DNA of 47,612 bases from Actinomycetes bacterium (GTDB lineage Bacteria; Actinomycetota; Acidimicrobiia; Acidimicrobiales; GCA-2861595), in assembly GCA_023264975.1 (NCBI GenBank), contig JAHFUS010000024.1, positions 1 to 47,612 on the forward strand, written 5' to 3'. Below are positions 1 through 47,612 of the stretch, piece by piece. The notes under the pieces are model-generated. The model ran no database searches. It saw only the letters and a list, made by a program, of their open reading frames with translations, and was not told where the DNA came from. The position numbers and the translations under genes were made by a program. Numbering within the stretch: the stretch's first letter is position 1; each line of letters opens with the position of its first letter.

Positions 1-2
1 TG

Positions 3-53
3 GCGGCTCGCATCCTCGAACTTCTCGACGTTGATCCCATCACCACCCGCTGA
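3..53 (+). CDS. C-terminal end of an upstream gene cut by the window edge
   Basis: An open frame enters from the left edge and stops at a TGA at 51-53. The 16 visible residues end in ILELLDVDPITTR and their third codon positions are GC-rich, as expected for coding DNA here. The tail is too short to name a family. It lies head-on to the acetyltransferase gene that ends at 114. It is probably the last part of another polysaccharide-locus gene, but that is inferred from position only. Confidence 0.4.
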   Translation, partial: AARILELLDVDPITTR

Positions 54-72
54 CTGACCACCGGAGGAATCA

Positions 73-117
73 ATGGATAGGATCCGACGCCCGGCCATGT
101 GCGGAACGCAGGGCTAG
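73..117 (+). other. 14-codon ORF with a good ribosome binding site, possible gene remnant
   Basis: A clear GGAGG at 63-67 stands 5 nt before ATG 73. The frame encodes only MDRIRRPAMCGTQG before TAG at 115-117, which overlaps the stop codon of the opposing acetyltransferase gene. A strong initiation site leading to a 14-residue peptide suggests either the beginning of a gene whose body was lost or chance. I see no homology and give it low confidence. Confidence 0.2.
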
Positions 118-740
118 CCGAATGCTCGCGGCGATGTTCCTCCGGATTGCGGACGGGCGGGCACGCCCACCAACACGAGGCCTTCGCCGGCATCGCTGGT
201 CACCACCGCACCGGCACCCACGAAGGTGCCCCGGCCCACCCGCAGGTTCTGCAGCACCGCCGCGTTGCTCCCGATCGTGACGTCCTCGTCGAGGTGCACG
301 GCGCCGGCCACGTTGGCGCCGGGGTAGACGCTGACGTAGTCGGCCAGCACCGCGTCGTGCCCGACGGTTGCGTTGTACTGGACCTGCACGTGGGCACCCA
401 GGCGGACGCTGCTCGACACGTGAGCCCCGGCCATGACGATGCAGCCGGATCCCACGACGGTCTCGGGCCCGATGACCGCCCTGGGATGCACGAGGGTCGC
501 CGGCACCAGGCCCCGCGCATCGAGCAGGACGGCCAGGCGCCGGCGCGCCGCGGCGTCGGCGATGCCGATCACGTAGCCGGCGCCGGCGGGCGCCTGGTCC
601 GACCCGACCACGGGCAGGCCGCGGACGGTGGAGCCGGCCCGGCGCTCGTCGACGAACGCTGTCACGTCCACGCCGGCGGCCATGGCCACGTCGAGCGTCT
701 CCCGCCCCGTTCCACCCGCCCCCACCACGTACAGCGCCAC
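114..740 (-). CDS. PglD/NeuD-type sugar O/N-acetyltransferase
   Basis: A 208-residue protein with the two-part architecture of the NeuD/PglD family. Residues 1-60 form a small Rossmann-like domain (YVVGAGGTGRETLD, nucleotide-sugar binding). Residues 85-195 form a left-handed beta-helix of hexapeptide repeats. The conserved VGHD (His128) is the expected catalytic base. In PglD the reaction is acetyl-CoA-dependent N-acetylation of a UDP-4-amino-sugar; NeuD relatives acetylate sialic acids. The frame is open upstream to 905, but that extension is Pro/Arg/Cys-rich and unlike the family. GTG 740 puts the family's usual beta-strand at the N-terminus, so I chose it. With the PglF-like dehydratase, DegT aminotransferase and PglC-like transferase in the same window it fits a diacetylbacillosamine-type pathway. 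That link is inferred. Confidence 0.82.
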   Translation of the reverse strand: MALYVVGAGGTGRETLDVAMAAGVDVTAFVDERRAGSTVRGLPVVGSDQAPAGAGYVIGIADAAARRRLAVLLDARGLVPATLVHPRAVIGPETVVGSGCIVMAGAHVSSSVRLGAHVQVQYNATVGHDAVLADYVSVYPGANVAGAVHLDEDVTIGSNAAVLQNLRVGRGTFVGAGAVVTSDAGEGLVLVGVPARPQSGGTSPRAFG

Positions 741-780
741 GGTCCGAATACTGCCCGACGGCGATATCGCCCGGGCGCAT
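741..780 (-). promoter_or_regulatory. Candidate operator palindrome upstream of the acetyltransferase
   Basis: A perfect 12-bp palindrome GGCGATATCGCC lies at 760-771, about 20 nt before the GTG start at 740. Its A/T centre stands out in this G+C-rich stretch. An AGTATT on the minus strand lies between the palindrome and the start and could serve as a weak -10. The position suits a repressor or promoter element, but nothing identifies a regulator. Confidence 0.25.
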
Positions 781-980
781 GGTCGATCGGCCGCCGCCGA
801 TCGGCCGCAGCCGGTCGGTGGCGCGCACGCCTCGCACCGGCCGGCGGTGAGCGTCCCGACGAGCGGGGCCCCGGGGGGCGGCGGCACCGCAGGCGCTCGG
901 GCCACTCCACGTCGCCGCCATCGACGACGAGTGCGGTTTCCCTGTGATGACTCTGGCCGGTGTGGCCCCGGTGGGGGTGC

Positions 981-1586
981 CTACGTTTCCGGGCCGGGAC
1001 CGGGCAGCGGAAAGCCCTGGTTGACACCACCGGGCCCCGTGATGCCCTCCCGGCGCACGAGGTCGCGGACGGTGAGCGCCAGGATGCGCAGCTCGAGCAG
1101 CAGCGTGCGGTTGTCGATGTACCAGATGTCGAGCTCGATGCGCTCGGGCCACGTGATGGCGTTGCGGCCCTTCACCTGGGCGTAGCCGGTGATCCCGGGA
1201 CGCACTTCGAGCCGCCGGCGCTGGTGGGCGCTGTAGTGCGCGACCTGCTCGGGCAGCGTGGGTCTGGGCCCGATCAGGGTCATCTCGCCCCGGAGCACGT
1301 TGACGAGCTGCGGGAGCTCGTCCAGGCTCGTGCTGCGCAGCAGCGCCCCGACCCGGGTGAGGCGGTCGGCGTCGGGCTCGTCGGGGTAGCGCGGCGGCCG
1401 CATGGTGCGGAACTTGGCGATGGAGAACTCCTCGCCGTGCCAGCCGCTTCGCTGCTGGCGGAACAGCACCGGCCTGCCCATGGTGAGGCGGATGGCGACC
1501 GCCAGCACCGCCGCGACCGGGGACAGCACCACCGCGGCCACGACCGCCACGACGAGGTCAACGGCCCGTCTCAAGGCAGCGCCCAA
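981..1586 (-). CDS. Polyprenyl-phosphate sugar-1-phosphate transferase (PglC/WcaJ type)
   Basis: A 201-residue monotopic phosphoglycosyl transferase, close to the minimal PglC size with no extra transmembrane domain. It should move a sugar-1-phosphate from a UDP-sugar to undecaprenyl phosphate at the inner membrane face, priming glycan assembly. Residues 9-33 form the re-entrant hydrophobic helix. KFRTM is at 58-62, the catalytic Asp-Glu dyad is at 89-90 (SLDELPQL), and GPRPTLPEQ and RPGITGYAQVKGR follow. The start is a TTG at 1586 that overlaps the upstream GT4 gene by 16 nt, which implies translational coupling; a second TTG at 1574 is possible. The small size and the nearby PglD/PglE/PglF-like genes suggest a bacillosamine-type substrate. 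Confidence 0.9.
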   Translation of the reverse strand: MGAALRRAVDLVVAVVAAVVLSPVAAVLAVAIRLTMGRPVLFRQQRSGWHGEEFSIAKFRTMRPPRYPDEPDADRLTRVGALLRSTSLDELPQLVNVLRGEMTLIGPRPTLPEQVAHYSAHQRRRLEVRPGITGYAQVKGRNAITWPERIELDIWYIDNRTLLLELRILALTVRDLVRREGITGPGGVNQGFPLPGPGPET

Positions 1587-2698
1587 CCCAACCGCCGGCG
1601 CCGCGCCACCAGCCGGTAGGTGTCGATCGAGGCCTGGGCCACCTTCCGCTGGTCGAACGCCTCCACGGCCCGCGCCGCGGCGGCCCGGCCCAGCCGATCG
1701 CGCAGGCCGGGATCGGCCAGCAGCCGGTCGAGAGCGGCAGTGAGCGCGGTGGCATCCTGCGCCGGCACCAGCACCAGGTGGCGGTCGTGCTCGCCCACGT
1801 CCCGACAGCCCCGGATGTCGCTCAGCACCATCGGCCGCCCACAGGCGGATGCCTCCATGGCCGACCGTGAGAAGCCCTCACGGTAGGACGGCAGAACGAA
1901 CACGTCGAGGGCCGAGTACAGCGCCGGCATGTCGGACCGGCAGGGCAGGAACTCGAGCCCCTCGGGCGCCACGCTCTCGCCGTCGTCGGGACCGACCCAC
2001 ACGAATCGGGCCTTGCCGGCCAGGGCGCGGGCGGCTTCGCCCAGCTCGATCAGGCCCTTCTCGGCCACGCGCCGCCCCACGCCTCCGACGAGGAGGTCGT
2101 CGGGTCCTACCCCGAGCTCGCCCCGCACCGCCTCCCGTCCCACGGCGTCGAAGCCGAAGCGGGCGAGGTCCACGCCGTTGCCAACGACCCGCGCCCGGCG
2201 GTCGCCGACGAAGGGGCGCAGGGAGCGGCGGTCCGCACCGTTCTGGTAGAGCTCGAAGTGGGCGAAGGCGGACGCCGCCGCCTCGATGGCCACCACGATC
2301 GCCCGCTTGGCCGGCCGGTCGCCCTCGCGCATCCACAGGCCGTGGCAGGTGTCGACCACCACGGGCACGCCGGCCAGGCGCCCGAGCACCCGACCGAGCA
2401 CCCCGGCCTTGGGCGTGTGCGTGTGAAGCACGTCGGGACGCAGGCGCCGCAGCACCCGGTACAGCTCGGCCGCCGCGGCCAGGTCCCGGCGCAGGTCCCA
2501 GTGGCGGGTGAACGAGTGCACCGGCAGGTGCGTCACGCCCAGCGCCTCCACGCCCGCCACGTACGGCCCCGGCGACGAGATGCCCACCACGTCGAAGCCC
2601 GCCTCCACGTCGACCTTCAGCTCGCACGCCAGCAGCAGAGCGAGGCTCATGTCGACGGTGGTGAGGTGGGCGACGGTGAGGCGCCCGCCCTCAGGCAC
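1571..2698 (-). CDS. Glycosyltransferase family 4
   Basis: A 375-residue GT-B fold protein. The N-terminal half has the acceptor-domain pattern VAHLTTVDMSL, LRPDVLHTHTPKAG and VPVVVDTCHGLW. The C-terminal half has the donor domain with VGGVGRRVAEKG and the retaining-GT4 signature SYREGFSRSAMEASACGRP, whose two Glu residues fit the EX7E motif. It probably adds a hexose to a lipid-linked glycan in the cytoplasm. The start is GTG 2698, which overlaps the stop of the deacetylase gene by 8 nt. The gene in turn overlaps the phosphoglycosyl transferase by 16 nt, so deacetylase, GT4 and PGT form a tight minus-strand operon. The exact sugar cannot be read from sequence. Confidence 0.88.
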   Translation of the reverse strand: MPEGGRLTVAHLTTVDMSLALLLACELKVDVEAGFDVVGISSPGPYVAGVEALGVTHLPVHSFTRHWDLRRDLAAAAELYRVLRRLRPDVLHTHTPKAGVLGRVLGRLAGVPVVVDTCHGLWMREGDRPAKRAIVVAIEAAASAFAHFELYQNGADRRSLRPFVGDRRARVVGNGVDLARFGFDAVGREAVRGELGVGPDDLLVGGVGRRVAEKGLIELGEAARALAGKARFVWVGPDDGESVAPEGLEFLPCRSDMPALYSALDVFVLPSYREGFSRSAMEASACGRPMVLSDIRGCRDVGEHDRHLVLVPAQDATALTAALDRLLADPGLRDRLGRAAAARAVEAFDQRKVAQASIDTYRLVARRRRLGWALP

Positions 2699-3488
2699 GG
2701 GCGCCCAGCCGCTTGGCCACGGTGACGGCCGCAGCGTAGGCCCGCTCGGGCCCGAGCCGCCCGACGAGCTTGGCCCGGAAGAACTCGATCGGGTCGCTCC
2801 GCCGCACCGGGATGCGGCGCAGGGTCATCGGGTCGCAGCCGGGGAGGTTGCGGCCGAGGCGGCCGGTGGCGGCCGACCGGAACCGGGCGCGGATGGCCTG
2901 GTGCATCGGCGGCACGTCGATGCCCCACGTGTAGGCGAAGTGCCGGGGCCGGGCCGCGGGGCCGAGGTGCTCCTCCACCGCCGCCGAGCACCGGTCGAGC
3001 TCGTCGGGTGTGAGGTCGGGGGGCCGGGGGTGGGTGAACGTGTGGTTGCCCACGGTGCACAGGCCCGACGCCGCCATCTCGACGAGCTGCTCCCAGGCCA
3101 GGCCGCTCCCCGCCTCCCTCGCCGTCGACCCCTCCCACTGCATCGTGGCGCCCACGTGGCCGGCGGCCAGGTACAGCGTGAACGGGATGCCGCGGTCCCG
3201 CAGTCCGGGCCATGCGTGCTCGTAGACGTCGGCGAACCCGTCGTCGAAGGTGAGGACGACGCTCGGCCTGCGGTCGCCGCCGTCGAGGCGGTCGAGGGCG
3301 GCGTCTATGGGCACCACGTCGTGGCCGTCGAGGACGTCGAGTTGGGCGGCGAAGGCGCCGGCCGGGAGGTCACGCTCGTCGGGAGAACCGCCGCCCACCC
3401 GGTGGTAGATCAGCAGGCTGGCGCCGCTCGCCTGGCGCCGTCCCGCCGCCCGGGACAGCTGGCGCTTCAGGGCGGTGCGCATGGCCAT
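2691..3488 (-). CDS. Polysaccharide deacetylase (NodB-fold, carbohydrate esterase 4)
   Basis: A 265-residue NodB-homology protein. Motif 1 is TFDDG (residues 80-84) with the catalytic and metal-binding Asp pair. Motif 2 is NHTFTHP (148-154), where His149 and His153 are the expected zinc ligands. The family removes N- or O-acetyl groups from glycans. The N-terminus (MAMRTALKRQ) is basic and has no clear signal peptide, so a cytoplasmic or membrane-associated role on lipid-linked intermediates is possible; export by another route is not excluded. ATG 3488 is chosen; a second in-frame ATG lies at 3482. It is the first gene of the minus-strand operon that runs to 981. The C-terminal half lacks obvious later CE4 motifs, as in many EPS-locus members. 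Confidence 0.85.
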   Translation of the reverse strand: MAMRTALKRQLSRAAGRRQASGASLLIYHRVGGGSPDERDLPAGAFAAQLDVLDGHDVVPIDAALDRLDGGDRRPSVVLTFDDGFADVYEHAWPGLRDRGIPFTLYLAAGHVGATMQWEGSTAREAGSGLAWEQLVEMAASGLCTVGNHTFTHPRPPDLTPDELDRCSAAVEEHLGPAARPRHFAYTWGIDVPPMHQAIRARFRSAATGRLGRNLPGCDPMTLRRIPVRRSDPIEFFRAKLVGRLGPERAYAAAVTVAKRLGARA

Positions 3489-3546
3489 GCAGGGTACGGC
3501 GCGACCGCCCCCGCTTCACGCAGGGCCCGCTTCCGACATCGCGCCG

Positions 3547-3561
3547 TATGCTCGCCCGGTG
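3547..3561 (+). promoter_or_regulatory. Candidate leaderless promoter of the epimerase relic
   Basis: TATGCT at 3547-3552 stands 6 nt before GTG 3559. The arrangement matches the other TANNNT-N6/7-GTG sites in this window (26995, 44200, 46244). It suggests that the relic once had its own leaderless promoter. There is no convincing -35. Confidence 0.35.
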
Positions 3562-3683
3562 CGCGTGGTCGTCCCGGCGGCGCCGGATTCGTCGGGGCGG
3601 ACCTGTGCCGACTCCTGGGCCATGGGCCCGAGGTGTCCGAGGTGCCGGTGCTCGACGAGCGGGTCTCGAGCCCCCGCAGCTGA
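3559..3683 (+). pseudogene. Frameshifted N-terminal stub of an NAD-dependent sugar epimerase/dehydratase
   Basis: From GTG 3559 the DNA encodes VRVVV. One base later (a single-base deletion near 3574) the next frame reads GGAGFVGADLCRLLGHG and then VPVLDERVSS before TGA 3681-3683. Restoring one base gives VRVVVTGGAGFVGADLCRLL, the textbook beta1-turn-alphaA Rossmann start (TGGAGFVG) of extended SDR epimerases, followed by the VLD strand end that binds the NAD ribose. Only about 40 residues remain of a gene that would normally encode about 310. It lies in the divergent space between the deacetylase and a GT4 gene. I read it as a remnant of gene loss in the glycan locus. Confidence 0.6.
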
Positions 3684-3756
3684 CGGTGGACCGGTTCCGG
3701 CCCGCCGGCGCCGACTGCCCCCGCCCCGCCTGCCGACTTCCTGAGGGCGGCCGTCG

Positions 3757-4854
3757 ATGCAGATCCTCACGATCGCCGACGTCCTGGCCAACCGGGGCGG
3801 CCTCGAGCTCCTCCAGTTCGAGCTGTGCTCGCAACTGGCGGACCGGGGCCACACGCTGCGCGTGCTCCACCGGGCCGGCGGCGACCTCGAGCCGGCGTGG
3901 CGCCGCTTCGCCACCGAGGTCCGCCGGGTCCCGGCCGTGGCCCTCGACAAGAAGGGCCGGCGCCCTCCGGTCGGGTTCGTCGCGGCGTTGCCCCGCACGG
4001 TGACCATGCAGGCCGACGTCGTCTATGCCCACTACTACGAGCACCTGGAACTGGCCTGGCTCGCCGGCCGCGCGGGGCGACGTCCCGTCGTGGCCCATCT
4101 GCACCTCCGGGGCCCGGCGTCGCTGGGCCGGTTCGGTCGGAGACTCGTCCGCGCCGCCGACCACTACGTCGCCATCTCGGCCGCCGTGGCGGACGGATGG
4201 GCGGCGGCCGGCGTGCCCCGCTCGCGGATCACCGTCGTGCACAACGGGGTGGACACGGACCGTTTCCGCCCGGTCTCCGTCGAACGTCGCCTCGATCTGC
4301 GCGCCCGGCGCGGGCTTCCGCCGGACGCCTTCGTCGTCGTCTACGCCGGCCGGCTCATCGCCCACAAGGGCGCCCAGGTGCTCCTGTCCGCGTTCGAGCA
4401 GGTCTGGTCGAGGTTCCCGGCCGCGGTGCTCCTGCTGGCGGGAAGCGGCCCGACCCCCGACGCACTCCCCTGCGGCGCACGCCACGTCGGGCTCCTCACT
4501 CGCGATGAGACCGCCCTGCTGGTCCAGCTGGCCGACGTGGTCGCCGTCCCGACGACGGAGTTCGACGGCTTCCCCCTGATCGTCGCCGAGGCGCTGGCGT
4601 GCGGCGTTCCCGTCGTGGCCAGCAGCGTGGGCGGGATCCCCGAGCAACTGACGGGCTGGCTCGCCGAGTGGCTCGTGCCGCCGTCGCGGCCCGAGCTGCT
4701 CGCCGAGCGGATCGGCTCCCTGGCGGACTGGCGGTCCCGGGAGCCGGAGCTCGCCGACCGGTGCCGGGCCCATGCCGTAGTCGCCTTCTCCAGGACCAGG
4801 ATGGTCGACGCCGTGGAGGGGGTGCTCCGGCGCGCCGTGGCCGCTCAGAGATAG
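3757..4854 (+). CDS. Glycosyltransferase family 4
   Basis: A 365-residue GT-B glycosyltransferase. The N-terminal domain has the RGGLELLQFELCSQLADRGH pattern seen in GT4 acceptor domains. The donor domain carries VVYAGRLIAHKGAQVLL, the glycine-rich LLLAGSG turn, and the EX7E-type motif TEFDGFPLIVAEALACGVP. ATG 3757 is preceded by a purine-rich GAGGGCGG. The gene starts 73 nt after the epimerase relic and meets the GT2 gene tail to tail with a 10-bp overlap of coding ends. It is probably one step in building the repeat unit; donor and acceptor are unknown. Confidence 0.88.
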   Translation: MQILTIADVLANRGGLELLQFELCSQLADRGHTLRVLHRAGGDLEPAWRRFATEVRRVPAVALDKKGRRPPVGFVAALPRTVTMQADVVYAHYYEHLELAWLAGRAGRRPVVAHLHLRGPASLGRFGRRLVRAADHYVAISAAVADGWAAAGVPRSRITVVHNGVDTDRFRPVSVERRLDLRARRGLPPDAFVVVYAGRLIAHKGAQVLLSAFEQVWSRFPAAVLLLAGSGPTPDALPCGARHVGLLTRDETALLVQLADVVAVPTTEFDGFPLIVAEALACGVPVVASSVGGIPEQLTGWLAEWLVPPSRPELLAERIGSLADWRSREPELADRCRAHAVVAFSRTRMVDAVEGVLRRAVAAQR

Positions 4855-5699
4855 AGGGCCCGGTAGCGGATGCTGCCGGCCAAGCGCCCCACCCGCTGGG
4901 CGGCGGTGCGCAGGAACCACCGCCGTCCCGGACAGCTCGGGGCCGCCCGCACGGCGAGGAAGGGGAGGCGGAGGAGGCCCAGCACACCCGGGCCGACGGG
5001 CGTGCGGGGGAACCCGTTGTCCCGGAGACGCCGGTAGAGGAGCGGCCTCTCCAGCCCGTACCGGTACCGCTGCTTCGTCAGCGCCGCCAGTGATCGCCGG
5101 TCCCGGTAATGCACGACGGCTGCCGGTGCAAAGCCGAGTTCGAAGCCGGCCTGCTGCAACCGAATCGAGATGTCGACGTCGTAGGACACTGCATAGGCGG
5201 TGTCGAACCCTCCGACCGCCCAGAAGGCGGACGCCCAGGCCGCGAAGTTGGCCGTCGGAGAGGCTGCGAGGTAGCCCTCGACGCGGGGCAGTTCGGACCA
5301 TGTCCCGCGATGCAGCAACGGGTAGACGGCGCCGTTGAGCTGGTCCAGTTCAAGGGCACCTCCCACGGCCGGGTACCGCTCGAGGGCGGCCACCATCTCC
5401 TCGATCCAGTGCTGGTCGAGCACGTCGTCGTGGTCGCAGAACAAGAGGAGCTCCCCCGTTGCAGCGGTGGCACCGAGGTTCCGGGCGGCCGCCGCGCCCG
5501 GTTCGGCGGCGGCGTCGATGATCCGGATCGGCAGCCGGGACGCGAACGCCATCGCCACCTCGACCGTGTGGTCGGTGGACCCGTGGTCGACGACGAGCAA
5601 CTCCCAGCTGCCGGTGTAGTGCTGAGCGGCGAGTGACTCCAACTGCTCGGGCAGCTCCCGTGACCCGTTCCTGACAGTCAGGATGACGGACGCCTTCAT
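4845..5699 (-). CDS. Glycosyltransferase family 2
   Basis: A GT-A fold, inverting-type glycosyltransferase of 284 residues from ATG 5699 (MKASVILTVRNGS), which matches the usual start of this family. An in-frame ATG at 5726 would add nine residues and overlap the divergent GT4 start. The nucleotide-binding VVDHGSTDHT and the metal-binding FCDHDDVLD (DXD) are present, and ARNLGATAATGE lies between them. WAVGGFDTAYAVSYDVDISIRLQQAG carries the later acidic base region. There are no membrane helices, so it should act in the cytosol at the membrane. It stands alone on the minus strand between two plus-strand GT4 genes. Confidence 0.88.
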   Translation of the reverse strand: MKASVILTVRNGSRELPEQLESLAAQHYTGSWELLVVDHGSTDHTVEVAMAFASRLPIRIIDAAAEPGAAAARNLGATAATGELLLFCDHDDVLDQHWIEEMVAALERYPAVGGALELDQLNGAVYPLLHRGTWSELPRVEGYLAASPTANFAAWASAFWAVGGFDTAYAVSYDVDISIRLQQAGFELGFAPAAVVHYRDRRSLAALTKQRYRYGLERPLLYRRLRDNGFPRTPVGPGVLGLLRLPFLAVRAAPSCPGRRWFLRTAAQRVGRLAGSIRYRALYL

Positions 5700-5724
5700 G
5701 GGCAGCATCATCGCGGATGCCACC

Positions 5725-6876
5725 ATGGGCCATGTGCGGGTCCTCTACGTGATCGACAGCCTGGCGCCCGGTGGGGCCGAGCGCTCGCTGGTGTCCATTG
5801 CGCCACACCTCCTCTCGCGCGGCGTCGCGTTGCGGGTCGTGACGATCCACGACCGCCCGGGGCTCCGCGCTGACCTCGAACGCAGCGGAGTCGACGTGGA
5901 GCATCTGGCGCCGGGCGGGCGGGGCGATCGGGTCCGCCAGCTCGCCGCCGTCATCCGGCGCGAACGGCCCGAGCTCGTGCACACGACGCTCTTCGAGTCC
6001 GACATCGCCGGCCGCCTGGCGGCGCGGCGAGCCGGGGTGCCGTGCGTGTCCACGCTGGCCGGCGCGTCCTACGGCCGGGACCACGTGGGGCAGCCGGGCT
6101 ACAGGCACATCCGTCTCCGCGGCGCCCAGGCCGTCGACATCGCCACGGCCCAGCTGGTCCGGCGGTTCCACGCCGTGTCCGGCGTGGTGGCCGCCGCCAT
6201 GGCCTCGCGCCTGTTCGTTCCCAGCCGTCGCATCGAGGTGGTCCACCGCGGTCGTGACGCCGCCGTGCTCGGGCGACGGGCGCCGGAACGGACGGTGGCC
6301 GTGCGGGCCGGCCTCGGCATCGACGGCTCCGCACCGCTCCTCGTCGCCATCGCCCGCCACGAGTACGACAAGGGCCTCGACGTTGCCGTACAGGCCATGG
6401 CAGCCGTCCGGCGGAGCGCGCCGGAGGCGGTCCTCGTCGTGGCCGGTCGTGAGGGAAACCAGACCGAGGCGCTCCGGGCCCTCGCCCGCGAAGCCGGCGT
6501 CGAGGAGGCCGTGCGTCTCCTCGGCCCCCGGTCCGACGTGGCCGACCTGCTTGGCGCCGCCGACGTGTTCCTCGCCCCTTCCCGGCGCGAAGGGCTGCCC
6601 GGGTCGGTCCTCGAGGCGATGGCGCTCGAGGCACCCATCGTGGCCAGCGACCTCCCCTCCGTCCGGGAGGTGGTCGGGTCGGACGGCGCTTGTGCCCGAC
6701 TGGTCCCCGTCGGATCTGTTGCCGCCGTGGCGGACGCGGTTGCCGATACGTTGGCGGACGCGGTCGAGACGGCGGCGAAGGCGGGCGCCGGCCGGGAGCG
6801 GTTCGAGCGCCTGTTCACCATAGAGCGGGCGGCCGACGGCATGGTCGGCTTCTACCAGCGGGCGGTCGGCGGGTGA
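5725..6876 (+). CDS. Glycosyltransferase family 4
   Basis: A 383-residue GT4 enzyme. The N-terminal LYVIDSLAPGGAERSLVSIA is the classic GGAE glycine-rich loop. VAIARHEYDKGLDVAVQAM marks the donor domain, and SRREGLPGSVLEAMALEAPIVA contains the EX7E pair. The frame is open upstream to 5683, but ATG 5725 gives the normal family N-terminus. Its last four bases (GTGA) contain the start of the next GT4 gene, so the two are translationally coupled. This begins a three-gene plus-strand operon with the genes at 6873 and 7952. Substrate unknown. Confidence 0.88.
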   Translation: MGHVRVLYVIDSLAPGGAERSLVSIAPHLLSRGVALRVVTIHDRPGLRADLERSGVDVEHLAPGGRGDRVRQLAAVIRRERPELVHTTLFESDIAGRLAARRAGVPCVSTLAGASYGRDHVGQPGYRHIRLRGAQAVDIATAQLVRRFHAVSGVVAAAMASRLFVPSRRIEVVHRGRDAAVLGRRAPERTVAVRAGLGIDGSAPLLVAIARHEYDKGLDVAVQAMAAVRRSAPEAVLVVAGREGNQTEALRALAREAGVEEAVRLLGPRSDVADLLGAADVFLAPSRREGLPGSVLEAMALEAPIVASDLPSVREVVGSDGACARLVPVGSVAAVADAVADTLADAVETAAKAGAGRERFERLFTIERAADGMVGFYQRAVGG

Positions 6877-7952
6877 GCGCCGAAGGTCTCCCGGCGGTCC
6901 TCCAGGTGACTTCCAGCGCCGAACGGCGCGGCGCCGAGGTGTTCGCCTCAGACCTGCACACCGAGCTGTCCGGGCGCGGGTGGCCGGTGACGACCGTCGC
7001 CCTGGTCCCGGGCGACCGACAGCCGCGGCTGGCGTTCGAGGCCCTCGGAACGAGGCCGTACGCGCCCGCCACCATCGCCGCGCTCCGCCGCCTCGCCCGG
7101 GCCAACGCGGTGGTGGTCGCACACGGGTCCACCACGATGGCCGCCACCCTCGCCGCCACCCTCCTCCCGCGGCGACCGTGGATCTACCGCAGCATCGGCG
7201 ACCCCGGGTACTGGCAGGCCCACCCGGTGACGCGCGGGCGCGTCCGGCTCCAACTCTCTACGGCGGAACGGATTGTCGTGCTCTGGGACGCGGCGGCCGA
7301 CAGGCTCGTCGCCGGCGGTGTGGCCCGCCGGCGGATCGTGGTCATCCCGAATGGCGTGCCCGCGGCCCGGTTCCCGCTCGTCGACGTGCACGCCGCCACG
7401 GTGGCCAGGACGGCCCTCGATCCCGGGGGCGGAATCGGCGGCAGGATCGTCGCCTTCATCGGCAGCATCTCGAACGAGAAGGGCCTAGACGTCGCCATCG
7501 ACGCCGTCGGCCGGCTCCCCGACGTCACGTTGGTGGTCGCAGGCGACGGGCCGCTGCGATCCGCGCTCACCGAACGAGCCGACCGGGTGGCCCCGGGCCG
7601 CGTACGTTTTCTGGGGTTGACCGCCAACCCCGGAGTCGTCCTTGCGGCCGCGGACGTCGTCGTCGTGCCGAGCCGCACCGAGGGTATGGCCGCCGTCCTC
7701 ATCGAGGCCGGACTGTCCGGCGTGGCGGTCGTCGCCACCGATGTCGGTGCCGTCCGTGAGGTGGTACTCCCCGGGGCAACGGGCGTCCTCGTGCCACCCG
7801 GGGACCCGGTTCGCCTGGCCGAAGGCCTCCTGCAGGCGCTCGAGGGCGGCCTCGGCGGGGCGGAGGCCCGGAGCAGGTGCATGCGGCTTTTCGACATGCC
7901 GGTCGTGGCCGACGCCTGGGCGGACCTGCTGCTCGCCGCCGGCCGGCGCTGA
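6873..7952 (+). CDS. Glycosyltransferase family 4
   Basis: A 359-residue GT4-type protein starting at GTG 6873 inside the GTGA overlap with the upstream gene. The N-terminus AVLQVTSSAERRGAEVFASDL is a variant GT4 glycine-rich loop. The donor half has IVAFIGSISNEKGLDVAIDA, VVAGDGPLR and the EX7E motif SRTEGMAAVLIEAGLSG. Its TGA stop shares one base with the ATG of the giant fusion protein (TGATG), again showing translational coupling. The longer open frame from 6690 is read-through in a different frame of the upstream gene and was discarded. Role in repeat-unit assembly is inferred. Confidence 0.87.
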   Translation: MSAEGLPAVLQVTSSAERRGAEVFASDLHTELSGRGWPVTTVALVPGDRQPRLAFEALGTRPYAPATIAALRRLARANAVVVAHGSTTMAATLAATLLPRRPWIYRSIGDPGYWQAHPVTRGRVRLQLSTAERIVVLWDAAADRLVAGGVARRRIVVIPNGVPAARFPLVDVHAATVARTALDPGGGIGGRIVAFIGSISNEKGLDVAIDAVGRLPDVTLVVAGDGPLRSALTERADRVAPGRVRFLGLTANPGVVLAAADVVVVPSRTEGMAAVLIEAGLSGVAVVATDVGAVREVVLPGATGVLVPPGDPVRLAEGLLQALEGGLGGAEARSRCMRLFDMPVVADAWADLLLAAGRR

Positions 7953-10900
7953 TGGCGGCGAGGCAGGTGGAGACGACCAGCATCGTCATCACGACGTACA
8001 ACCGGGCCGACCTGGTGGGACGGGCGATCGAGAGCGGCCTCGCCCAGGCTGGCGCCTGCGAGGTGATCGTGGTGGACGACGGCTCCACCGACGCCACGGC
8101 CGGCGTGCTGGCCGGGTTCGGGGACCGGATCACGGTCGTCAGCCAGGCCAACGGCGGGCTCTCCGCCGCCCGGAACGCAGGGGCGGCTGTCGCGACCGGC
8201 ACCTGGCTGGGGTTCCTCGACGACGACGACCGCCTGCTCCCGGGCTGGTTGGACCACCTGACCGATGCGGCCACGGCGGGCGGGGACGGGACGGCGACGG
8301 TGTGTTGCGCGGCCAGGTACGTCGACCCGGACGGCGCCCTGTTGCACGTCACCCGGCCACGCCCGCTCGGGCCCGCCTTCGGGAACCGGACGGCGCTGTT
8401 CCTGGCCGGCTCGTTCATCGTGCTGCGCACCGCCTTCCTCCACGTCGGTGGGTACGCGGTGGGTCTCCGCTGCAGCCACCAGACCGAGCTCGGCCTACGG
8501 CTGACGCAGCACTTCGACGATGCCGGCCTCGGGATCGCCTGTGTCGACGAACCGCTCGTCGAGGTCACCGGTCGCCCCGCCACGGCCCGCCCGATGAGCA
8601 GCCCCACCGCGCTGTTCGAAGGGGCGCTCATGGTCATCGACCGGCACCGGGCACGCCTCGCCCTCGACCCGCCCCAGCTGGCCGACTTCTACAGCGTCGC
8701 CGGTGTCAGCGCCGCCCGCCTCGGCCGCTATCCCGAGGCTCGTCGCCTCCTGTGCCTCGCAGCCCGCACGCAACCGCGCCGGCCGCAGCGGTGGGCACGC
8801 CTCGGCATCGCCGCCGTCCCCGCCCTGGGTCGAAGGGTGTGGCGATCGGACCAGTTCGGAGGGCCGCCCAGGATGAGGCGGGCGGGGGATCGCAGCCTCG
8901 GCCCCGGGGAGCAGCCGACCGTCCTGCACGTCACCTGGCGACTGAGCCGTACCGGTGGCATCCCCATCGTGGTCCGCGCTCTCGTGCGCGAGCTCGCCGG
9001 GAGGAGCCGCACCCACGTGGCCACGGTGCGCCCGCTGATCGAGGAGGACGGCCTCGACGAGCTCGGCGACTCGGCGACCTTCCATCCCCTGGGCCTGGTC
9101 GGGAACATCCGGCCCCAGGATCGGGCCCTGCTGGCGGCGCGCCTCTTCCGCCTGGCCCGGGCCGTGCGGCCGGACGTCGTCCACGCCCACTCCGGCGTCG
9201 CCGTCCTTGCGGTAGCGGCGGCGTTAGGGGCGCCCGGAGCGCGCCGGGTGCTCGACGTGCACGACGCTCCGGGCAACGGTCGCCACGGGCGCATGACAGA
9301 GTGGCTGGAGGGGTTCTTGTGCCGGCGCGTCGGCTTCGTGCCGGTCGTCCACTCCTCGTCGGTGCGCGAGCAGGTGCACGAGCGCTGGCGAGTTGCCGCG
9401 GCCCGGATCGAGCTCGTGCCGCTCGGGATCGAGACGTCCCGCTTCTCCCGTACCGGCATCCCGCGCGACACCTGGCGCGAGGCGAACGGCCTGTCCCCCG
9501 AGCGCCCCCTGGTGCTCTACGTCACCCGCCTGGCGCCGTCGAAGAACGTCGACCTCCTCCTCGACGCCGCGCTCATCCTTGAGCGGCGCCCGGAGGCGCC
9601 CTCGCCGGGGCGCGATCCGATGTTCGCCGTCGTCGGCGACGGGACGCAGCGCCAGGAGCTGGAGCGCCGCATCAGGCGCGACGGCCTCTCGGACCGGGTG
9701 CGGCTGACCGGGCCGAAGACGGGGGACGACCTGGTGGCCGCCTACGCGGCCGCCGACGTGTTCGTGTCGACGTCGGACTACGAGGGCTTCGGTCTCGTGG
9801 TCGTGGAGGCGATGAGCGCCGGCCTGCCCGTAGTGGCGTGCGCGGCCGGCGGGGTGACCGATCTCGTCGCCCACGGGTCCACCGGCTACCTCGTGGCGCC
9901 GGGCGACGCCGGCGCCGTGGCCGCACAGCTCGCCGGCCTCCTGGACTACGACGGGCTCCGCCGAGAGATGGGCGCGGCGGGAGCGGCCCGCGCCTCGAAG
10001 CTCTTCGACGCGGCGGCAATGGCCGACGGCTACCTGGCGGTCTACTGCGGCGGCCAGAGGGCGCCGTCAGCCGGCGCGCGGCCGGCATCGGTCGCGCTCC
10101 TCAAGAGCGGGGACTACGCCGGCTACCTGCGCTCGCACGAACCAGCGCTGGCCCTTCCCTACCGCATCGACGAGCTGGAGCGCCACGGGCTCAGCGTTCG
10201 CTGGACCGACGCCCACCTCCGCCCCCCGTGGACGCTGCGCCCGCTGGCGAACGCCGTGCAGATGGTGGAGCGCGCCGCCGCCCCGTGCCTGCAGACCATG
10301 CTCATGCTGCCGACCATCGCCCGGTCGGACGCGGTGCTGGCGCTGTTCGAGAGCGAAGGGAACCTGCTGGCCTTCGCCCGGCGCGCCCCGCTGCCCCCGC
10401 TCCGCCGGCCCGGCCTGGTGGTCGTGAGCTGCTGGCTGGCCGACCTGCTCGTCCGAGGCGACGAGTCGTACCGGCGCCGCTACCGCACCAGCTACCGCCA
10501 CGTGGACCGGCTGGTCTACTTCTCGTCCAACCAGACTGCGATCTTCGCGGAGCACCTCGGCCTCGACGGGGAAAGGTTGCGGTTCGTACCCTTCGGCATC
10601 GACGAGGCGCGTTACGCACCGGTCGACACCCCCGACGACCCGGCGTACGTCCTCGCCGTCGGCCGGGACGCGGCCCGCGACTGGGCCACGTTCTTCGAGG
10701 CCATGCGCCGGTGCGGCCTCCCCGCCAGGGTCCTCTGCCGCCCGTCGCAGATCCGGGACCTCCGGGTGCCGGACAACGTCGAGGTCCTCGGCTACACGGC
10801 CGAGCCCACCTATCGCGCCCTGCTCGGCGGCGCTCGCGTCAGCGTGGTGGCGACCACACCGCGTGCCTACCCAAGCGGCCAGAGCGTGGTGCTGGAGTCG

Positions 10901-11152
10901 ATGGCGATGGCACGGGCCACCGTCGTCACCGACACGCCGGCGCTGCGGGACTACCTCCGCCCGGGACGCACCGCCCTCGCCGTGCCACCGGGCGACGCCG
11001 AGGCGCTGGCCGACGCCATCTCGACGGCCTTCGAGGACCGGGAGCTTCGTTCCCGCCTCGGCGGCGAGGCCCGTGCCACCGTGGAGCAGGAGTTCACCGC
11101 GGCCCGCATGTGGAGCGCCATCGCCGCCGTGATCCAGGAGGTGGCGCGCTGA
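7952..11152 (+). CDS. Tridomain glycosyltransferase fusion (GT2-GT4-GT4)
   Basis: A single 1066-residue open frame with three glycosyltransferase modules and no stop between them. Residues 1-310 are GT2: SIVITTYNRAD, VVDDGSTDAT (residues 41-50) and the DXD-like FLDDDD (88-93). Residues 318-700 are GT4: VLHVTWRLSRTGGIPIVV, VLYVTRLAPSKNVDLLLDA and the EX7E motif DYEGFGLVVVEAMSAG near 610. Residues 705-1066 are a second, divergent GT-B domain with VLAVGRDAARDWATF and SGQSVVLESMAMARATVVT; here the first Glu of the EX7E motif is absent. ATG 7952 overlaps the upstream stop by one base. The fusion could add two or three successive sugars. The third module may be altered in catalysis or be an acceptor-binding domain. 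Confidence 0.9.
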   Translation: MAARQVETTSIVITTYNRADLVGRAIESGLAQAGACEVIVVDDGSTDATAGVLAGFGDRITVVSQANGGLSAARNAGAAVATGTWLGFLDDDDRLLPGWLDHLTDAATAGGDGTATVCCAARYVDPDGALLHVTRPRPLGPAFGNRTALFLAGSFIVLRTAFLHVGGYAVGLRCSHQTELGLRLTQHFDDAGLGIACVDEPLVEVTGRPATARPMSSPTALFEGALMVIDRHRARLALDPPQLADFYSVAGVSAARLGRYPEARRLLCLAARTQPRRPQRWARLGIAAVPALGRRVWRSDQFGGPPRMRRAGDRSLGPGEQPTVLHVTWRLSRTGGIPIVVRALVRELAGRSRTHVATVRPLIEEDGLDELGDSATFHPLGLVGNIRPQDRALLAARLFRLARAVRPDVVHAHSGVAVLAVAAALGAPGARRVLDVHDAPGNGRHGRMTEWLEGFLCRRVGFVPVVHSSSVREQVHERWRVAAARIELVPLGIETSRFSRTGIPRDTWREANGLSPERPLVLYVTRLAPSKNVDLLLDAALILERRPEAPSPGRDPMFAVVGDGTQRQELERRIRRDGLSDRVRLTGPKTGDDLVAAYAAADVFVSTSDYEGFGLVVVEAMSAGLPVVACAAGGVTDLVAHGSTGYLVAPGDAGAVAAQLAGLLDYDGLRREMGAAGAARASKLFDAAAMADGYLAVYCGGQRAPSAGARPASVALLKSGDYAGYLRSHEPALALPYRIDELERHGLSVRWTDAHLRPPWTLRPLANAVQMVERAAAPCLQTMLMLPTIARSDAVLALFESEGNLLAFARRAPLPPLRRPGLVVVSCWLADLLVRGDESYRRRYRTSYRHVDRLVYFSSNQTAIFAEHLGLDGERLRFVPFGIDEARYAPVDTPDDPAYVLAVGRDAARDWATFFEAMRRCGLPARVLCRPSQIRDLRVPDNVEVLGYTAEPTYRALLGGARVSVVATTPRAYPSGQSVVLESMAMARATVVTDTPALRDYLRPGRTALAVPPGDAEALADAISTAFEDRELRSRLGGEARATVEQEFTAARMWSAIAAVIQEVAR

Positions 11153-11170
11153 GACGAGGCGTAGTCGTCT
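11152..11170. terminator. Weak hairpin between convergent genes
   Basis: AGACGA and TCGTCT form a 6-bp stem with a 7-nt loop in the 20-nt space between two convergent glycosyltransferase genes. The position suits a short bidirectional terminator, but there is no T-run and the stem is short. Confidence 0.25.
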
Positions 11171-11172
11171 GA

Positions 11173-12378
11173 TCAGGAGGGCGAGCCCGACGGGACGTCC
11201 GCCACTCCCACCAGCGCGGTCACGGCCGCCGCGAACCGGTCGATGCCGAACTCCGTGCGGGCCCGCTCGGCACCCGCCCGCCCGAGGCGCGCCCGGGCCT
11301 CGGGGTCGGCGAGCAGACCGGCGACGGCGCCGGCGGCTGCACCCACGTCCTCCACGGGGACGACGATGCCGCTGTCACCGACCTGTTCGGGCATGCCGCC
11401 GGCGGCGCTGACCACCACCGGCCGGCCGAGGATCATCGCCTCGAGCACGGCCAGCGGGAAGGGGTCCTCGCGGGCGAACAGCGTGAACACGGTCGCGGCG
11501 GCAAGAACCGGGTAGGGGTTGGCCAGCTCGCCGGTGAACCACACGCGGTCCCCCAGCCCGAGAGCCATGGCGCCGTCGCCGCCCTCGGGGCTCAGGCCCA
11601 CCCACACGAACCGCACATCGTCGTTGGCCGGATCGGAGAGGACGGTCGCTGCCACCTGCAGCCACACGTCGATCCCCTTCCTGCGGTCCGCCGTGCCGCA
11701 GCACACGACGGTCCTTCCGAGGTCGGGCCCCACCGTCGACCCGGCGTCGGCGAGGGCGGTGATCCGGCCCGGCCGGGGAACCGACTCCACCACGGTGACC
11801 TGCCCCGGGCCGAGGCGGCACAGCTCGGTCACGTGTCGCGCCACGGCCGAGGAGCAGGCGACGACCCGCACGCCCTGCACGCCCAGCCGGTCGCGCAGCC
11901 CGTAGCGGTCGAGGACGGTGGAGGCGAGGGGCTCGAGCTCGTGCACGTGCAGGATGACCGGGACGCCGAGCCACCGGGCGGGCCCCACGTAGCAGGCGCT
12001 CAGCACCGTGTTGAGCCAGACGAGCCGTGGTCTCAGCACCATCAGAACGCCGAGAGCGGCCGCCTGCTCGACGAACCGTGCCAGCCGCCGCGTGCGGCGG
12101 CGACTGCGGAGGAAGGCCCGGACCCGCGAGAGCGGCTCGCGGATGCTGCGGCCCGCGGCGGCGGCCAGCTCCGACTCGAGGGGGCCGCCCCATCGCTGGA
12201 CCACGACCGTCCGGTACGACGGGGCGAGGACGGTGAGGAGGTCGACGGCGACCCGGGGAGCACCCGTTCTCGACGCCTCGTGGGAGACGACGAGCACCCG
12301 GCCCGACCGGGACCATGCCTTGCGGCGGACGAGGCGGAGGACGAGGGCCCGGCTCTGCGCCCGGCGCCGCACCGTCAT
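11173..12378 (-). CDS. Glycosyltransferase family 4
   Basis: A 401-residue GT4 enzyme. RVLVVSHEASRTGAPRVAVDLL is the N-terminal glycine-rich region. VVCCGTADRRKGIDVWLQVA opens the donor domain, and FAREDPFPLAVLEAMILGRPVVVS contains the EX7E pair. ATG 12378 sits in an ATGA overlap with the stop of the Wzt-like ATPase gene, so the frame extension to 12534 is rejected. Being the last gene of a Wzm-Wzt-GT4 operon suggests that it helps make or cap the glycan exported by that ABC transporter. Many Wzt-coupled systems carry such a terminal transferase. Confidence 0.88.
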   Translation of the reverse strand: MTVRRRAQSRALVLRLVRRKAWSRSGRVLVVSHEASRTGAPRVAVDLLTVLAPSYRTVVVQRWGGPLESELAAAAGRSIREPLSRVRAFLRSRRRTRRLARFVEQAAALGVLMVLRPRLVWLNTVLSACYVGPARWLGVPVILHVHELEPLASTVLDRYGLRDRLGVQGVRVVACSSAVARHVTELCRLGPGQVTVVESVPRPGRITALADAGSTVGPDLGRTVVCCGTADRRKGIDVWLQVAATVLSDPANDDVRFVWVGLSPEGGDGAMALGLGDRVWFTGELANPYPVLAAATVFTLFAREDPFPLAVLEAMILGRPVVVSAAGGMPEQVGDSGIVVPVEDVGAAAGAVAGLLADPEARARLGRAGAERARTEFGIDRFAAAVTALVGVADVPSGSPS

Positions 12379-13550
12379 CTCTCCTGGATCGACCAGTCGG
12401 CCTCGATCTGAAGGGGGGCCAGTCGCACGATGCCCACGGGAGCCTCGTCGAGCGGCTGCCCGACGATCTGGAAGTGGGCGGCGGGTTGCCACGGCGTGAT
12501 GTCCTGGCCCTGCTCCCCGAAGACGCCCAGCCACAGGTAGTAGCGACCGCCGGCGAACGGCAGGGTGGCCACGTCACAGCGCACGGCCAGGTCGGCCCCC
12601 TCGAGCTCGACGGCGTGCTTCAGGAGGAAGAGGGGCGACGCCGGGCCCTGGCTGATGCCGAGCTGGAGGGTGCCCGCGCAGGGCTCCGGCGCCTGGAGGT
12701 GGACCTCGATGCATGCCGGTTCTCCCGTGGTGACCGCCTGGCCGTCCACCCCGCTGACGGACGCCTTCATGACTCGGATGCGGCCGTCCATCGACGAGCT
12801 GGTCTCGGCACCCTCCTCGATCCAGCGCCGGTAGCCGGTGAGCACGTCGGCGGACGACCCCATCTCCTGCACCACGCCCTTCTTGAGCCACAGGGCGTTG
12901 CTGCACATGGCCTCCACGGTGGCCAGGTCGTGGGAGACGTACACGAGGGTGGTGCCCTGCGCGACCACCTGGCGCATCCGGTCGAGGCAGCGCTGCTGGA
13001 ACGTGGCGTCGCCCACCGCCAGCACTTCATCGACGAGGAGCACATCGGGTTCGAGGAAGGCGGCCACGCCGAACCCGAGCCGCATCTTCATGCCGCTGGA
13101 GTAGTACTTCACCTGCCGGTCGATGGCGTCCTCCAGCTCGGCGAAGGCCACGATCTCGTCGAACTGCGCGGCGACCCGGCCGCGGTGCAGGCCGAGCAGG
13201 GAGCCGTAGAGGTAGCAGTTCTCCCGGCCGGTGAGGTCGGGGTGGATGCCGGACGCCACCTCGATCAGCGCTCCAACCCGCCCCACCGCCTCGATGCTCC
13301 CGGCGTAGGGGTACATCACCTGGGTCAGGATCTTGAGCAGGGTCGACTTACCCGAACCGTTCGAGCCGACGAAGGCGAACGACCCGCCCGGCGCGATCTC
13401 GAAGTCCACGTCGCGCAGGGCCCAGGTCCACGACTTGCGGGGCCCGTGGGTGCGCAGGCGCTCGATCTCGTCACGCAGCAGCGACCGCCCCCGGTCGGGA
13501 CGGAACCGCTTCCAGAGGTGGTGGGCGGCGACCGTGCCCCTAGGCGACAT
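12375..13550 (-). CDS. ABC transporter ATPase for polysaccharide export (Wzt/TagH type) with C-terminal glycan-binding domain
   Basis: A 391-residue ATPase. Walker A GSNGSGKST is at 62-70, the family-typical signature YSSGMKMRL at 150-158, Walker B VLLVDEV at 170-176 and the switch His in SHD near 207. Residues from about 250 form a beta-rich extension (VSGVDGQAVTTGEPACIEVHL onward) like the Wzt C-terminal domain, which recognises a terminal modification on the glycan. It overlaps the permease gene by 11 bp and the downstream GT4 gene by 4 bp. It should power translocation of an undecaprenyl-linked polysaccharide across the membrane with the permease at 13540. Confidence 0.92.
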   Translation of the reverse strand: MSPRGTVAAHHLWKRFRPDRGRSLLRDEIERLRTHGPRKSWTWALRDVDFEIAPGGSFAFVGSNGSGKSTLLKILTQVMYPYAGSIEAVGRVGALIEVASGIHPDLTGRENCYLYGSLLGLHRGRVAAQFDEIVAFAELEDAIDRQVKYYSSGMKMRLGFGVAAFLEPDVLLVDEVLAVGDATFQQRCLDRMRQVVAQGTTLVYVSHDLATVEAMCSNALWLKKGVVQEMGSSADVLTGYRRWIEEGAETSSSMDGRIRVMKASVSGVDGQAVTTGEPACIEVHLQAPEPCAGTLQLGISQGPASPLFLLKHAVELEGADLAVRCDVATLPFAGGRYYLWLGVFGEQGQDITPWQPAAHFQIVGQPLDEAPVGIVRLAPLQIEADWSIQER

Positions 13551-14394
13551 CGGCGATCCCCGTCTCGAGCCGCTTGAACAGCCGGTAGCCGGCGATCAGC
13601 TGCACCAGCGAGCTGACGGCGCCGATGACGACGAGCCCGGTGCGGGGCGCCTGGCCCTCCAGCACGCAGCGGCGCAGGCCGTCGATCACCGGGGCGATGG
13701 GGTTGAGCGCCGAGTAGAGGCCCCGCAGGTCGGCGGGCACGACCTCGATCCCGTACGCCACCGGCGTGGCGAACAGGCCGACCTGGAGGAAGATCGGCAG
13801 CACGTGGCGCAGGTCGCGCAGGTAGACGGTGAGCACGGCCATAACCAGCGACACCGCGGTGGTGAACACCACGCCGATCACCACGAGGACCGGGACCCAG
13901 TACGACGTGGCGCGTGGCGCGTAGCCGGTGACGATGAAGAGCACGCCGAGCACCAGCGTGGCGATTGCGGTGTCGATTCCGGCGCCGGCGACGCTGCTGA
14001 GCGGGAACACCTCGCGGGGGCAGCTCACCTTGTTCAGCAGCGACATGTTCGACACCAGGCTGAGGGCGGCCTGGGAGACGCCCGTCGAGAAGAACGTCCA
14101 CGGCAACAGTGCGATGTAGGAGAACAGCGCGTACGGGGCGCCCCCGGTGTCGACGTCGGCCACCCGGCTGAAGAACAGCGTGAACACCACCATGTACACA
14201 AGCGGCGTGATGACGGCCCACGCCAGACCCAGGGCGGCCTGCTTGTACCGGGCCCGCAGTTGGCGCTCGGTGAGCGACCGGATCAGCTCGCGGGCGCGCC
14301 AAAGGTCCCGCAGTGCCGACCGGAAGCCGACCCGGCGGCGGAACCGGAGCTCGGGCGGCGGACCGTCCGGCCGGTCGGCGACCTCCTCCGTCAC
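13540..14394 (-). CDS. ABC-2 type permease for polysaccharide export (Wzm/TagG type)
   Basis: A 284-residue integral membrane protein with about six hydrophobic segments. The amphipathic N-terminus RELIRSLTERQLRARYKQAALGLAW is the hallmark of Wzm/TagG permeases. The start is GTG 14394 with a GGAGG 5 nt upstream, a good Shine-Dalgarno that decides the start. It heads the operon with the ATPase and a GT4 gene and forms the channel partner of that ATPase. Its presence means at least one glycan of the locus is exported by the ABC route rather than by a Wzx flippase; no Wzx-like gene is visible in the window. Confidence 0.92.
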   Translation of the reverse strand: MTEEVADRPDGPPPELRFRRRVGFRSALRDLWRARELIRSLTERQLRARYKQAALGLAWAVITPLVYMVVFTLFFSRVADVDTGGAPYALFSYIALLPWTFFSTGVSQAALSLVSNMSLLNKVSCPREVFPLSSVAGAGIDTAIATLVLGVLFIVTGYAPRATSYWVPVLVVIGVVFTTAVSLVMAVLTVYLRDLRHVLPIFLQVGLFATPVAYGIEVVPADLRGLYSALNPIAPVIDGLRRCVLEGQAPRTGLVVIGAVSSLVQLIAGYRLFKRLETGIADVA

Positions 14395-14577
14395 CGGCGC
14401 CTCCGTGCTCTCGTCATTTTCGCTTCATCCCCACGTGGGTGGTGTGCATCGGCTCACCCGGCCTTACGAGCGTACGGCGACTCGCCGAGCCCGCCGCGCA
14501 CACGCGTCGCCTCGCGTTCATTGTGATCCGAGCTACGCCTGATGTGGGTGGATGAGAAGAGAACGGCAGGCGGCGGG

Positions 14578-15564
14578 TCAGAAGAGCTCGACGTCGCCGA
14601 GGGACAGGTCCCATGCGGCCATGGGGGGGCGGCCGCCGGCGCCGGCCGCCCGCCAGGTGAGCACGGGGCCCTGGCCTGGCAGAGGTACAAAGCCGCGCCA
14701 GCTCCGGCCGCCGGCGGTGGCGACGGCGTAGTCGGCGCCCGAGACGCGCAGCACGTCCCGAGCGAGGCGGGCGGCGAGCCTGGCGTCGCCGCCTGGCGCC
14801 AGCACGTCGCCCAGCATCGCCTCCACCGCCCCGCCCCGGCGGCGCAGGCGGAACATGGCGAGGCCGCCGGCCACGCCGCCGGGACCGCAATGGGCGCGGT
14901 AGGCGAGGGCGGGAAAGCCGGCGTAGCGCCACTGGAGGACGCCGGGCGTGAGGCGGGTGCGCAGGCCGGTGGGCGGCGGGCGGGAGCGGAGGAGGGCGCA
15001 GACCGCGGCCCCGTCGGCCAGGACGTCGGCGGCCGGCGCCCCCGCCCCGCTCGGGAGCGACCACAGATCGGCGGACGTGCGGGCGCCTACCACCCTGGGC
15101 AGGGCTCCGGGCGAGGCGAGGCGCAGCTGCAACGGCACCCGGCCGACCTCCTGCCACCCCATCTTCAGGTAGCCGGGGCGGCTCTGGTCGTTCGGCGTGT
15201 TGAACACGAACCGCACGCCCTCGGCCGCGAGCGCCGCCAGCCCGAACCGGGTGAGGCGGGTGAACACGCCGCCGCCCCGGGCCTCGGGCGCCGTGGCCGT
15301 GTCCACCGCCCGCACCGCCGCGACGACTGCGCCCGGCTGCTCGAACTCCCAGCGCAGGAAGGCCCGGAACCCGATCACCAGGCCGTCCCGTTCGGCGACC
15401 CACGCCGGCGACGGACCGAACGGGTTGGCCGTGTGCTTCCAGGCGAAGAAAGCGGCGTGGTGGTCGTCCGGCACCCAGCCGAGCGACGCCGACAGCAGCG
15501 AGAGGACCTGCGGCGTGTCGTCGGGGACGAAGGCCCGGACGACGTCGTCCCCGCCGCCGCTCAC
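14578..15564 (-). CDS. GNAT-family N-acetyltransferase of polysaccharide loci
   Basis: A 328-residue protein. Residues 5-160 fit a GNAT fold: the EARGGGVFTRLTRFGLAAL stretch near 93-110 is the acetyl-CoA pyrophosphate-binding motif A, and FVFNTPNDQSRPGYLKMGW matches the motif-B helix and the Tyr that protonates CoA. The second half (about 190-320) resembles another degenerate GNAT-like domain of unknown role. It probably acylates an amino-sugar. GTG 15564 is used, 28 nt after the asparagine synthase gene on the same strand, so the two are likely cotranscribed. A 183-nt space (14395-14577) separates it from the Wzm gene; I found no convincing promoter there. Confidence 0.75.
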   Translation of the reverse strand: MSGGGDDVVRAFVPDDTPQVLSLLSASLGWVPDDHHAAFFAWKHTANPFGPSPAWVAERDGLVIGFRAFLRWEFEQPGAVVAAVRAVDTATAPEARGGGVFTRLTRFGLAALAAEGVRFVFNTPNDQSRPGYLKMGWQEVGRVPLQLRLASPGALPRVVGARTSADLWSLPSGAGAPAADVLADGAAVCALLRSRPPPTGLRTRLTPGVLQWRYAGFPALAYRAHCGPGGVAGGLAMFRLRRRGGAVEAMLGDVLAPGGDARLAARLARDVLRVSGADYAVATAGGRSWRGFVPLPGQGPVLTWRAAGAGGRPPMAAWDLSLGDVELF

Positions 15565-15592
15565 CAGGGCGCCGGTCCGGTAGAGCGGGCGG

Positions 15593-17533
15593 TCATCCGG
15601 CGTCGAGCCACGACTGGAACATCAGCACGGACCAGAGGCGGTAGTCGTTGTTGCGCCGGCCGGCGACGTGGTCGTCCCATTGGGCCCGCACGGGCGCGGG
15701 ATCGAACCAGCCGTCGGCGGCCAGTCGGGCCGGCGCCAGCAGGTCCTCGGCCCACTCCCGCAGCGGTCCCCGCAGCCACGCCCCCATGGGGGGATCGAAG
15801 CCCATCTTGGGACGGTCGATCAGCGACGAGGGCACGTAGCGGGCGAGCACCTGGCGCAGGGCCCACTTGCCCCGGCCGTCGCGCAGCTTGGCCGCGGCGG
15901 GCAGCTGCCACGCCCACTCGACGATGCGGTGGTCGAGCAGCGGCACCCGCAGCTCCAGGCTCGCCGCCATGCCGGCCCGGTCGACCTTGGTGAGCATGTC
16001 GTCCGGCAGCACCATGGCCGTGTCGAGCCAGAGGAACTCCTCGAGAGCGCCGTCGAGCGGGGGCCACCCGCCGGGCTGGTCGGCCACGGTCGGCGGCTCC
16101 TGCGCTCCGAGCACCACGGCGGCGGGGTCGTCCCACTGCCCGGCCAGGCTCTTGTACAGGCCGGCCACGTCCCCGCTGCGCAGCAGTCGGCTCAGCTTCT
16201 CCACCTTGTCGGCCGGGTTGCGCAGCCGCAGGCGCGACGGCAACACGTCGCCCACGCGGTCCCATACAGCGCGGGGCGGCACCAGGAGGGCCGAGGCAGC
16301 GGCCCGGCGCACGGGCGCCGGCAGCGCACGCAGCCGGCGCCACAGCCGGGGACCGAGGACGTGGCGGTTGTAGCCGGCGAACACCTCGTCGCCGCCGTCG
16401 CCGGACAGGCACACGGTGACGAAACGCCGGGCCACCTCCGACACCAGCACGGTGGGCACGGCGGACGGGTCGCCGAACGGCTCGTCGTACAAGGTGGCGA
16501 GCCGAGGGATCACGGCCAGCGCGTCGGCGATCGACAGGTGGACCTCGGTGTGGTCGGCGCCGAGGTGGGCGGCCACCGCCTTCGCCTCGGGCGCCTCGTC
16601 GAAACCGGCGTCGGGCATGGCCACGGTGAACGTGCGCACCCGACTGCCGCCGCGCGCCTGGGCCAGGGCGACGATGGCGGACGAGTCGACGCCGCCCGAA
16701 AGGAACGCGCCCACGGGCACGTCGGCCTGGAGGCGCAGCGCCACGGCGTCCCCCAGCAGCTCGTCCAGGTGATCGACCGCGTCTCCCGGCACCTCGCCCC
16801 GCCGGGGCCCGGCGCCGGCTGCCACGGCGTCGCCGAGCGACCACCAACGCGGCGGCGCCGGCATGGCACCGACCGGCCCGCCGGTGGCGAACGTCACCAG
16901 CGATCCCGGCGGCAGCATGGCCACGCCCCGGTAGATGGTGCGGGGATGGGGCACGAAGCTGTAGCGGAGGTAGGCGGAGAGGCTGTCCCGGTCGATGTCG
17001 GGCCGGAAGCGGTCGTGGCCCCGAAGCGCCTTCAGCTCCGACCCGAACACCAGGTCCGGCCCCGCCCACCCGTAGTACAGCGGCTTCTCACCGAGGCGGT
17101 CCCGGGCCAGGGTGAGGCGGCGCTCGGCCTTGTCCCACAGGGCCAGGCCGAACATCGCGTTGGCCTGCTCCAGCGCCGTGCGGAGACCCCATGCGTCGAT
17201 GGCGGCCAGCAGCACCTCGGTGTCGGAGCGGCCGGCGAAGCGGGCCCCCGCCGCCTCCAGGCGCGACCGCAGGGCCCGGTGGTCGTACACCTCGCCGTTG
17301 AACACGAGCACGTAGCGGCCGGAGGCCGACACCATGGGCTGGTGGCCGGCGGGCGACAGGTCGACGATGGCGAGGCGTCGCATCGCCAGCGCCACCCCCG
17401 CTTCGGGATCGACCCACCAACCCTCGTCGTCAGGACCCCGGTGACGGAGTCTCCCCGCCATTGTGCGGGCGCGCGCCTCCAGGTCGGCCGACGGGACCGA
17501 CGGCGGGCCCAGGAGCCCGGCGATGCCGCACAC
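15593..17533 (-). CDS. asnB: Glutamine-hydrolysing asparagine synthase-type amidotransferase
   Basis: A 646-residue AsnB-family protein. The GTG start is followed at once by Cys (VCGIAGLLG), the N-terminal nucleophile of class II glutaminase domains. RHRGPDDEG, NGEVYDHRALR and SDTEVLLAAI build the glutamine pocket. The synthetase domain has the PP-loop SGGVDSSA near residue 275 and the later LSGDGGDEVFAGYNRH. It should transfer glutamine ammonia to an ATP-activated carboxylate. In polysaccharide loci these enzymes are thought to amidate uronic acids; free asparagine synthesis is the alternative. It is divergent from the GT4 gene at 17579, with 45 nt between the starts. Confidence 0.9.
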   Translation of the reverse strand: MCGIAGLLGPPSVPSADLEARARTMAGRLRHRGPDDEGWWVDPEAGVALAMRRLAIVDLSPAGHQPMVSASGRYVLVFNGEVYDHRALRSRLEAAGARFAGRSDTEVLLAAIDAWGLRTALEQANAMFGLALWDKAERRLTLARDRLGEKPLYYGWAGPDLVFGSELKALRGHDRFRPDIDRDSLSAYLRYSFVPHPRTIYRGVAMLPPGSLVTFATGGPVGAMPAPPRWWSLGDAVAAGAGPRRGEVPGDAVDHLDELLGDAVALRLQADVPVGAFLSGGVDSSAIVALAQARGGSRVRTFTVAMPDAGFDEAPEAKAVAAHLGADHTEVHLSIADALAVIPRLATLYDEPFGDPSAVPTVLVSEVARRFVTVCLSGDGGDEVFAGYNRHVLGPRLWRRLRALPAPVRRAAASALLVPPRAVWDRVGDVLPSRLRLRNPADKVEKLSRLLRSGDVAGLYKSLAGQWDDPAAVVLGAQEPPTVADQPGGWPPLDGALEEFLWLDTAMVLPDDMLTKVDRAGMAASLELRVPLLDHRIVEWAWQLPAAAKLRDGRGKWALRQVLARYVPSSLIDRPKMGFDPPMGAWLRGPLREWAEDLLAPARLAADGWFDPAPVRAQWDDHVAGRRNNDYRLWSVLMFQSWLDAG

Positions 17534-17578
17534 CGCTCAGCGCACCGTCCCGTGTGTTACCACTACCGTGCGGGTCCC

Positions 17579-18763
17579 ATGGTTGCAGCCGGCGGGGCGG
17601 GCGCACGGCGGGACGAGCGGCCGCTGCGGGTCCTGTGGCTGGTGAAGGGTCTCGGCATCGGAGGTGCGGAGCGGCTGCTGGTGGCTGCCGCCGGCGCCCA
17701 CGACCGGGCCGCGTTCGCCATCGAGGCAGCGTACGTCGTGCCGGCGAAAGCGCAGCTCGTGGGCGATCTCGAGGCGAAGGGCGTGGCGGTGACCTGCCTC
17801 GGTGGCGGGCGCCGGGGGGCGTGGGTGCCGAGGCTGCGGGCGCTGGTGGCATCGGGCCGCTTCGACGTGGTGCACGCCCACTCCCCCCTCGTGGCCGGTG
17901 TGGCCAGGCTGGCGACGAGGACGGTGCCGCTGCGCCGGCGGCCCCTCGTCGTCACAACCGAGCACAACGGCTGGTCGACCTTCGCCCTCCCGACCCGCCT
18001 CCTGAACGCCGTGACCGTCGCCCTCGACGACGCCACTATCGCCGTCTCCGAGGAGAGCCGGGCCTCGATGTGGTGGCCCCGTACCCGCCGGCGCACGGCC
18101 GTCGTGTCCCACGGCATCGACCTGGCCGAGGTTCGGGCGGCGGCCCGCCACGGCGGCGCCGTGCGCCGCGAGCTGGGCATCGGCGACGACGAGGTAGTGG
18201 CGGTCACGGTGGCCAACTACCGCGAGCAGAAGGCGTGGCCCGACCTGCTGGCGGCGGCCCGCACGGTGATCGACCGCGGCATCCCTGTCCGCTTCGTCAC
18301 CGTCGGCCAGGGGCCGCTAGAGGCGGAGATCACGGCCCTGCACGGGCGGCTCGGCCTGGGTGAGCGGGTGCTGCTGCTCGGCCGGCGCGACGACGTCCCC
18401 CGCATCCTGGCTGCCGCCGACCTGTTCGTCCTGGCGTCGACCTACGAGGGAAAGCCCCTGGCGGTGATGGAGGCGTTGGGCGCCGGCGTCCCCGTGGTGG
18501 CCACGGCGGTGGGCGGGACGATCGAGGCGGTCGATTCCGCCAACGGCGTGCTCGTGCCACCCAACCGGCCCGACCTCCTGGCCGACGCGGTGGCTCGCTT
18601 GGCGACCGACCCAGTGGAGCGGGCTCGCCTGGCCGCCGGCGCAGCTGCGTCGGGCGACACGTACGACGTCAGCGTGACGGTGCGGGTGGCCGAGGACCTC
18701 TATCGCCGGGTGGTGGCAGGCCGGCGGGTGGGCCGTCCTGAGCCCGACGCACCCGTCAAATGA
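17579..18763 (+). CDS. Glycosyltransferase family 4
   Basis: A 394-residue GT4 enzyme from ATG 17579. VLWLVKGLGIGGAERLLVAAA is the N-terminal loop. VTVANYREQKAWPDLLAAA and VTVGQGPLEAE belong to the donor domain, and STYEGKPLAVMEALGAGVPVVATAVGG is the EX7E region. Its stop overlaps an ATG at 18760 (ATGA) that is in frame with the PglF-like gene. Codon use and composition match the rest of the locus. Donor and acceptor cannot be assigned. Confidence 0.88.
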   Translation: MVAAGGAGARRDERPLRVLWLVKGLGIGGAERLLVAAAGAHDRAAFAIEAAYVVPAKAQLVGDLEAKGVAVTCLGGGRRGAWVPRLRALVASGRFDVVHAHSPLVAGVARLATRTVPLRRRPLVVTTEHNGWSTFALPTRLLNAVTVALDDATIAVSEESRASMWWPRTRRRTAVVSHGIDLAEVRAAARHGGAVRRELGIGDDEVVAVTVANYREQKAWPDLLAAARTVIDRGIPVRFVTVGQGPLEAEITALHGRLGLGERVLLLGRRDDVPRILAAADLFVLASTYEGKPLAVMEALGAGVPVVATAVGGTIEAVDSANGVLVPPNRPDLLADAVARLATDPVERARLAAGAAASGDTYDVSVTVRVAEDLYRRVVAGRRVGRPEPDAPVK

Positions 18764-18766
18764 CCG

Positions 18767-18796
18767 TTACCCGACCACGTAGAGTGGTGATACAGT
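18767..18796 (+). promoter_or_regulatory. Candidate promoter for the PglF-like gene
   Basis: TTACCC at 18767-18772 and TACAGT at 18791-18796 are separated by 18 nt. The -10 is good and is preceded by TGA (extended type); the -35 matches consensus at only three positions. Transcription would begin near 18803 and give a leader of about 140 nt that contains the 8-bp tandem repeats and a hairpin. Confidence 0.3.
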
Positions 18797-18834
18797 CGGA
18801 GGAGCGTTCGACCGATTACGAACAGAGGTCAGTC

Positions 18835-18882
18835 GATCGGACGTCCGGACGATCGGACGATCGGACGATCGGACGATCGGAG
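18835..18882 (+). repeat. Six tandem copies of the 8-mer GATCGGAC
   Basis: The array reads GATCGGAC, GTCCGGAC, then GATCGGAC three times, then GATCGGAG, so six units in 48 bp with one internal and one terminal variant. It lies in the leader between the upstream GT4 stop and the preferred start of the PglF-like gene. An 8-bp unit is not a multiple of three. Gain or loss of a unit would therefore shift any reading frame that begins at ATG 18760. Confidence 0.9.
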
Positions 18883-18908
18883 CACCGTGCGCTGGCGTAC
18901 CGGGTTAC

Positions 18909-18925
18909 GGTCTCCTCGGGAGACC
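18909..18925 (+). other. Perfect hairpin in the leader of the PglF-like gene
   Basis: GGTCTCC and GGAGACC pair in a 7-bp stem with a 3-nt TCG loop, ending 5 nt before the GGAGGG ribosome binding site at 18931. No T-run follows, so it is unlikely to be a terminator. It could affect ribosome access to the start. Confidence 0.5.
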
Positions 18926-18942
18926 TGGGCGGAGGGTTTCCT

Positions 18943-20847
18943 TTGACAAGACGGGGAGGTGACGTCGAGGTGCCTCGTTCGACGAGGTTCGCGCAGCGCG
19001 CGTCGCGCCTGCGCAGCGACGTGATCCTGGGCGTCTTCGATGCGCTGCTCCTCACCGCCGCCTTCGCCGCCGTGCTGGTCCTTCGCTTCGACGGCAAGGT
19101 CCCGTCGCACCACTGGAACGCCTTTTGGAGCTTCGTCCCCCTCGGCGTGGGCCTGAGCCTGGCCAGCAACTGGGTATGGGGACTCTACGGCCAGCTGTGG
19201 CGCCATGCGAGCATCCAGGAGGCCCGACGCCTGCTCATGGCCGGCGCCACCACCACGTCCGTGCTCGTGTTCCTCGAGGTCGGCGTCCGCCGCAGCGTGC
19301 CCTACTCGGTGGTCACCCTCGGCGTAGGCCTGGGCATCTTCCTCATGGGCGCCCTGCGCTTCCAGTCCCGCCTGTTCTCCTTCCAGCGCCGCTCCGCCGA
19401 CCAGGACGGGCTCAAGGTCGTCGTGATCGGTGCAGGCGACGCCGGCGCCGCCCTGGTGCGGGAGATGCTGCGCAGCCCCCGGGCCGGGCTCGTGCCCGTC
19501 GCCGTGCTCGACGAGGACCCCCGCCGTCACGGCCGCTCGTTCATGGGCCTGCGCATCGAGGGCGGCATCGCCGACCTGCCCCGGGTCGCCCGACGCCACG
19601 CCGCCCACCAGGCCGTGCTGGCCATGAGCTCGATCGATCAGCCGCTCGTGCGCCAGGCGGCGGCCGCCGCCGAGACGGCCGGCGTGGCGCTGCGCATCGT
19701 GCCCGGTATGTCGTCCACGGTAGGGACCCGGGTCTCCATCAGCGATGTGCGCGACCTGCGCATCGAGGACCTTCTCGGGCGCAAGCAGGTCGTCACCGAC
19801 CTCGACGGCGTCCGCCGTCTGCTCGAGGGCAAGCGCGTCCTCGTCACCGGCGCCGGCGGCTCGATCGGCTCCGAGATCTCCCGCCAGGTCGCGGCCTGCG
19901 ACCCGGCGTCGCTCGTGCTGGTCGACCACGACGAGACCCACCTCTACGACGCGGCCAACTCGGTGCACCACACCAACGTGCAGGTGCTGGCCGACATCCG
20001 CGACCGCGAGCTGATGCTCCACGTGTTCGCCACCCACCGGCCCGAGGTCGTGTTCCACGCCGCCGCCCACAAGCATGTGCCGCTACTCGAGGACCACCCG
20101 TGCGAGGCTGCCCTCACCAACGTGGTGGGCACGGCCAACGTGCTCGAGGCGGCCGAGCTGGTGCATGTCGAGCGCCTCGTGTTCATCTCAACGGACAAGG
20201 CCGTCGTGCCGTCGAGCGTGATGGGCGCCTCCAAGCGCCTGGGCGAGCAGCTCGTGCTCGGCCAGGCGCCCGAGGGCACCCGCTACTGCGCCGTGCGCTT
20301 CGGCAACGTGCTGGGTAGCCGGGGCAGCGTGGTTCCCACATTCATGCGCCAGATCGCCGCCGGTGGCCCGGTCACCGTCACCGACCCGGCCATGACCCGC
20401 TTCTTCATGAGCATCGAAGAGGCGGTGCAATTGGTGCTCCAGTCGGCCGCGCTGGCCGAGGGCGGCGAGCTGTTCATGCTCGACATGGGCGAGTCCGTGC
20501 GTATCCTCGACCTGGCCGAGCGCATGATCCGCCTCTCCGGTCGCGAGGTGGGCAGGGACATCGAGATCAAGGTCACCGGCGTGCGTCCGGGCGAGAAGCT
20601 GGTCGAGGAGCTGCGGGACTGCGAGGAGCAGACCTTCGCAACGATCCACCCCTCGATCATGCGGGTGCAGCCGCTGCCCACGCCGAGCGCCCTCCTGCGC
20701 ATGGGCATGGTGCAACTGGAGGCGTTCGCCTCGGGCCGGCGTCCCGAGGAGGTCCGCACCCTCCTGTTCGCGCTGGCCGAGGCACGGGTACCGCAGGACA
20801 CGCAGGAGCAGATCGCCACGGCGGAGGCAAAGGCCTTGCGCCCGTGA
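18943..20847 (+). CDS. Membrane-bound nucleotide-sugar 4,6-dehydratase (PglF/CapD family)
   Basis: A 634-residue protein with the CapD/PglF layout. Residues 25-155 hold four hydrophobic helices, and a first Rossmann domain starts near 160 (VVVIGAGDAGAALV). The catalytic extended-SDR domain starts near 296 (VLVTGAGGSIGSEI). FISTDKAV near 415 and VMGASKR near 425 supply the catalytic STDK and the Met that replaces Tyr in this family. It converts UDP-GlcNAc-type substrates to the 4-keto-6-deoxy sugar. TTG 18943 is favoured by GGAGGG 6 nt upstream. ATG 18760, overlapping the previous stop, is open too but would translate through the 8-bp repeats. The next gene is a DegT aminotransferase, the usual next enzyme. 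Confidence 0.9.
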   Translation: MTRRGGDVEVPRSTRFAQRASRLRSDVILGVFDALLLTAAFAAVLVLRFDGKVPSHHWNAFWSFVPLGVGLSLASNWVWGLYGQLWRHASIQEARRLLMAGATTTSVLVFLEVGVRRSVPYSVVTLGVGLGIFLMGALRFQSRLFSFQRRSADQDGLKVVVIGAGDAGAALVREMLRSPRAGLVPVAVLDEDPRRHGRSFMGLRIEGGIADLPRVARRHAAHQAVLAMSSIDQPLVRQAAAAAETAGVALRIVPGMSSTVGTRVSISDVRDLRIEDLLGRKQVVTDLDGVRRLLEGKRVLVTGAGGSIGSEISRQVAACDPASLVLVDHDETHLYDAANSVHHTNVQVLADIRDRELMLHVFATHRPEVVFHAAAHKHVPLLEDHPCEAALTNVVGTANVLEAAELVHVERLVFISTDKAVVPSSVMGASKRLGEQLVLGQAPEGTRYCAVRFGNVLGSRGSVVPTFMRQIAAGGPVTVTDPAMTRFFMSIEEAVQLVLQSAALAEGGELFMLDMGESVRILDLAERMIRLSGREVGRDIEIKVTGVRPGEKLVEELRDCEEQTFATIHPSIMRVQPLPTPSALLRMGMVQLEAFASGRRPEEVRTLLFALAEARVPQDTQEQIATAEAKALRP

Positions 20848-20863
20848 CAGAGCCCACCGGCTC

Positions 20864-22039
20864 GTGAGTTCCCCGCCCGCGGTCCTGGGCGGGCCGAAAG
20901 CGTTCCCGGACGGTCTGCCCCTCGTCCGGCCGTACGTCCCCGGGATCCCCGCCCTCACCTCCCGCCTGCAGTCGATCCTCGACAGCGGCCATCTCACCAA
21001 CGGGCCCACCGTGGCCGCGTTGGAGGCGCGCGTGGCCGACCTGGTCGGCGTGGCGCACGCCGTCGGCGTGGCCAGCTGCACGTCGGGGCTCATGCTCGTG
21101 CTCCAGGCCCTCGGTGCCACCGGCCGGGTGGTGCTGCCCAGCTTCACCTTCTCAGCCAGCGCCCACGCCGTGGTGTGGGCGGGCGGCTCGCCCGACTTCG
21201 CCGAGGTGGACCCGGCCACGTGCACCCTCGACCCGGCCGACGCGGCGCCGCTGGTGGAGGGCGCGTCGGCCATGACGGCGACCCACGTCTACGGCACGCC
21301 GTGCCGCACCGACGAGCTGCAGGCGCTGGCGGACGGCACCGGCATTCCGCTCGTCTACGACGCCGCCCACGCCCTCGGCAGCAAGCGGGCAGGCGTGCCG
21401 ATCGGCGGGTTCGGCGCGGCCGAGGTGTTCAGCCTCAGCCCGACGAAGGTCGTGGTGGCGGGCGAGGGCGGGCTGGTCACCACCGACGACGCCGGCTTGG
21501 CCGAAGCGTGCCGGATGGGGCGTGACTACGGCAACCCGGGCGACTACGACTGCCGCTTCCCGGGCCTGAACGCACGCATGTCCGAGCTGCATGCAGCGGT
21601 GGCTCTGGCATCGCTCGACGGACTCGACGAGCGCATCGCCCACCGCGGCGCGCTGGTGGCCCGCTTCGGCGCCGGTGTAGCCGGCGTGGCCGGCCTTTCC
21701 CTGGCCGCCGTGGCGGAGGGCGACACGTCGACCTACAAGGACCTCACGGTCATCGTCGACCCCGAGGGGTTCGGCCTCGGTGCCGCGCAGCTGGCCCGGG
21801 CCCTGAAGGCGGAGGGCATCGACTCCCGCCGCTACTACCACCCGCCCATCCACATGCAGAAGGCCTATGCGTCCCGCTGGCCGGAGCGGCGGCCCCTCCC
21901 CGTCACCGAGGAGCTGTCCACAAGGGTCCTCAGCGTCCCCCTGTGGTCGCACATGACCGATGACCAGATCAGTGGCGTGGCCGACGCCGTCGCCCGCATC
22001 CACGCCCACGCAGCGGCCGTCAGCCTTGCCCTCACCTGA
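20864..22039 (+). CDS. DegT/DnrJ/EryC1/StrS sugar aminotransferase (PglE-like)
   Basis: A 391-residue PLP-dependent aminotransferase. The N-terminal GHLTNGPTVAALEARVADL and SCTSGLMLVLQAL are typical. VYDAAHALG (Asp166, His169) binds the PLP ring, and Lys195 in SLSPTKVVVAGEGG forms the internal aldimine. RYYHPPIHMQ near the C-terminus is also conserved. It should aminate the 4-keto sugar made by the upstream dehydratase, with glutamate as donor. GTG 20864 is 17 nt after the dehydratase stop; the Shine-Dalgarno is weak, so coupling is likely. The PglE role is inferred from the PglF neighbour, since DegT enzymes vary in sugar and position. Confidence 0.9.
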   Translation: MSSPPAVLGGPKAFPDGLPLVRPYVPGIPALTSRLQSILDSGHLTNGPTVAALEARVADLVGVAHAVGVASCTSGLMLVLQALGATGRVVLPSFTFSASAHAVVWAGGSPDFAEVDPATCTLDPADAAPLVEGASAMTATHVYGTPCRTDELQALADGTGIPLVYDAAHALGSKRAGVPIGGFGAAEVFSLSPTKVVVAGEGGLVTTDDAGLAEACRMGRDYGNPGDYDCRFPGLNARMSELHAAVALASLDGLDERIAHRGALVARFGAGVAGVAGLSLAAVAEGDTSTYKDLTVIVDPEGFGLGAAQLARALKAEGIDSRRYYHPPIHMQKAYASRWPERRPLPVTEELSTRVLSVPLWSHMTDDQISGVADAVARIHAHAAAVSLALT

Positions 22040-22203
22040 CCGGGCGCACGGGCGGAACGGGGCCCGGGCGCTACGATTGGAGGAGCAACGGGCTCATATC
22101 CGACGTGTCCGATGCCGAACCTGCTTGTGGAGGATGTTGCAGGTGACCAGCGCCGGGATGAGCCGCCCGAGTTTCGCCGCAGTCGCCCAAGCCGGAGACG
22201 TCG
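22040..22203 (+). promoter_or_regulatory. Leader region of the Wzc-like gene with a hairpin and small overlapping ORFs
   Basis: TACGAT at 22072-22077 is a possible -10, giving a leader of about 120 nt. ACCTGC (22119-22124) and GCAGGT (22139-22144) can pair in a 6-bp stem. Two short frames with GGAGG nearby (GTG 22127, 34 residues; ATG 22134, 27 residues) run over the start of the kinase gene and could be coupling leaders, but nothing proves translation. The Wzc-like ATG at 22204 has GGAG 5-6 nt upstream. Confidence 0.3.
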
Positions 22204-23997
22204 ATGGAGCCAATTGAGTACGCCAGGCTGATCCGCCGCCGATGGCGGATCCTCGCCGCCTGCTGCCTGGTGTCGGCCGTCGTGGTTTGGGTTCTCACCC
22301 CGTCGTCCCCCGCCAAGACGGCGCCGCAGTTCGTGGGCGAGCACACCCTCATCCGCGACGGCGAGACCGCGGCCACACCGGCCGCCCTCGCCACGGTGGC
22401 GCTGTTCGTGCGCACCGGCGAGGTTCCGGCCCGCGTGGCCAAGCGGATCGGCTTCGACCGCGACCCGCAGCTCCTGGCCCGAAGCGTCGAGGCCGAGCCC
22501 GACGAGCAGATCGGCACCCTCACCATCAAGGCCACCGCCGGCGGGCGCCAAGCCGCAAGTGACCTGGCCAACGCCTTCGCCGAAGAGACGCTGGCCGTCC
22601 TCGGGGAGAAGGCCCAGGCGACGCTCGACAAGGTGAACACCGATCTGACCGCCCGCGTCACCAGGCGGCGGGCCACCATCGACGACCTGGAGCGCCAGAG
22701 CGCAGCGGCGCGGGCAGCCGGCCGGTCGCCCGAACTGATCGATGCGCAGCGCGACGCCGAGCTCCGGCTCTACGGCACCGACCTCGAGCTTCAGCAGAAG
22801 CAGGCCGACGTTCCCCCGCCGACCTCGGGCTTCACCACCCTCGAGGCGTCCACGCCGGAACTGGCCAACCCCCGCAGCGCCGGCCTCGGTGTGCCGGCCG
22901 GCCGGCCGGGCCGTACCGCCGCCGCCGCCCTGCTCGGGCTCATGCTCGGCGCCGTCGTGGCCCTGGTGGTCGAGCGGGTCGACCCCCGCATCACGCTGCG
23001 GGCGGGCGCGGAGCGGGCCTTCAAGCTGCCCGTCATCGCCGAGGTCCCGTTCTCGCGGGGCCGCCGGTTCGACGTGCTCACCGCCACCAACCCGTCGTCG
23101 GCCGTGGCCGAGGCCTACAGGGCGGTGCGCTCAGCCCTCCTGCTCATCCCCGGCAACGTGCTCGGCCGGTTAGGCGACGTCCCCGCCGAGCCCGCCGCCC
23201 CCACCACCAGCGTGGTGGCGGTGCCGAGCATCCTCGGCACCGGTGGCAACGGCCACCACGCCATGCAGTCCAACGCCGTCGGCCGGCGGGGGCCGGGCGA
23301 ACCGCAGGTCGTCCTGGTCACGTCGGCCGCGCCGGCAGAGGGCAAGACGGCCACGGCGGCCAACCTGGCGGCCAGCTTCGCCGAGACGGGCCGCTCCGTC
23401 CTGGTGCTCAGCTGCGACTTCCGGCGCCCCTCGATCCACGAGCACCTCGGCGTGCGCCAGGCGTGGGGCCTCACCGATGTGCTGCAAGGCGGCCGGGACG
23501 CGCCCAAGCTGGCCGATGTGGTGAAGGACTCGATCATCCCGGGTGTACGCATCGCAACCAACGGCTCCCCCCTCGACAGCTACGGCGAGGTCGCCGCACG
23601 CGGCCGCGGGCTGGTGGGCGAGGCACGGGCGCTGGCCGACATCGTGGTGATCGACACCGCCCCGATCCTCGTCGCCCACGAGGCCACCGAACTCATCCCG
23701 GCGGCCGACACGGTGATCGTGGTGTGCCGCAGCGGGCAGACCTCCAAGGAGGACGCCGGCCGCACGCGCGAGATGCTCACCCGCCTGAGGGCATCGGTGG
23801 CCGGCGTGGTGCTGGTGGGCGCGCCGGAGAGCGACACCGGCTACTCGACCTACTACTACGAGAACCAGTCCCGTCAGGACCGGCGGAGCGTCGGCGCGTG
23901 GCTTCTCGGCCGCCGGCCGCCGCCGCCGCCTCCGCCGGTGGAGACCCGGCCCGACGACGTCCTCCCCAAGCCCGACAGGAAGCGGGCCGTCACCTGA
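22204..23997 (+). CDS. Wzc-like polysaccharide co-polymerase with BY-kinase domain
   Basis: A 597-residue protein. Residues 16-31 and about 238-259 are membrane helices flanking a Wzz-type region (22204-22980) with a predicted coiled coil at about 140-200. The cytoplasmic ATPase has Walker A SAAPAEGKTA near 378, Walker A' VLVLSCDFRRPS near 400 and Walker B VVIDTAPIL near 480. The C-terminal tyrosine cluster TGYSTYYYENQ near 545-555 fits autophosphorylation. The family sets polymer length and activates polymerase-dependent export. A Pro-rich tail with PPPPPPP follows. It lies 20 nt before the polytopic protein at 24018, a likely functional partner. Confidence 0.87.
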   Translation: MEPIEYARLIRRRWRILAACCLVSAVVVWVLTPSSPAKTAPQFVGEHTLIRDGETAATPAALATVALFVRTGEVPARVAKRIGFDRDPQLLARSVEAEPDEQIGTLTIKATAGGRQAASDLANAFAEETLAVLGEKAQATLDKVNTDLTARVTRRRATIDDLERQSAAARAAGRSPELIDAQRDAELRLYGTDLELQQKQADVPPPTSGFTTLEASTPELANPRSAGLGVPAGRPGRTAAAALLGLMLGAVVALVVERVDPRITLRAGAERAFKLPVIAEVPFSRGRRFDVLTATNPSSAVAEAYRAVRSALLLIPGNVLGRLGDVPAEPAAPTTSVVAVPSILGTGGNGHHAMQSNAVGRRGPGEPQVVLVTSAAPAEGKTATAANLAASFAETGRSVLVLSCDFRRPSIHEHLGVRQAWGLTDVLQGGRDAPKLADVVKDSIIPGVRIATNGSPLDSYGEVAARGRGLVGEARALADIVVIDTAPILVAHEATELIPAADTVIVVCRSGQTSKEDAGRTREMLTRLRASVAGVVLVGAPESDTGYSTYYYENQSRQDRRSVGAWLLGRRPPPPPPPVETRPDDVLPKPDRKRAVT

Positions 23998-24017
23998 ACG
24001 GGGCGCACCGCACGAGC

Positions 24018-25430
24018 GTGACGTCCCGGACCAGCACCCTCCGGCCGTACGGGGTCACCGTCCCCGCCATCGGCGCCGTCGCCCTCTACATGGCCTTCCT
24101 GGCGTGGGCCGTCGAGCACAGTGCGTACGACACGTGGGGGGGCGTGCTGGTGGGCACCGCCCTGCTCCTCGGCAGCCTGCCCGTCGTGCTGCACCTGGCC
24201 AAACGGGAGCCGGACCCCCGGGTCGCCAGGCTCCTACCCTGGGCCCTTGGCCTGAAGCTCGGCGCGTCGCTCATCCGCCTGCTCATCACCTTCGCCGTCT
24301 ACGATGGCGTGGCCGACGCCAACACGTACCACACCGCCGGCCACCTGCTGGCGCCCATGTACCGGCGGGGCGACTTCTCGGCCGACATCGGGCCTCTCGT
24401 CGGCACCGGGTTCATGAAGGTGTTCACCGGGTTGGTGTACGCCGTCATCGGGTCGACCCGCCTGGGCGGCTTCGTGGTGTTCTCCTGGATCGGCTTCTGG
24501 GGCCTCTACCTGTTCTACCGGGCCTTCTGCCTGGCATGCCCCGAGGGCGACCGCTGGCGATACGCCTGCCTCGTGTTCCTGCTCCCTTCGTTGCTCTTCT
24601 GGCCGTCGAGCATCGGCAAGGAGGCGTGGATGACTCTCTCCCTCGGCGTGGCCACCTACGGCGCGGCCAAGATCCTCACCCGCACGCGGGGCGGCTTCGT
24701 CACCCTCGCCCTCGGCGTGGCCGGCACCGTGGCGGTGCGGCCCCACGTGGGCGTCATCCTCATGGTGAGCCTGCTGCCCGCCTACCTCTTCCGCCGGCCG
24801 CCGGCCGGGGGCTCCATCCTCGGGCCCGTGGCCAAGATCGGCGGCATCCTGCTGCTGGGCGTCATCCTGGCCGTCGTCGTCGGCGAGGCGTCGGAGCTGT
24901 TCGGCGTGAAGGACCACTTCGACGCCGAGGCCGTGTCGGCCCTGCGCCAGCGGGCCAACGCCCAGACGTCGGTGGCCGGGTCGTCGTTCGGCAACGGCAC
25001 CACCGACTTCTCGCCATCGGCCTTCCCGGGCGCGCTCATGTCGGTGCTGTTCCGGCCCTTCCCGTGGGAGGCGGGCAACCCGCTGGCGTTCATCGCCTCA
25101 CTCGAGGGCACGTTCCTGCTCGGGATGATGGTGGTCTGTCGCGGGCGGATCGTCGGCGCGCTCCGTTCGGTCCTGCACACGCCGTTCGTGGTGCTCTGCC
25201 TCGTGTACTCCGTGCTGTTCGTCTATGGCTTCTCGAGCTTTGCCAACTTCGGCGTGCTGACGAGGCAGCGGGTGCAGGTGTTCCCGTTCGCGCTCGTTCT
25301 CCTGGCGCTGCCCACCTACCGGCCGGCGCAGGGCGGGTGGCGCGATTTGTTCCTCCGTCCGTACGACGAGGTGCGACCAGCCGACCGGACCCGGGGCGAG
25401 GACGACGAACCGGCCTGGCTCCCGCTGTAG
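24018..25430 (+). CDS. Polytopic membrane protein, candidate polysaccharide polymerase
   Basis: A 470-residue protein with about ten hydrophobic segments. It has no name I can assign firmly. A loop with DGVADANTYH (residues 96-105), the FWPSSIGKEAW segment (194-204) and RPH (241-243) are the kind of polar motifs in membrane loops seen in EpsG/Wzy-like polymerases and GT-C enzymes. Start GTG 24018, 20 nt after the Wzc-like gene; the larger open frame reads into that gene in another phase. Context supports a polymerase: Wzc-type proteins work with Wzy, and no other Wzy candidate is seen. A GT-C sugar transferase is the main alternative. The C-terminus is cytosolic and acidic (EDDEP). Confidence 0.6.
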   Translation: MTSRTSTLRPYGVTVPAIGAVALYMAFLAWAVEHSAYDTWGGVLVGTALLLGSLPVVLHLAKREPDPRVARLLPWALGLKLGASLIRLLITFAVYDGVADANTYHTAGHLLAPMYRRGDFSADIGPLVGTGFMKVFTGLVYAVIGSTRLGGFVVFSWIGFWGLYLFYRAFCLACPEGDRWRYACLVFLLPSLLFWPSSIGKEAWMTLSLGVATYGAAKILTRTRGGFVTLALGVAGTVAVRPHVGVILMVSLLPAYLFRRPPAGGSILGPVAKIGGILLLGVILAVVVGEASELFGVKDHFDAEAVSALRQRANAQTSVAGSSFGNGTTDFSPSAFPGALMSVLFRPFPWEAGNPLAFIASLEGTFLLGMMVVCRGRIVGALRSVLHTPFVVLCLVYSVLFVYGFSSFANFGVLTRQRVQVFPFALVLLALPTYRPAQGGWRDLFLRPYDEVRPADRTRGEDDEPAWLPL

Positions 25431-25463
25431 GGCGACGACGAGCGGGTCAGGATGGTCGCCGAA

Positions 25464-25511
25464 TGTGGCGGAATCAGAGCTTTTGCCACACTCAGTACAA
25501 GTCGGTAAGGT
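25464..25511 (+). promoter_or_regulatory. Promoter with overlapping inverted repeat before the first Tat protein
   Basis: TTGCCA (25483-25488) and TAAGGT (25506-25511) are spaced exactly 17 nt, a good housekeeping-sigma promoter. TGTGGC (25464-25469) and GCCACA (25485-25490) form an inverted repeat that overlaps the -35, as an operator would. The 12-mer GCCACACTCAGT also occurs, with 10 of 12 matches, ahead of the second Tat gene. The leader to GTG 25590 is about 70 nt and includes two ATGCATGC-like palindromes. Confidence 0.5.
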
Positions 25512-25589
25512 GGACCGGGCAGGGTGCATGCACGGCCTGATGCCAGCACGGCCGGATGCATGCGCGGCGACGAACCGGGGAGGCGAGGG

Positions 25590-26111
25590 GTGGACGCACA
25601 AGGCGCGGCAGGACTGTCCAGGCGTGACGTGCTCAAGCGGTCGGCGGTCGTGGGTGGCCTGGTCTGGATCGCTCCCACGATCCTCGCCGGGCCGGCCGGC
25701 GCCAGCGTCGTCACCTGCCCGGCCAACCGCCGGTATGCCATCAAGCACGGCTCGCCGAACACGGGCTGCGAGGTGCCGGGCACGAACCCCGGCGGAACCG
25801 GCAACTGCGCCGCCCAGGCTGGGTTCACCGAATTCCAGAGCGGCTGCTGCCTCGAGCCGACCCTGGTGAGGTTCGTCGCGAGCGCCGACGGAACGACCCA
25901 CACCTACACGTTGGCGGCGGGTGTCGGCTTCTCGCAGGGCTTCGCGAAATGTGGGAACGACTGCCATCGGCACGAGGAACCGCACAACGAGTTCGTCATC
26001 GAGGACCGGGACTCGGTCACCGGCATCACGACGGTCGTCATGACGTGCTCGAGCCTGTCGCACTCCGAGCTCGTCGTGTGCCTCGACGGGTCCAACCTGC
26101 CGGTCTGCTGA
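25590..26111 (+). CDS. Tat-exported cysteine-rich protein 1, unknown function
   Basis: A 173-residue secreted protein of no family I recognise. GTG 25590 is fixed by GGGGAGG 6 nt upstream; the frame is open to 25524 but without such a site. Residues 10-38 form a twin-arginine signal (SRRDVLKRSAVVGGLVW, then AGPAGA) with cleavage near residue 38. The mature part has ten Cys (including CC and a C-terminal Cys), an even number suited to disulfides, and a His/Glu cluster CHRHEEPH. Its signal is almost the same as that of the protein at 27445. Its stop lies inside the HprK-like gene at 26078, which suggests coupled translation and a shared job. Confidence 0.8.
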   Translation: MDAQGAAGLSRRDVLKRSAVVGGLVWIAPTILAGPAGASVVTCPANRRYAIKHGSPNTGCEVPGTNPGGTGNCAAQAGFTEFQSGCCLEPTLVRFVASADGTTHTYTLAAGVGFSQGFAKCGNDCHRHEEPHNEFVIEDRDSVTGITTVVMTCSSLSHSELVVCLDGSNLPVC

Positions 26112-26965
26112 TAGTCGGACGTCCTGCCGCTCGTCGCATCGGGCCGTACGCGGTACTAGGGCAGCACTTCGCCGTCACGGTCGACGACACGGCGATCGCC
26201 GGCTACCTGGAACAGGCCTTGGCGTCACTGGCCACGTCGTCGCCGCCCACGGTTCGATGGTCGGTCGTCGACCGGGCCGGAGCCGACGCAGACCACCGAT
26301 TCGCAGTCTTCCGGGACGGCAGCCTGCTCTTCGGCTGTGCCGACAGGAACCACGTGGTGCCGCTGCTGCTGTGGTGGGTCAACCGGACCGTCTGCTTCGA
26401 AACCGGCCACCGTGTGATGGTGCACGCCGCAGTGGCCGCCGTCGACGGCAGAGCCGTCGTGCTCCCCGCTCCGCAGGAGTCGGGCAAGACCACGCTGGTA
26501 GCGGCGCTGGTGCAAGACGGTCTCGGCTACCTCACCGACGAGGCCGCCGCCTTCGACCCGAAAACCGGGATGGTGGACGCCTATCCCAAGTGGCTTTCCC
26601 TGAAGCCCGGGTCCTGGGCCCTGTTCCCGCACCTGCGGCCCGTCCTGCCGCCGGAGCTGGCCGGCTTCGCCGAGGACCAGTGGCACGTCGTGCCGGATGC
26701 GGTCCGGCCCGGCGCGGTGGTGCCCTCGGCGGAACCGGCATTCGTCATCGCACCCCGGTACCGACCGGGCCAGTCGACGTCGATGGAGCCCATGGGCCGC
26801 GCCGAGTCGCTCTCGATCCTGGCCGAGGAGGCGTTCAACCTCGGGCGCTTCGGGAGGGCGGGCTTCCAGGCGTTGGCCGGCGTCGTCGGTCGCAGCGAGT
26901 GCTGGCGGCTCACGACAGGTGATCTGGGCGAAGCGGTGGCCGCCGTGCGGGCTGTCACCGGCTGA
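26078..26965 (+). CDS. HPr-kinase-like protein A
   Basis: A roughly 295-residue relative of the C-terminal HPr kinase/phosphorylase domain. MVHAAVAAVDGRAVVLPA leads into the P-loop PQESGKTT near 131-138, then GYLTDEAAAFD, the usual acidic segment. LKPGSWALFPHL and MGRAESLSILAEEAFNLGRFG match the equivalent parts of protein B at 28292. The first P-loop Gly is Ala, but Gly-Lys-Thr-Thr is intact. No ATG exists near the gene start. GTG 26078 is the nearest in-frame start and overlaps the Tat gene by 34 nt. The N-terminal domain of true HprK (serine-phosphorylation sensor) is missing. Kinase action on a peptide or protein is inferred. Confidence 0.72.
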   Translation: MPRRVQPAGLLIVGRPAARRIGPYAVLGQHFAVTVDDTAIAGYLEQALASLATSSPPTVRWSVVDRAGADADHRFAVFRDGSLLFGCADRNHVVPLLLWWVNRTVCFETGHRVMVHAAVAAVDGRAVVLPAPQESGKTTLVAALVQDGLGYLTDEAAAFDPKTGMVDAYPKWLSLKPGSWALFPHLRPVLPPELAGFAEDQWHVVPDAVRPGAVVPSAEPAFVIAPRYRPGQSTSMEPMGRAESLSILAEEAFNLGRFGRAGFQALAGVVGRSECWRLTTGDLGEAVAAVRAVTG

Positions 26966-26994
26966 GGGACCCGGGTAGCCGCTCCCCGATCGTC

Positions 26995-27009
26995 TACGTT
27001 CGCGTTGTG
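26995..27009 (+). promoter_or_regulatory. Candidate leaderless promoter of the Thr-rich protein gene
   Basis: TACGTT at 26995-27000 lies 6 nt before GTG 27007 and there is no Shine-Dalgarno. This is the same spacing as the sites before 46256 and 3559. Transcription starting at the GTG would give a leaderless mRNA. Confidence 0.4.
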
Positions 27010-27414
27010 CGACAAGGCCGGTGGTTCATCTGGCTGCTGTTCGTGCTCGCCGCCGTGCTCGCCGCCGACAGCCTGCACCTCGCAGGCGGAACCGATCCCC
27101 CCGCTCCTAGGACCGGCGTGCTGGGCGAGGTGCTCACCAGGGACACGGTGGCGCCGGCGCTCACGACGGTCCCTGCCATGGTCGTCACCACGACCATCGC
27201 CGCCGCGACCACCACTGCGGCACCCCTCGTAACCGTGCCGGTGACGGTCGCCAAGCCGCCTACCACCGTGACGACGAGGGTCGCTACGACGACGACCAAA
27301 ACCGCCCAGGAGGGCACCACCACGTCGACAACCACGACCGCCCCGGAGGGCACCACCACGTCGACGTGGCCGCCCTACAACCCGCCGGAGACGTTCATGC
27401 CGCCGCAGACCTAG
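27007..27414 (+). CDS. Small secreted or membrane-anchored Thr-rich protein
   Basis: A 135-residue protein. Residues 5-20 (WFIWLLFVLAAVLAAD) form a signal peptide or signal anchor after a short basic start. The rest is low-complexity and rich in Thr, Val and Pro, with runs such as TTTIAAATTTAAP and two EGTTTST units, ending in PPYNPPETFMPPQT. Such Thr-rich stalks are often O-glycosylated or span the cell wall. It lies between HprK-like A and the second Tat gene, convergent with the latter (30-nt gap). Function unknown; involvement in the adjoining system is only positional. Confidence 0.65.
   Translation: MRQGRWFIWLLFVLAAVLAADSLHLAGGTDPPAPRTGVLGEVLTRDTVAPALTTVPAMVVTTTIAAATTTAAPLVTVPVTVAKPPTTVTTRVATTTTKTAQEGTTTSTTTTAPEGTTTSTWPPYNPPETFMPPQT
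27309..27365 (+). repeat. 21-bp direct repeat in the Thr-rich gene
   Basis: The 21-bp block that begins GGAGGGCACC and ends ACGTCGAC occurs at 27309-27329 and 27345-27365, a period of 36 bp (12 codons). It encodes the EGTTTST unit twice. It is a recent internal duplication that can expand or contract in frame. Confidence 0.85.
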
Positions 27415-27444
27415 CGTCCGCGGGACCGACAGCGTCTCAGGCGG

Positions 27445-28173
27445 TCAGGCGCAGGTGGTGACCGTGCAGTTGATCTTCGAGGCGTTCTTCACGCACAACT
27501 CCATCTCGATGAAGTTCAGCGTGGTGCCGATACCGTCGGTCGTCATGTAGACGCCGCTGATGGGCGTGGTGCAGGCACACGGCTTGTTGTTGCTGCTGCC
27601 ACAGCGGGTGCCCGTGGGACGGGATCCGCCGGGCTGGTTGCCGGTGCAGCGGGTGCTGGCCGGGCCAGTGCCGCCCGTGTACACCTGGAACAGGGCGAGG
27701 TCGTCGGTGGTTGCCGGATCGGTGAAGGTGGAAGCAGTGGTGTAGATCTCGGCGTTGGTGCTGGAGACCCACCTGAACACCTTGCCGAACCCCTCGTTGC
27801 AGCGGGCGACGTAGCAGTCGTTCGTCGACTTGATGGCGAACTTGTACCCCGTGACGCCGTCGCCGAAGGCGATCGAGGCGCTGTTGGCGCTGCTGTCGAC
27901 ATCGTCGCACTTGCCGAGCAGGCCCTGGGAGATGAGGCAGTCGATCGAGTAGCGGTGCACGACACCAAAGATGTTGGGCTGCAGGCATTGGTTCTGGCAC
28001 GTCTGGGAGTCGCCCGGAGCGAACTTGGCGTAGATCACCTCGCCGCCGTCGCAGGTGCAGCAGCCGGTCGACTGGCCCCACGCGGTGCCGGTCGAGAGCA
28101 TCGGGGACGCCCAAACCACACCACCGACGACTGCAGAGCGCTTCAACAACTCCCGACGGGAAAGTCCGTCCAT
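27445..28173 (-). CDS. Tat-exported cysteine-rich protein 2, unknown function
   Basis: A 242-residue secreted protein. ATG 28173 is preceded by GGAGG with a 7-nt spacer. Residues 5-33 are a Tat signal (SRRELLKRSAVVGGVVW, then STGTAWG). It nearly duplicates the signal at 25590, while the mature parts differ. The mature part holds 16 Cys (GCCTC, CQNQC, CYVARC, CAC and others, the last next to the C-terminus) and many Thr/Ser/Gly. It looks like a disulfide-stabilised extracellular protein. The gene follows the PqqD/nucleotidyltransferase/HprK gene train on the same strand after a 118-nt gap. I infer that it is one substrate or product of that system. Confidence 0.8.
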   Translation of the reverse strand: MDGLSRRELLKRSAVVGGVVWASPMLSTGTAWGQSTGCCTCDGGEVIYAKFAPGDSQTCQNQCLQPNIFGVVHRYSIDCLISQGLLGKCDDVDSSANSASIAFGDGVTGYKFAIKSTNDCYVARCNEGFGKVFRWVSSTNAEIYTTASTFTDPATTDDLALFQVYTGGTGPASTRCTGNQPGGSRPTGTRCGSSNNKPCACTTPISGVYMTTDGIGTTLNFIEMELCVKNASKINCTVTTCA

Positions 28174-28204
28174 CTGTCCGCCTCCAGCCGTCCCGACCAC
28201 CACT

Positions 28205-28221
28205 CATTGTGGCGCTCACAA
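28205..28221 (-). promoter_or_regulatory. Palindrome upstream of Tat protein 2
   Basis: TTGTG-GCGCT-CACAA at 28207-28221 is an inverted repeat about 34 nt before the start. On the gene strand the sequence continues GCCACAATGAGT, which matches 10 of 12 positions of GCCACACTCAGT before Tat protein 1. A minus-strand TATTCT lies just upstream and could be a -10. A common regulator is possible but not shown. Confidence 0.35.
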
Positions 28222-28291
28222 CGAGAATACACCACTACGAGGGCTGGAATACCAGAATCGTGACGCTAAGTGGTCGGAATGGGACAATGCG

Positions 28292-29224
28292 TCAGCATTG
28301 GGATGTCCCGGTCGCCAGCGGCCGCAGGAGGTGCGGAGCCGTACTCACGCCGTCGAGGAGCAGGCGGTGGCAGGAGGTCCGGCTGACGGCCCGCGCCAGG
28401 CCGTCGAACCCCGGGCCACCGAGCCGGCGCAGGTTGAACGTGAGCGACACCAGGCGCTCGAGCGCCTCCGCCCGGCCCATGGGGACGAGCGCCGTCGTCA
28501 CACCCGCCACGACCTCGGGGAACACGAACGCCACCGGCCGCGCCGGCGCCGGCGGACCGGACCCCCCGCCCAGGGTGCCCGGCAAAAGCAGCCGCAGGTC
28601 CGTGACGAGCGCAGGGACGCCATCGGGCCAGCGGCGGTCGCTGCCCGGGAACAGGTCCCACGAGCCCTCCTCCAAGGCGAGCGGCCGGGGATAGGGGCGC
28701 ACGACGTCGCGACGGAGGTCCAGATCGGCGACCTCGTCGGACAGGTAGTCCCACCCCGCCAGCGCGAGAGCGGTCACGAGGGTCGTCTTCCCCGCCCCCG
28801 ACCGCCCCGGCAGGATGACGGCCCGCCCGTCGAGGCTGGCGACGGCGGCGTGGACGTGGACGTCCGGCGAGGGCGCGTTCAGTGCGATGGCGTTCAGCAG
28901 CCACACGAGTGATCGGGCCAACCCGGCCACCGACCCGGCCCAGAGGGAACGTTCGCCGTCCTGGTACGCGGCCCACCTACCGTCCACCTCCACCAGGTCG
29001 AGGGCGATGCCGGGCTCCGTAGCGGTGGGGAAGGCGGCCACGAACGCCTCGAGGAACCGACCGAGGGAGGCGTCCTGGCAGCGGATCCTCACCCGGGCGT
29101 CGAGCAGGCGGACCGGCCCGACGGCGGTGGCGTAGCGCACCGCGTCGAGCACCCGCCGCTCGATCCGCACCGCAGGCCCGCCGTCGGGCGCCGGGGGCAG
29201 GTCGGCGGGCGCCCGGACGGTCAT
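28292..29224 (-). CDS. HPr-kinase-like protein B with intact P-loop
   Basis: A 310-residue protein. VHVHAAVASLDGRAVILP leads to a canonical Walker A GRSGAGKT at 140-147, then DYLSDEVADLD. ALEEGSWDLFPG and MGRAEALERLVSLTFNLRRLG correspond to protein A. The N-terminal 120 residues align with A in pattern (VGPVRLLDARVRI...FLEAFVAAF). ATG 29224 lies in an ATGA overlap with the stop of protein C, so B and C are co-translated. In phosphorylated lasso-peptide loci, related kinases modify the precursor; here no lasso precursor is seen. I infer ATP-dependent phosphorylation of a partner, perhaps a Tat protein before export. Confidence 0.75.
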   Translation of the reverse strand: MTVRAPADLPPAPDGGPAVRIERRVLDAVRYATAVGPVRLLDARVRIRCQDASLGRFLEAFVAAFPTATEPGIALDLVEVDGRWAAYQDGERSLWAGSVAGLARSLVWLLNAIALNAPSPDVHVHAAVASLDGRAVILPGRSGAGKTTLVTALALAGWDYLSDEVADLDLRRDVVRPYPRPLALEEGSWDLFPGSDRRWPDGVPALVTDLRLLLPGTLGGGSGPPAPARPVAFVFPEVVAGVTTALVPMGRAEALERLVSLTFNLRRLGGPGFDGLARAVSRTSCHRLLLDGVSTAPHLLRPLATGTSQC

Positions 29225-29997
29225 CGAGGAGGAGAGCGGTCCAGCACGGCGTCGACCATCGCCAGCGTGTAGCCGGGGAACATCGACGTCGCCCGCACGG
29301 TGGTGAAGAAGCGGGCCACAGTGGTCACGAGGTCCTGGTCGGGGGCCGTGATGCCGTCGACGATGTCGAGGATGGCGGCCCGGGTGGCGGCGGCGCGCGA
29401 GACGGGCCCCCACTCGCCGCCGTTGTCGATGAAGACCCAGCGCTCGACCGGGTAGCGCCCGACGGCGACGGTGGGCTCGGCTCGGCGCCGGAGGACGCCG
29501 GCGGTTGCGTCGGCCAGGGCGCCCGCATCGGCCTCCACGAAGTCGGGCACCACCAGCTGGGCCGACGCGAAGTCGACGAGGGCGCGGGGCGTGTCCACCG
29601 CCACGTAGCCGGCGGCCCGGAGTTGGCGGTCGACGATGCGCAGGTCGTCCTTGAACCGGGACGGCAGCAGCACGGCGCGCCCGTCCCGCACATAGGGGAG
29701 CGACGTCACCCACACCAGGCCTGGCAGCGGCGGCAGGTGGGCGCCGAGGTGATCGCTGAGCGAGCGGAGAATGCGGTCGGGGTCGAACGACCTGGCCGCC
29801 ACGCAGCCCCCCCAGAACAGCAGGTGGGCGTCGTCGCGCCTGGGACTGAACTGGACGGAGAAGTTGCGCGGCGCCTGCGGGTCGTCCACCACCCGGTCGC
29901 GGAAGGCACGCGCCAGCGCCAGCGCGGCGGCTTCGGTGTTGGTCCTGATCCCCGCCCGGACGGTTCCGAGCTCCACGGCGCACGAGTCCACCCACAC
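29221..29997 (-). CDS. HPr-kinase-like protein C with degenerate P-loop
   Basis: A 258-residue protein. VRDGRAVLLP aligns with the DGRAVILP of protein B, but the following P-loop is replaced by SRFKDDLRIV (residues 113-122): no Gly-Lys-Thr remains. The flanking pattern (ELGTVRAGIRTNTEAAALALARAF at the N-terminus, AAGYVAVDTPRALVDF after the loop) still fits the fold. It is probably a catalytically dead paralogue acting as scaffold or regulator of B, whose start it overlaps by 4 nt. GTG 29997 is used; GTG 29991 is equally possible. The gene is intact and its reading frame is well kept, so it is unlikely to be a pseudogene. Confidence 0.6.
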   Translation of the reverse strand: MWVDSCAVELGTVRAGIRTNTEAAALALARAFRDRVVDDPQAPRNFSVQFSPRRDDAHLLFWGGCVAARSFDPDRILRSLSDHLGAHLPPLPGLVWVTSLPYVRDGRAVLLPSRFKDDLRIVDRQLRAAGYVAVDTPRALVDFASAQLVVPDFVEADAGALADATAGVLRRRAEPTVAVGRYPVERWVFIDNGGEWGPVSRAAATRAAILDIVDGITAPDQDLVTTVARFFTTVRATSMFPGYTLAMVDAVLDRSPPR

Positions 29998-30018
29998 GAG
30001 GTGTTCGACGGTCTGGCC

Positions 30019-30492
30019 TCAGGGGGCGGGCGGGTTGGCGAGGTAGTCGGGACGCCAGAGGCCCTCGGCCTCGTCCGAGCCGGCGGTCGCGTCCTGCGAC
30101 CGTGCTGCGCCCACCAGCTGGTGGGCGGGCGGCTCCGCGCCGTCGAGCAGGGCGGCGTCTTCGAGGGAGCGGACCAGGGCGTCCAGGTCGGCCCGCACGG
30201 TGGTGGCCGGGATCTCGAAGGCGTCGGCCAGGTCCCCGACCAGCTCCTCGACGGTGACCTCGCCGTCGAGGACGCTCCAGATCACCGAGGCCACGGGATC
30301 CAGCAGGTGCAGCCGGTCGGTGCGAGGATCGAGCAGCAGCAGCTCGCCGTCCACGTCCGTCGTCCGCAGGCCGCCGGCCGGCCGGGGGACGAAGGCGCCG
30401 TCCACCGGCTCCCGCTCCACCGGCCCGTGCACGTGCCCGCCGGGGCCGTGGTCGTGGTCGTCGTGGTGATCCTGGGCCACGGAATCTCCCAT
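30019..30492 (-). CDS. PqqD-like peptide chaperone with His-rich N-terminus
   Basis: A 157-residue protein from ATG 30492. Residues 28-118 form a PqqD-like winged-helix domain: strand GELLLLDPRTDRLHLLDP, then VASVIWSVLDG, then the helical VEELVGDLADAFEIPATTVRADLDALVRSL. PqqD domains bind leader peptides and present them to modifying enzymes. The first 25 residues are unusual: six His and several Asp in residues 8-22 (DHHDDHDHGPGGHVH), a likely metal-binding tail. A 38-residue C-terminal tail ends WRPDYLANPPAP. The gene is 13 nt after the second PqqD gene and 21 nt before HprK-like C. Confidence 0.72.
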   Translation of the reverse strand: MGDSVAQDHHDDHDHGPGGHVHGPVEREPVDGAFVPRPAGGLRTTDVDGELLLLDPRTDRLHLLDPVASVIWSVLDGEVTVEELVGDLADAFEIPATTVRADLDALVRSLEDAALLDGAEPPAHQLVGAARSQDATAGSDEAEGLWRPDYLANPPAP

Positions 30493-30505
30493 CGGGGTGG
30501 ACAGG

Positions 30506-30808
30506 CTACGTCGAGCCATCTGTGTGTTCGGACACCAGCCCCAGTTCCAGGAGCCGGACGACCAGAGCGTCCACATCGGCACGGACCGCCGCCAGGGACA
30601 CCCCGAACACGTCCGCCAGGTCGGCAGCCAGCTCACCGGTCGTGGTCACGCCGTCGAACGAGCCCCAGATGAGCGAGCCGATCCGGTCCAGGCGGACCAG
30701 CCGGCCGGTCGCCGGGTCCCACACCACCCGCTCGCCGTCGAGCTCGGCGTCCCCGAGCCCTGGCTTCACCTTCCAGACCGGTCCTGAGCTGTCGGGCGGT
30801 TCACGCAC
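30506..30808 (-). CDS. PqqD-like peptide chaperone
   Basis: A 100-residue PqqD-like protein. GERVVWDPATGRLVRLDRIGS, LIWGSFDG and ELAADLADVFGVSLAAVRADVDALVVRLLELGL follow the same layout as the other two copies. GTG 30808 is fixed by GGGAG with a 6-nt spacer and overlaps the end of the nucleotidyltransferase gene by 8 nt, so the frame extension to 30976 is rejected. Close to the typical 90-residue length of PqqD. Role: leader recognition for a peptide or protein modified by its neighbours, inferred from family and context. Confidence 0.75.
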   Translation of the reverse strand: MREPPDSSGPVWKVKPGLGDAELDGERVVWDPATGRLVRLDRIGSLIWGSFDGVTTTGELAADLADVFGVSLAAVRADVDALVVRLLELGLVSEHTDGST

Positions 30809-31949
30809 GGCGATCTCCCGGTCGGATGGAGCGGTGGCGGCGGGCCACCTCGCGCAGGCCCGTGCCCCATTCGGCCGGCCGCCCCGCCTGCCTCCGGGCC
30901 GCCACGTAGGCGCCGTCGGGTGCGAGCAGGGCGCGAAGGTACCGCGCCCGGTCGATGCCCCGCACCCCGAGCGCACCGGAGAGCAGCTCGAGGGTGTTCG
31001 AACCGCCCTGGGCCCGGTAGGCCCGCAGAGAGAGGCGCTCCCACCGGCTCGCCACGGCGGCGTCCGCGAACGCGGCGGCGGCCTCCCCGACCCGGGCCCC
31101 CAACGAGGACCTGCACGCGGCGACGGCTGCGGCGACGACGGCCGCTCCCCTGCCGGGCGGCAGGAGGGCGCTCAGCCGCTCGGGCCGGAGCCGGTGCGAC
31201 GTCGAGATGCGCACCACATCGCGCAGCGCCACCAGGCGCGGGTGGTCGTCGCCCAGCATGGCGTTGAGGCACGCATGCGCGAAGCGGCCCTCGGCGTCGA
31301 GTGCCTCCAGCGTGGTGCCGCCCAGCTCGAACGTCGCCGTCGACGCCCACAACGTCGCCAGGTCGATACGGAGCCCGAACGACCCGAGCGCGAGCGTGCG
31401 GTGGAGATCGACCTCGGGACGGCGGGGATGAGCGAGCGGGACCTCCTTGCCGAAGCGACGGTCGAATCCACGACTGCGCTCCGGAAGGTCGCGCACATAG
31501 CCGATGGAGGCCAGCGCGGCGAGGGCGCCGGACATGGCCTGGCTGCGCACGAGCAGGTCGAGGTCGGCGTAGTGGCGAAGGGCCGGGTCCGGCTCGTCGA
31601 GGCGCGCCACCGCCGGCCCCTTCAGGACGACGAACGCCACGCCGGCCCGTCCGAGGCAGTCGGCGACCACGAGCAGCGCACGCTCCAGGAGCAGCGTCCC
31701 CCGGATGAACTGGGCCGCCGCATCCTCGGCGTCGTCGGCCTGCGCCCGGGTGGCCGGCACGACCCCGTCGGCCACCGCCCGGTCGAGCAGCCCGCTCATG
31801 CGCTCTTTCGACACGGCGGCCGAGAGCGATCGCCACTGACGGTCCTCCAGGGCCCGGAGCGGGCTCCTGTCCCCGGTGCCCGGGAGGCCGTGGGCGGCGA
31901 CGGCGAGCAGGGCAGTGCGCACGTCGGCCTCCAGCCCGGGCGCAGGCAT
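30801..31949 (-). CDS. Nucleotidyltransferase-fold protein (NTP_transf_5 type)
   Basis: A 382-residue protein. VAFVVLKGPAVARL (Lys110) and RHYADLDLLV (Asp129 and Asp131) form the NTP_transf_5 core: a Lys plus a DXD-type pair in the pol-beta-like fold. PEVDLHRTL supplies a later Asp. The C-terminal half is helical and ends in a basic tail. The family is uncharacterised biochemically but is repeatedly found with PqqD- and HprK-like genes in RiPP and exopolysaccharide loci. It could nucleotidylate a peptide or protein. ATG 31949 is chosen (the frame extension to 32369 is Arg/Gly-rich noise). The gene lies between two PqqD genes: 14 nt after one, overlapping the other. Confidence 0.75.
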   Translation of the reverse strand: MPAPGLEADVRTALLAVAAHGLPGTGDRSPLRALEDRQWRSLSAAVSKERMSGLLDRAVADGVVPATRAQADDAEDAAAQFIRGTLLLERALLVVADCLGRAGVAFVVLKGPAVARLDEPDPALRHYADLDLLVRSQAMSGALAALASIGYVRDLPERSRGFDRRFGKEVPLAHPRRPEVDLHRTLALGSFGLRIDLATLWASTATFELGGTTLEALDAEGRFAHACLNAMLGDDHPRLVALRDVVRISTSHRLRPERLSALLPPGRGAAVVAAAVAACRSSLGARVGEAAAAFADAAVASRWERLSLRAYRAQGGSNTLELLSGALGVRGIDRARYLRALLAPDGAYVAARRQAGRPAEWGTGLREVARRHRSIRPGDRRA

Positions 31950-31963
31950 CGGAGGGGCCCGCC

Positions 31964-32239
31964 TCACACGGGGACCACCAGGCCGGCCGCCACCATGGCG
32001 GCCACGAACTCGCCCACGTCGGCCCGTATGGCGTCGGCCGACTGGTCGAAGACGGCGGCCAGGTCCTCCACCAGCTCGTCGAGCGACACGTCGTCGTCGA
32101 ACGCCTCCCACACCAGGGCAGGTATGTCGCGGAGCTCCACGACGGCGGCCCCCTCGCCTGGGCTCACGAGGACCCGCCCGCTCGTGCGATGCCACAGTGC
32201 ATCCTTCGAGCGTCGGTATCTCCCTGTCGTCACCGCCAC
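31964..32239 (-). CDS. PqqD-like peptide chaperone
   Basis: A 91-residue PqqD-size protein: GRVLVSPGEGAAVVELRDIPA, LVWEAFDDD and DELVEDLAAVFDQSADAIRADVGEFVAAMVAAGL. It is the first certain gene of the minus-strand train that ends with the Tat protein 2 gene. GTG 32239 has GGGA close upstream; a 40-codon frame (32230-32352) overlaps its start by 10 nt. Three separate PqqD copies in one operon is unusual and suggests that more than one client or modification step is served. Confidence 0.72.
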   Translation of the reverse strand: MAVTTGRYRRSKDALWHRTSGRVLVSPGEGAAVVELRDIPALVWEAFDDDVSLDELVEDLAAVFDQSADAIRADVGEFVAAMVAAGLVVPV

Positions 32240-32352
32240 GTCCCTGCAGCGCGTCGACCCGGCACGTGCGGCCCCGGGCTCCTGCCGGCCGGGTGCACCG
32301 GCATGGCCACGCTACCTGCGCCGCCGGACCGCTCCGTCGTCGATCCCACCAT
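32230..32352 (-). CDS. Possible small ORF overlapping the first PqqD gene
   Basis: ATG 32352 opens a 40-codon frame (VGSTTERSGGAGSV... ending AAGTWR) whose stop overlaps the PqqD start by 10 nt, a layout seen when a precursor peptide precedes its chaperone. There is no clear Shine-Dalgarno, and the same DNA could simply be the promoter region: TAGCGT on the minus strand is a candidate -10. The frame is in phase with a long shadow frame of the desaturase, so chance is likely. Confidence 0.2.
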   Translation of the reverse strand: MVGSTTERSGGAGSVAMPVHPAGRSPGPHVPGRRAAGTWR

Positions 32353-32381
32353 GCCGGGCCGGGCCACACTGCCGGAGCAGC

Positions 32382-33305
32382 TCAGTCCTCGCCCTGGGGC
32401 TCCTCGCCCTGCTTCTCTTCGCGCGCCCGACGGTCCTTCAGCCGGCCTGCCGCGATGCCCACCCTGGCCACGTAGGTGAGGACCCGCTCGCGGGCCTCGT
32501 CGGCCTCGCCGGACAGGCCTTCCAGCTTCTCCAGCTTCCAGTGGCGCAGGACGAGCGGGACGAGGATGTGGTCGTGGTGCTGGACGAAGTCGTAGATGCC
32601 GACCTTGGCGATGCGGCGGGCGTGGGTCGGGAAGTCGGCGATGCCGGTGCCCGGCATGTCGAAGCCCCGCACCTGGCGGTCGATGGCCAGCACCACCATG
32701 GACGGGTCGACCTCGAGGGCGGCGTCGGTGATGCCCCGGTAGAACAGGTAGTGCAGGTTCTCGTCGGCCGCCACCCGGGCCATGACCTCGTAGCCGGCCC
32801 GGTCGGTGAGCAGCTTGCCGGTGTTGAGATGGGCGATGCGGGTGGCCAGCTCCTGCATGGTGACGTAGGTCATGGTGTCGGCCGGGTTCTGGGGCTCGGG
32901 GGTGATGCCGCCGGACACCTGGCGCATGCGGGCCCGCTCGAGCTCGGTGGCGTCGAGCGCGCGCGTGACGGTGAGGTAGTCGCGGATCACGATGGCGTGG
33001 CGACCCTCCTCGGCCGTCCACCGCCGGGCCCACTCACCCCAGGCGCCGTCCCCGAAGACGTTCTGGATCGTGTGGTAGTAGTACGGCAGGTTGTCCTCGG
33101 TGAGCAGGTTGAGGAACAGCGCGCTGCGCACGCCCTCGGGCACCGGGTACTCCACCGGGTCCCACACCTCGTCGGGCTCGAAGTCCCTGCCCTTGCTCCA
33201 GGGCACCATCTCGTGCGGGAACCACTCCTTGGCCCGGGCCAGATGCTTGTCCAGCAGGCGGGCGACGGTCGGTTCGAGCTCCTCCAGGAGCGCGCGATCC
33301 TCCAT
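32382..33305 (-). CDS. Acyl-ACP desaturase (diiron, soluble)
   Basis: A 307-residue ferritin-like diiron protein. Iron ligands: Glu70 (LLTEDNLP), Glu100 and His103 (EEGRH), Glu152 (TMQELATR) and Glu182/His185 (DENLH). It introduces a cis double bond into acyl-ACP with O2 and ferredoxin, like mycobacterial DesA enzymes. Length and motif spacing are normal. ATG 33305 is 10 nt from a perfect 20-bp palindrome, so a repressor would block it directly. The basic and acidic C-terminal tail (KDRRAREEKQGEEPQGED) is likely disordered. No redox-partner gene is next to it. Confidence 0.9.
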   Translation of the reverse strand: MEDRALLEELEPTVARLLDKHLARAKEWFPHEMVPWSKGRDFEPDEVWDPVEYPVPEGVRSALFLNLLTEDNLPYYYHTIQNVFGDGAWGEWARRWTAEEGRHAIVIRDYLTVTRALDATELERARMRQVSGGITPEPQNPADTMTYVTMQELATRIAHLNTGKLLTDRAGYEVMARVAADENLHYLFYRGITDAALEVDPSMVVLAIDRQVRGFDMPGTGIADFPTHARRIAKVGIYDFVQHHDHILVPLVLRHWKLEKLEGLSGEADEARERVLTYVARVGIAAGRLKDRRAREEKQGEEPQGED

Positions 33306-33315
33306 GGACCTCCAG

Positions 33316-33335
33316 CCTACCTACCGGTAGGTAGG
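33316..33335. promoter_or_regulatory. Perfect 20-bp palindrome, probable TetR-type operator
   Basis: CCTACCTACCGGTAGGTAGG is fully self-complementary. It lies 10 nt before the desaturase ATG and 104 nt before the divergent peroxiredoxin gene. TetR-family repressors of lipid metabolism often bind palindromes of this length and style. The regulator itself is not in the window. Confidence 0.65.
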
Positions 33336-33378
33336 GACGCCAAACCGGGGCTATCGGTAGTCACGGCGGAGGAGTAAA

Positions 33379-33397
33379 GTTGACTCGCTAGGTCAAC
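33379..33397 (+). promoter_or_regulatory. Inverted repeat upstream of the peroxiredoxin gene
   Basis: GTTGAC and GTCAAC are separated by 7 nt (total 19 bp), 42 nt before ATG 33439. TTGACT within the left arm could double as a -35, although no good -10 is found 17 nt downstream. Likely a regulator binding site in the divergent promoter region shared with the desaturase. Confidence 0.4.
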
Positions 33398-33438
33398 AAT
33401 CGGGTTGGACGCCCAGCCCAAGACACCGGAGGTATTCC

Positions 33439-34074
33439 ATGGCCCTGCAACTCGGCGACGCCGCCCCCGACTTCACGGCGGAGACCACCGACGGCAAGAT
33501 CAACCTGTACGAGTACCTGGCCGACGGCTGGGGTGTCCTGTTCTCCCACCCCCGGGATTTCACGCCGGTCTGCACCACCGAGCTCGGCGCGGTGGCCAAG
33601 CTGAAGGACGAGTGGGACAAGCGCAACACCAAGGTGATCGGCCTCAGCGTCGACCCCATCGAGGACCACGAGCGGTGGATGGACGACATCGAGGAGACCC
33701 AGGGCGCCCGGGTCAACTTCCCCATGATCGGCGACGCCGACCGCACGGTGGCTGACCTCTACGGGATGATCCACCCCAACGCCAACGATACCCAGACCGT
33801 CCGCTCGGTGTTCGTGATCGGCCCCGACAAGAACGTGAAGCTCACCCTCACCTACCCGGCCAGCACGGGCCGCAACTTCGACGAGATCCTGCGGGTGATC
33901 GACTCCCTCCAGCTCACGGCCAAGTACTCGGTGTCGACCCCGGTCAACTGGAAGGACGGCGACGACGTCATCATCGCCCCCGCCATCTCCGACGAGGACG
34001 CCAAGGTGAAGTTCCCCAAGGGCTTCGAGACCAAGAAGCCCTACCTGAGGATCACCCCGCAACCGAACAAGTAG
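33439..34074 (+). CDS. 1-Cys peroxiredoxin (Prx6 subfamily)
   Basis: A 211-residue AhpC/TSA-type protein. The peroxidatic Cys45 is in DFTPVCTTELG, with the Prx6-type HPRDFTPVCTTE context. The extended C-terminal domain (NFDEILRVIDSLQLTAKYSVSTPVNW onward) is that of the Prx6 group, and no resolving Cys is seen elsewhere: Cys45 is the only one. It reduces hydrogen peroxide and lipid hydroperoxides in the cytosol. ATG 33439 has GGAGG 7 nt upstream. Being divergent from an O2-dependent desaturase makes a lipid-peroxide role plausible, but that is inference. Confidence 0.93.
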   Translation: MALQLGDAAPDFTAETTDGKINLYEYLADGWGVLFSHPRDFTPVCTTELGAVAKLKDEWDKRNTKVIGLSVDPIEDHERWMDDIEETQGARVNFPMIGDADRTVADLYGMIHPNANDTQTVRSVFVIGPDKNVKLTLTYPASTGRNFDEILRVIDSLQLTAKYSVSTPVNWKDGDDVIIAPAISDEDAKVKFPKGFETKKPYLRITPQPNK

Positions 34075-34082
34075 TTCAGTTC

Positions 34083-34143
34083 GGAACCGGAGGTTCCCCA
34101 CTGAGTTGACGGTGCTGCGGACGGCCGGCGGAGCCGGCCGTCC
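34083..34143 (+). terminator. Two hairpins after the peroxiredoxin gene
   Basis: GGAACC-GGA-GGTTCC (34083-34097) is followed by a stronger 11-bp stem, GGACGGCCGGC (34119-34129) with GCCGGCCGTCC (34133-34143) and a 3-nt loop. After it comes TCGCTCGTTCGTC, only mildly T-rich. A GC-rich intrinsic-like terminator, as is common in actinobacteria. Confidence 0.6.
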
Positions 34144-34223
34144 TCGCTCGTTCGTCTCCGGCCGCCGACTCCTTGGCGCGCCGCCAGGCCGGCGGTCGGG
34201 CGGGTTGGGGCACACTGGCCGGC

Positions 34224-35420
34224 ATGGGTGCTGCTGTGGTCGTGGATGCGGTGCGGACGGCGGGGGGGAAGCGGAACGGGTCGTTGCGGGGGTGGCACGC
34301 GGCCGATCTGGCCGCCGAAGTGCTGGCGGCGCTCGTCCGGCGCAACGACCTCGACCCGGCGATCGTGGACGACGTGATCCTCGGGTGCGTGATGCAGGTG
34401 GGCGAGCAGGGCTTGAACGTGGCCCGCAACGCCGTGCTGGCGGCCGGCTTCCCCGAGTCGGTGCCCGGCGTGACCGTAGACCGGCAGTGCGGCAGCTCCC
34501 AGCAGGCCGTGCACTTCGCCGCCCAGGGCGTGATGGCGGGCGCCTACGACGTGGTGATCGCCGGCGGCGTGGAGTGCATGAGCCGGGTGCCCATGGGGGC
34601 GTCGATGCAGGTGGGGGGCATGCCGTTCGGTCCGGCCGTGTTCGCCCGCTACCACGAAGCCGGCGGCCTTGTACCGCAGGGGATCTCGGCCGAGATCATC
34701 GCCGACCGATGGGGCCTGTCCCGCGAGGACCTCGATGCCTATGGCGCCCGCTCCCAGCAGCGTGCGGCGACGGCACGGGGGGCCGGGCACTTCACCGATG
34801 AGATCGTCCCCGTGGCGGTACGGGACGACAACGGGCACGACACCGGCATGGTCTTCGACGCCGACGAGGGCATCCGCCCCGATACCACCGTCGAGGTGCT
34901 GGCCGGCCTGAAGCCGTCGTTCAAGCCCGACGGCGGGATGGTGACGGCGGGCAACTCGTCGCAGATCACCGACGGGGCGGCCGCCGTCCTCATCATGAGC
35001 GAGGAGCGGTGCGCCTCCCTCGGCCTCGTCCCCCGCGCCCGCTTCTGCTCGTTCGCCCTGGCCGGCGTCGACCCCGTCACCATGCTCACCGCCCCCATCC
35101 CGGCGACCGCCAAGGTCCTCGAGCGGGCCAAGCTGGGACTCCACGACATCGACGCCTTCGAGATCAACGAGGCCTTCGCCTCGGTGGTGCTGGCGTGGGC
35201 GCGCGACGTCGGTCCGGACATGGACAGGGTCAACCCCAACGGCGGCGCCATCGCCCTCGGCCACCCCCTCGGCGCCTCCGGCGCCAAGCTCCTGGCCACC
35301 CTCCTCAACCAGCTCGAGCGCACCGGTGGCCGCTACGGCCTCCAGGTCATGTGCGAGGGAGGCGGCCTGGCCAACGCCCTCGTCCTCGAGCGCCTGAACC
35401 GTGCGCTCCCGAGTAAATAG
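34224..35420 (+). CDS. Acetyl-CoA acetyltransferase (thiolase)
   Basis: A 398-residue thiolase. Cys89 in DRQCGSSQQAV is the acyl-accepting nucleophile, and NGGAIALGHPLGASGAK near 340-350 holds the catalytic His. VMCEGGGLANA near 375 holds the second Cys; this differs from the usual C-x-G-G-G-Q pattern by an inserted Glu and by Leu where Gln is usual. NEAFASV matches the NEAF motif. It cleaves or forms 3-ketoacyl-CoA. ATG 34224 gives the normal N-terminus GAAVVVDAVRTAGG; the frame upstream to 34173 is not supported. It stands alone, bounded by hairpins on both sides. Confidence 0.92.
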   Translation: MGAAVVVDAVRTAGGKRNGSLRGWHAADLAAEVLAALVRRNDLDPAIVDDVILGCVMQVGEQGLNVARNAVLAAGFPESVPGVTVDRQCGSSQQAVHFAAQGVMAGAYDVVIAGGVECMSRVPMGASMQVGGMPFGPAVFARYHEAGGLVPQGISAEIIADRWGLSREDLDAYGARSQQRAATARGAGHFTDEIVPVAVRDDNGHDTGMVFDADEGIRPDTTVEVLAGLKPSFKPDGGMVTAGNSSQITDGAAAVLIMSEERCASLGLVPRARFCSFALAGVDPVTMLTAPIPATAKVLERAKLGLHDIDAFEINEAFASVVLAWARDVGPDMDRVNPNGGAIALGHPLGASGAKLLATLLNQLERTGGRYGLQVMCEGGGLANALVLERLNRALPSK

Positions 35421-35447
35421 GGTGTCGTTTTGACACCCTATTTACTC
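35411..35447. terminator. Bidirectional terminator between thiolase and ABC exporter
   Basis: A perfect 16-bp stem (GAGTAAATAGGGTGTC with its complement) around a GTTTT loop. It is strikingly A/T-rich for this genome. The left arm overlaps the last codons and stop of the thiolase gene, and the right arm ends 8 nt before the stop of the opposing ABC gene. It can terminate transcription from both sides. Confidence 0.8.
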
Positions 35448-35455
35448 GAAGCCGG

Positions 35456-37336
35456 CTATTTGTACGCCGCCGCCTGGATGCCGTAGAGCTCGGCGTACTG
35501 GCCGCCGCGGGCCATGAGGTCGGCGTGGGTGCCGACCTCGGCCACACGTGACCCGTCGAGCACGACGATGAGGTCGGCCATGCGGACGGTGGAGAAGCGG
35601 TGCGACACGAGGATGGTGATGCGGCCCGTGCGGGCGGCGGCGGCATCCTCCTCGGCCACCGACTCGGCCAGCGCCGGGTCGGCGGCGCCCCGCCGGGCGG
35701 CTGCCGCATAGCGCTCGAAAAGGGCGTGTTCGGTCTCGGCGTCGAGGGCGGCGGTGGGCTCGTCGAGCACCAGCACGAGGGGGTCGTCGCGCATGAAGCC
35801 GCGGGCGAGCGCCAGCTTCTGCCACTGGCCGAACGACACCTCCACCCCGTCCGGCCACGTGGGGCCGAGTTGCGTCTCCAGGCCGGCGGGGAGGTGGGCG
35901 ACCACGTCGTCGGCGCCGGCCCGGCCGACGGCAGCGGCCACGGCCCCGACGTCGTCCACATGGGGCTCGTCGCCCAGGCCCACCGTCTGGCGGGCGGGGA
36001 GCTCGAAGCGGAAGAAGTCCTGGAAGGCGCCGGCCAGGCGTGCCCGCCAGTCGCCGGCCGACATGCGCCCGAGTGGCTCGCCGTCGACCAGGATGCGCCC
36101 CGATGTGGGCTCGTACAGCTTGCACAACAGTTTCACCAGGGTGGACTTGCCGGCCCCGTTCTCTCCCACAACGGCAACCACGGCGCCGGCCGGCAGGTCC
36201 ACCGAGACGTCGTCGAGCACCAAGGTGTCGGTGCCGGGATAGGCGAAGGACACGTGGTCGAAGGCGATGCCCGTCGCCAGCCGCGACGGGACCGGGACGT
36301 CGGCGGCCGCCTCCAGCGACGCGGCGTAGTCCTCCAGCCAGGCCATGCGCCGGGAGCCGTCGAGCCAGATGCCGCGGAGGAACCCGATCTCGCCCACGGT
36401 GGCGCCGATGTACGACGACAGCCGGGAGCCGGCGGCGAGGATCAGCAGGACGTCGCCCGGAGGCGAGTCGAGGCCCGACGCCACGAACACCACCGCCCCC
36501 ACGTAGGCGAGGCCGAAGGTGGCCCACGCCAGGGCGTGCCACACGGCGCTGCCCCACCGGGCGGACGATACCGGCCCGTACCAGCGCTCCCACGCCTCCC
36601 GCCGCCCGTCGTGCAGTCGATCGCCGATGCCGGTGACCCGCACCTCCTTTCCGGGCGGGGCGGTGGTGGCGGTGAGGAAGAGATGCTTGGCCAGCCGCTC
36701 GGACTGGGCGCCCTTCTCCTGGGCGGCCCGCTCCACCGCCGGCCGCCACGACGACGTGGCCACCGTGGGCAGCGCGAACACGGCCAGCAGGGCCAGGGCC
36801 GGGTGGATGGAAACGAGCAGGGCGACGGTGACCCCGAGGCGCAGGATCCACCCGCACGTGGAGAACACCGACATGTACATGTGGTCGAGCACGAACACGT
36901 GGTCGCGCAGCAGGGAGATGCGGTCGAGGTAGGCGGGCCGCTCCTGGTGGGCGATGGTGACCACCGATGCCTGGAGCCGGGCCACATGCGACTCCAACGC
37001 GATGGTGACCTTGTCGCGGAAGTGGCGTTGGACCCGGGTGCTCACCGTGCGCAGGAACCACGTGGCCGTAGCCGACAACCCGAGGCCGATGGCGGCGACA
37101 CGCAGCAGGCCCTGGTCGTGCTCGAGCACGCCCTCGCCCAGGAACTTGAGCCACAGCGCCATGAGCGCGTCCGGCAGCGCCGCCAGCAGGGCCAGCAGGA
37201 AAGCGGAGGCCAGCAGCCCGGGCTCGTGCTGGTAGCCGAGCTTCATGGCCCGCCACATCGACGACAGGGCGGGTGGCAGCTCGCCGGCCGGGTCAGGCCC
37301 GGCTGACGGGAAGCCGTGGCTAGCCGAGGGCTTCAT
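35456..37336 (-). CDS. ABC transporter, fused permease-ATPase (half 1 of a heterodimer)
   Basis: A 626-residue exporter half. About six membrane helices lie in residues 35-330 and the nucleotide-binding domain from about 360. Walker A is VGENGAGKST and Walker B is LVLVLDEPTAALD. The signature loop reads VSFGQWQKLALARG instead of LSGGQ. Between the D-loop and the switch His (VSHRFSTV) lies an extra Ala/Glu-rich stretch of about 25 residues. ATG 37336 overlaps the partner gene's stop by 17 nt, so the pair is co-translated. It probably forms a heterodimer with asymmetric ATP sites. Substrate unknown; lipid, peptide or drug export are all possible. Confidence 0.87.
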   Translation of the reverse strand: MKPSASHGFPSAGPDPAGELPPALSSMWRAMKLGYQHEPGLLASAFLLALLAALPDALMALWLKFLGEGVLEHDQGLLRVAAIGLGLSATATWFLRTVSTRVQRHFRDKVTIALESHVARLQASVVTIAHQERPAYLDRISLLRDHVFVLDHMYMSVFSTCGWILRLGVTVALLVSIHPALALLAVFALPTVATSSWRPAVERAAQEKGAQSERLAKHLFLTATTAPPGKEVRVTGIGDRLHDGRREAWERWYGPVSSARWGSAVWHALAWATFGLAYVGAVVFVASGLDSPPGDVLLILAAGSRLSSYIGATVGEIGFLRGIWLDGSRRMAWLEDYAASLEAAADVPVPSRLATGIAFDHVSFAYPGTDTLVLDDVSVDLPAGAVVAVVGENGAGKSTLVKLLCKLYEPTSGRILVDGEPLGRMSAGDWRARLAGAFQDFFRFELPARQTVGLGDEPHVDDVGAVAAAVGRAGADDVVAHLPAGLETQLGPTWPDGVEVSFGQWQKLALARGFMRDDPLVLVLDEPTAALDAETEHALFERYAAAARRGAADPALAESVAEEDAAAARTGRITILVSHRFSTVRMADLIVVLDGSRVAEVGTHADLMARGGQYAELYGIQAAAYK

Positions 37337-39128
37337 ACGCCACCCCCTCGCCCTCGCCGGCCTCGAAGCGCTGGGCCTGGAGGTTGAACATGGTGGCATA
37401 GCGCCCGCTGCGCGCCAGCAGTTCCTCGTGGGTGCCGAGCTCCACCACCCGGCCGTGCTCGAGCACACAGATGCGGTCGGCATGGCGGACGGTGGAGAAG
37501 CGGTGGGAGATCAAGACGGTGGTGGCGCCCCGCGTGGCGGCCAGGATCCGCTCGAAGATTTCGGACTCCCCCCGCACATCGAGCTGGGCCGTCGGCTCGT
37601 CGAGCAGCACCAGGCCGGCGCCCTGGTGCAGGGCGCACAGGGCCCGGGCCAGGGCGATGCGCTGCCACTGCCCGCCGGACAGGTCGGTGCCGCCCTCGTA
37701 GCCCTTGTGCAGGGGTGTGTCGAGGGCGGCCAGGTCGGACGCCCCCGCCTCGGCCAGGGCGGCGAGGATCACCTCGTCGGGCGCGCCGCCCGGCGCCACG
37801 TTGTCCCGCAGCGACAGCTCGAAGCGGATGAAGTCCTGGAAGACGGCGGTGACGCGCGAACGCCAGTCGTCCACTGCCATGGACCGCAGGTCGACGCCGT
37901 CGACCTCGATGGCGCCGGCCTGGGGGTCGTAGAGGCGGCACAGCAGCTTGGCCAGGGTGGTCTTGCCGGCGCCGTTCTGGCCGACGATGGCGAGCGAGGT
38001 GCCGGCCGGGATGACGAGGTCGAACCCGTCGAGCACACGTTCGCCGCCCTGCGGGTAGGCGAAGGTGACGTCCCGGAAGCGGACCTCGCGGGCCGGCGTG
38101 CCGACGGCGGGGACGGGCCGGTCGGGCGGCGGGGCCAGCGCCCCCTTGGTCCCCATGGCCTCCTGCAGACGCAACACGGCGGCGACGGGCGCGGCGGCGC
38201 CGTCCATGGCCCAGTTGATGCCGCCGAAGGCGATGGCGCTGGTGCCCACCGCCACCTGGGCATACACGACCAGCTGGTCGAGTTCGAGGCGACCACCGTT
38301 GACGGCCGCGGCCAGCGCTGCGAACACGACGACGTTGGCGCCGCCGACCAGCAGCAGGCTCCAGATCACTGGGCGCTGGCGCAGCCGGGTGGCCCGGTAC
38401 TGGAGGTCGAACAGCTGCCGGCGACGGGTGATGAAGCGGTCGACCGTCCAGCCGGCCAGGCCGAACAGGCGCAGCTCCTTGGCCGCCGGCGGGTCGACGG
38501 CGAGACGGTAGGCGTACTCGGCGTGGCGCTGGGCCTCGCGGACCTCGTCGGTGTTGCGGTCCCGCCACACCGAGCTCTCCCGCAGCAGCCAGTGGGTCGA
38601 CAGCCACGCCCCGCCCAGCACCAGCGGCGCCCACCAGGTGAAGCCGAACAGCACCAGCGCCGAGGCGAAGCCCCCGATCGCCTCCACCAGGCCGCCGGCG
38701 ATGAAGTCCATGTTCATCCACATGGGCGGGCCGGTCATCCCGTAGTCGAACTCGCGGGCGGTGGTGAGGTCGGAGCTCAGCTCGGGGTCCTCGAGGTGGC
38801 CCATGCCGGGCGGGCGCACGCACGCCTCGGACAGCCGGTCGTACAACCATGCCGAGGTCCGGTTGCCCAGGTTGGCGCTGAGCGCCTGGTGGATCGGCGC
38901 CAGCACCTGGAGCAGCACGAACACCGTGCCCATGAGGGAGAGGGGGACGGCCAGGTCGTCGCCCCGCTGCACCGCGCCGATGAGGACCCCCATGGTGACG
39001 GCGAAACCGGCCGGCAGGAGGCCGCGCAGGACGAGCGCCGCCCACCACGCCGTCGCCAATTTCCGATCGGCCCTCGGGAGGGCGGCGAAGAACTTCCACT
39101 CCTTCCGTTCCCGCAGGCGAGTGAGCAT
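37320..39128 (-). CDS. ABC transporter, fused permease-ATPase (half 2 of a heterodimer)
   Basis: A 602-residue exporter half. The membrane domain occupies residues 20-315, and the nucleotide-binding domain has Walker A VGQNGAGKTT near 381, the canonical signature LSGGQWQRIALAR near 481, Walker B GLVLLDEPTAQLD and the switch His in LISHRFSTV. ATG 39128 gives MLTRLRERKEW; the frame to 39452 lies over the divergent small gene and was rejected. It is the first gene of the two-gene operon. The canonical motifs here against the altered signature in its partner suggest that one composite ATP site is weak. Confidence 0.88.
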   Translation of the reverse strand: MLTRLRERKEWKFFAALPRADRKLATAWWAALVLRGLLPAGFAVTMGVLIGAVQRGDDLAVPLSLMGTVFVLLQVLAPIHQALSANLGNRTSAWLYDRLSEACVRPPGMGHLEDPELSSDLTTAREFDYGMTGPPMWMNMDFIAGGLVEAIGGFASALVLFGFTWWAPLVLGGAWLSTHWLLRESSVWRDRNTDEVREAQRHAEYAYRLAVDPPAAKELRLFGLAGWTVDRFITRRRQLFDLQYRATRLRQRPVIWSLLLVGGANVVVFAALAAAVNGGRLELDQLVVYAQVAVGTSAIAFGGINWAMDGAAAPVAAVLRLQEAMGTKGALAPPPDRPVPAVGTPAREVRFRDVTFAYPQGGERVLDGFDLVIPAGTSLAIVGQNGAGKTTLAKLLCRLYDPQAGAIEVDGVDLRSMAVDDWRSRVTAVFQDFIRFELSLRDNVAPGGAPDEVILAALAEAGASDLAALDTPLHKGYEGGTDLSGGQWQRIALARALCALHQGAGLVLLDEPTAQLDVRGESEIFERILAATRGATTVLISHRFSTVRHADRICVLEHGRVVELGTHEELLARSGRYATMFNLQAQRFEAGEGEGVAYEALG

Positions 39129-39228
39129 CGTCGCAACGTTGGCACATCCGCCCGGGATCAGGTCCGGCGCCGGTCCCACACGTGTCAAGCTAGGTGTGGC
39201 GAACCCAGCGACGGATGGGAGAAGGCTG

Positions 39229-39579
39229 ATGGTCGAGCGTGCGCCGGACGGGATGCGTCGTTTCACGATGCGCCGGGAGTTCGACGTCTCGGGCGTATCC
39301 GGCACCGGCATCGTCCTCGAGGGGGTGCACTTCTCCACCGGCGTGGTGGTCATCCATTGGCTGACCCCGCCGCCGCGGGGCTCGATCAGCGTGTTCGACG
39401 ACCTCGAGCAGTTCCTCTCCATCCACGTACGCCCACACCCGGACAACCGCACCGTCCTGCGGTGGGAGGATGGGGACGAGATGGTGAGCCAGGCCGCCGG
39501 CGCCGTGATCGACGTGACGGAGCCGGAGGCGGCGGACGCTGCCGACGAGACCCCGCCCGTCGGCGCCCCGGCCAGCTAG
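39229..39579 (+). CDS. Small conserved actinobacterial protein of unknown function
   Basis: A 116-residue protein. GGGAGAAGG before ATG 39229 supports the start. The core DVSGVSGTGIVLEGVHFSTGVVVIHWLTPP...SISVFDDLEQFLSIHVRPHPDNRTVLRWED resembles short uncharacterised actinobacterial proteins with an EGV-F-G-V-x-x-W strand pair and a HxH-like end. The C-terminus is acidic and Ala/Pro-rich. It is divergent from the ABC exporter with a 100-nt gap that must hold both promoters. No function is proposed. Confidence 0.72.
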   Translation: MVERAPDGMRRFTMRREFDVSGVSGTGIVLEGVHFSTGVVVIHWLTPPPRGSISVFDDLEQFLSIHVRPHPDNRTVLRWEDGDEMVSQAAGAVIDVTEPEAADAADETPPVGAPAS

Positions 39580-39753
39580 GCGCCGCAGGCACGCAAGCAG
39601 GGCCACGCCGCGGACCAACCCCACCGGACGGACCCAGCGCCGCCCGAACGGACTCATACTGAGGGTTCGACGACCGCCACGCGATTCCTCCCGACAGAGG
39701 CGCAGCGGAAACAACGCCCCCGGGACGACCGCTGCTTGCAGCATCCTGAGGGG

Positions 39754-40215
39754 ATGGGTGCACCGGTTACCGACGAAGCGGCGATGCTCCTGGCCCTGGA
39801 GGAGGCGGCGCTGGCGCCGCTGCACGGCGATGTTCCCGTGGGGGCGGTGGCACTGGTGGACGGCGTAGTGGTCGCCCGCCGGCACAACGAGCGGGAGCTG
39901 CGGACCGACCCCACCGCCCACGCCGAGCTGCTGGCCATACGCGACGTCGCCGCCCACCTCGGGTCCTGGCGGCTGGGCGCCGTCACCGTCGTGGTGACGC
40001 TCGAGCCGTGCCCCATGTGCGCCGGCGCGCTGGTGGCCGGCCGGGTGGCACGCGTCGTGTTCGGGGCCGCCGATCCGAAGGCCGGTGCGTGCGGCTCCCT
40101 CTACAACCTGTGCGCCGACCCCCGCCTCAACCACGAGGTGGTGGTGACGCCCGGCATACTCGGTGGCCCCGCCGCCACCATGCTCACCGACTTCTTCGCC
40201 TCACGGCGCCCGTAG
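39754..40215 (+). CDS. tadA: tRNA-specific adenosine deaminase
   Basis: A 153-residue cytidine-deaminase-fold enzyme. His56 and Glu58 in TAHAELLAI are the zinc ligand and proton shuttle; Cys86 and Cys89 in EPCPMCAGAL complete the site. ARVVFGAADPKAGACGSLYNL is the TadA-specific region. It converts A34 to inosine in tRNA-Arg(ACG) and acts as a homodimer. ATG 39754 directly abuts GAGGGG, so spacing is poor; TTG 39736 is an alternative start that adds six residues. The 174 nt upstream (39580-39753) shows no clear promoter. Confidence 0.92.
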   Translation: MGAPVTDEAAMLLALEEAALAPLHGDVPVGAVALVDGVVVARRHNERELRTDPTAHAELLAIRDVAAHLGSWRLGAVTVVVTLEPCPMCAGALVAGRVARVVFGAADPKAGACGSLYNLCADPRLNHEVVVTPGILGGPAATMLTDFFASRRP

Positions 40216-40508
40216 CGCCCGGGAACGGCAGTGGCCCTGCCTCGCGGTGGGGCCGTTGCCGGCGGTTGGCGGGCAGCCTCCGTGCTGCCCCCTCGCCACG
40301 CCAGCGCCGCAGTACCGCCGACGCGGGACATCTGGATCCGCAGGCGCGCCTCGGGCAAAGGTGCAAGGATTCGTCCGCACCTAGGAAACGAAGTACCCGC
40401 AGGCGGAAGTGGCCACGAGCGGTGCGGGACGCGGCTGGGGTGCTGCCGCGACTCCGACCACGCCGCGCTCGACGTGCATGACAAGGCATCCGAGACAAGG
40501 AGCTGGCA
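40216..40508 (+). other. 293-nt gap upstream of the BNR gene, with small hairpins
   Basis: No gene is supported here. AGGTGC (40359-40364) and GCACCT (40377-40382) form a 6-bp stem, and CGCGGC (40430-40435) with GCCGCG (40445-40450) forms another. The segment GGAAACGAAGTACCCGC between them is less GC-rich than its surroundings. It may be a structured leader for the gene at 40509. I compared it by eye with c-di-GMP, c-di-AMP, cobalamin and SRP RNA signatures and found no match. Confidence 0.3.
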
Positions 40509-41996
40509 TTGAAGACCGACCCTGACACTGGTGCGGGCGTGACGTACGACCCTGCCCTCACGCCCCGACCCGGCGGCGGGCGGACCGCCGCGCTGGCGGC
40601 TGCCGCCGGTCTCGGCCTGGTGCTCGTGGGAATCGGGGTCGCGGTGAGTTCGGGCGACGACGGCCCGCCCCGCATGGAGGTGTCGGCCGGCACCAACCGC
40701 GTCGTCGTCGCCTCTACCGCCGACGACCTCGCCGCCTACAACTCGCCGGCGGTGGTGGTCTCGCCCGCTGATCCTCACACGGTCGTCGTGGCGGCCCGGG
40801 TCGACCGGCCGCAGCTGGCGGTAACCGTGCGCCACTCCGACGACGCAGGCGAGTCCTGGACGGCCACCGACGTGCCCCTGCCGGCGGGCGAGGTCCGGGC
40901 CTACGCCCCCGACCTCTCCTTCGACGCCGAGGGCGGGCTGTACGCCGTCTTCACCACCATGGCCGAAGCGACGAACAACCCCACCGGGGTGTGGCTGGCC
41001 AAGTCCGACGACGGCGGAGCCAGCTTCGAGACGCCGTCAAAGGTCGCCGGGCCCTACGCCTACCAGCCCCGCGTGCTGGTGAACGGCGCCAACGTCCACG
41101 TGACCTTCGTGCAGGCTTCGGCATCCGTCGAGGGCGTCGTCAACGGCTTCGGCCCGCCGCCCAACCCGGTGGTGCTGGCCACGTCCGGCGACGGCGGCAA
41201 GACCTTCGCCGAGGCCGTCAACGTCTCCGGCACGTCCCGGGAACGGGTCGGGGCGGCCACCCCGTTCTTTGGTATCCAGGGCGAGCTGATGGTGCTGTTC
41301 GAGGACTTCGGCGACGACACTGCGGACTTCGCGGGCGAGAGCACGGCGCCCGCCTACGCCGGCGACTTCGAGCTCGTCGTGTCCCGGTTGACCGACGGCA
41401 AGTTCGAGGAGGTCTCGGTGGTCGACCAGGCCGTCAAGGCCACCGACCGCTTCAACCCCTACACCCCGATTTTCCCCTCGGTGGCCGTGGCCCCCGAGGG
41501 CGAGGCACCGCGCGGCGACGCCATGTACGTGGCGTGGGCCGACGGCGACAACGGTGACTGGGACGTCGTCGTTCGCCGTTCGAGCGACGGCGGCGCCACC
41601 TGGGGCAACCGGGTGACGGTGAACTCGCCCGAAGCCGCCGGCAGCCACCAGTACCTGCCGGCCGTGTCGGTGGCGATCAACGGGCGGGTCGACGTGGCCT
41701 ACCTCGATCGCTCCGAGGGCGGGGACGACAACACGTTCGCCGCTGCCGCTCTGGCCACCAGCTTCGACGCCGGCACCACCTGGCGTGCCGTCACCGTGTC
41801 GGACAAGTTCTTCGACTCCCGCGTGGGCCCGCAGGGGACCAATGCGGAGACGGCGGAGTTCGGCAGCCGCATCGGCGTCGTCTCCCAGAAGGAGCGGGCC
41901 TTCGTCGTGTGGACCGACAGCCGTGCGGGCAATGAGGGCACAGGGAGACAGGAGATCTACTTCGCCCCGGTTCGCATCGCCCCAGAGCGGAAGTAG
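40509..41996 (+). CDS. Membrane-anchored Asp-box (BNR/sialidase-like) beta-propeller protein
   Basis: A 495-residue protein. Residues 27-46 are a single hydrophobic signal anchor; the rest is outside. Five Asp boxes (SxDxGxxW type) are visible: SDDAGESW near 110, SDDGGASF near 165, SGDGGKTF near 225, SSDGGATW near 357 and SFDAGTTW near 417. These mark a sialidase-like propeller. I do not see a full sialidase active site (Arg triad, FRIP), so glycoside hydrolysis is uncertain and a binding role is possible. The start is TTG 40509, decided by AAGGAG 6 nt upstream. Confidence 0.82.
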   Translation: MKTDPDTGAGVTYDPALTPRPGGGRTAALAAAAGLGLVLVGIGVAVSSGDDGPPRMEVSAGTNRVVVASTADDLAAYNSPAVVVSPADPHTVVVAARVDRPQLAVTVRHSDDAGESWTATDVPLPAGEVRAYAPDLSFDAEGGLYAVFTTMAEATNNPTGVWLAKSDDGGASFETPSKVAGPYAYQPRVLVNGANVHVTFVQASASVEGVVNGFGPPPNPVVLATSGDGGKTFAEAVNVSGTSRERVGAATPFFGIQGELMVLFEDFGDDTADFAGESTAPAYAGDFELVVSRLTDGKFEEVSVVDQAVKATDRFNPYTPIFPSVAVAPEGEAPRGDAMYVAWADGDNGDWDVVVRRSSDGGATWGNRVTVNSPEAAGSHQYLPAVSVAINGRVDVAYLDRSEGGDDNTFAAAALATSFDAGTTWRAVTVSDKFFDSRVGPQGTNAETAEFGSRIGVVSQKERAFVVWTDSRAGNEGTGRQEIYFAPVRIAPERK

Positions 41997-42027
41997 GGGT
42001 CGGAACGCGTCATCCGAGCGGAGGAGC

Positions 42028-44145
42028 ATGCCTCTTGGTGGAACGCACGAGTGGGCATCGGCACATCGCCGCTGCGGCCGTGGCCGTCGCCACGATCATC
42101 GCCGACCTGGTGGGCAGCTCCCCGGTCGGGGCCCGGTCGCCCGGTGCTCGCTCGCCGCCGGCCTGGCCCTTGCGACCGTGCTCGGGGGCCAGGCACGGCC
42201 GGCGACGGCCGGGCCCGACGCCCGCGTCACGGTGACGGCACCGCCATGCGGGGTCCGCGCGGCGGGGGTTGACGGGCAGATCGCCCTCTACACCACAGTG
42301 CAGCCGTCACTCGCCGGCGCCGCCACCGCAGCGCTCGACCGGGCGGGGGCGACGGCCGTGATCGCACGGGCCGGCGGCGTGGTGAGCTTCGTGGCCTCCC
42401 GCCCGGCTGCCGAAGCCGCCCTCGCCGTGGTCGACCCCGGCACGGCGGTGAGCGACGACTGCCGAGGCACCCGGCACGAAGTGCCGAACGACCCCGGCTA
42501 CACGTCGCAGTGGGCGCTGCCTGCCGTACGGGCGCCCGGCGCCTGGGACCGCACCCACGGCTCGGCCGGCGTGGTGGTGGCCGTGATCGACTCGGGGGTC
42601 GACGGCACCCATCCCGACCTGGCCGGCAAGCTGGTCCCCGGCTTCGACGCGGTGAACAACGCGGCGTTGCCGCCCGGCAACAGCGACCGGGCAGGGCACG
42701 GCACGGCGGTGGCGGGCGTCATCGCCGCCATCCCCGACAACGGCGGCGGCGTGGCCGGCCTCGGGTGGGACACGCGGGTGGTGGCCGTCAAGGACGGCGA
42801 CACCAACCCGCTGCGCAGCGCCACGGTGGCGGGGATCCGGTGGGCGGCCGACAACGGCTTCCGCATCATCAACATCAGCTCCGGCTACCTGACGCCCGAC
42901 GCCAATGAGACTGCGGCGGTGGCCTACGCCCGGTCGAAGGGGGCGGTGGTGGTGGCGTCGGGCGGCGACACCTTCGGCGACGGCAACCCGGCCAACTACC
43001 CGGCGAGCGTCGACGGCGTCTTCGGCGTGGGCGCCACCGGCTTCGACGGCACCCGGGCCGGGTACTCCAACGCCGGCAGCGCCATCGACCTGGTGGCGCC
43101 GGGCGGCAGCGGCGACGGCCTTCTGACCCACGACATCCACGTCCTGGCGCCGAACGGCGGCACCACCTTCAAGTCCGGCACCAGCTTCTCGTCGCCCCTC
43201 GTGGCCGCCGCCGCCGCCCTCGTGCTGGCCGCCCGGCCGGGGTCGACGTCGGCCGACGCCCTCGACGTCCTCCAGTCCACGGCCGTCGACCTCGGCCCTG
43301 CGGGCCCTGACCGGGAGTACGGCGCCGGCCTGCTCGACATCGACGCCGCCCTGGCCGCCGTCGGGGTGGTGGTGCGGGTGGGGGCCCCGGTGGCCGGCTA
43401 CCGGCTGGCGGCGTCCGATGGCGGCATCTTCTCGTTCGGCGACACCCCGTTCCTCGGGTCCGCCGGCGCATTTGCGCTGGCCCGGCCCATCGTGGGAATG
43501 GCAACCACGCCGTCCGGCAAGGGGTATTGGCTGGTGGCGTCGGACGGGGGGATCTTCGCCTTCGGTGACGCTCAGTTCCTGGGGTCCACAGGCGCCTTGA
43601 GCCTGGCCCGGCCCATCGTGGGAATGGCAACCACGCCGTCCGGCAAGGGGTATTGGCTGGTGGCGTCGGACGGGGGGATCTTCGCCTTCGGTGACGCTCA
43701 GTTCCTGGGGTCCACAGGCGCCCTCGCCCTCACCAGGCCGATCGTGGGCATGGCCACTACCCGCTCGGGCAGGGGGTACTGGTTGGTGGCGTCGGACGGG
43801 GGGATCTTCGCCTTCGGTGACGCTCAGTTCCTGGGGTCCACAGGCGCCTTGCGCCTGGCCCGGCCCATCGTGGGCATGGCCGCCTCGTCCTCGGGCAAGG
43901 GGTACTGGCTGGTGGCGTCGGACGGGGGGATCTTCGCCTACGGCGACGCCCGCTTCTTCGGGTCAACCGGCGCCATCACCCTTGCCCGGCCCATCGTGGG
44001 CATGGCGGCAACCCCGTCGGGTGCGGGCTACTGGCTGGTGGCGTCCGATGGCGGGATCTTCGACTTCGGCGACGCCCTCTTCCTCGGGTCCGCCGGCGCG
44101 CTGCGGCTCAACCGTCCCGTCGCCGGGATGACGATCGCCAGGTAG
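42028..44145 (+). CDS. Secreted subtilisin-like serine protease with C-terminal 42-residue repeats
   Basis: About 705 residues. The S8 catalytic triad is Asp near 187 (AVIDSGVDGTHPDL), His near 223 (GHGTAVAGVIAA) and Ser near 386 (SGTSFSSPLVAAAAAL). From about 455 to the end are six repeats of about 42 residues with GYWLVASDGGIFAFGDA. LAAGLALATVLGG...ARPATA is a signal peptide. ATG 42028 has GGAGG only 3 nt away, and the first 40 codons have poor GC3. The alternative frame from TTG 42035 (GHRHIAAAAVAVATIIADLV) looks more coding, so a frameshift near 42120-42150 is suspected. It is presumably exported to the cell surface. The stop is 67 nt before the FtsH gene. Confidence 0.88.
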   Translation: MPLGGTHEWASAHRRCGRGRRHDHRRPGGQLPGRGPVARCSLAAGLALATVLGGQARPATAGPDARVTVTAPPCGVRAAGVDGQIALYTTVQPSLAGAATAALDRAGATAVIARAGGVVSFVASRPAAEAALAVVDPGTAVSDDCRGTRHEVPNDPGYTSQWALPAVRAPGAWDRTHGSAGVVVAVIDSGVDGTHPDLAGKLVPGFDAVNNAALPPGNSDRAGHGTAVAGVIAAIPDNGGGVAGLGWDTRVVAVKDGDTNPLRSATVAGIRWAADNGFRIINISSGYLTPDANETAAVAYARSKGAVVVASGGDTFGDGNPANYPASVDGVFGVGATGFDGTRAGYSNAGSAIDLVAPGGSGDGLLTHDIHVLAPNGGTTFKSGTSFSSPLVAAAAALVLAARPGSTSADALDVLQSTAVDLGPAGPDREYGAGLLDIDAALAAVGVVVRVGAPVAGYRLAASDGGIFSFGDTPFLGSAGAFALARPIVGMATTPSGKGYWLVASDGGIFAFGDAQFLGSTGALSLARPIVGMATTPSGKGYWLVASDGGIFAFGDAQFLGSTGALALTRPIVGMATTRSGRGYWLVASDGGIFAFGDAQFLGSTGALRLARPIVGMAASSSGKGYWLVASDGGIFAYGDARFFGSTGAITLARPIVGMAATPSGAGYWLVASDGGIFDFGDALFLGSAGALRLNRPVAGMTIAR
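43390..44142 (+). repeat. Six tandem 126-bp units encoding 42-residue repeats
   Basis: Units of 126 bp encode PIVGMATTPSGKGYWLVASD followed by GGIFAFGDAQFLGSTGALSL, with variation. The units at 43477-43602 and 43603-43728 are nearly identical at DNA level over about 115 bp, while the first and last units are diverged. That points to recent duplication or gene conversion inside the array. The same motif ends the gene at the right edge of the window. Confidence 0.92.
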
Positions 44146-44172
44146 TCCACCCCGCACCCGTCCCCATGTACC

Positions 44173-44205
44173 GGCGGTCGAAATACCGCCTGTCCCGTGT
44201 AACCT
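44173..44205 (+). promoter_or_regulatory. Hairpin and leaderless promoter before the FtsH-like gene
   Basis: GGCGGT (44173-44178) and ACCGCC (44185-44190) form a 6-bp stem around CGAAAT, which could terminate the subtilase transcript or be an operator. TAACCT at 44200-44205 is a -10 located 7 nt before GTG 44213; with no Shine-Dalgarno, the mRNA is probably leaderless. Confidence 0.45.
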
Positions 44206-44212
44206 TGCGCCC

Positions 44213-46141
44213 GTGGCCAAGACTGGTAATGACGACAAGGCATTCCTGGGCGACGACGATCACCCGGGTTTCATCGGCCGGATCAAGAACTCAGGGAAGG
44301 GCCCCCTACTCCTGCTGGTGGGGCTGCTGCTCTTCCTCGTCCTCGTCTACGTCCTCGTGCTCAACGCGCTCCGACCCCACACCCCGGGTCGTGAGATCAC
44401 GATCGACGAGCTCCAGCAGAAGGTGCGTGACAAGGAGATCACCGAGGTCACGCTCCTGGCCGAGGACCACCGCCTCGTCGGCACTGACGCCGGCGGCGAC
44501 TGGTGGACCGGCATCGGCCCCAACGACCTGCTGGCGCCCCAGCTGCTCACCGATTTCGTCCGTAGCGGCCTGCGCACCCGCATCGACACGCAGACCTCGA
44601 AGAACCTGCTGCGCACGGCCACCCAGTTCGTGCTGCCGGCGGCCACGTTCGCCGTCTTCTTCGTCCTGATCTTCTACATGCGCCGCCGGAACGACGGCGA
44701 CAGCTCGGAATGGGCCCTGTTGGGCCGGGCCAAGGGCAGGCGCTACTCCTCGGGCGAGGACTCCAACGTCACCTTCGCCGACGTAGCCGGCCTGGAGGAG
44801 GCCATCACCGAGCTCAAGGAGGTGCGCGACTTCCTCAAGCACCCCGAGACCTTCGAGCGCCTCGGCGCCAAGCCGCCCCGCGGCATCCTGCTCCTCGGCC
44901 CTCCCGGATGCGGCAAGACCCTGCTGGCCAAGGCCGTGGCGGGCGAGGCCGGCGTGCCGTTCTTCTCGGTGTCCGCCTCCTCGTTCATGGAGATGCTGGT
45001 CGGCGTCGGCCCCTCCCGGGTGCGCGACCTGTTCCAGAAGGCCAAGGCGGCAGCCCCCTCGATCGTGTTCGTCGACGAGATCGACGCCGTCGGCCGTACC
45101 CGGTCGTCGGGCTCGATGAACCCCGAGGGCGAGTCCACCCTCAACGAGCTGCTGATCCAGCTCGACGGGTTCGACACCGCCCAGCGGGTCGTGCTCATGG
45201 CCGCCACCAACCGGGCCGACATCCTCGACTCCGCCCTCATGCGCAAGGGCCGCTTCGACCGCCAGGTCGTCATCGACGTGCCCAACAAGGCGGGCCGCCT
45301 CGCCATCTTCAAGGTCCACTCCCGGGGCAAGCCCGTCGCCGCCGATGTCGACCTCGAGCGCTTCGCCGGCCGCACCGTGGGCCTGTCCGGCGCCGACATC
45401 GCGGCCGTGATGAACGAGGCGGCCACCCTCGCCGCCCGCCGCCGCCTCAACTCGATCGGCAACAAGGAGATCTCCGAGGGCATCGACCGGGTCATCTCCG
45501 GCGCCGAACTGCACTCGCACATCCTCAGCCCCGACGAGAAGCGCCGGGTGGCCTACCACGAGGCCGGCCACACCCTGGTGGGCTGGGTCCTCAACTCGGC
45601 CGTCACGGTGGAGAAGGTGTCCATCGTGGCCAGGGGCCACGCCCTGGGGCTCACCTGGAGCCTCCCCATCGAGGACCGCCGGCTCAAGACGCGCTCCCAG
45701 ATGGAGGAGGAGATCACGGCCGCCCTGGCCGGCCTCGCCGCCGAGATGGTGGTCTACGACGACCCCTCGGGCGGCTCGCAGTCCGACCTCATCCGGGCCA
45801 CCGGCCTGGCCCGCCAGATGGTCTACGACCTCGGCATGAGCGACCTCGGCCCGGTGTTCCTCGGGTCGCGTGAGAGCGGCTGGGGCAACGAGCACTCCGA
45901 CCACGTCACCGAGAGGGCCGACCGCGAGGTCAGCCGCATCCTCGACGACGCCAACCAGCGTGCCCGCACCGTCCTCAGCGCCTACCGCTCCCACCTCGAC
46001 CGCCTGGTCGACCTGCTGGTGGCCCAGGAGACGCTCGAATACGTCGACCTCGAGCAGGCGCTGGGCGACCTGCCCAAGGGCCTGCCGTCGGGCGAAGACC
46101 TGGCCGCCGAGGGCCGCCGCACCCGCGCCAGCCGCAACTGA
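44213..46141 (+). CDS. ftsH: FtsH-family ATP-dependent zinc metalloprotease
   Basis: A 642-residue membrane AAA protease. Helices at 31-52 and 138-156 flank a short extracytoplasmic domain. Walker A GPPGCGKT is at 229-236, Walker B VFVDEIDAVGR at 285-295, and the arginine-finger region GRFDRQV at 346-352. Zinc site HEAGH is at 449-453, with Asp525 (GGSQSDL) as third ligand. The pore loop reads MLVGVG at 261-266, where FtsH normally has MFVGVG, so the aromatic pore residue is Leu. The loop before it (VSASSFMEM) and MRKGRFDR also differ slightly. It is probably a second, divergent FtsH rather than the housekeeping copy; that is inferred. GTG 44213, likely leaderless. Confidence 0.92.
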   Translation: MAKTGNDDKAFLGDDDHPGFIGRIKNSGKGPLLLLVGLLLFLVLVYVLVLNALRPHTPGREITIDELQQKVRDKEITEVTLLAEDHRLVGTDAGGDWWTGIGPNDLLAPQLLTDFVRSGLRTRIDTQTSKNLLRTATQFVLPAATFAVFFVLIFYMRRRNDGDSSEWALLGRAKGRRYSSGEDSNVTFADVAGLEEAITELKEVRDFLKHPETFERLGAKPPRGILLLGPPGCGKTLLAKAVAGEAGVPFFSVSASSFMEMLVGVGPSRVRDLFQKAKAAAPSIVFVDEIDAVGRTRSSGSMNPEGESTLNELLIQLDGFDTAQRVVLMAATNRADILDSALMRKGRFDRQVVIDVPNKAGRLAIFKVHSRGKPVAADVDLERFAGRTVGLSGADIAAVMNEAATLAARRRLNSIGNKEISEGIDRVISGAELHSHILSPDEKRRVAYHEAGHTLVGWVLNSAVTVEKVSIVARGHALGLTWSLPIEDRRLKTRSQMEEEITAALAGLAAEMVVYDDPSGGSQSDLIRATGLARQMVYDLGMSDLGPVFLGSRESGWGNEHSDHVTERADREVSRILDDANQRARTVLSAYRSHLDRLVDLLVAQETLEYVDLEQALGDLPKGLPSGEDLAAEGRRTRASRN

Positions 46142-46243
46142 TCACCAGCAGTCCGGTGGCCCCGGGGTCGCCGGGCGTCGTCGCGTCCGGGCGGGTCGGC
46201 GAACCGGCGCCAAGTCGGGCTTTCGGGCGCAACGCTGCGGTTC

Positions 46244-46258
46244 TACGCTGTCATCGTG
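46244..46258 (+). promoter_or_regulatory. Candidate leaderless promoter of the CGCC small protein
   Basis: TACGCT at 46244-46249 stands 6 nt before GTG 46256, with no ribosome binding site between. Same geometry as the sites at 3547 and 26995. Confidence 0.45.
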
Positions 46259-46423
46259 ACCGACATCCTGACAACGCCACCGACGGTCGACGAACAAGCC
46301 CCTGCCCCGGGCTGCGGGTGCTGCAAGCCGCCGGAACCGCCCAGTGTGGACGACCAGATCGCCGCCCTCGAGGCCCGCCAGGCCTCGGTGGAGCTCCGCC
46401 TGCGGGGTCTGCAGGAGCGCTGA
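46256..46423 (+). CDS. 55-residue protein with a CGCC motif
   Basis: A short frame starting at GTG 46256. After a Thr/Pro-rich start it has APGCGCCKPPEPP (three Cys within four residues), then a predicted amphipathic helix or coiled coil, DDQIAALEARQASVELRLRG. The stop is 7 nt before ATG 46431 of the CooC-like ATPase, so the two form an operon. The Cys cluster next to a metallochaperone ATPase suggests a small metal-binding partner. No known family is recognised; it is a bona fide gene on the strength of its promoter, spacing and composition. Confidence 0.6.
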   Translation: MTDILTTPPTVDEQAPAPGCGCCKPPEPPSVDDQIAALEARQASVELRLRGLQER

Positions 46424-46430
46424 CCCTCAC

Positions 46431-47249
46431 ATGGTGAAGCTGGGCGTGGTGGGTAAGGGCGGCACGGGCAAGACCACCACCTCGGCGCTCATCGGCATGG
46501 CCTACGTCGGGCGGGGCAAGCGGGTCGTGGCCATCGACACCGACTCCAACCCCAACCTGTCCATGAGCCTGGGCCTCGATGAGGAGGCGGCCGCCCGGGC
46601 GCCGCTCGTGCCCCGCTCGCTCAACCTCGCCCGCCACGGCGGCGTCACTCCGGCCGACCTCCTGGCGGACTACGGGGTGCCCACGCCGGCTGGCATCACC
46701 CTGCTGCACGCCATGCGGGTCGACCAGGTGGGCTCGGGCTGCAGCTGCGCCAACCATGCGTCCGTGCGCAGCGTGCTGGCCGCCGCCATCGAGGAGGAGG
46801 CCGACCTCGCCCTGGTCGACATGGAGGCCGGGCTCGAACACCTCGGCCGCTCCGGCGGCACCCTGGCCCACGCCGACATCCTGCTAATGGTGATGGAGCC
46901 GACCCGCAAGTCGGTGCTCACCGCCGCCCGCACCATGGCGCTGGCCGAGGAGCTCGGCATCCCGCGGGTGGCCGGCGTGGGCAACAAGGCCACCGCCCGC
47001 GACGGCGGCTTCTTCACCGAGGTGACGGCCGAGTACGGCGTGCCCCTGGCCGGCGTGGTGCCCTTCGACCCCGCAATCGCCATGGCCGATCGCCACGGCA
47101 CCCGCCTCACCCTGGGGCCCGGCCCGGTGGCCGCTGCCATCGAGGCCATCGTCGACTTCGTGGAGTCCCGGTCGGAGCAGCGGGCCGCCCTCGAGCGCGA
47201 GCGCTACCGCATCCAGCGCCGGCTGGCGCAACTCACCGCCCTCAGGTGA
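46431..47249 (+). CDS. CooC-like metallochaperone ATPase (MinD/NifH superfamily)
   Basis: A 272-residue deviant-Walker-A ATPase: GKGGTGKTT at 8-16, AIDTDSNPNLSMSLG (the Asp-x-Asp switch I) at 35-49, and Walker-B-like LALVDMEAGLEHLGR at 127-140. Cys104 and Cys106 in GSGCSCANH are the C-x-C pair found in CooC proteins, which insert Ni into CO dehydrogenase as dimers. No cooS or other CODH gene is in the window. A second possibility is another metalloenzyme chaperone. ATG 46431 is preferred; the frame upstream to 46344 overlaps the small-protein gene. The helical C-terminal tail is basic (RSEQRAALERERYRIQRRL). Confidence 0.83.
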   Translation: MVKLGVVGKGGTGKTTTSALIGMAYVGRGKRVVAIDTDSNPNLSMSLGLDEEAAARAPLVPRSLNLARHGGVTPADLLADYGVPTPAGITLLHAMRVDQVGSGCSCANHASVRSVLAAAIEEEADLALVDMEAGLEHLGRSGGTLAHADILLMVMEPTRKSVLTAARTMALAEELGIPRVAGVGNKATARDGGFFTEVTAEYGVPLAGVVPFDPAIAMADRHGTRLTLGPGPVAAAIEAIVDFVESRSEQRAALERERYRIQRRLAQLTALR

Positions 47250-47419
47250 AGGACGGCGCCGCGCCGCGCTGCCGCTTCTGCGGCGTTGCTGCGCATTGGG
47301 CGTGCAGCGGGCGTTGACCAGCGGCGGCGCCTGACTCCGCGTTCCGGGGTCCTCTGCCGGCGGGACTGGGCTCGAGACCCCGCCCGACTACGGGCGGCAC
47401 GGCAACGCCCGGACAAACG

Positions 47420-47486
47420 GAGATGGGGCCCCTTGCGGGGCCCCATCTCGTCGTGCTCGATGCCGGGCGGCGTACACCGCCCGGCA
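47420..47486 (-). terminator. Two strong hairpins after the right-edge gene
   Basis: TGCCGGGCGG (47461-47470) pairs with CCGCCCGGCA (47477-47486) around CGTACA. A second 13-bp stem lies at 47420-47432 with 47437-47449 around TTGC. On the minus strand the second is followed by CCGTTTGTCC. Both lie downstream of the stop at 47496 and probably end that transcript; the second may also stop reads from the CooC-like gene. The 170 nt from 47250 to 47419 contains nothing else I can support. Confidence 0.7.
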
Positions 47487-47495
47487 GCGGTCGGA

Positions 47496-47612
47496 TCAGC
47501 TGCCGGCAGAGAGTGCCACCACCGGCTGGTTGAGCTTCATGCCGCCGGTGGAGCCGGCGAAACGGGCGTCGCCGAAGGCGAACACGCCGCCGTCGGAGGC
47601 GGTGAGCAGATA
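47496..47612 (-). CDS. C-terminal end of a secreted Acidimicrobiia-type repeat protein
   Basis: A partial gene cut by the right edge. The visible 38 residues contain [20 protein letters not shown] and [18 protein letters not shown] before TGA 47496-47498. This is the same 42-residue repeat as in the subtilase (SDGGIFAFGDAQFLGSTGAL). The N-terminal catalytic or binding part is outside the window, so its function cannot be stated. It points away from the CooC-like gene and is followed by two hairpins. Confidence 0.85.

Follow-up and report, generated by a model that had tools for sequence, protein, structure and literature searches.

Kinase and PqqD systems described so far

The PqqD domain is a leader-binding fold. 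The named system closest to the locus described here is HPr-rel-A, which is defined at NCBI by an HprK-type kinase (TIGR04352, HprK_rel_A, cut-off 200 bits), a PqqD protein (TIGR04353, PqqD_rel_X, cut-off 35 bits) and a nucleotidyltransferase. Its kinases and PqqD proteins carry NCBI names, but no function for them was found in the literature searchable here, and to our knowledge a Tat-signal gene does not belong to the definition. A PqqD-like and an HprK-like protein are also paired in the SynChlorMet cassette (TIGR04248/TIGR04249), as they are in our locus, which nevertheless gives just weak matches to these profiles and has no radical SAM enzyme. In lasso peptide tailoring (PadeK, ThcoK, PsmK/PsmN), an HprK-type kinase, a PqqD protein (B1) and a nucleotidyltransferase-like protein likewise serve one ribosomal substrate. 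PadeK and ThcoK phosphorylate a C-terminal serine, and PsmN places hexoses on phosphoserine (PMC9266682, PMC8498205). The chemistry of NTP_transf_5 proteins comes from a single in vivo study, in which a host glycosyltransferase was not excluded.

Gene content of the actinobacterial module

The window is a 47,612-nucleotide stretch of contig JAHFUS010000024.1 from a member of the Acidimicrobiales. An exopolysaccharide locus in it is followed, at 25.5-32.2 kb, by a module that encodes two Tat proteins, three PqqD proteins and one NTP_transf_5 protein together with two HprK-type kinases (K1, K2) and a degenerate HprK paralogue (K3):

15593..25430 (.), exopolysaccharide locus, adjoining end; conserved context, outside the core module
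25524..26111 (+), Tat1, small Tat-signal Cys-rich protein, probable client; signal SRRDVLKRSAVVGGLVWIAP; TIGR01409 19.1 bits
26078..26965 (+), K1, HprK-type kinase; H, P-loop K and DE intact; TIGR04352 129 bits
27445..28173 (-), Tat2, Tat-signal Cys-rich protein, probable client; signal SRRELLKRSAVVGGVVWASP
28292..29224 (-), K2, HprK-type kinase; catalytic residues intact; TIGR04352 98 bits
29221..29997 (-), K3, degenerate HprK paralogue (pseudo-kinase); hhalign 96.7% to the kinase profile
30019..30480 (-), D1, PqqD-domain protein with His-rich N-terminus; PF05402 53.6 bits
30506..30808 (-), D2, PqqD-domain protein; start GTG at about 30808 or 30769; PF05402 49.9 bits
30801..31949 (-), NT, NTP_transf_5 nucleotidyltransferase-fold protein; PF14907 76.1 bits
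31964..32239 (-), D3, PqqD-domain protein; PF05402 44.5 bits

The exopolysaccharide end encodes an AsnB-type amidotransferase (15593-17533), a glycosyltransferase, a sugar dehydratase and an aminotransferase, as well as a Wzz/tyrosine autokinase (22204-23997) and a membrane protein (24018-25430). In agreement with the initial annotation, which had predicted three PqqD-like proteins and one NTP_transf_5 protein from the letters of the DNA, D1-D3 and NT exceed the respective cut-offs (PF05402, 23.4 bits; PF14907, 31.2 bits), and two Tat proteins lie beside the kinase and PqqD genes. Gene overlaps, put at 4-34 nt, were also borne out: reading the sequence directly, K1 (GTG 26078) overlaps the stop of Tat1 (26111) by 34 nt, K2 (ATG) the stop of K3 by 4 nt and D2 (GTG, about 30808) the stop of NT by 8 nt. 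The start of Tat1 is uncertain (GTG 25524, ATG 25560 or GTG 25590). Another species of the genus keeps this gene order.

In an alignment of 20 kinases including K1 and K2, H125 and K146 are invariant and D163/E164 are conserved in more than 90%. By their intact catalytic histidine, P-loop lysine and aspartate, K1 and K2 are HprK-type kinases of predicted activity. The third HprK-like protein claimed earlier is present too, but it is degenerate: K3 found no family match in profile searches and, aligned to the kinase profile, has neither the P-loop lysine nor the catalytic histidine and is thus a catalytically dead pseudo-kinase. Modelled alone, K3 reached a pLDDT of 37.5 and the model was set aside. 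When the kinase profile was compared with PDB sequences, HprK matched only across the P-loop region and with weak E-values, while NT yielded nothing useful in the same collection. NT combines its profile match with the DxD metal site of NTP_transf_5 proteins, for which D129, D131 and D181 are invariant; the invariant elements comprise KG, R, DxD and D-x-H. Fusions of PqqD with the kinase are numerous and occur in both domain orders.

Tat-signal proteins accompany the kinase genes

Tat1 matches TIGR01409 above its cut-off (16.7 bits) and is thus a predicted Tat substrate, while Tat2 stays just below it with 15.7 bits; 17 of 57 Tat partners match this family at E<=0.01. The signal region of the partners is conserved well past the twin arginine (RRxxLK..A..GG.VWxAPxI). 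Cysteine-richness, which the initial annotation had emphasized, holds for Tat1 and Tat2 and does not generalize: partners contain 0 to 18 cysteines and several have none, so that the common feature is the Tat signal and not the cysteine content. The majority comprise 130-250 aa, and some bear extracellular domains, choice-of-anchor P and J among them.

A strict motif derived from the signals of Tat1 and Tat2 occurs seven times in 118 related genomes, each time in an HprK/PqqD locus. Order-wide, a 36-position signal profile gave 37 matches at E<=1e-7, all of them within the 28 kinase-carrying genomes, four of which had contributed no training sequence (p 3e-4). In a sample of 198 genomes from the phylum, six of seven signal-positive genomes have a strong kinase match (p 2.6e-9), and in four genomes roughly 0.5 kb or less lies between Tat gene and kinase. 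Among 40 kinase loci inspected, 15 contained 17 Tat genes in total, whereas 20 control regions taken from these genomes gave no convincing one; wrong-frame open reading frames, also caught by the loose Tat-signal regular expression, had been discarded by hand. Every major clade of the kinase tree includes members with a Tat neighbour (43 of 94 in total). About half of the kinase loci have no Tat gene within 2.5 kb, and most clients detected by their signal alone have no adjoining modification machinery. Against a collection of 85,000 species, the strict motif produced five matches: two are Acidimicrobiia with Tat proteins and no kinase in the stretch examined, and three were judged to be chance.

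Of 34 NCBI-named HPr-rel-A loci of Pseudomonadota, at least 18 have a Tat-signal gene just upstream of the PqqD-kinase-NT genes, with six regions and the far parts of the loci as controls, and the same holds for Sphingomonas and Vibrio plasmids. In Sphingomonas parapaucimobilis, the Tat protein WP_347091308.1 is encoded next to PqqD, HprK-A and NT. Of 299 genomes taken as a sample of the phylum holding Extensimonas, 50 contain a TIGR04352 kinase that scores above the family cut-off; the L103 genome, used solely as the centre for sampling its phylum, gave no kinase match. A C-terminal C-[WF]-x-S motif is common to many Pseudomonadota Tat clients, and such a serine motif is not obvious in Tat1 or Tat2. 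The co-occurrence of Tat proteins with HprK/PqqD genes in relatives, whose absence the initial annotation had named as refuting its proposal, was found, and strongly so, in the order, the phylum and Pseudomonadota. We state that the genetic linkage between Tat and kinase genes is demonstrated and that the link is real and wide.

Relationship to HPr-rel-A

PqqD, kinase and nucleotidyltransferase genes are adjacent at our locus, as HPr-rel-A requires, and the core order PqqD-kinase-NTP_transf_5 and the exopolysaccharide context are common to both. Unlike that system, the module has three PqqD proteins, a pseudo-kinase, two Tat proteins and a Tat signal of a different type (W-x-A-P). Its kinases, K1 and K2, stay well under the cut-off of 200 bits, and its PqqD proteins (19.4, 18.2 and 15.9 bits) under that of 35. 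As the Pseudomonadota loci are likewise preceded by a Tat-signal gene, the module is an actinobacterial system of the HPr-rel-A kind in divergent form, and its client is probably the Tat protein. The initial annotation was right in naming 'HPr-rel' TIGRFAM systems (TIGR04352, TIGR04353); its candidate new system is not wholly new. The consistent Tat partner provides a concrete substrate candidate for the orphan HPr-rel-A kinases, and the question of their function therefore becomes testable.

A model for modification before export

The recurrence of kinase, PqqD and transferase genes beside a Tat-signal protein in two phyla suggests a hitherto undescribed tagging of folded proteins prior to export. 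In our evenly balanced judgement, the module could be a cytosolic protein-modification system tied to Tat export and exopolysaccharide synthesis. This model rests on gene content, active-site signatures, linkage and co-occurrence, and on PqqD-kinase and PqqD-Tat fusions (PqqD-Tat in G072 and G118, Tat...PqqD in G001). The PqqD proteins, perhaps together with K3, would recognize the Tat precursor, plausibly via its conserved signal region, and hand it in an already folded state to the HprK-type kinase. The putative client would then be phosphorylated in the cytosol on a serine or threonine, and the NTP_transf_5 protein may add a sugar or nucleotide to this phosphate, in the manner of PsmK/PsmN on pseudomycoidin. 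The modified protein would be exported by Tat and remain outside, perhaps attached to the polysaccharide that the adjoining genes produce. If true, protein modification would be made ahead of Tat export, and a possible new route for attaching proteins to polysaccharide would emerge.

A first alternative to this mechanism is that the Tat genes are linked merely as those of co-regulated proteins of the extracellular polysaccharide matrix, while the kinase, PqqD and NT have another target, for instance an overlooked small peptide or the polysaccharide machinery. We consider this rather unlikely. In its favour, the module adjoins in many genomes sugar genes and those for Wzz and O-antigen-polymerase-like proteins, at times with no Tat gene nearby, and the extracellular domains of the clients would suit matrix proteins. 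On the other hand, the Tat gene is usually the direct neighbour of the kinase and overlaps it in the genus, PqqD-Tat fusions exist, conservation of the signal extends far past the twin arginine, and this signal class is nearly missing from kinase-free genomes.

TorD/DmsD-type proteins are Tat proofreading chaperones. PqqD might play such a part, keeping the precursor back until it has folded, formed its disulphides or been modified, with kinase and NT regulating its release. The extended signal conservation, the PqqD-Tat fusions and the Cys-rich clients would fit; yet a chaperone alone needs no conserved kinase and nucleotidyltransferase, and several clients lack cysteine, making this role quite improbable. 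Least probable of all is a RiPP-type pathway with the Tat signal as leader and a sometimes very short mature part as product. In its favour, PqqD domains have a leader-binding fold, PqqD genes of L050 and L160 adjoin Tat peptides of 64-87 aa, and lasso clusters contain K, PqqD and NT as well. Against it, most partners are larger proteins, some with extracellular domains, and profile searches of the module gave neither a B2 protease nor a lasso cyclase, YcaO or radical SAM gene.

Returning to the model of modification before export, its broadest form would be a surface-protein system in at least two phyla, whose dedicated Tat-signal proteins are first phosphorylated and next tagged with a glycosyl or nucleotidyl group in the cytosol by an HprK kinase/NTP_transf_5 pair under PqqD guidance, exported folded and joined via the phospho-sugar to the exopolysaccharide of the same locus. 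This form is speculative and rather improbable; if true, it would be a Tat-dependent counterpart of exosortase or sortase anchoring, and its clients would be spread across the genome.

Comparison with exosortase and lasso peptide loci

XrtA/PEP-CTERM loci resemble the genes neighbouring the module, which include a TIGR03108-like amidotransferase and a TIGR03018-like autokinase. Unlike them, the contig encodes no exosortase, and the Tat clients match no PEP-CTERM family. The single exosortase match of the genome lies on another contig, and none was found in G001 or in most kinase-bearing relatives. Exosortase/PEP-CTERM sorting was rejected, as no exosortase accompanies the locus.

A lasso peptide pathway was rejected because B2 protease, cyclase and precursor are missing from the module, whose likely substrate, in contrast to lasso tailoring, is a folded Tat protein. 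The earlier statement that B2, lasso cyclase and radical SAM enzymes are absent stands for the module itself; upstream of it, the sole AsnB-type protein is TIGR03108-like (529 bits, versus 181 bits for lasso cyclase), and its copy in L267 passes TIGR03108. Homologous K and PqqD genes are carried by the lasso clusters L226 and L228, the former of which also contains NT.

Organization of the module and its surroundings

Codon-position GC gene calling, combined with Pfam and NCBIfam searches, recovered all the genes named in the initial annotation, which had proposed a protein-modification system of HprK-like kinases, PqqD proteins, a nucleotidyltransferase and Tat proteins at 25464-32352. The first kinase gene overlaps that for Tat1, a Cys-rich protein with a Tat signal and a probable client:

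26078-26965, plus strand: HprK-type kinase K1, downstream of Tat1 with a 34-nt overlap

The transcription order on the minus strand is D3, NT, D2, D1, K3, K2, Tat2, i.e., PqqD-domain proteins (D1-D3), a nucleotidyltransferase-fold protein of the NTP_transf_5 type (NT), a degenerate HprK paralogue (K3), the second kinase (K2) and the second Tat protein; NT and D2 overlap by 8 nt, K3 and K2 by 4 nt. K1 and K2 match HprK_rel_A (TIGR04352) with scores below its cut-off. His125 and Lys146 (K2 numbering) are invariant in the 20 kinases compared and Asp163/Glu164 nearly so. K3 found no match in Pfam or NCBIfam; it aligned with the kinase profile at 96.7%, and this comparison revealed neither the P-loop lysine nor the catalytic histidine. 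In NT, the DxD motif and further acidic residues are invariant across 11 homologues. A putative ORF between K1 and Tat2 (27007-27414) encodes a Thr/Pro-rich, membrane-anchored protein without a family match.

Upstream of the module, an exopolysaccharide locus (1-25430) encodes glycosyltransferases, a polyprenyl glycosylphosphotransferase, ABC export, an amidotransferase whose nearest family is TIGR03108 (XrtA/PEP-CTERM), a sugar dehydratase, an aminotransferase, a Wzz/tyrosine autokinase and a multi-pass membrane protein. In L035, from another species of the genus, the order Wzz, membrane protein, Tat1-K1, Tat2, K2-K3-D1-D2-NT-D3 is retained, and an additional PqqD-NT pair lies ahead of Tat1. 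The kinase, PqqD and NT genes of other families in the order recurrently reside downstream of Wzz and the same membrane protein, and PqqD and kinase are frequently fused (L042, L045, L046, L054). Elsewhere in the window's genome, an exosortase homologue (PF09721; G000:C130:111888-112697) is present that is absent from the sister species. The window also encodes a subtilisin-like protease followed by several repeats (26 protein letters) at 42379-44145.

Tat proteins are linked to kinase loci

The co-occurrence of Tat, HprK and PqqD genes expected from the initial annotation was found in the samples of the order and phylum and in Pseudomonadota-type loci. Throughout, Tat signals were identified with regular expressions and a purpose-made profile rather than a dedicated predictor, and compared genomes were placed taxonomically by kinship labels and a few named records. 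The two Tat signals of the window were turned into a DNA motif (RRxxLxxxAxxGGx[hydrophobic]WxxP), and the 118 genomes examined from the order contained it seven times, always in kinase loci (two in the window, two in the sister species, one each in G003, G062 and G072), while the reversed control pattern did not occur in these genomes. The chance of all five non-window matches falling into kinase loci at random is ~2e-13, two of the five being sister-species orthologues. Around 40 kinase matches (629 kb), 15 loci contained a total of 17 Tat genes judged convincing, each with a W-x-P signal and most of them at 0.1-1.1 kb from the nearest kinase, PqqD or NT gene; the same genomes yielded no convincing case in 20 control regions (380 kb). 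True and wrong-frame matches were sorted by eye.

Profile A1, built from 19 W-x-P-type signals, matched 37 places in the order at E<=1e-7, all in kinase-bearing genomes. This result is partly circular since 13 of the matched genomes supplied the profile; for the four that gave no profile sequence, p is 3e-4. Two Acidimicrobiia contigs (L102 and L104, the latter with two consecutive Tat genes) carry the signal motif with no kinase within the stretch examined, and PqqD loci are present in their genomes. Largely free of circularity is a sample of 198 genomes across the phylum: besides the window's own genome, seven had the signal, eight a strong kinase match and six both (p 2.6e-9). The Tat gene adjoins the kinase in four (G243, G169, G144, G222), and another kinase-bearing genome (G232) has a weaker Tat match 1.5 kb off.

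Relation to the HPr-rel-A system

Two NCBI-annotated HPr-rel-A loci in the plasmid collection, from Sphingomonas parapaucimobilis and Vibrio alfacsensis, are directly preceded by a 'hypothetical protein' that carries a Tat signal (TSRRMLMLGAVG... and FSRRRFIRSAAISS...). Of 299 genomes from the phylum that includes Extensimonas, 50 had a TIGR04352 match exceeding the cut-off; in at least 18 of 34 loci from this sample, the gene preceding PqqD-kinase-NT bears a Tat signal. The signal rate is 1.3 per 10 kb near the operon versus 0.2 elsewhere (p 2e-6), the Pseudomonadota controls being few (six regions and far parts of loci). Many of these partners share C-[WF]-x-S near the C-terminus, with endings SCWxSF or CFASLQMPRG. 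Tat neighbours (43 of 94 kinases) occur in every main clade of the kinase tree, and the partnership is thus old or recurrent.

The window locus is not filed as an HPr-rel-A system because its kinase and PqqD proteins fall below the curated TIGR04352 and TIGR04353 cut-offs. However, gene set, context and Tat partner are the same, and it most likely works like one. The Tat partner appears to be a new element: no paper tying Tat proteins to such systems was present in the literature searched, which left out most subscription journals.

Candidate clients

The mature parts of 57 proteins with the Acidimicrobiia-type signal are highly diverse (mean column identity 9%). The NCBI Tat profile recognizes 17 of the proteins, and further family matches are to choice-of-anchor P (three proteins), choice-of-anchor J (one) and a LAXTG small protein (one). 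Many are encoded remote from any kinase or PqqD gene although the genome has the system elsewhere, as expected for scattered clients. The PqqD domain and the Tat signal also share single open frames, PqqD directly preceding the signal in G072 (L040) and G118 (L177) and following it in G001 (L159). The L040 fusion ends in a LAFTG sorting motif and a membrane tail. LAFTG/LPRTG motifs were seen on three Tat proteins (L040 3408-4073, L041 4348-4743, L159 6758-7552), two of which also have a PqqD domain.

Some signal-bearing proteins have only 64-87 aa and adjoin PqqD. One, a 64-aa peptide (GLSRRDALKRGAVVASAAWIAPAVMALPVSSASADSPSG...), lies between PqqD and NT in a second, separate kinase-PqqD-NT set of the window's own genome (L050, G000:C54, 8037-10796). 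Another, an 87-aa peptide with GGNQTW/GGNQTF repeats directly next to a PqqD gene (L160 6933-7545), looks like a precursor peptide. Tat-like signals of the RRKFLAACGRFAVVTPPAVTLLLS type are also borne by kinase-adjoining peptides of 50-143 aa (L288 8321-8566 and about 9525, L285 8443-8655, L287 8396-8554), possibly a third client class.

Proposed function

PqqD domains bind leader peptides, and on a Tat precursor they would have a natural candidate docking site in the conserved W-x-A-P stretch. By analogy with lasso-peptide loci, the module would phosphorylate the Tat precursor and subsequently glycosylate or nucleotidylate it; this is feasible on the folded precursor because the Tat pathway exports folded cargo. 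The association with polysaccharide loci and the choice-of-anchor domains suggest that the tag may anchor the exported protein outside the cell. The C-terminal Ser of lasso precursors is a phosphorylation target of the HprK-type kinases PadeK and ThcoK, and hexoses are attached to the resulting phosphoserine in vivo by the nucleotidyltransferase-like PsmN, possibly via nucleotidylation followed by a host glycosyltransferase (PMC9266682, PMC8498205). Among the genomes sampled in the window's phylum, two lasso-like clusters (L226 7345-12194, L228 3-5576) carry homologues of the window kinase and PqqD, and that of L226 an NT homologue as well.

Follow-up and report, generated by a model that had tools for sequence, protein, structure and literature searches.

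A predicted selenoprotein joining a PqqD domain to a P-loop-less HprK-like domain across an in-frame UGA in an actinobacterial genome

Analysis of a 47,612-nucleotide contig from an Actinomycetes bacterium (assembly GCA_023264975.1, contig JAHFUS010000024.1; this whole stretch is hereafter called the window) pointed to a minus-strand gene that would encode one selenoprotein, a reading to which we assign a probability of roughly 0.85. The predicted product comprises a PqqD (leader-binding) domain, a short linker, a selenocysteine (Sec) encoded by an in-frame UGA, and an HprK-like domain without a P-loop. The features by which bacterial selenoproteins are recognized were found here, namely a UGA with coding sequence on both sides, homologues with Cys, a hairpin (at the level of the family), and SelA, SelB, SelD and tRNA-Sec in the genome. 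The combination of the in-frame UGA, the Cys homologues, the covarying hairpin and the Sec machinery leads us to conclude that this UGA is very probably read as selenocysteine. The coordinates of the features are listed in Table 1.

The 3' part of this gene had been described in the initial annotation as a protein of its own (protein C), an HprK-like paralogue with an erased P-loop, coupled through an ATGA to the active-looking paralogue protein B. Translation confirmed the open frame on the minus strand as well as the coupling, the stop codon of C overlapping the ATG of protein B in an ATGA. The proposed 5' boundary did not hold. The frame of C starts directly 3' of a TGA, and none of its first seven codons is a start codon, the first possible start being a GTG at codon 8. 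Relatives conserve these seven codons at the protein level, and the PqqD ORF that lies across the TGA shares the frame of C. Standard annotation splits such a gene at the UGA, so that a selenoprotein is mistaken for a PqqD protein followed by an orphan pseudokinase.

Table 1. Features of the predicted selenoprotein gene and of its neighbourhood in the window.
Feature	Coordinates	Strand	Basis and remarks
Predicted single gene, PqqD – linker – Sec (UGA) – P-loop-less HprK-like domain	29221–30519	−	Translation with TGA = U; 432 aa plus stop; inferred (chosen) start ATG 30519, alternative ATG 30492
PqqD (leader-binding) domain, residues 59–125	30145–30345	−	PF05402, 50.5 bits (cut-off 23.4)
Conserved linker motif YLANPPAP ([FY]LxxPPxx), immediately 5' of the UGA	30022–30045	−	Family alignment
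In-frame UGA, predicted Sec codon, residue 167	30019–30021	−	TGA in 25/25; Cys in other members
Candidate bSECIS hairpin, 6-pair consensus helix	29988–30004	−	De novo; the window's own helix is weak
P-loop-less HprK-like domain (protein C plus 7 upstream codons)	29224–30018	−	Translation, profiles, model
Protein C, frame of the initial annotation	29221–29997	−	Open reading frame
Segment SRFKDDLRI at the place of the P-loop in C	29635–29661	−	Translation and profile alignment
Protein B, HprK-like kinase, intact P-loop (GRSGAGKT)	28292–29224	−	TIGR04352, 98.5 bits (under cut-off 200)
Second HprK-like kinase, P-loop APQESGKT	26108–26965	+	TIGR04352, 128.5 bits (under cut-off 200); inferred start
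Second PqqD-domain ORF	30506–30976	−	PF05402, 47.9 bits
Third PqqD-domain ORF	31964–32239	−	PF05402, 44.5 bits
NTP_transf_5 nucleotidyltransferase	30801–32150	−	PF14907, 75.5 bits; inferred start
Tat-signal Cys-rich protein, candidate substrate, 16 Cys from the RR motif on	27445–28203	−	TIGR01409, 14.4 bits (under cut-off 16.7)
Tat-signal Cys-rich protein, candidate substrate, 10 Cys from the RR motif on	25524–26111	+	TIGR01409, 19.1 bits (over 16.7)

The absence of the P-loop from C was borne out: C has DGRAVLLPSRFKDDLRI where protein B has DGRAVILPGRSGAGKTT, and the absence stands, since a pattern search over all of protein C found no P-loop elsewhere. The loss is older than the word "erased" implies. 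Among 60 domain hits, 40 lack the P-loop, and all of these fall to the same side of a single branch with support 100 (the trees of the C family are quick trees). A recent erasure in this copy was rejected because the loss is common to the whole branch; judged by sequence, C belongs to a P-loop-less branch of long standing and is no recently damaged copy. The substituted segment itself is not conserved among homologues, and a new nucleotide loop in place of the P-loop was rejected on this ground.

The kinship of C with HprK was assessed by sequence, profile and structure comparisons. Pairwise similarity between C and B is weak (E 0.042), no hit to C was obtained in Pfam and NCBIfam at E up to 1, and the model for HprK-related kinase A (TIGR04352) gave no hit at E ≤ 1, its curated cut-off of 200 bits not being reached. 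A sequence search of the PDB with the family profile returned 0 hits. A profile built from nine C homologues recovered neighbours with a genuine P-loop (E about 3e-10), and in these matches the P-loop aligned with the substituted segment of C ("lpsalkddl"). When the P-loop-less set was compared with the P-loop set, profile against profile, the probability was 99.0 and E 2.4e-18 over 246 columns, values that are flattered by the use of the C profile to pick the kinase set; protein B and the second kinase of the window were found independently of that profile, via TIGR04352. The structure model of C has a mean pLDDT of 58 and is good only in parts of residues 118–280. HprK/PEPCK entries occupied the top rows of a Foldseek search of the PDB, but at E 0.14, and Z was 8.9 with PEPCK and 7.4 with HprK for a model built on 5 alignment rows, 3 of which are kinases that may pull it towards the kinase fold. 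The model of protein B matched PEPCK/HprK at E about 1e-6, with Z 17.7 for PEPCK. The earlier description of C as an HprK-like pseudokinase is thus sustained by the conserved P-loop-less branch and by profile homology to HprK-like kinases, while the resemblance of the model core to the HprK/PEPCK fold is weak. Overall, C is almost certainly a P-loop-less homologue of HprK.

Members of the C family were collected from related genomes. With C as the query, 198 genomes of the order gave ten matches, of which one was spurious (L010, genome G020; its frame is dehydrogenase-like by eye, and it was rejected as a Sec member). Searches with the profile of the nine real members covered 397 genomes from the order, with matches in 22, and 396 from the phylum, with matches in 12; a 21-member profile matched 30 of 395 genomes from the class. 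P-loop kinases, as well as some weak matches due to chance, are counted among these. A scan of genome contigs detected one locus, and a tblastn search of plasmids gave no match. Another candidate Sec member (L065, genome G427) was rejected as well: its TGA is some 20 residues ahead of the domain and cannot be compared with the others. The comparable Sec-form members number 25, from 22 genomes (22 initial rows minus L065, plus L101, L103, L110 and L111); they are related, so their 25 TGA codons are not independent.

All 25 members carry TGA at the same alignment position, as against about 70% TGA among nearby stop codons (48 of 69, with a crude filter). In most members the context of the junction is "[FY]LxxPPxx-TGA-xDKLxRLxW", and the protein is conserved on both sides; the members of family f107 (L059, L061–L064) have a motif without PP. 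A PqqD domain is convincingly in frame with the C domain in 18 of the 25, a count from which L111 (domain E 7) was left out. A short in-frame stretch of 26–97 codons precedes the TGA in L003, L005, L058, L063 and L064, and L008 has 132 open codons there with no PqqD match. After the TGA, the first in-frame ATG, GTG or TTG occurs at codon 31 in L004, 52 in L008 and 54 in L040, and conservation of the protein ahead of any possible start in these three members counts in favour of coding across the TGA. A search of NCBIfam 20.0 with the full predicted protein returned PqqD models only. A His-rich stretch (HHDDHDHGPGGHVHG) precedes the PqqD domain of the window protein (30424–30468, minus strand), and L059 and L061 have His-rich stretches between PqqD and Sec; both suggest metal binding.

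These results change what can be said of the role first suggested for C, that of a pseudokinase scaffold or leader-binding partner. The leader-binding part gains weight, since PqqD lies within the same predicted protein, in frame in most Sec forms, and some other members, L060 and L006 among them, have PqqD and C fused without any stop. The scaffold part missed the upstream extension through the UGA, and the likely Sec points to redox chemistry rather than to a passive scaffold alone.

Other members of the family have Cys at or near the Sec position. A Cys is aligned with it gap-free in L039, L087 and L096. In nine members of families f62 and f140 a CxxC lies over the position, the first Cys meeting it gap-free and the second only with a three-residue gap; forms with CxxC are L060, L087, L090, L092, L093 and L095–L100. 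In L006, L007 and L037, with which L089 groups in the tree, a Cys precedes the Sec position by a few residues, and PqqD and the C domain are separated by a thioredoxin-like stretch containing CGYC. These fusions provide a probable link of the C family to redox chemistry. Neither Sec nor Cys is present at the site in L042, L043, L094 and L065. The Sec forms have no CxxU motif, most of them lack a partner Cys, and their Sec is not part of a known redox fold. On the quick tree the Sec and Cys forms are intermingled, with at least 5 changes, and they constitute a natural set for the study of Sec/Cys exchange.

A redox role of the Sec is, on this evidence, somewhat favoured. The protein could instead be a selenoprotein whose Sec is structural or binds metal, with the HprK-like domain as a mere docking scaffold for kinase B and no redox chemistry on a substrate, a reading that shares the identity proposed here and differs in function only. 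It draws on the His-rich stretches of the window protein, L059 and L061, and on the lack, in most Sec forms, of the partner Cys of a CxxU pair, but it fits poorly with the CxxC of the Cys forms and with the CGYC of the thioredoxin-like fusions; we consider it unlikely, though by no means negligible.

Downstream of the TGA, at about 20 nt, a hairpin was found de novo. Over 23 distinct sequences, 93.4% of the cells of the helix are paired, and five of the six pairs show double (compensatory) changes; 16 double-change cells were observed against 2.8 after shuffling (0 of 500 shuffles). Sliding the partners of the helix lowered pairing to 40–52%. The published bSECIS model demands a loop of 3–9 nt with a G in its first two positions, a distance of 16–37 nt from the UGA and at most −7.5 kcal/mol. 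This full model was satisfied by 17 of 21 Sec forms, compared with 12.6% of 3062 random TGA triplets, and a tight position test was passed by 18 of the 21, by 5.0% of the random triplets and by 1 of 12 Cys forms. In a control in which the hairpin was sought after either Cys of the CxxC, 1/12 and 0/12 passed. Four members were found after the helix had been defined; all four agree with the full model and three with the tight test. The sole Cys form that passed the tight test is L039, whose genome (G137) retains tRNA-Sec; this Cys form with a SECIS-like hairpin still in place possibly reflects a recent Sec-to-Cys change.

The hairpin is best seen at the level of the family. The energy threshold of −7.5 kcal/mol is failed by 4 of the 21 Sec forms, and the window's own copy falls short of it, its helix reaching −4.0 kcal/mol (strict helix) and that of a genus mate −7.3. 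Measured against synonymous-codon shuffles, the hairpin region stands out only slightly (mean z −1.1; p was below 0.05 for 3 of 21, of which two are near-identical). An Rfam scan of positions 24000–40000 gave no SECIS at the site, and a covariance model (R1) searched against 33 sources at E < 0.01 found no further such site, the Sec members matching by construction.

Under the two-gene model of the initial annotation, PqqD would end at the TGA and C would be a separate pseudokinase translated by re-initiation just downstream. Such an arrangement would suit the prevalence of TGA among the nearby stops, the ATG directly after the TGA in L009 and in L061/L062, the GTG at codon 8 in the window and the tight ORF overlaps in this cluster. 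It is nonetheless improbable in view of the conserved protein ahead of the first possible start (with 30–53 start-less codons in L004, L008 and L040), the frame that C shares with PqqD in most Sec forms, the Cys at the site in other members, and the covarying hairpin that is largely lost in Cys forms.

The Sec machinery was searched for in the genomes. The source genome has a tRNA-Sec with anticodon TCA, a selA (401.9 bits) adjoining selB (301.8 bits), and a selD (326.5 bits). A tRNA-Sec was detected in 17 of the 22 Sec-form genomes and in 14 of the 14 with a completeness of 90% or more; the five genomes where none was detected are 61–89% complete. Among same-order genomes without a C match, it was present in 32 of 51 (23 of 41 at 90% completeness), a set that keeps G044 (weak partial match, E 3.8e-6) and G020 (the spurious L010), both without tRNA-Sec. 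The association of tRNA-Sec with Sec forms had p 0.0014 in near-complete genomes and was not significant over all genomes (17/22 vs 32/51, p 0.17). Of the genomes with Cys forms, the near-complete G412 and G352 lack tRNA-Sec, and several others retain it. In the selenoprotein reading, ribosomes would decode the UGA as Sec with the aid of the hairpin, and SelA, SelB, SelD and tRNA-Sec of the source genome would serve this decoding, yielding PqqD–[FY]LxxPPxx–Sec–pseudoHprK. Readthrough without Sec, whether by near-cognate Trp or Cys insertion or programmed, would give a mixture of short PqqD and long PqqD–C and would also account for the coding sequence to either side of the UGA (some short PqqD product being expected with Sec too), but with a hairpin that fits the bSECIS model, a complete Sec machinery and Cys replacing the codon in relatives, it is highly improbable.

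The gene environment could give clues to the function. A C-family gene, an HprK-like kinase and a PqqD domain occurred together in 13 of 13 regions examined, with an NTP_transf_5 nucleotidyltransferase nearby in 8 (some regions being short) and a Tat-signal protein containing 2 to 18 Cys in 9. Many of the Tat leaders share a SRRxLLKRSAVVGGxVWxAP-like sequence. At 25509–28203 of the window, and in regions L011–L018 and L112, Cys-rich proteins have a near-constant Tat leader followed by variable mature parts, with HprK-like kinases adjoining. Genes for polysaccharide synthesis (glycosyltransferase, Polysacc_synt_2 and DegT) are also present in the window. A second cassette, nucleotidyltransferase-like/PqqD/HprK-like, was observed in the same genome (G000:C54, L116, 4031–7075, minus strand); its nucleotidyltransferase was called by eye, and the stretch seen has no Sec pseudokinase. 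Separately, positions 32941–33008 of the window (plus strand) matched RF01781 (ASdes TB sRNA) in Rfam over the gathering score, antisense to a desaturase-like ORF at 32382–33305.

In the function that we propose, the PqqD domain would bind the Tat-signal leader of a secreted, Cys-rich product of a nearby gene, and the dead HprK-like domain would provide a docking site for its HprK-like kinase partner(s) or for the substrate. The Sec (in related forms a CxxC, at times accompanied by a fused thioredoxin-like domain) would carry out thiol/selenol redox chemistry on the substrate, after which the active kinase and the nucleotidyltransferase would attach phosphate and sugar in the way described for phosphoglycosylated lasso peptides. 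By analogy with the kinase, nucleotidyltransferase and PqqD of lasso clusters, the cassette may modify Tat-signal proteins; that the Sec protein acts on them, to which it is tied by adjacency, is tentative and has slightly less than an even chance. More speculative, and on balance doubtful, is a selenium-dependent RiPP-like modification system of Actinobacteria, in which PqqD would read the shared Tat leader of folded Cys-rich proteins, PqqD–Sec–pseudoHprK would set their thiol state and dock the kinase, and the HprK-like kinase and nucleotidyltransferase would attach phosphate and sugar before export. Such a system, if real, would bring a selenoprotein into the leader-guided modification of whole secreted proteins for the first time.

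The predicted protein has in common with known bacterial selenoproteins the in-frame UGA, the Cys homologues, a bSECIS-like hairpin 16–37 nt downstream with a G in the first two loop positions, and the Sec machinery of the host. Known bacterial selenoproteins are mostly thioredoxin-like, whereas the C-family protein combines PqqD and HprK-like domains; Table 1 of an inventory from 2026, which covers 119 families and subfamilies of prokaryotic selenoproteins, lists neither a family with a PqqD or HPr-kinase-like domain nor a PPxxU motif (PMC13188914). Searches of full-text literature, with most subscription journals outside their coverage, found no PqqD- or HprK-related selenoprotein. PqqD–Sec–pseudoHprK would be an unlisted selenoprotein family made of a peptide-binding domain and a dead kinase. 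If this is right, the prokaryotic selenoproteome gains a family whose architecture departs from the usual thioredoxin-like folds, selenium becomes connected with the recognition of peptide leaders as well as with kinase-like folds, and the role of the uncharacterised HprK–PqqD–nucleotidyltransferase cassette becomes testable.

Selenoprotein O is an AMPylating pseudokinase, protein-kinase-like, with Sec near its C-terminus. A Selenoprotein O-like protein (PF02696) appears among the listed prokaryotic selenoproteins (PMC13188914) and is likewise a Sec-containing pseudokinase, but it belongs to a different family, unrelated to HprK, and the Sec described here lies instead at the junction of two domains. 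In the "HPr-rel-A system", HprK-related kinase A (TIGR04352) and PqqD (TIGR04353) also stand side by side, and C is homologous to these kinases; the present system differs in that C has neither a hit to TIGR04352 nor a Walker A motif, and in that B and the second kinase score under the cut-off. To our knowledge, no Sec protein is known in the HPr-rel-A system.

In lasso clusters, a homologue of HPr kinase phosphorylates the precursor, a nucleotidyltransferase adds hexoses to the phosphate and a PqqD-like protein binds the leader, according to the account in PMC8498205. The paeninodin and pseudomycoidin cassettes described there unite a PqqD-like leader binder, an HPr-kinase homologue and a nucleotidyltransferase in one cluster, as is the case here. 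No lasso cyclase or B2 protease was found among the 19 ORF stretches of the window scanned with Pfam. The cassette described here differs from the lasso cassettes in its candidate substrates, which are Tat-signal Cys-rich proteins of 164 and 238 aa counted from the RR, and in its additional, predicted Sec-containing pseudokinase.
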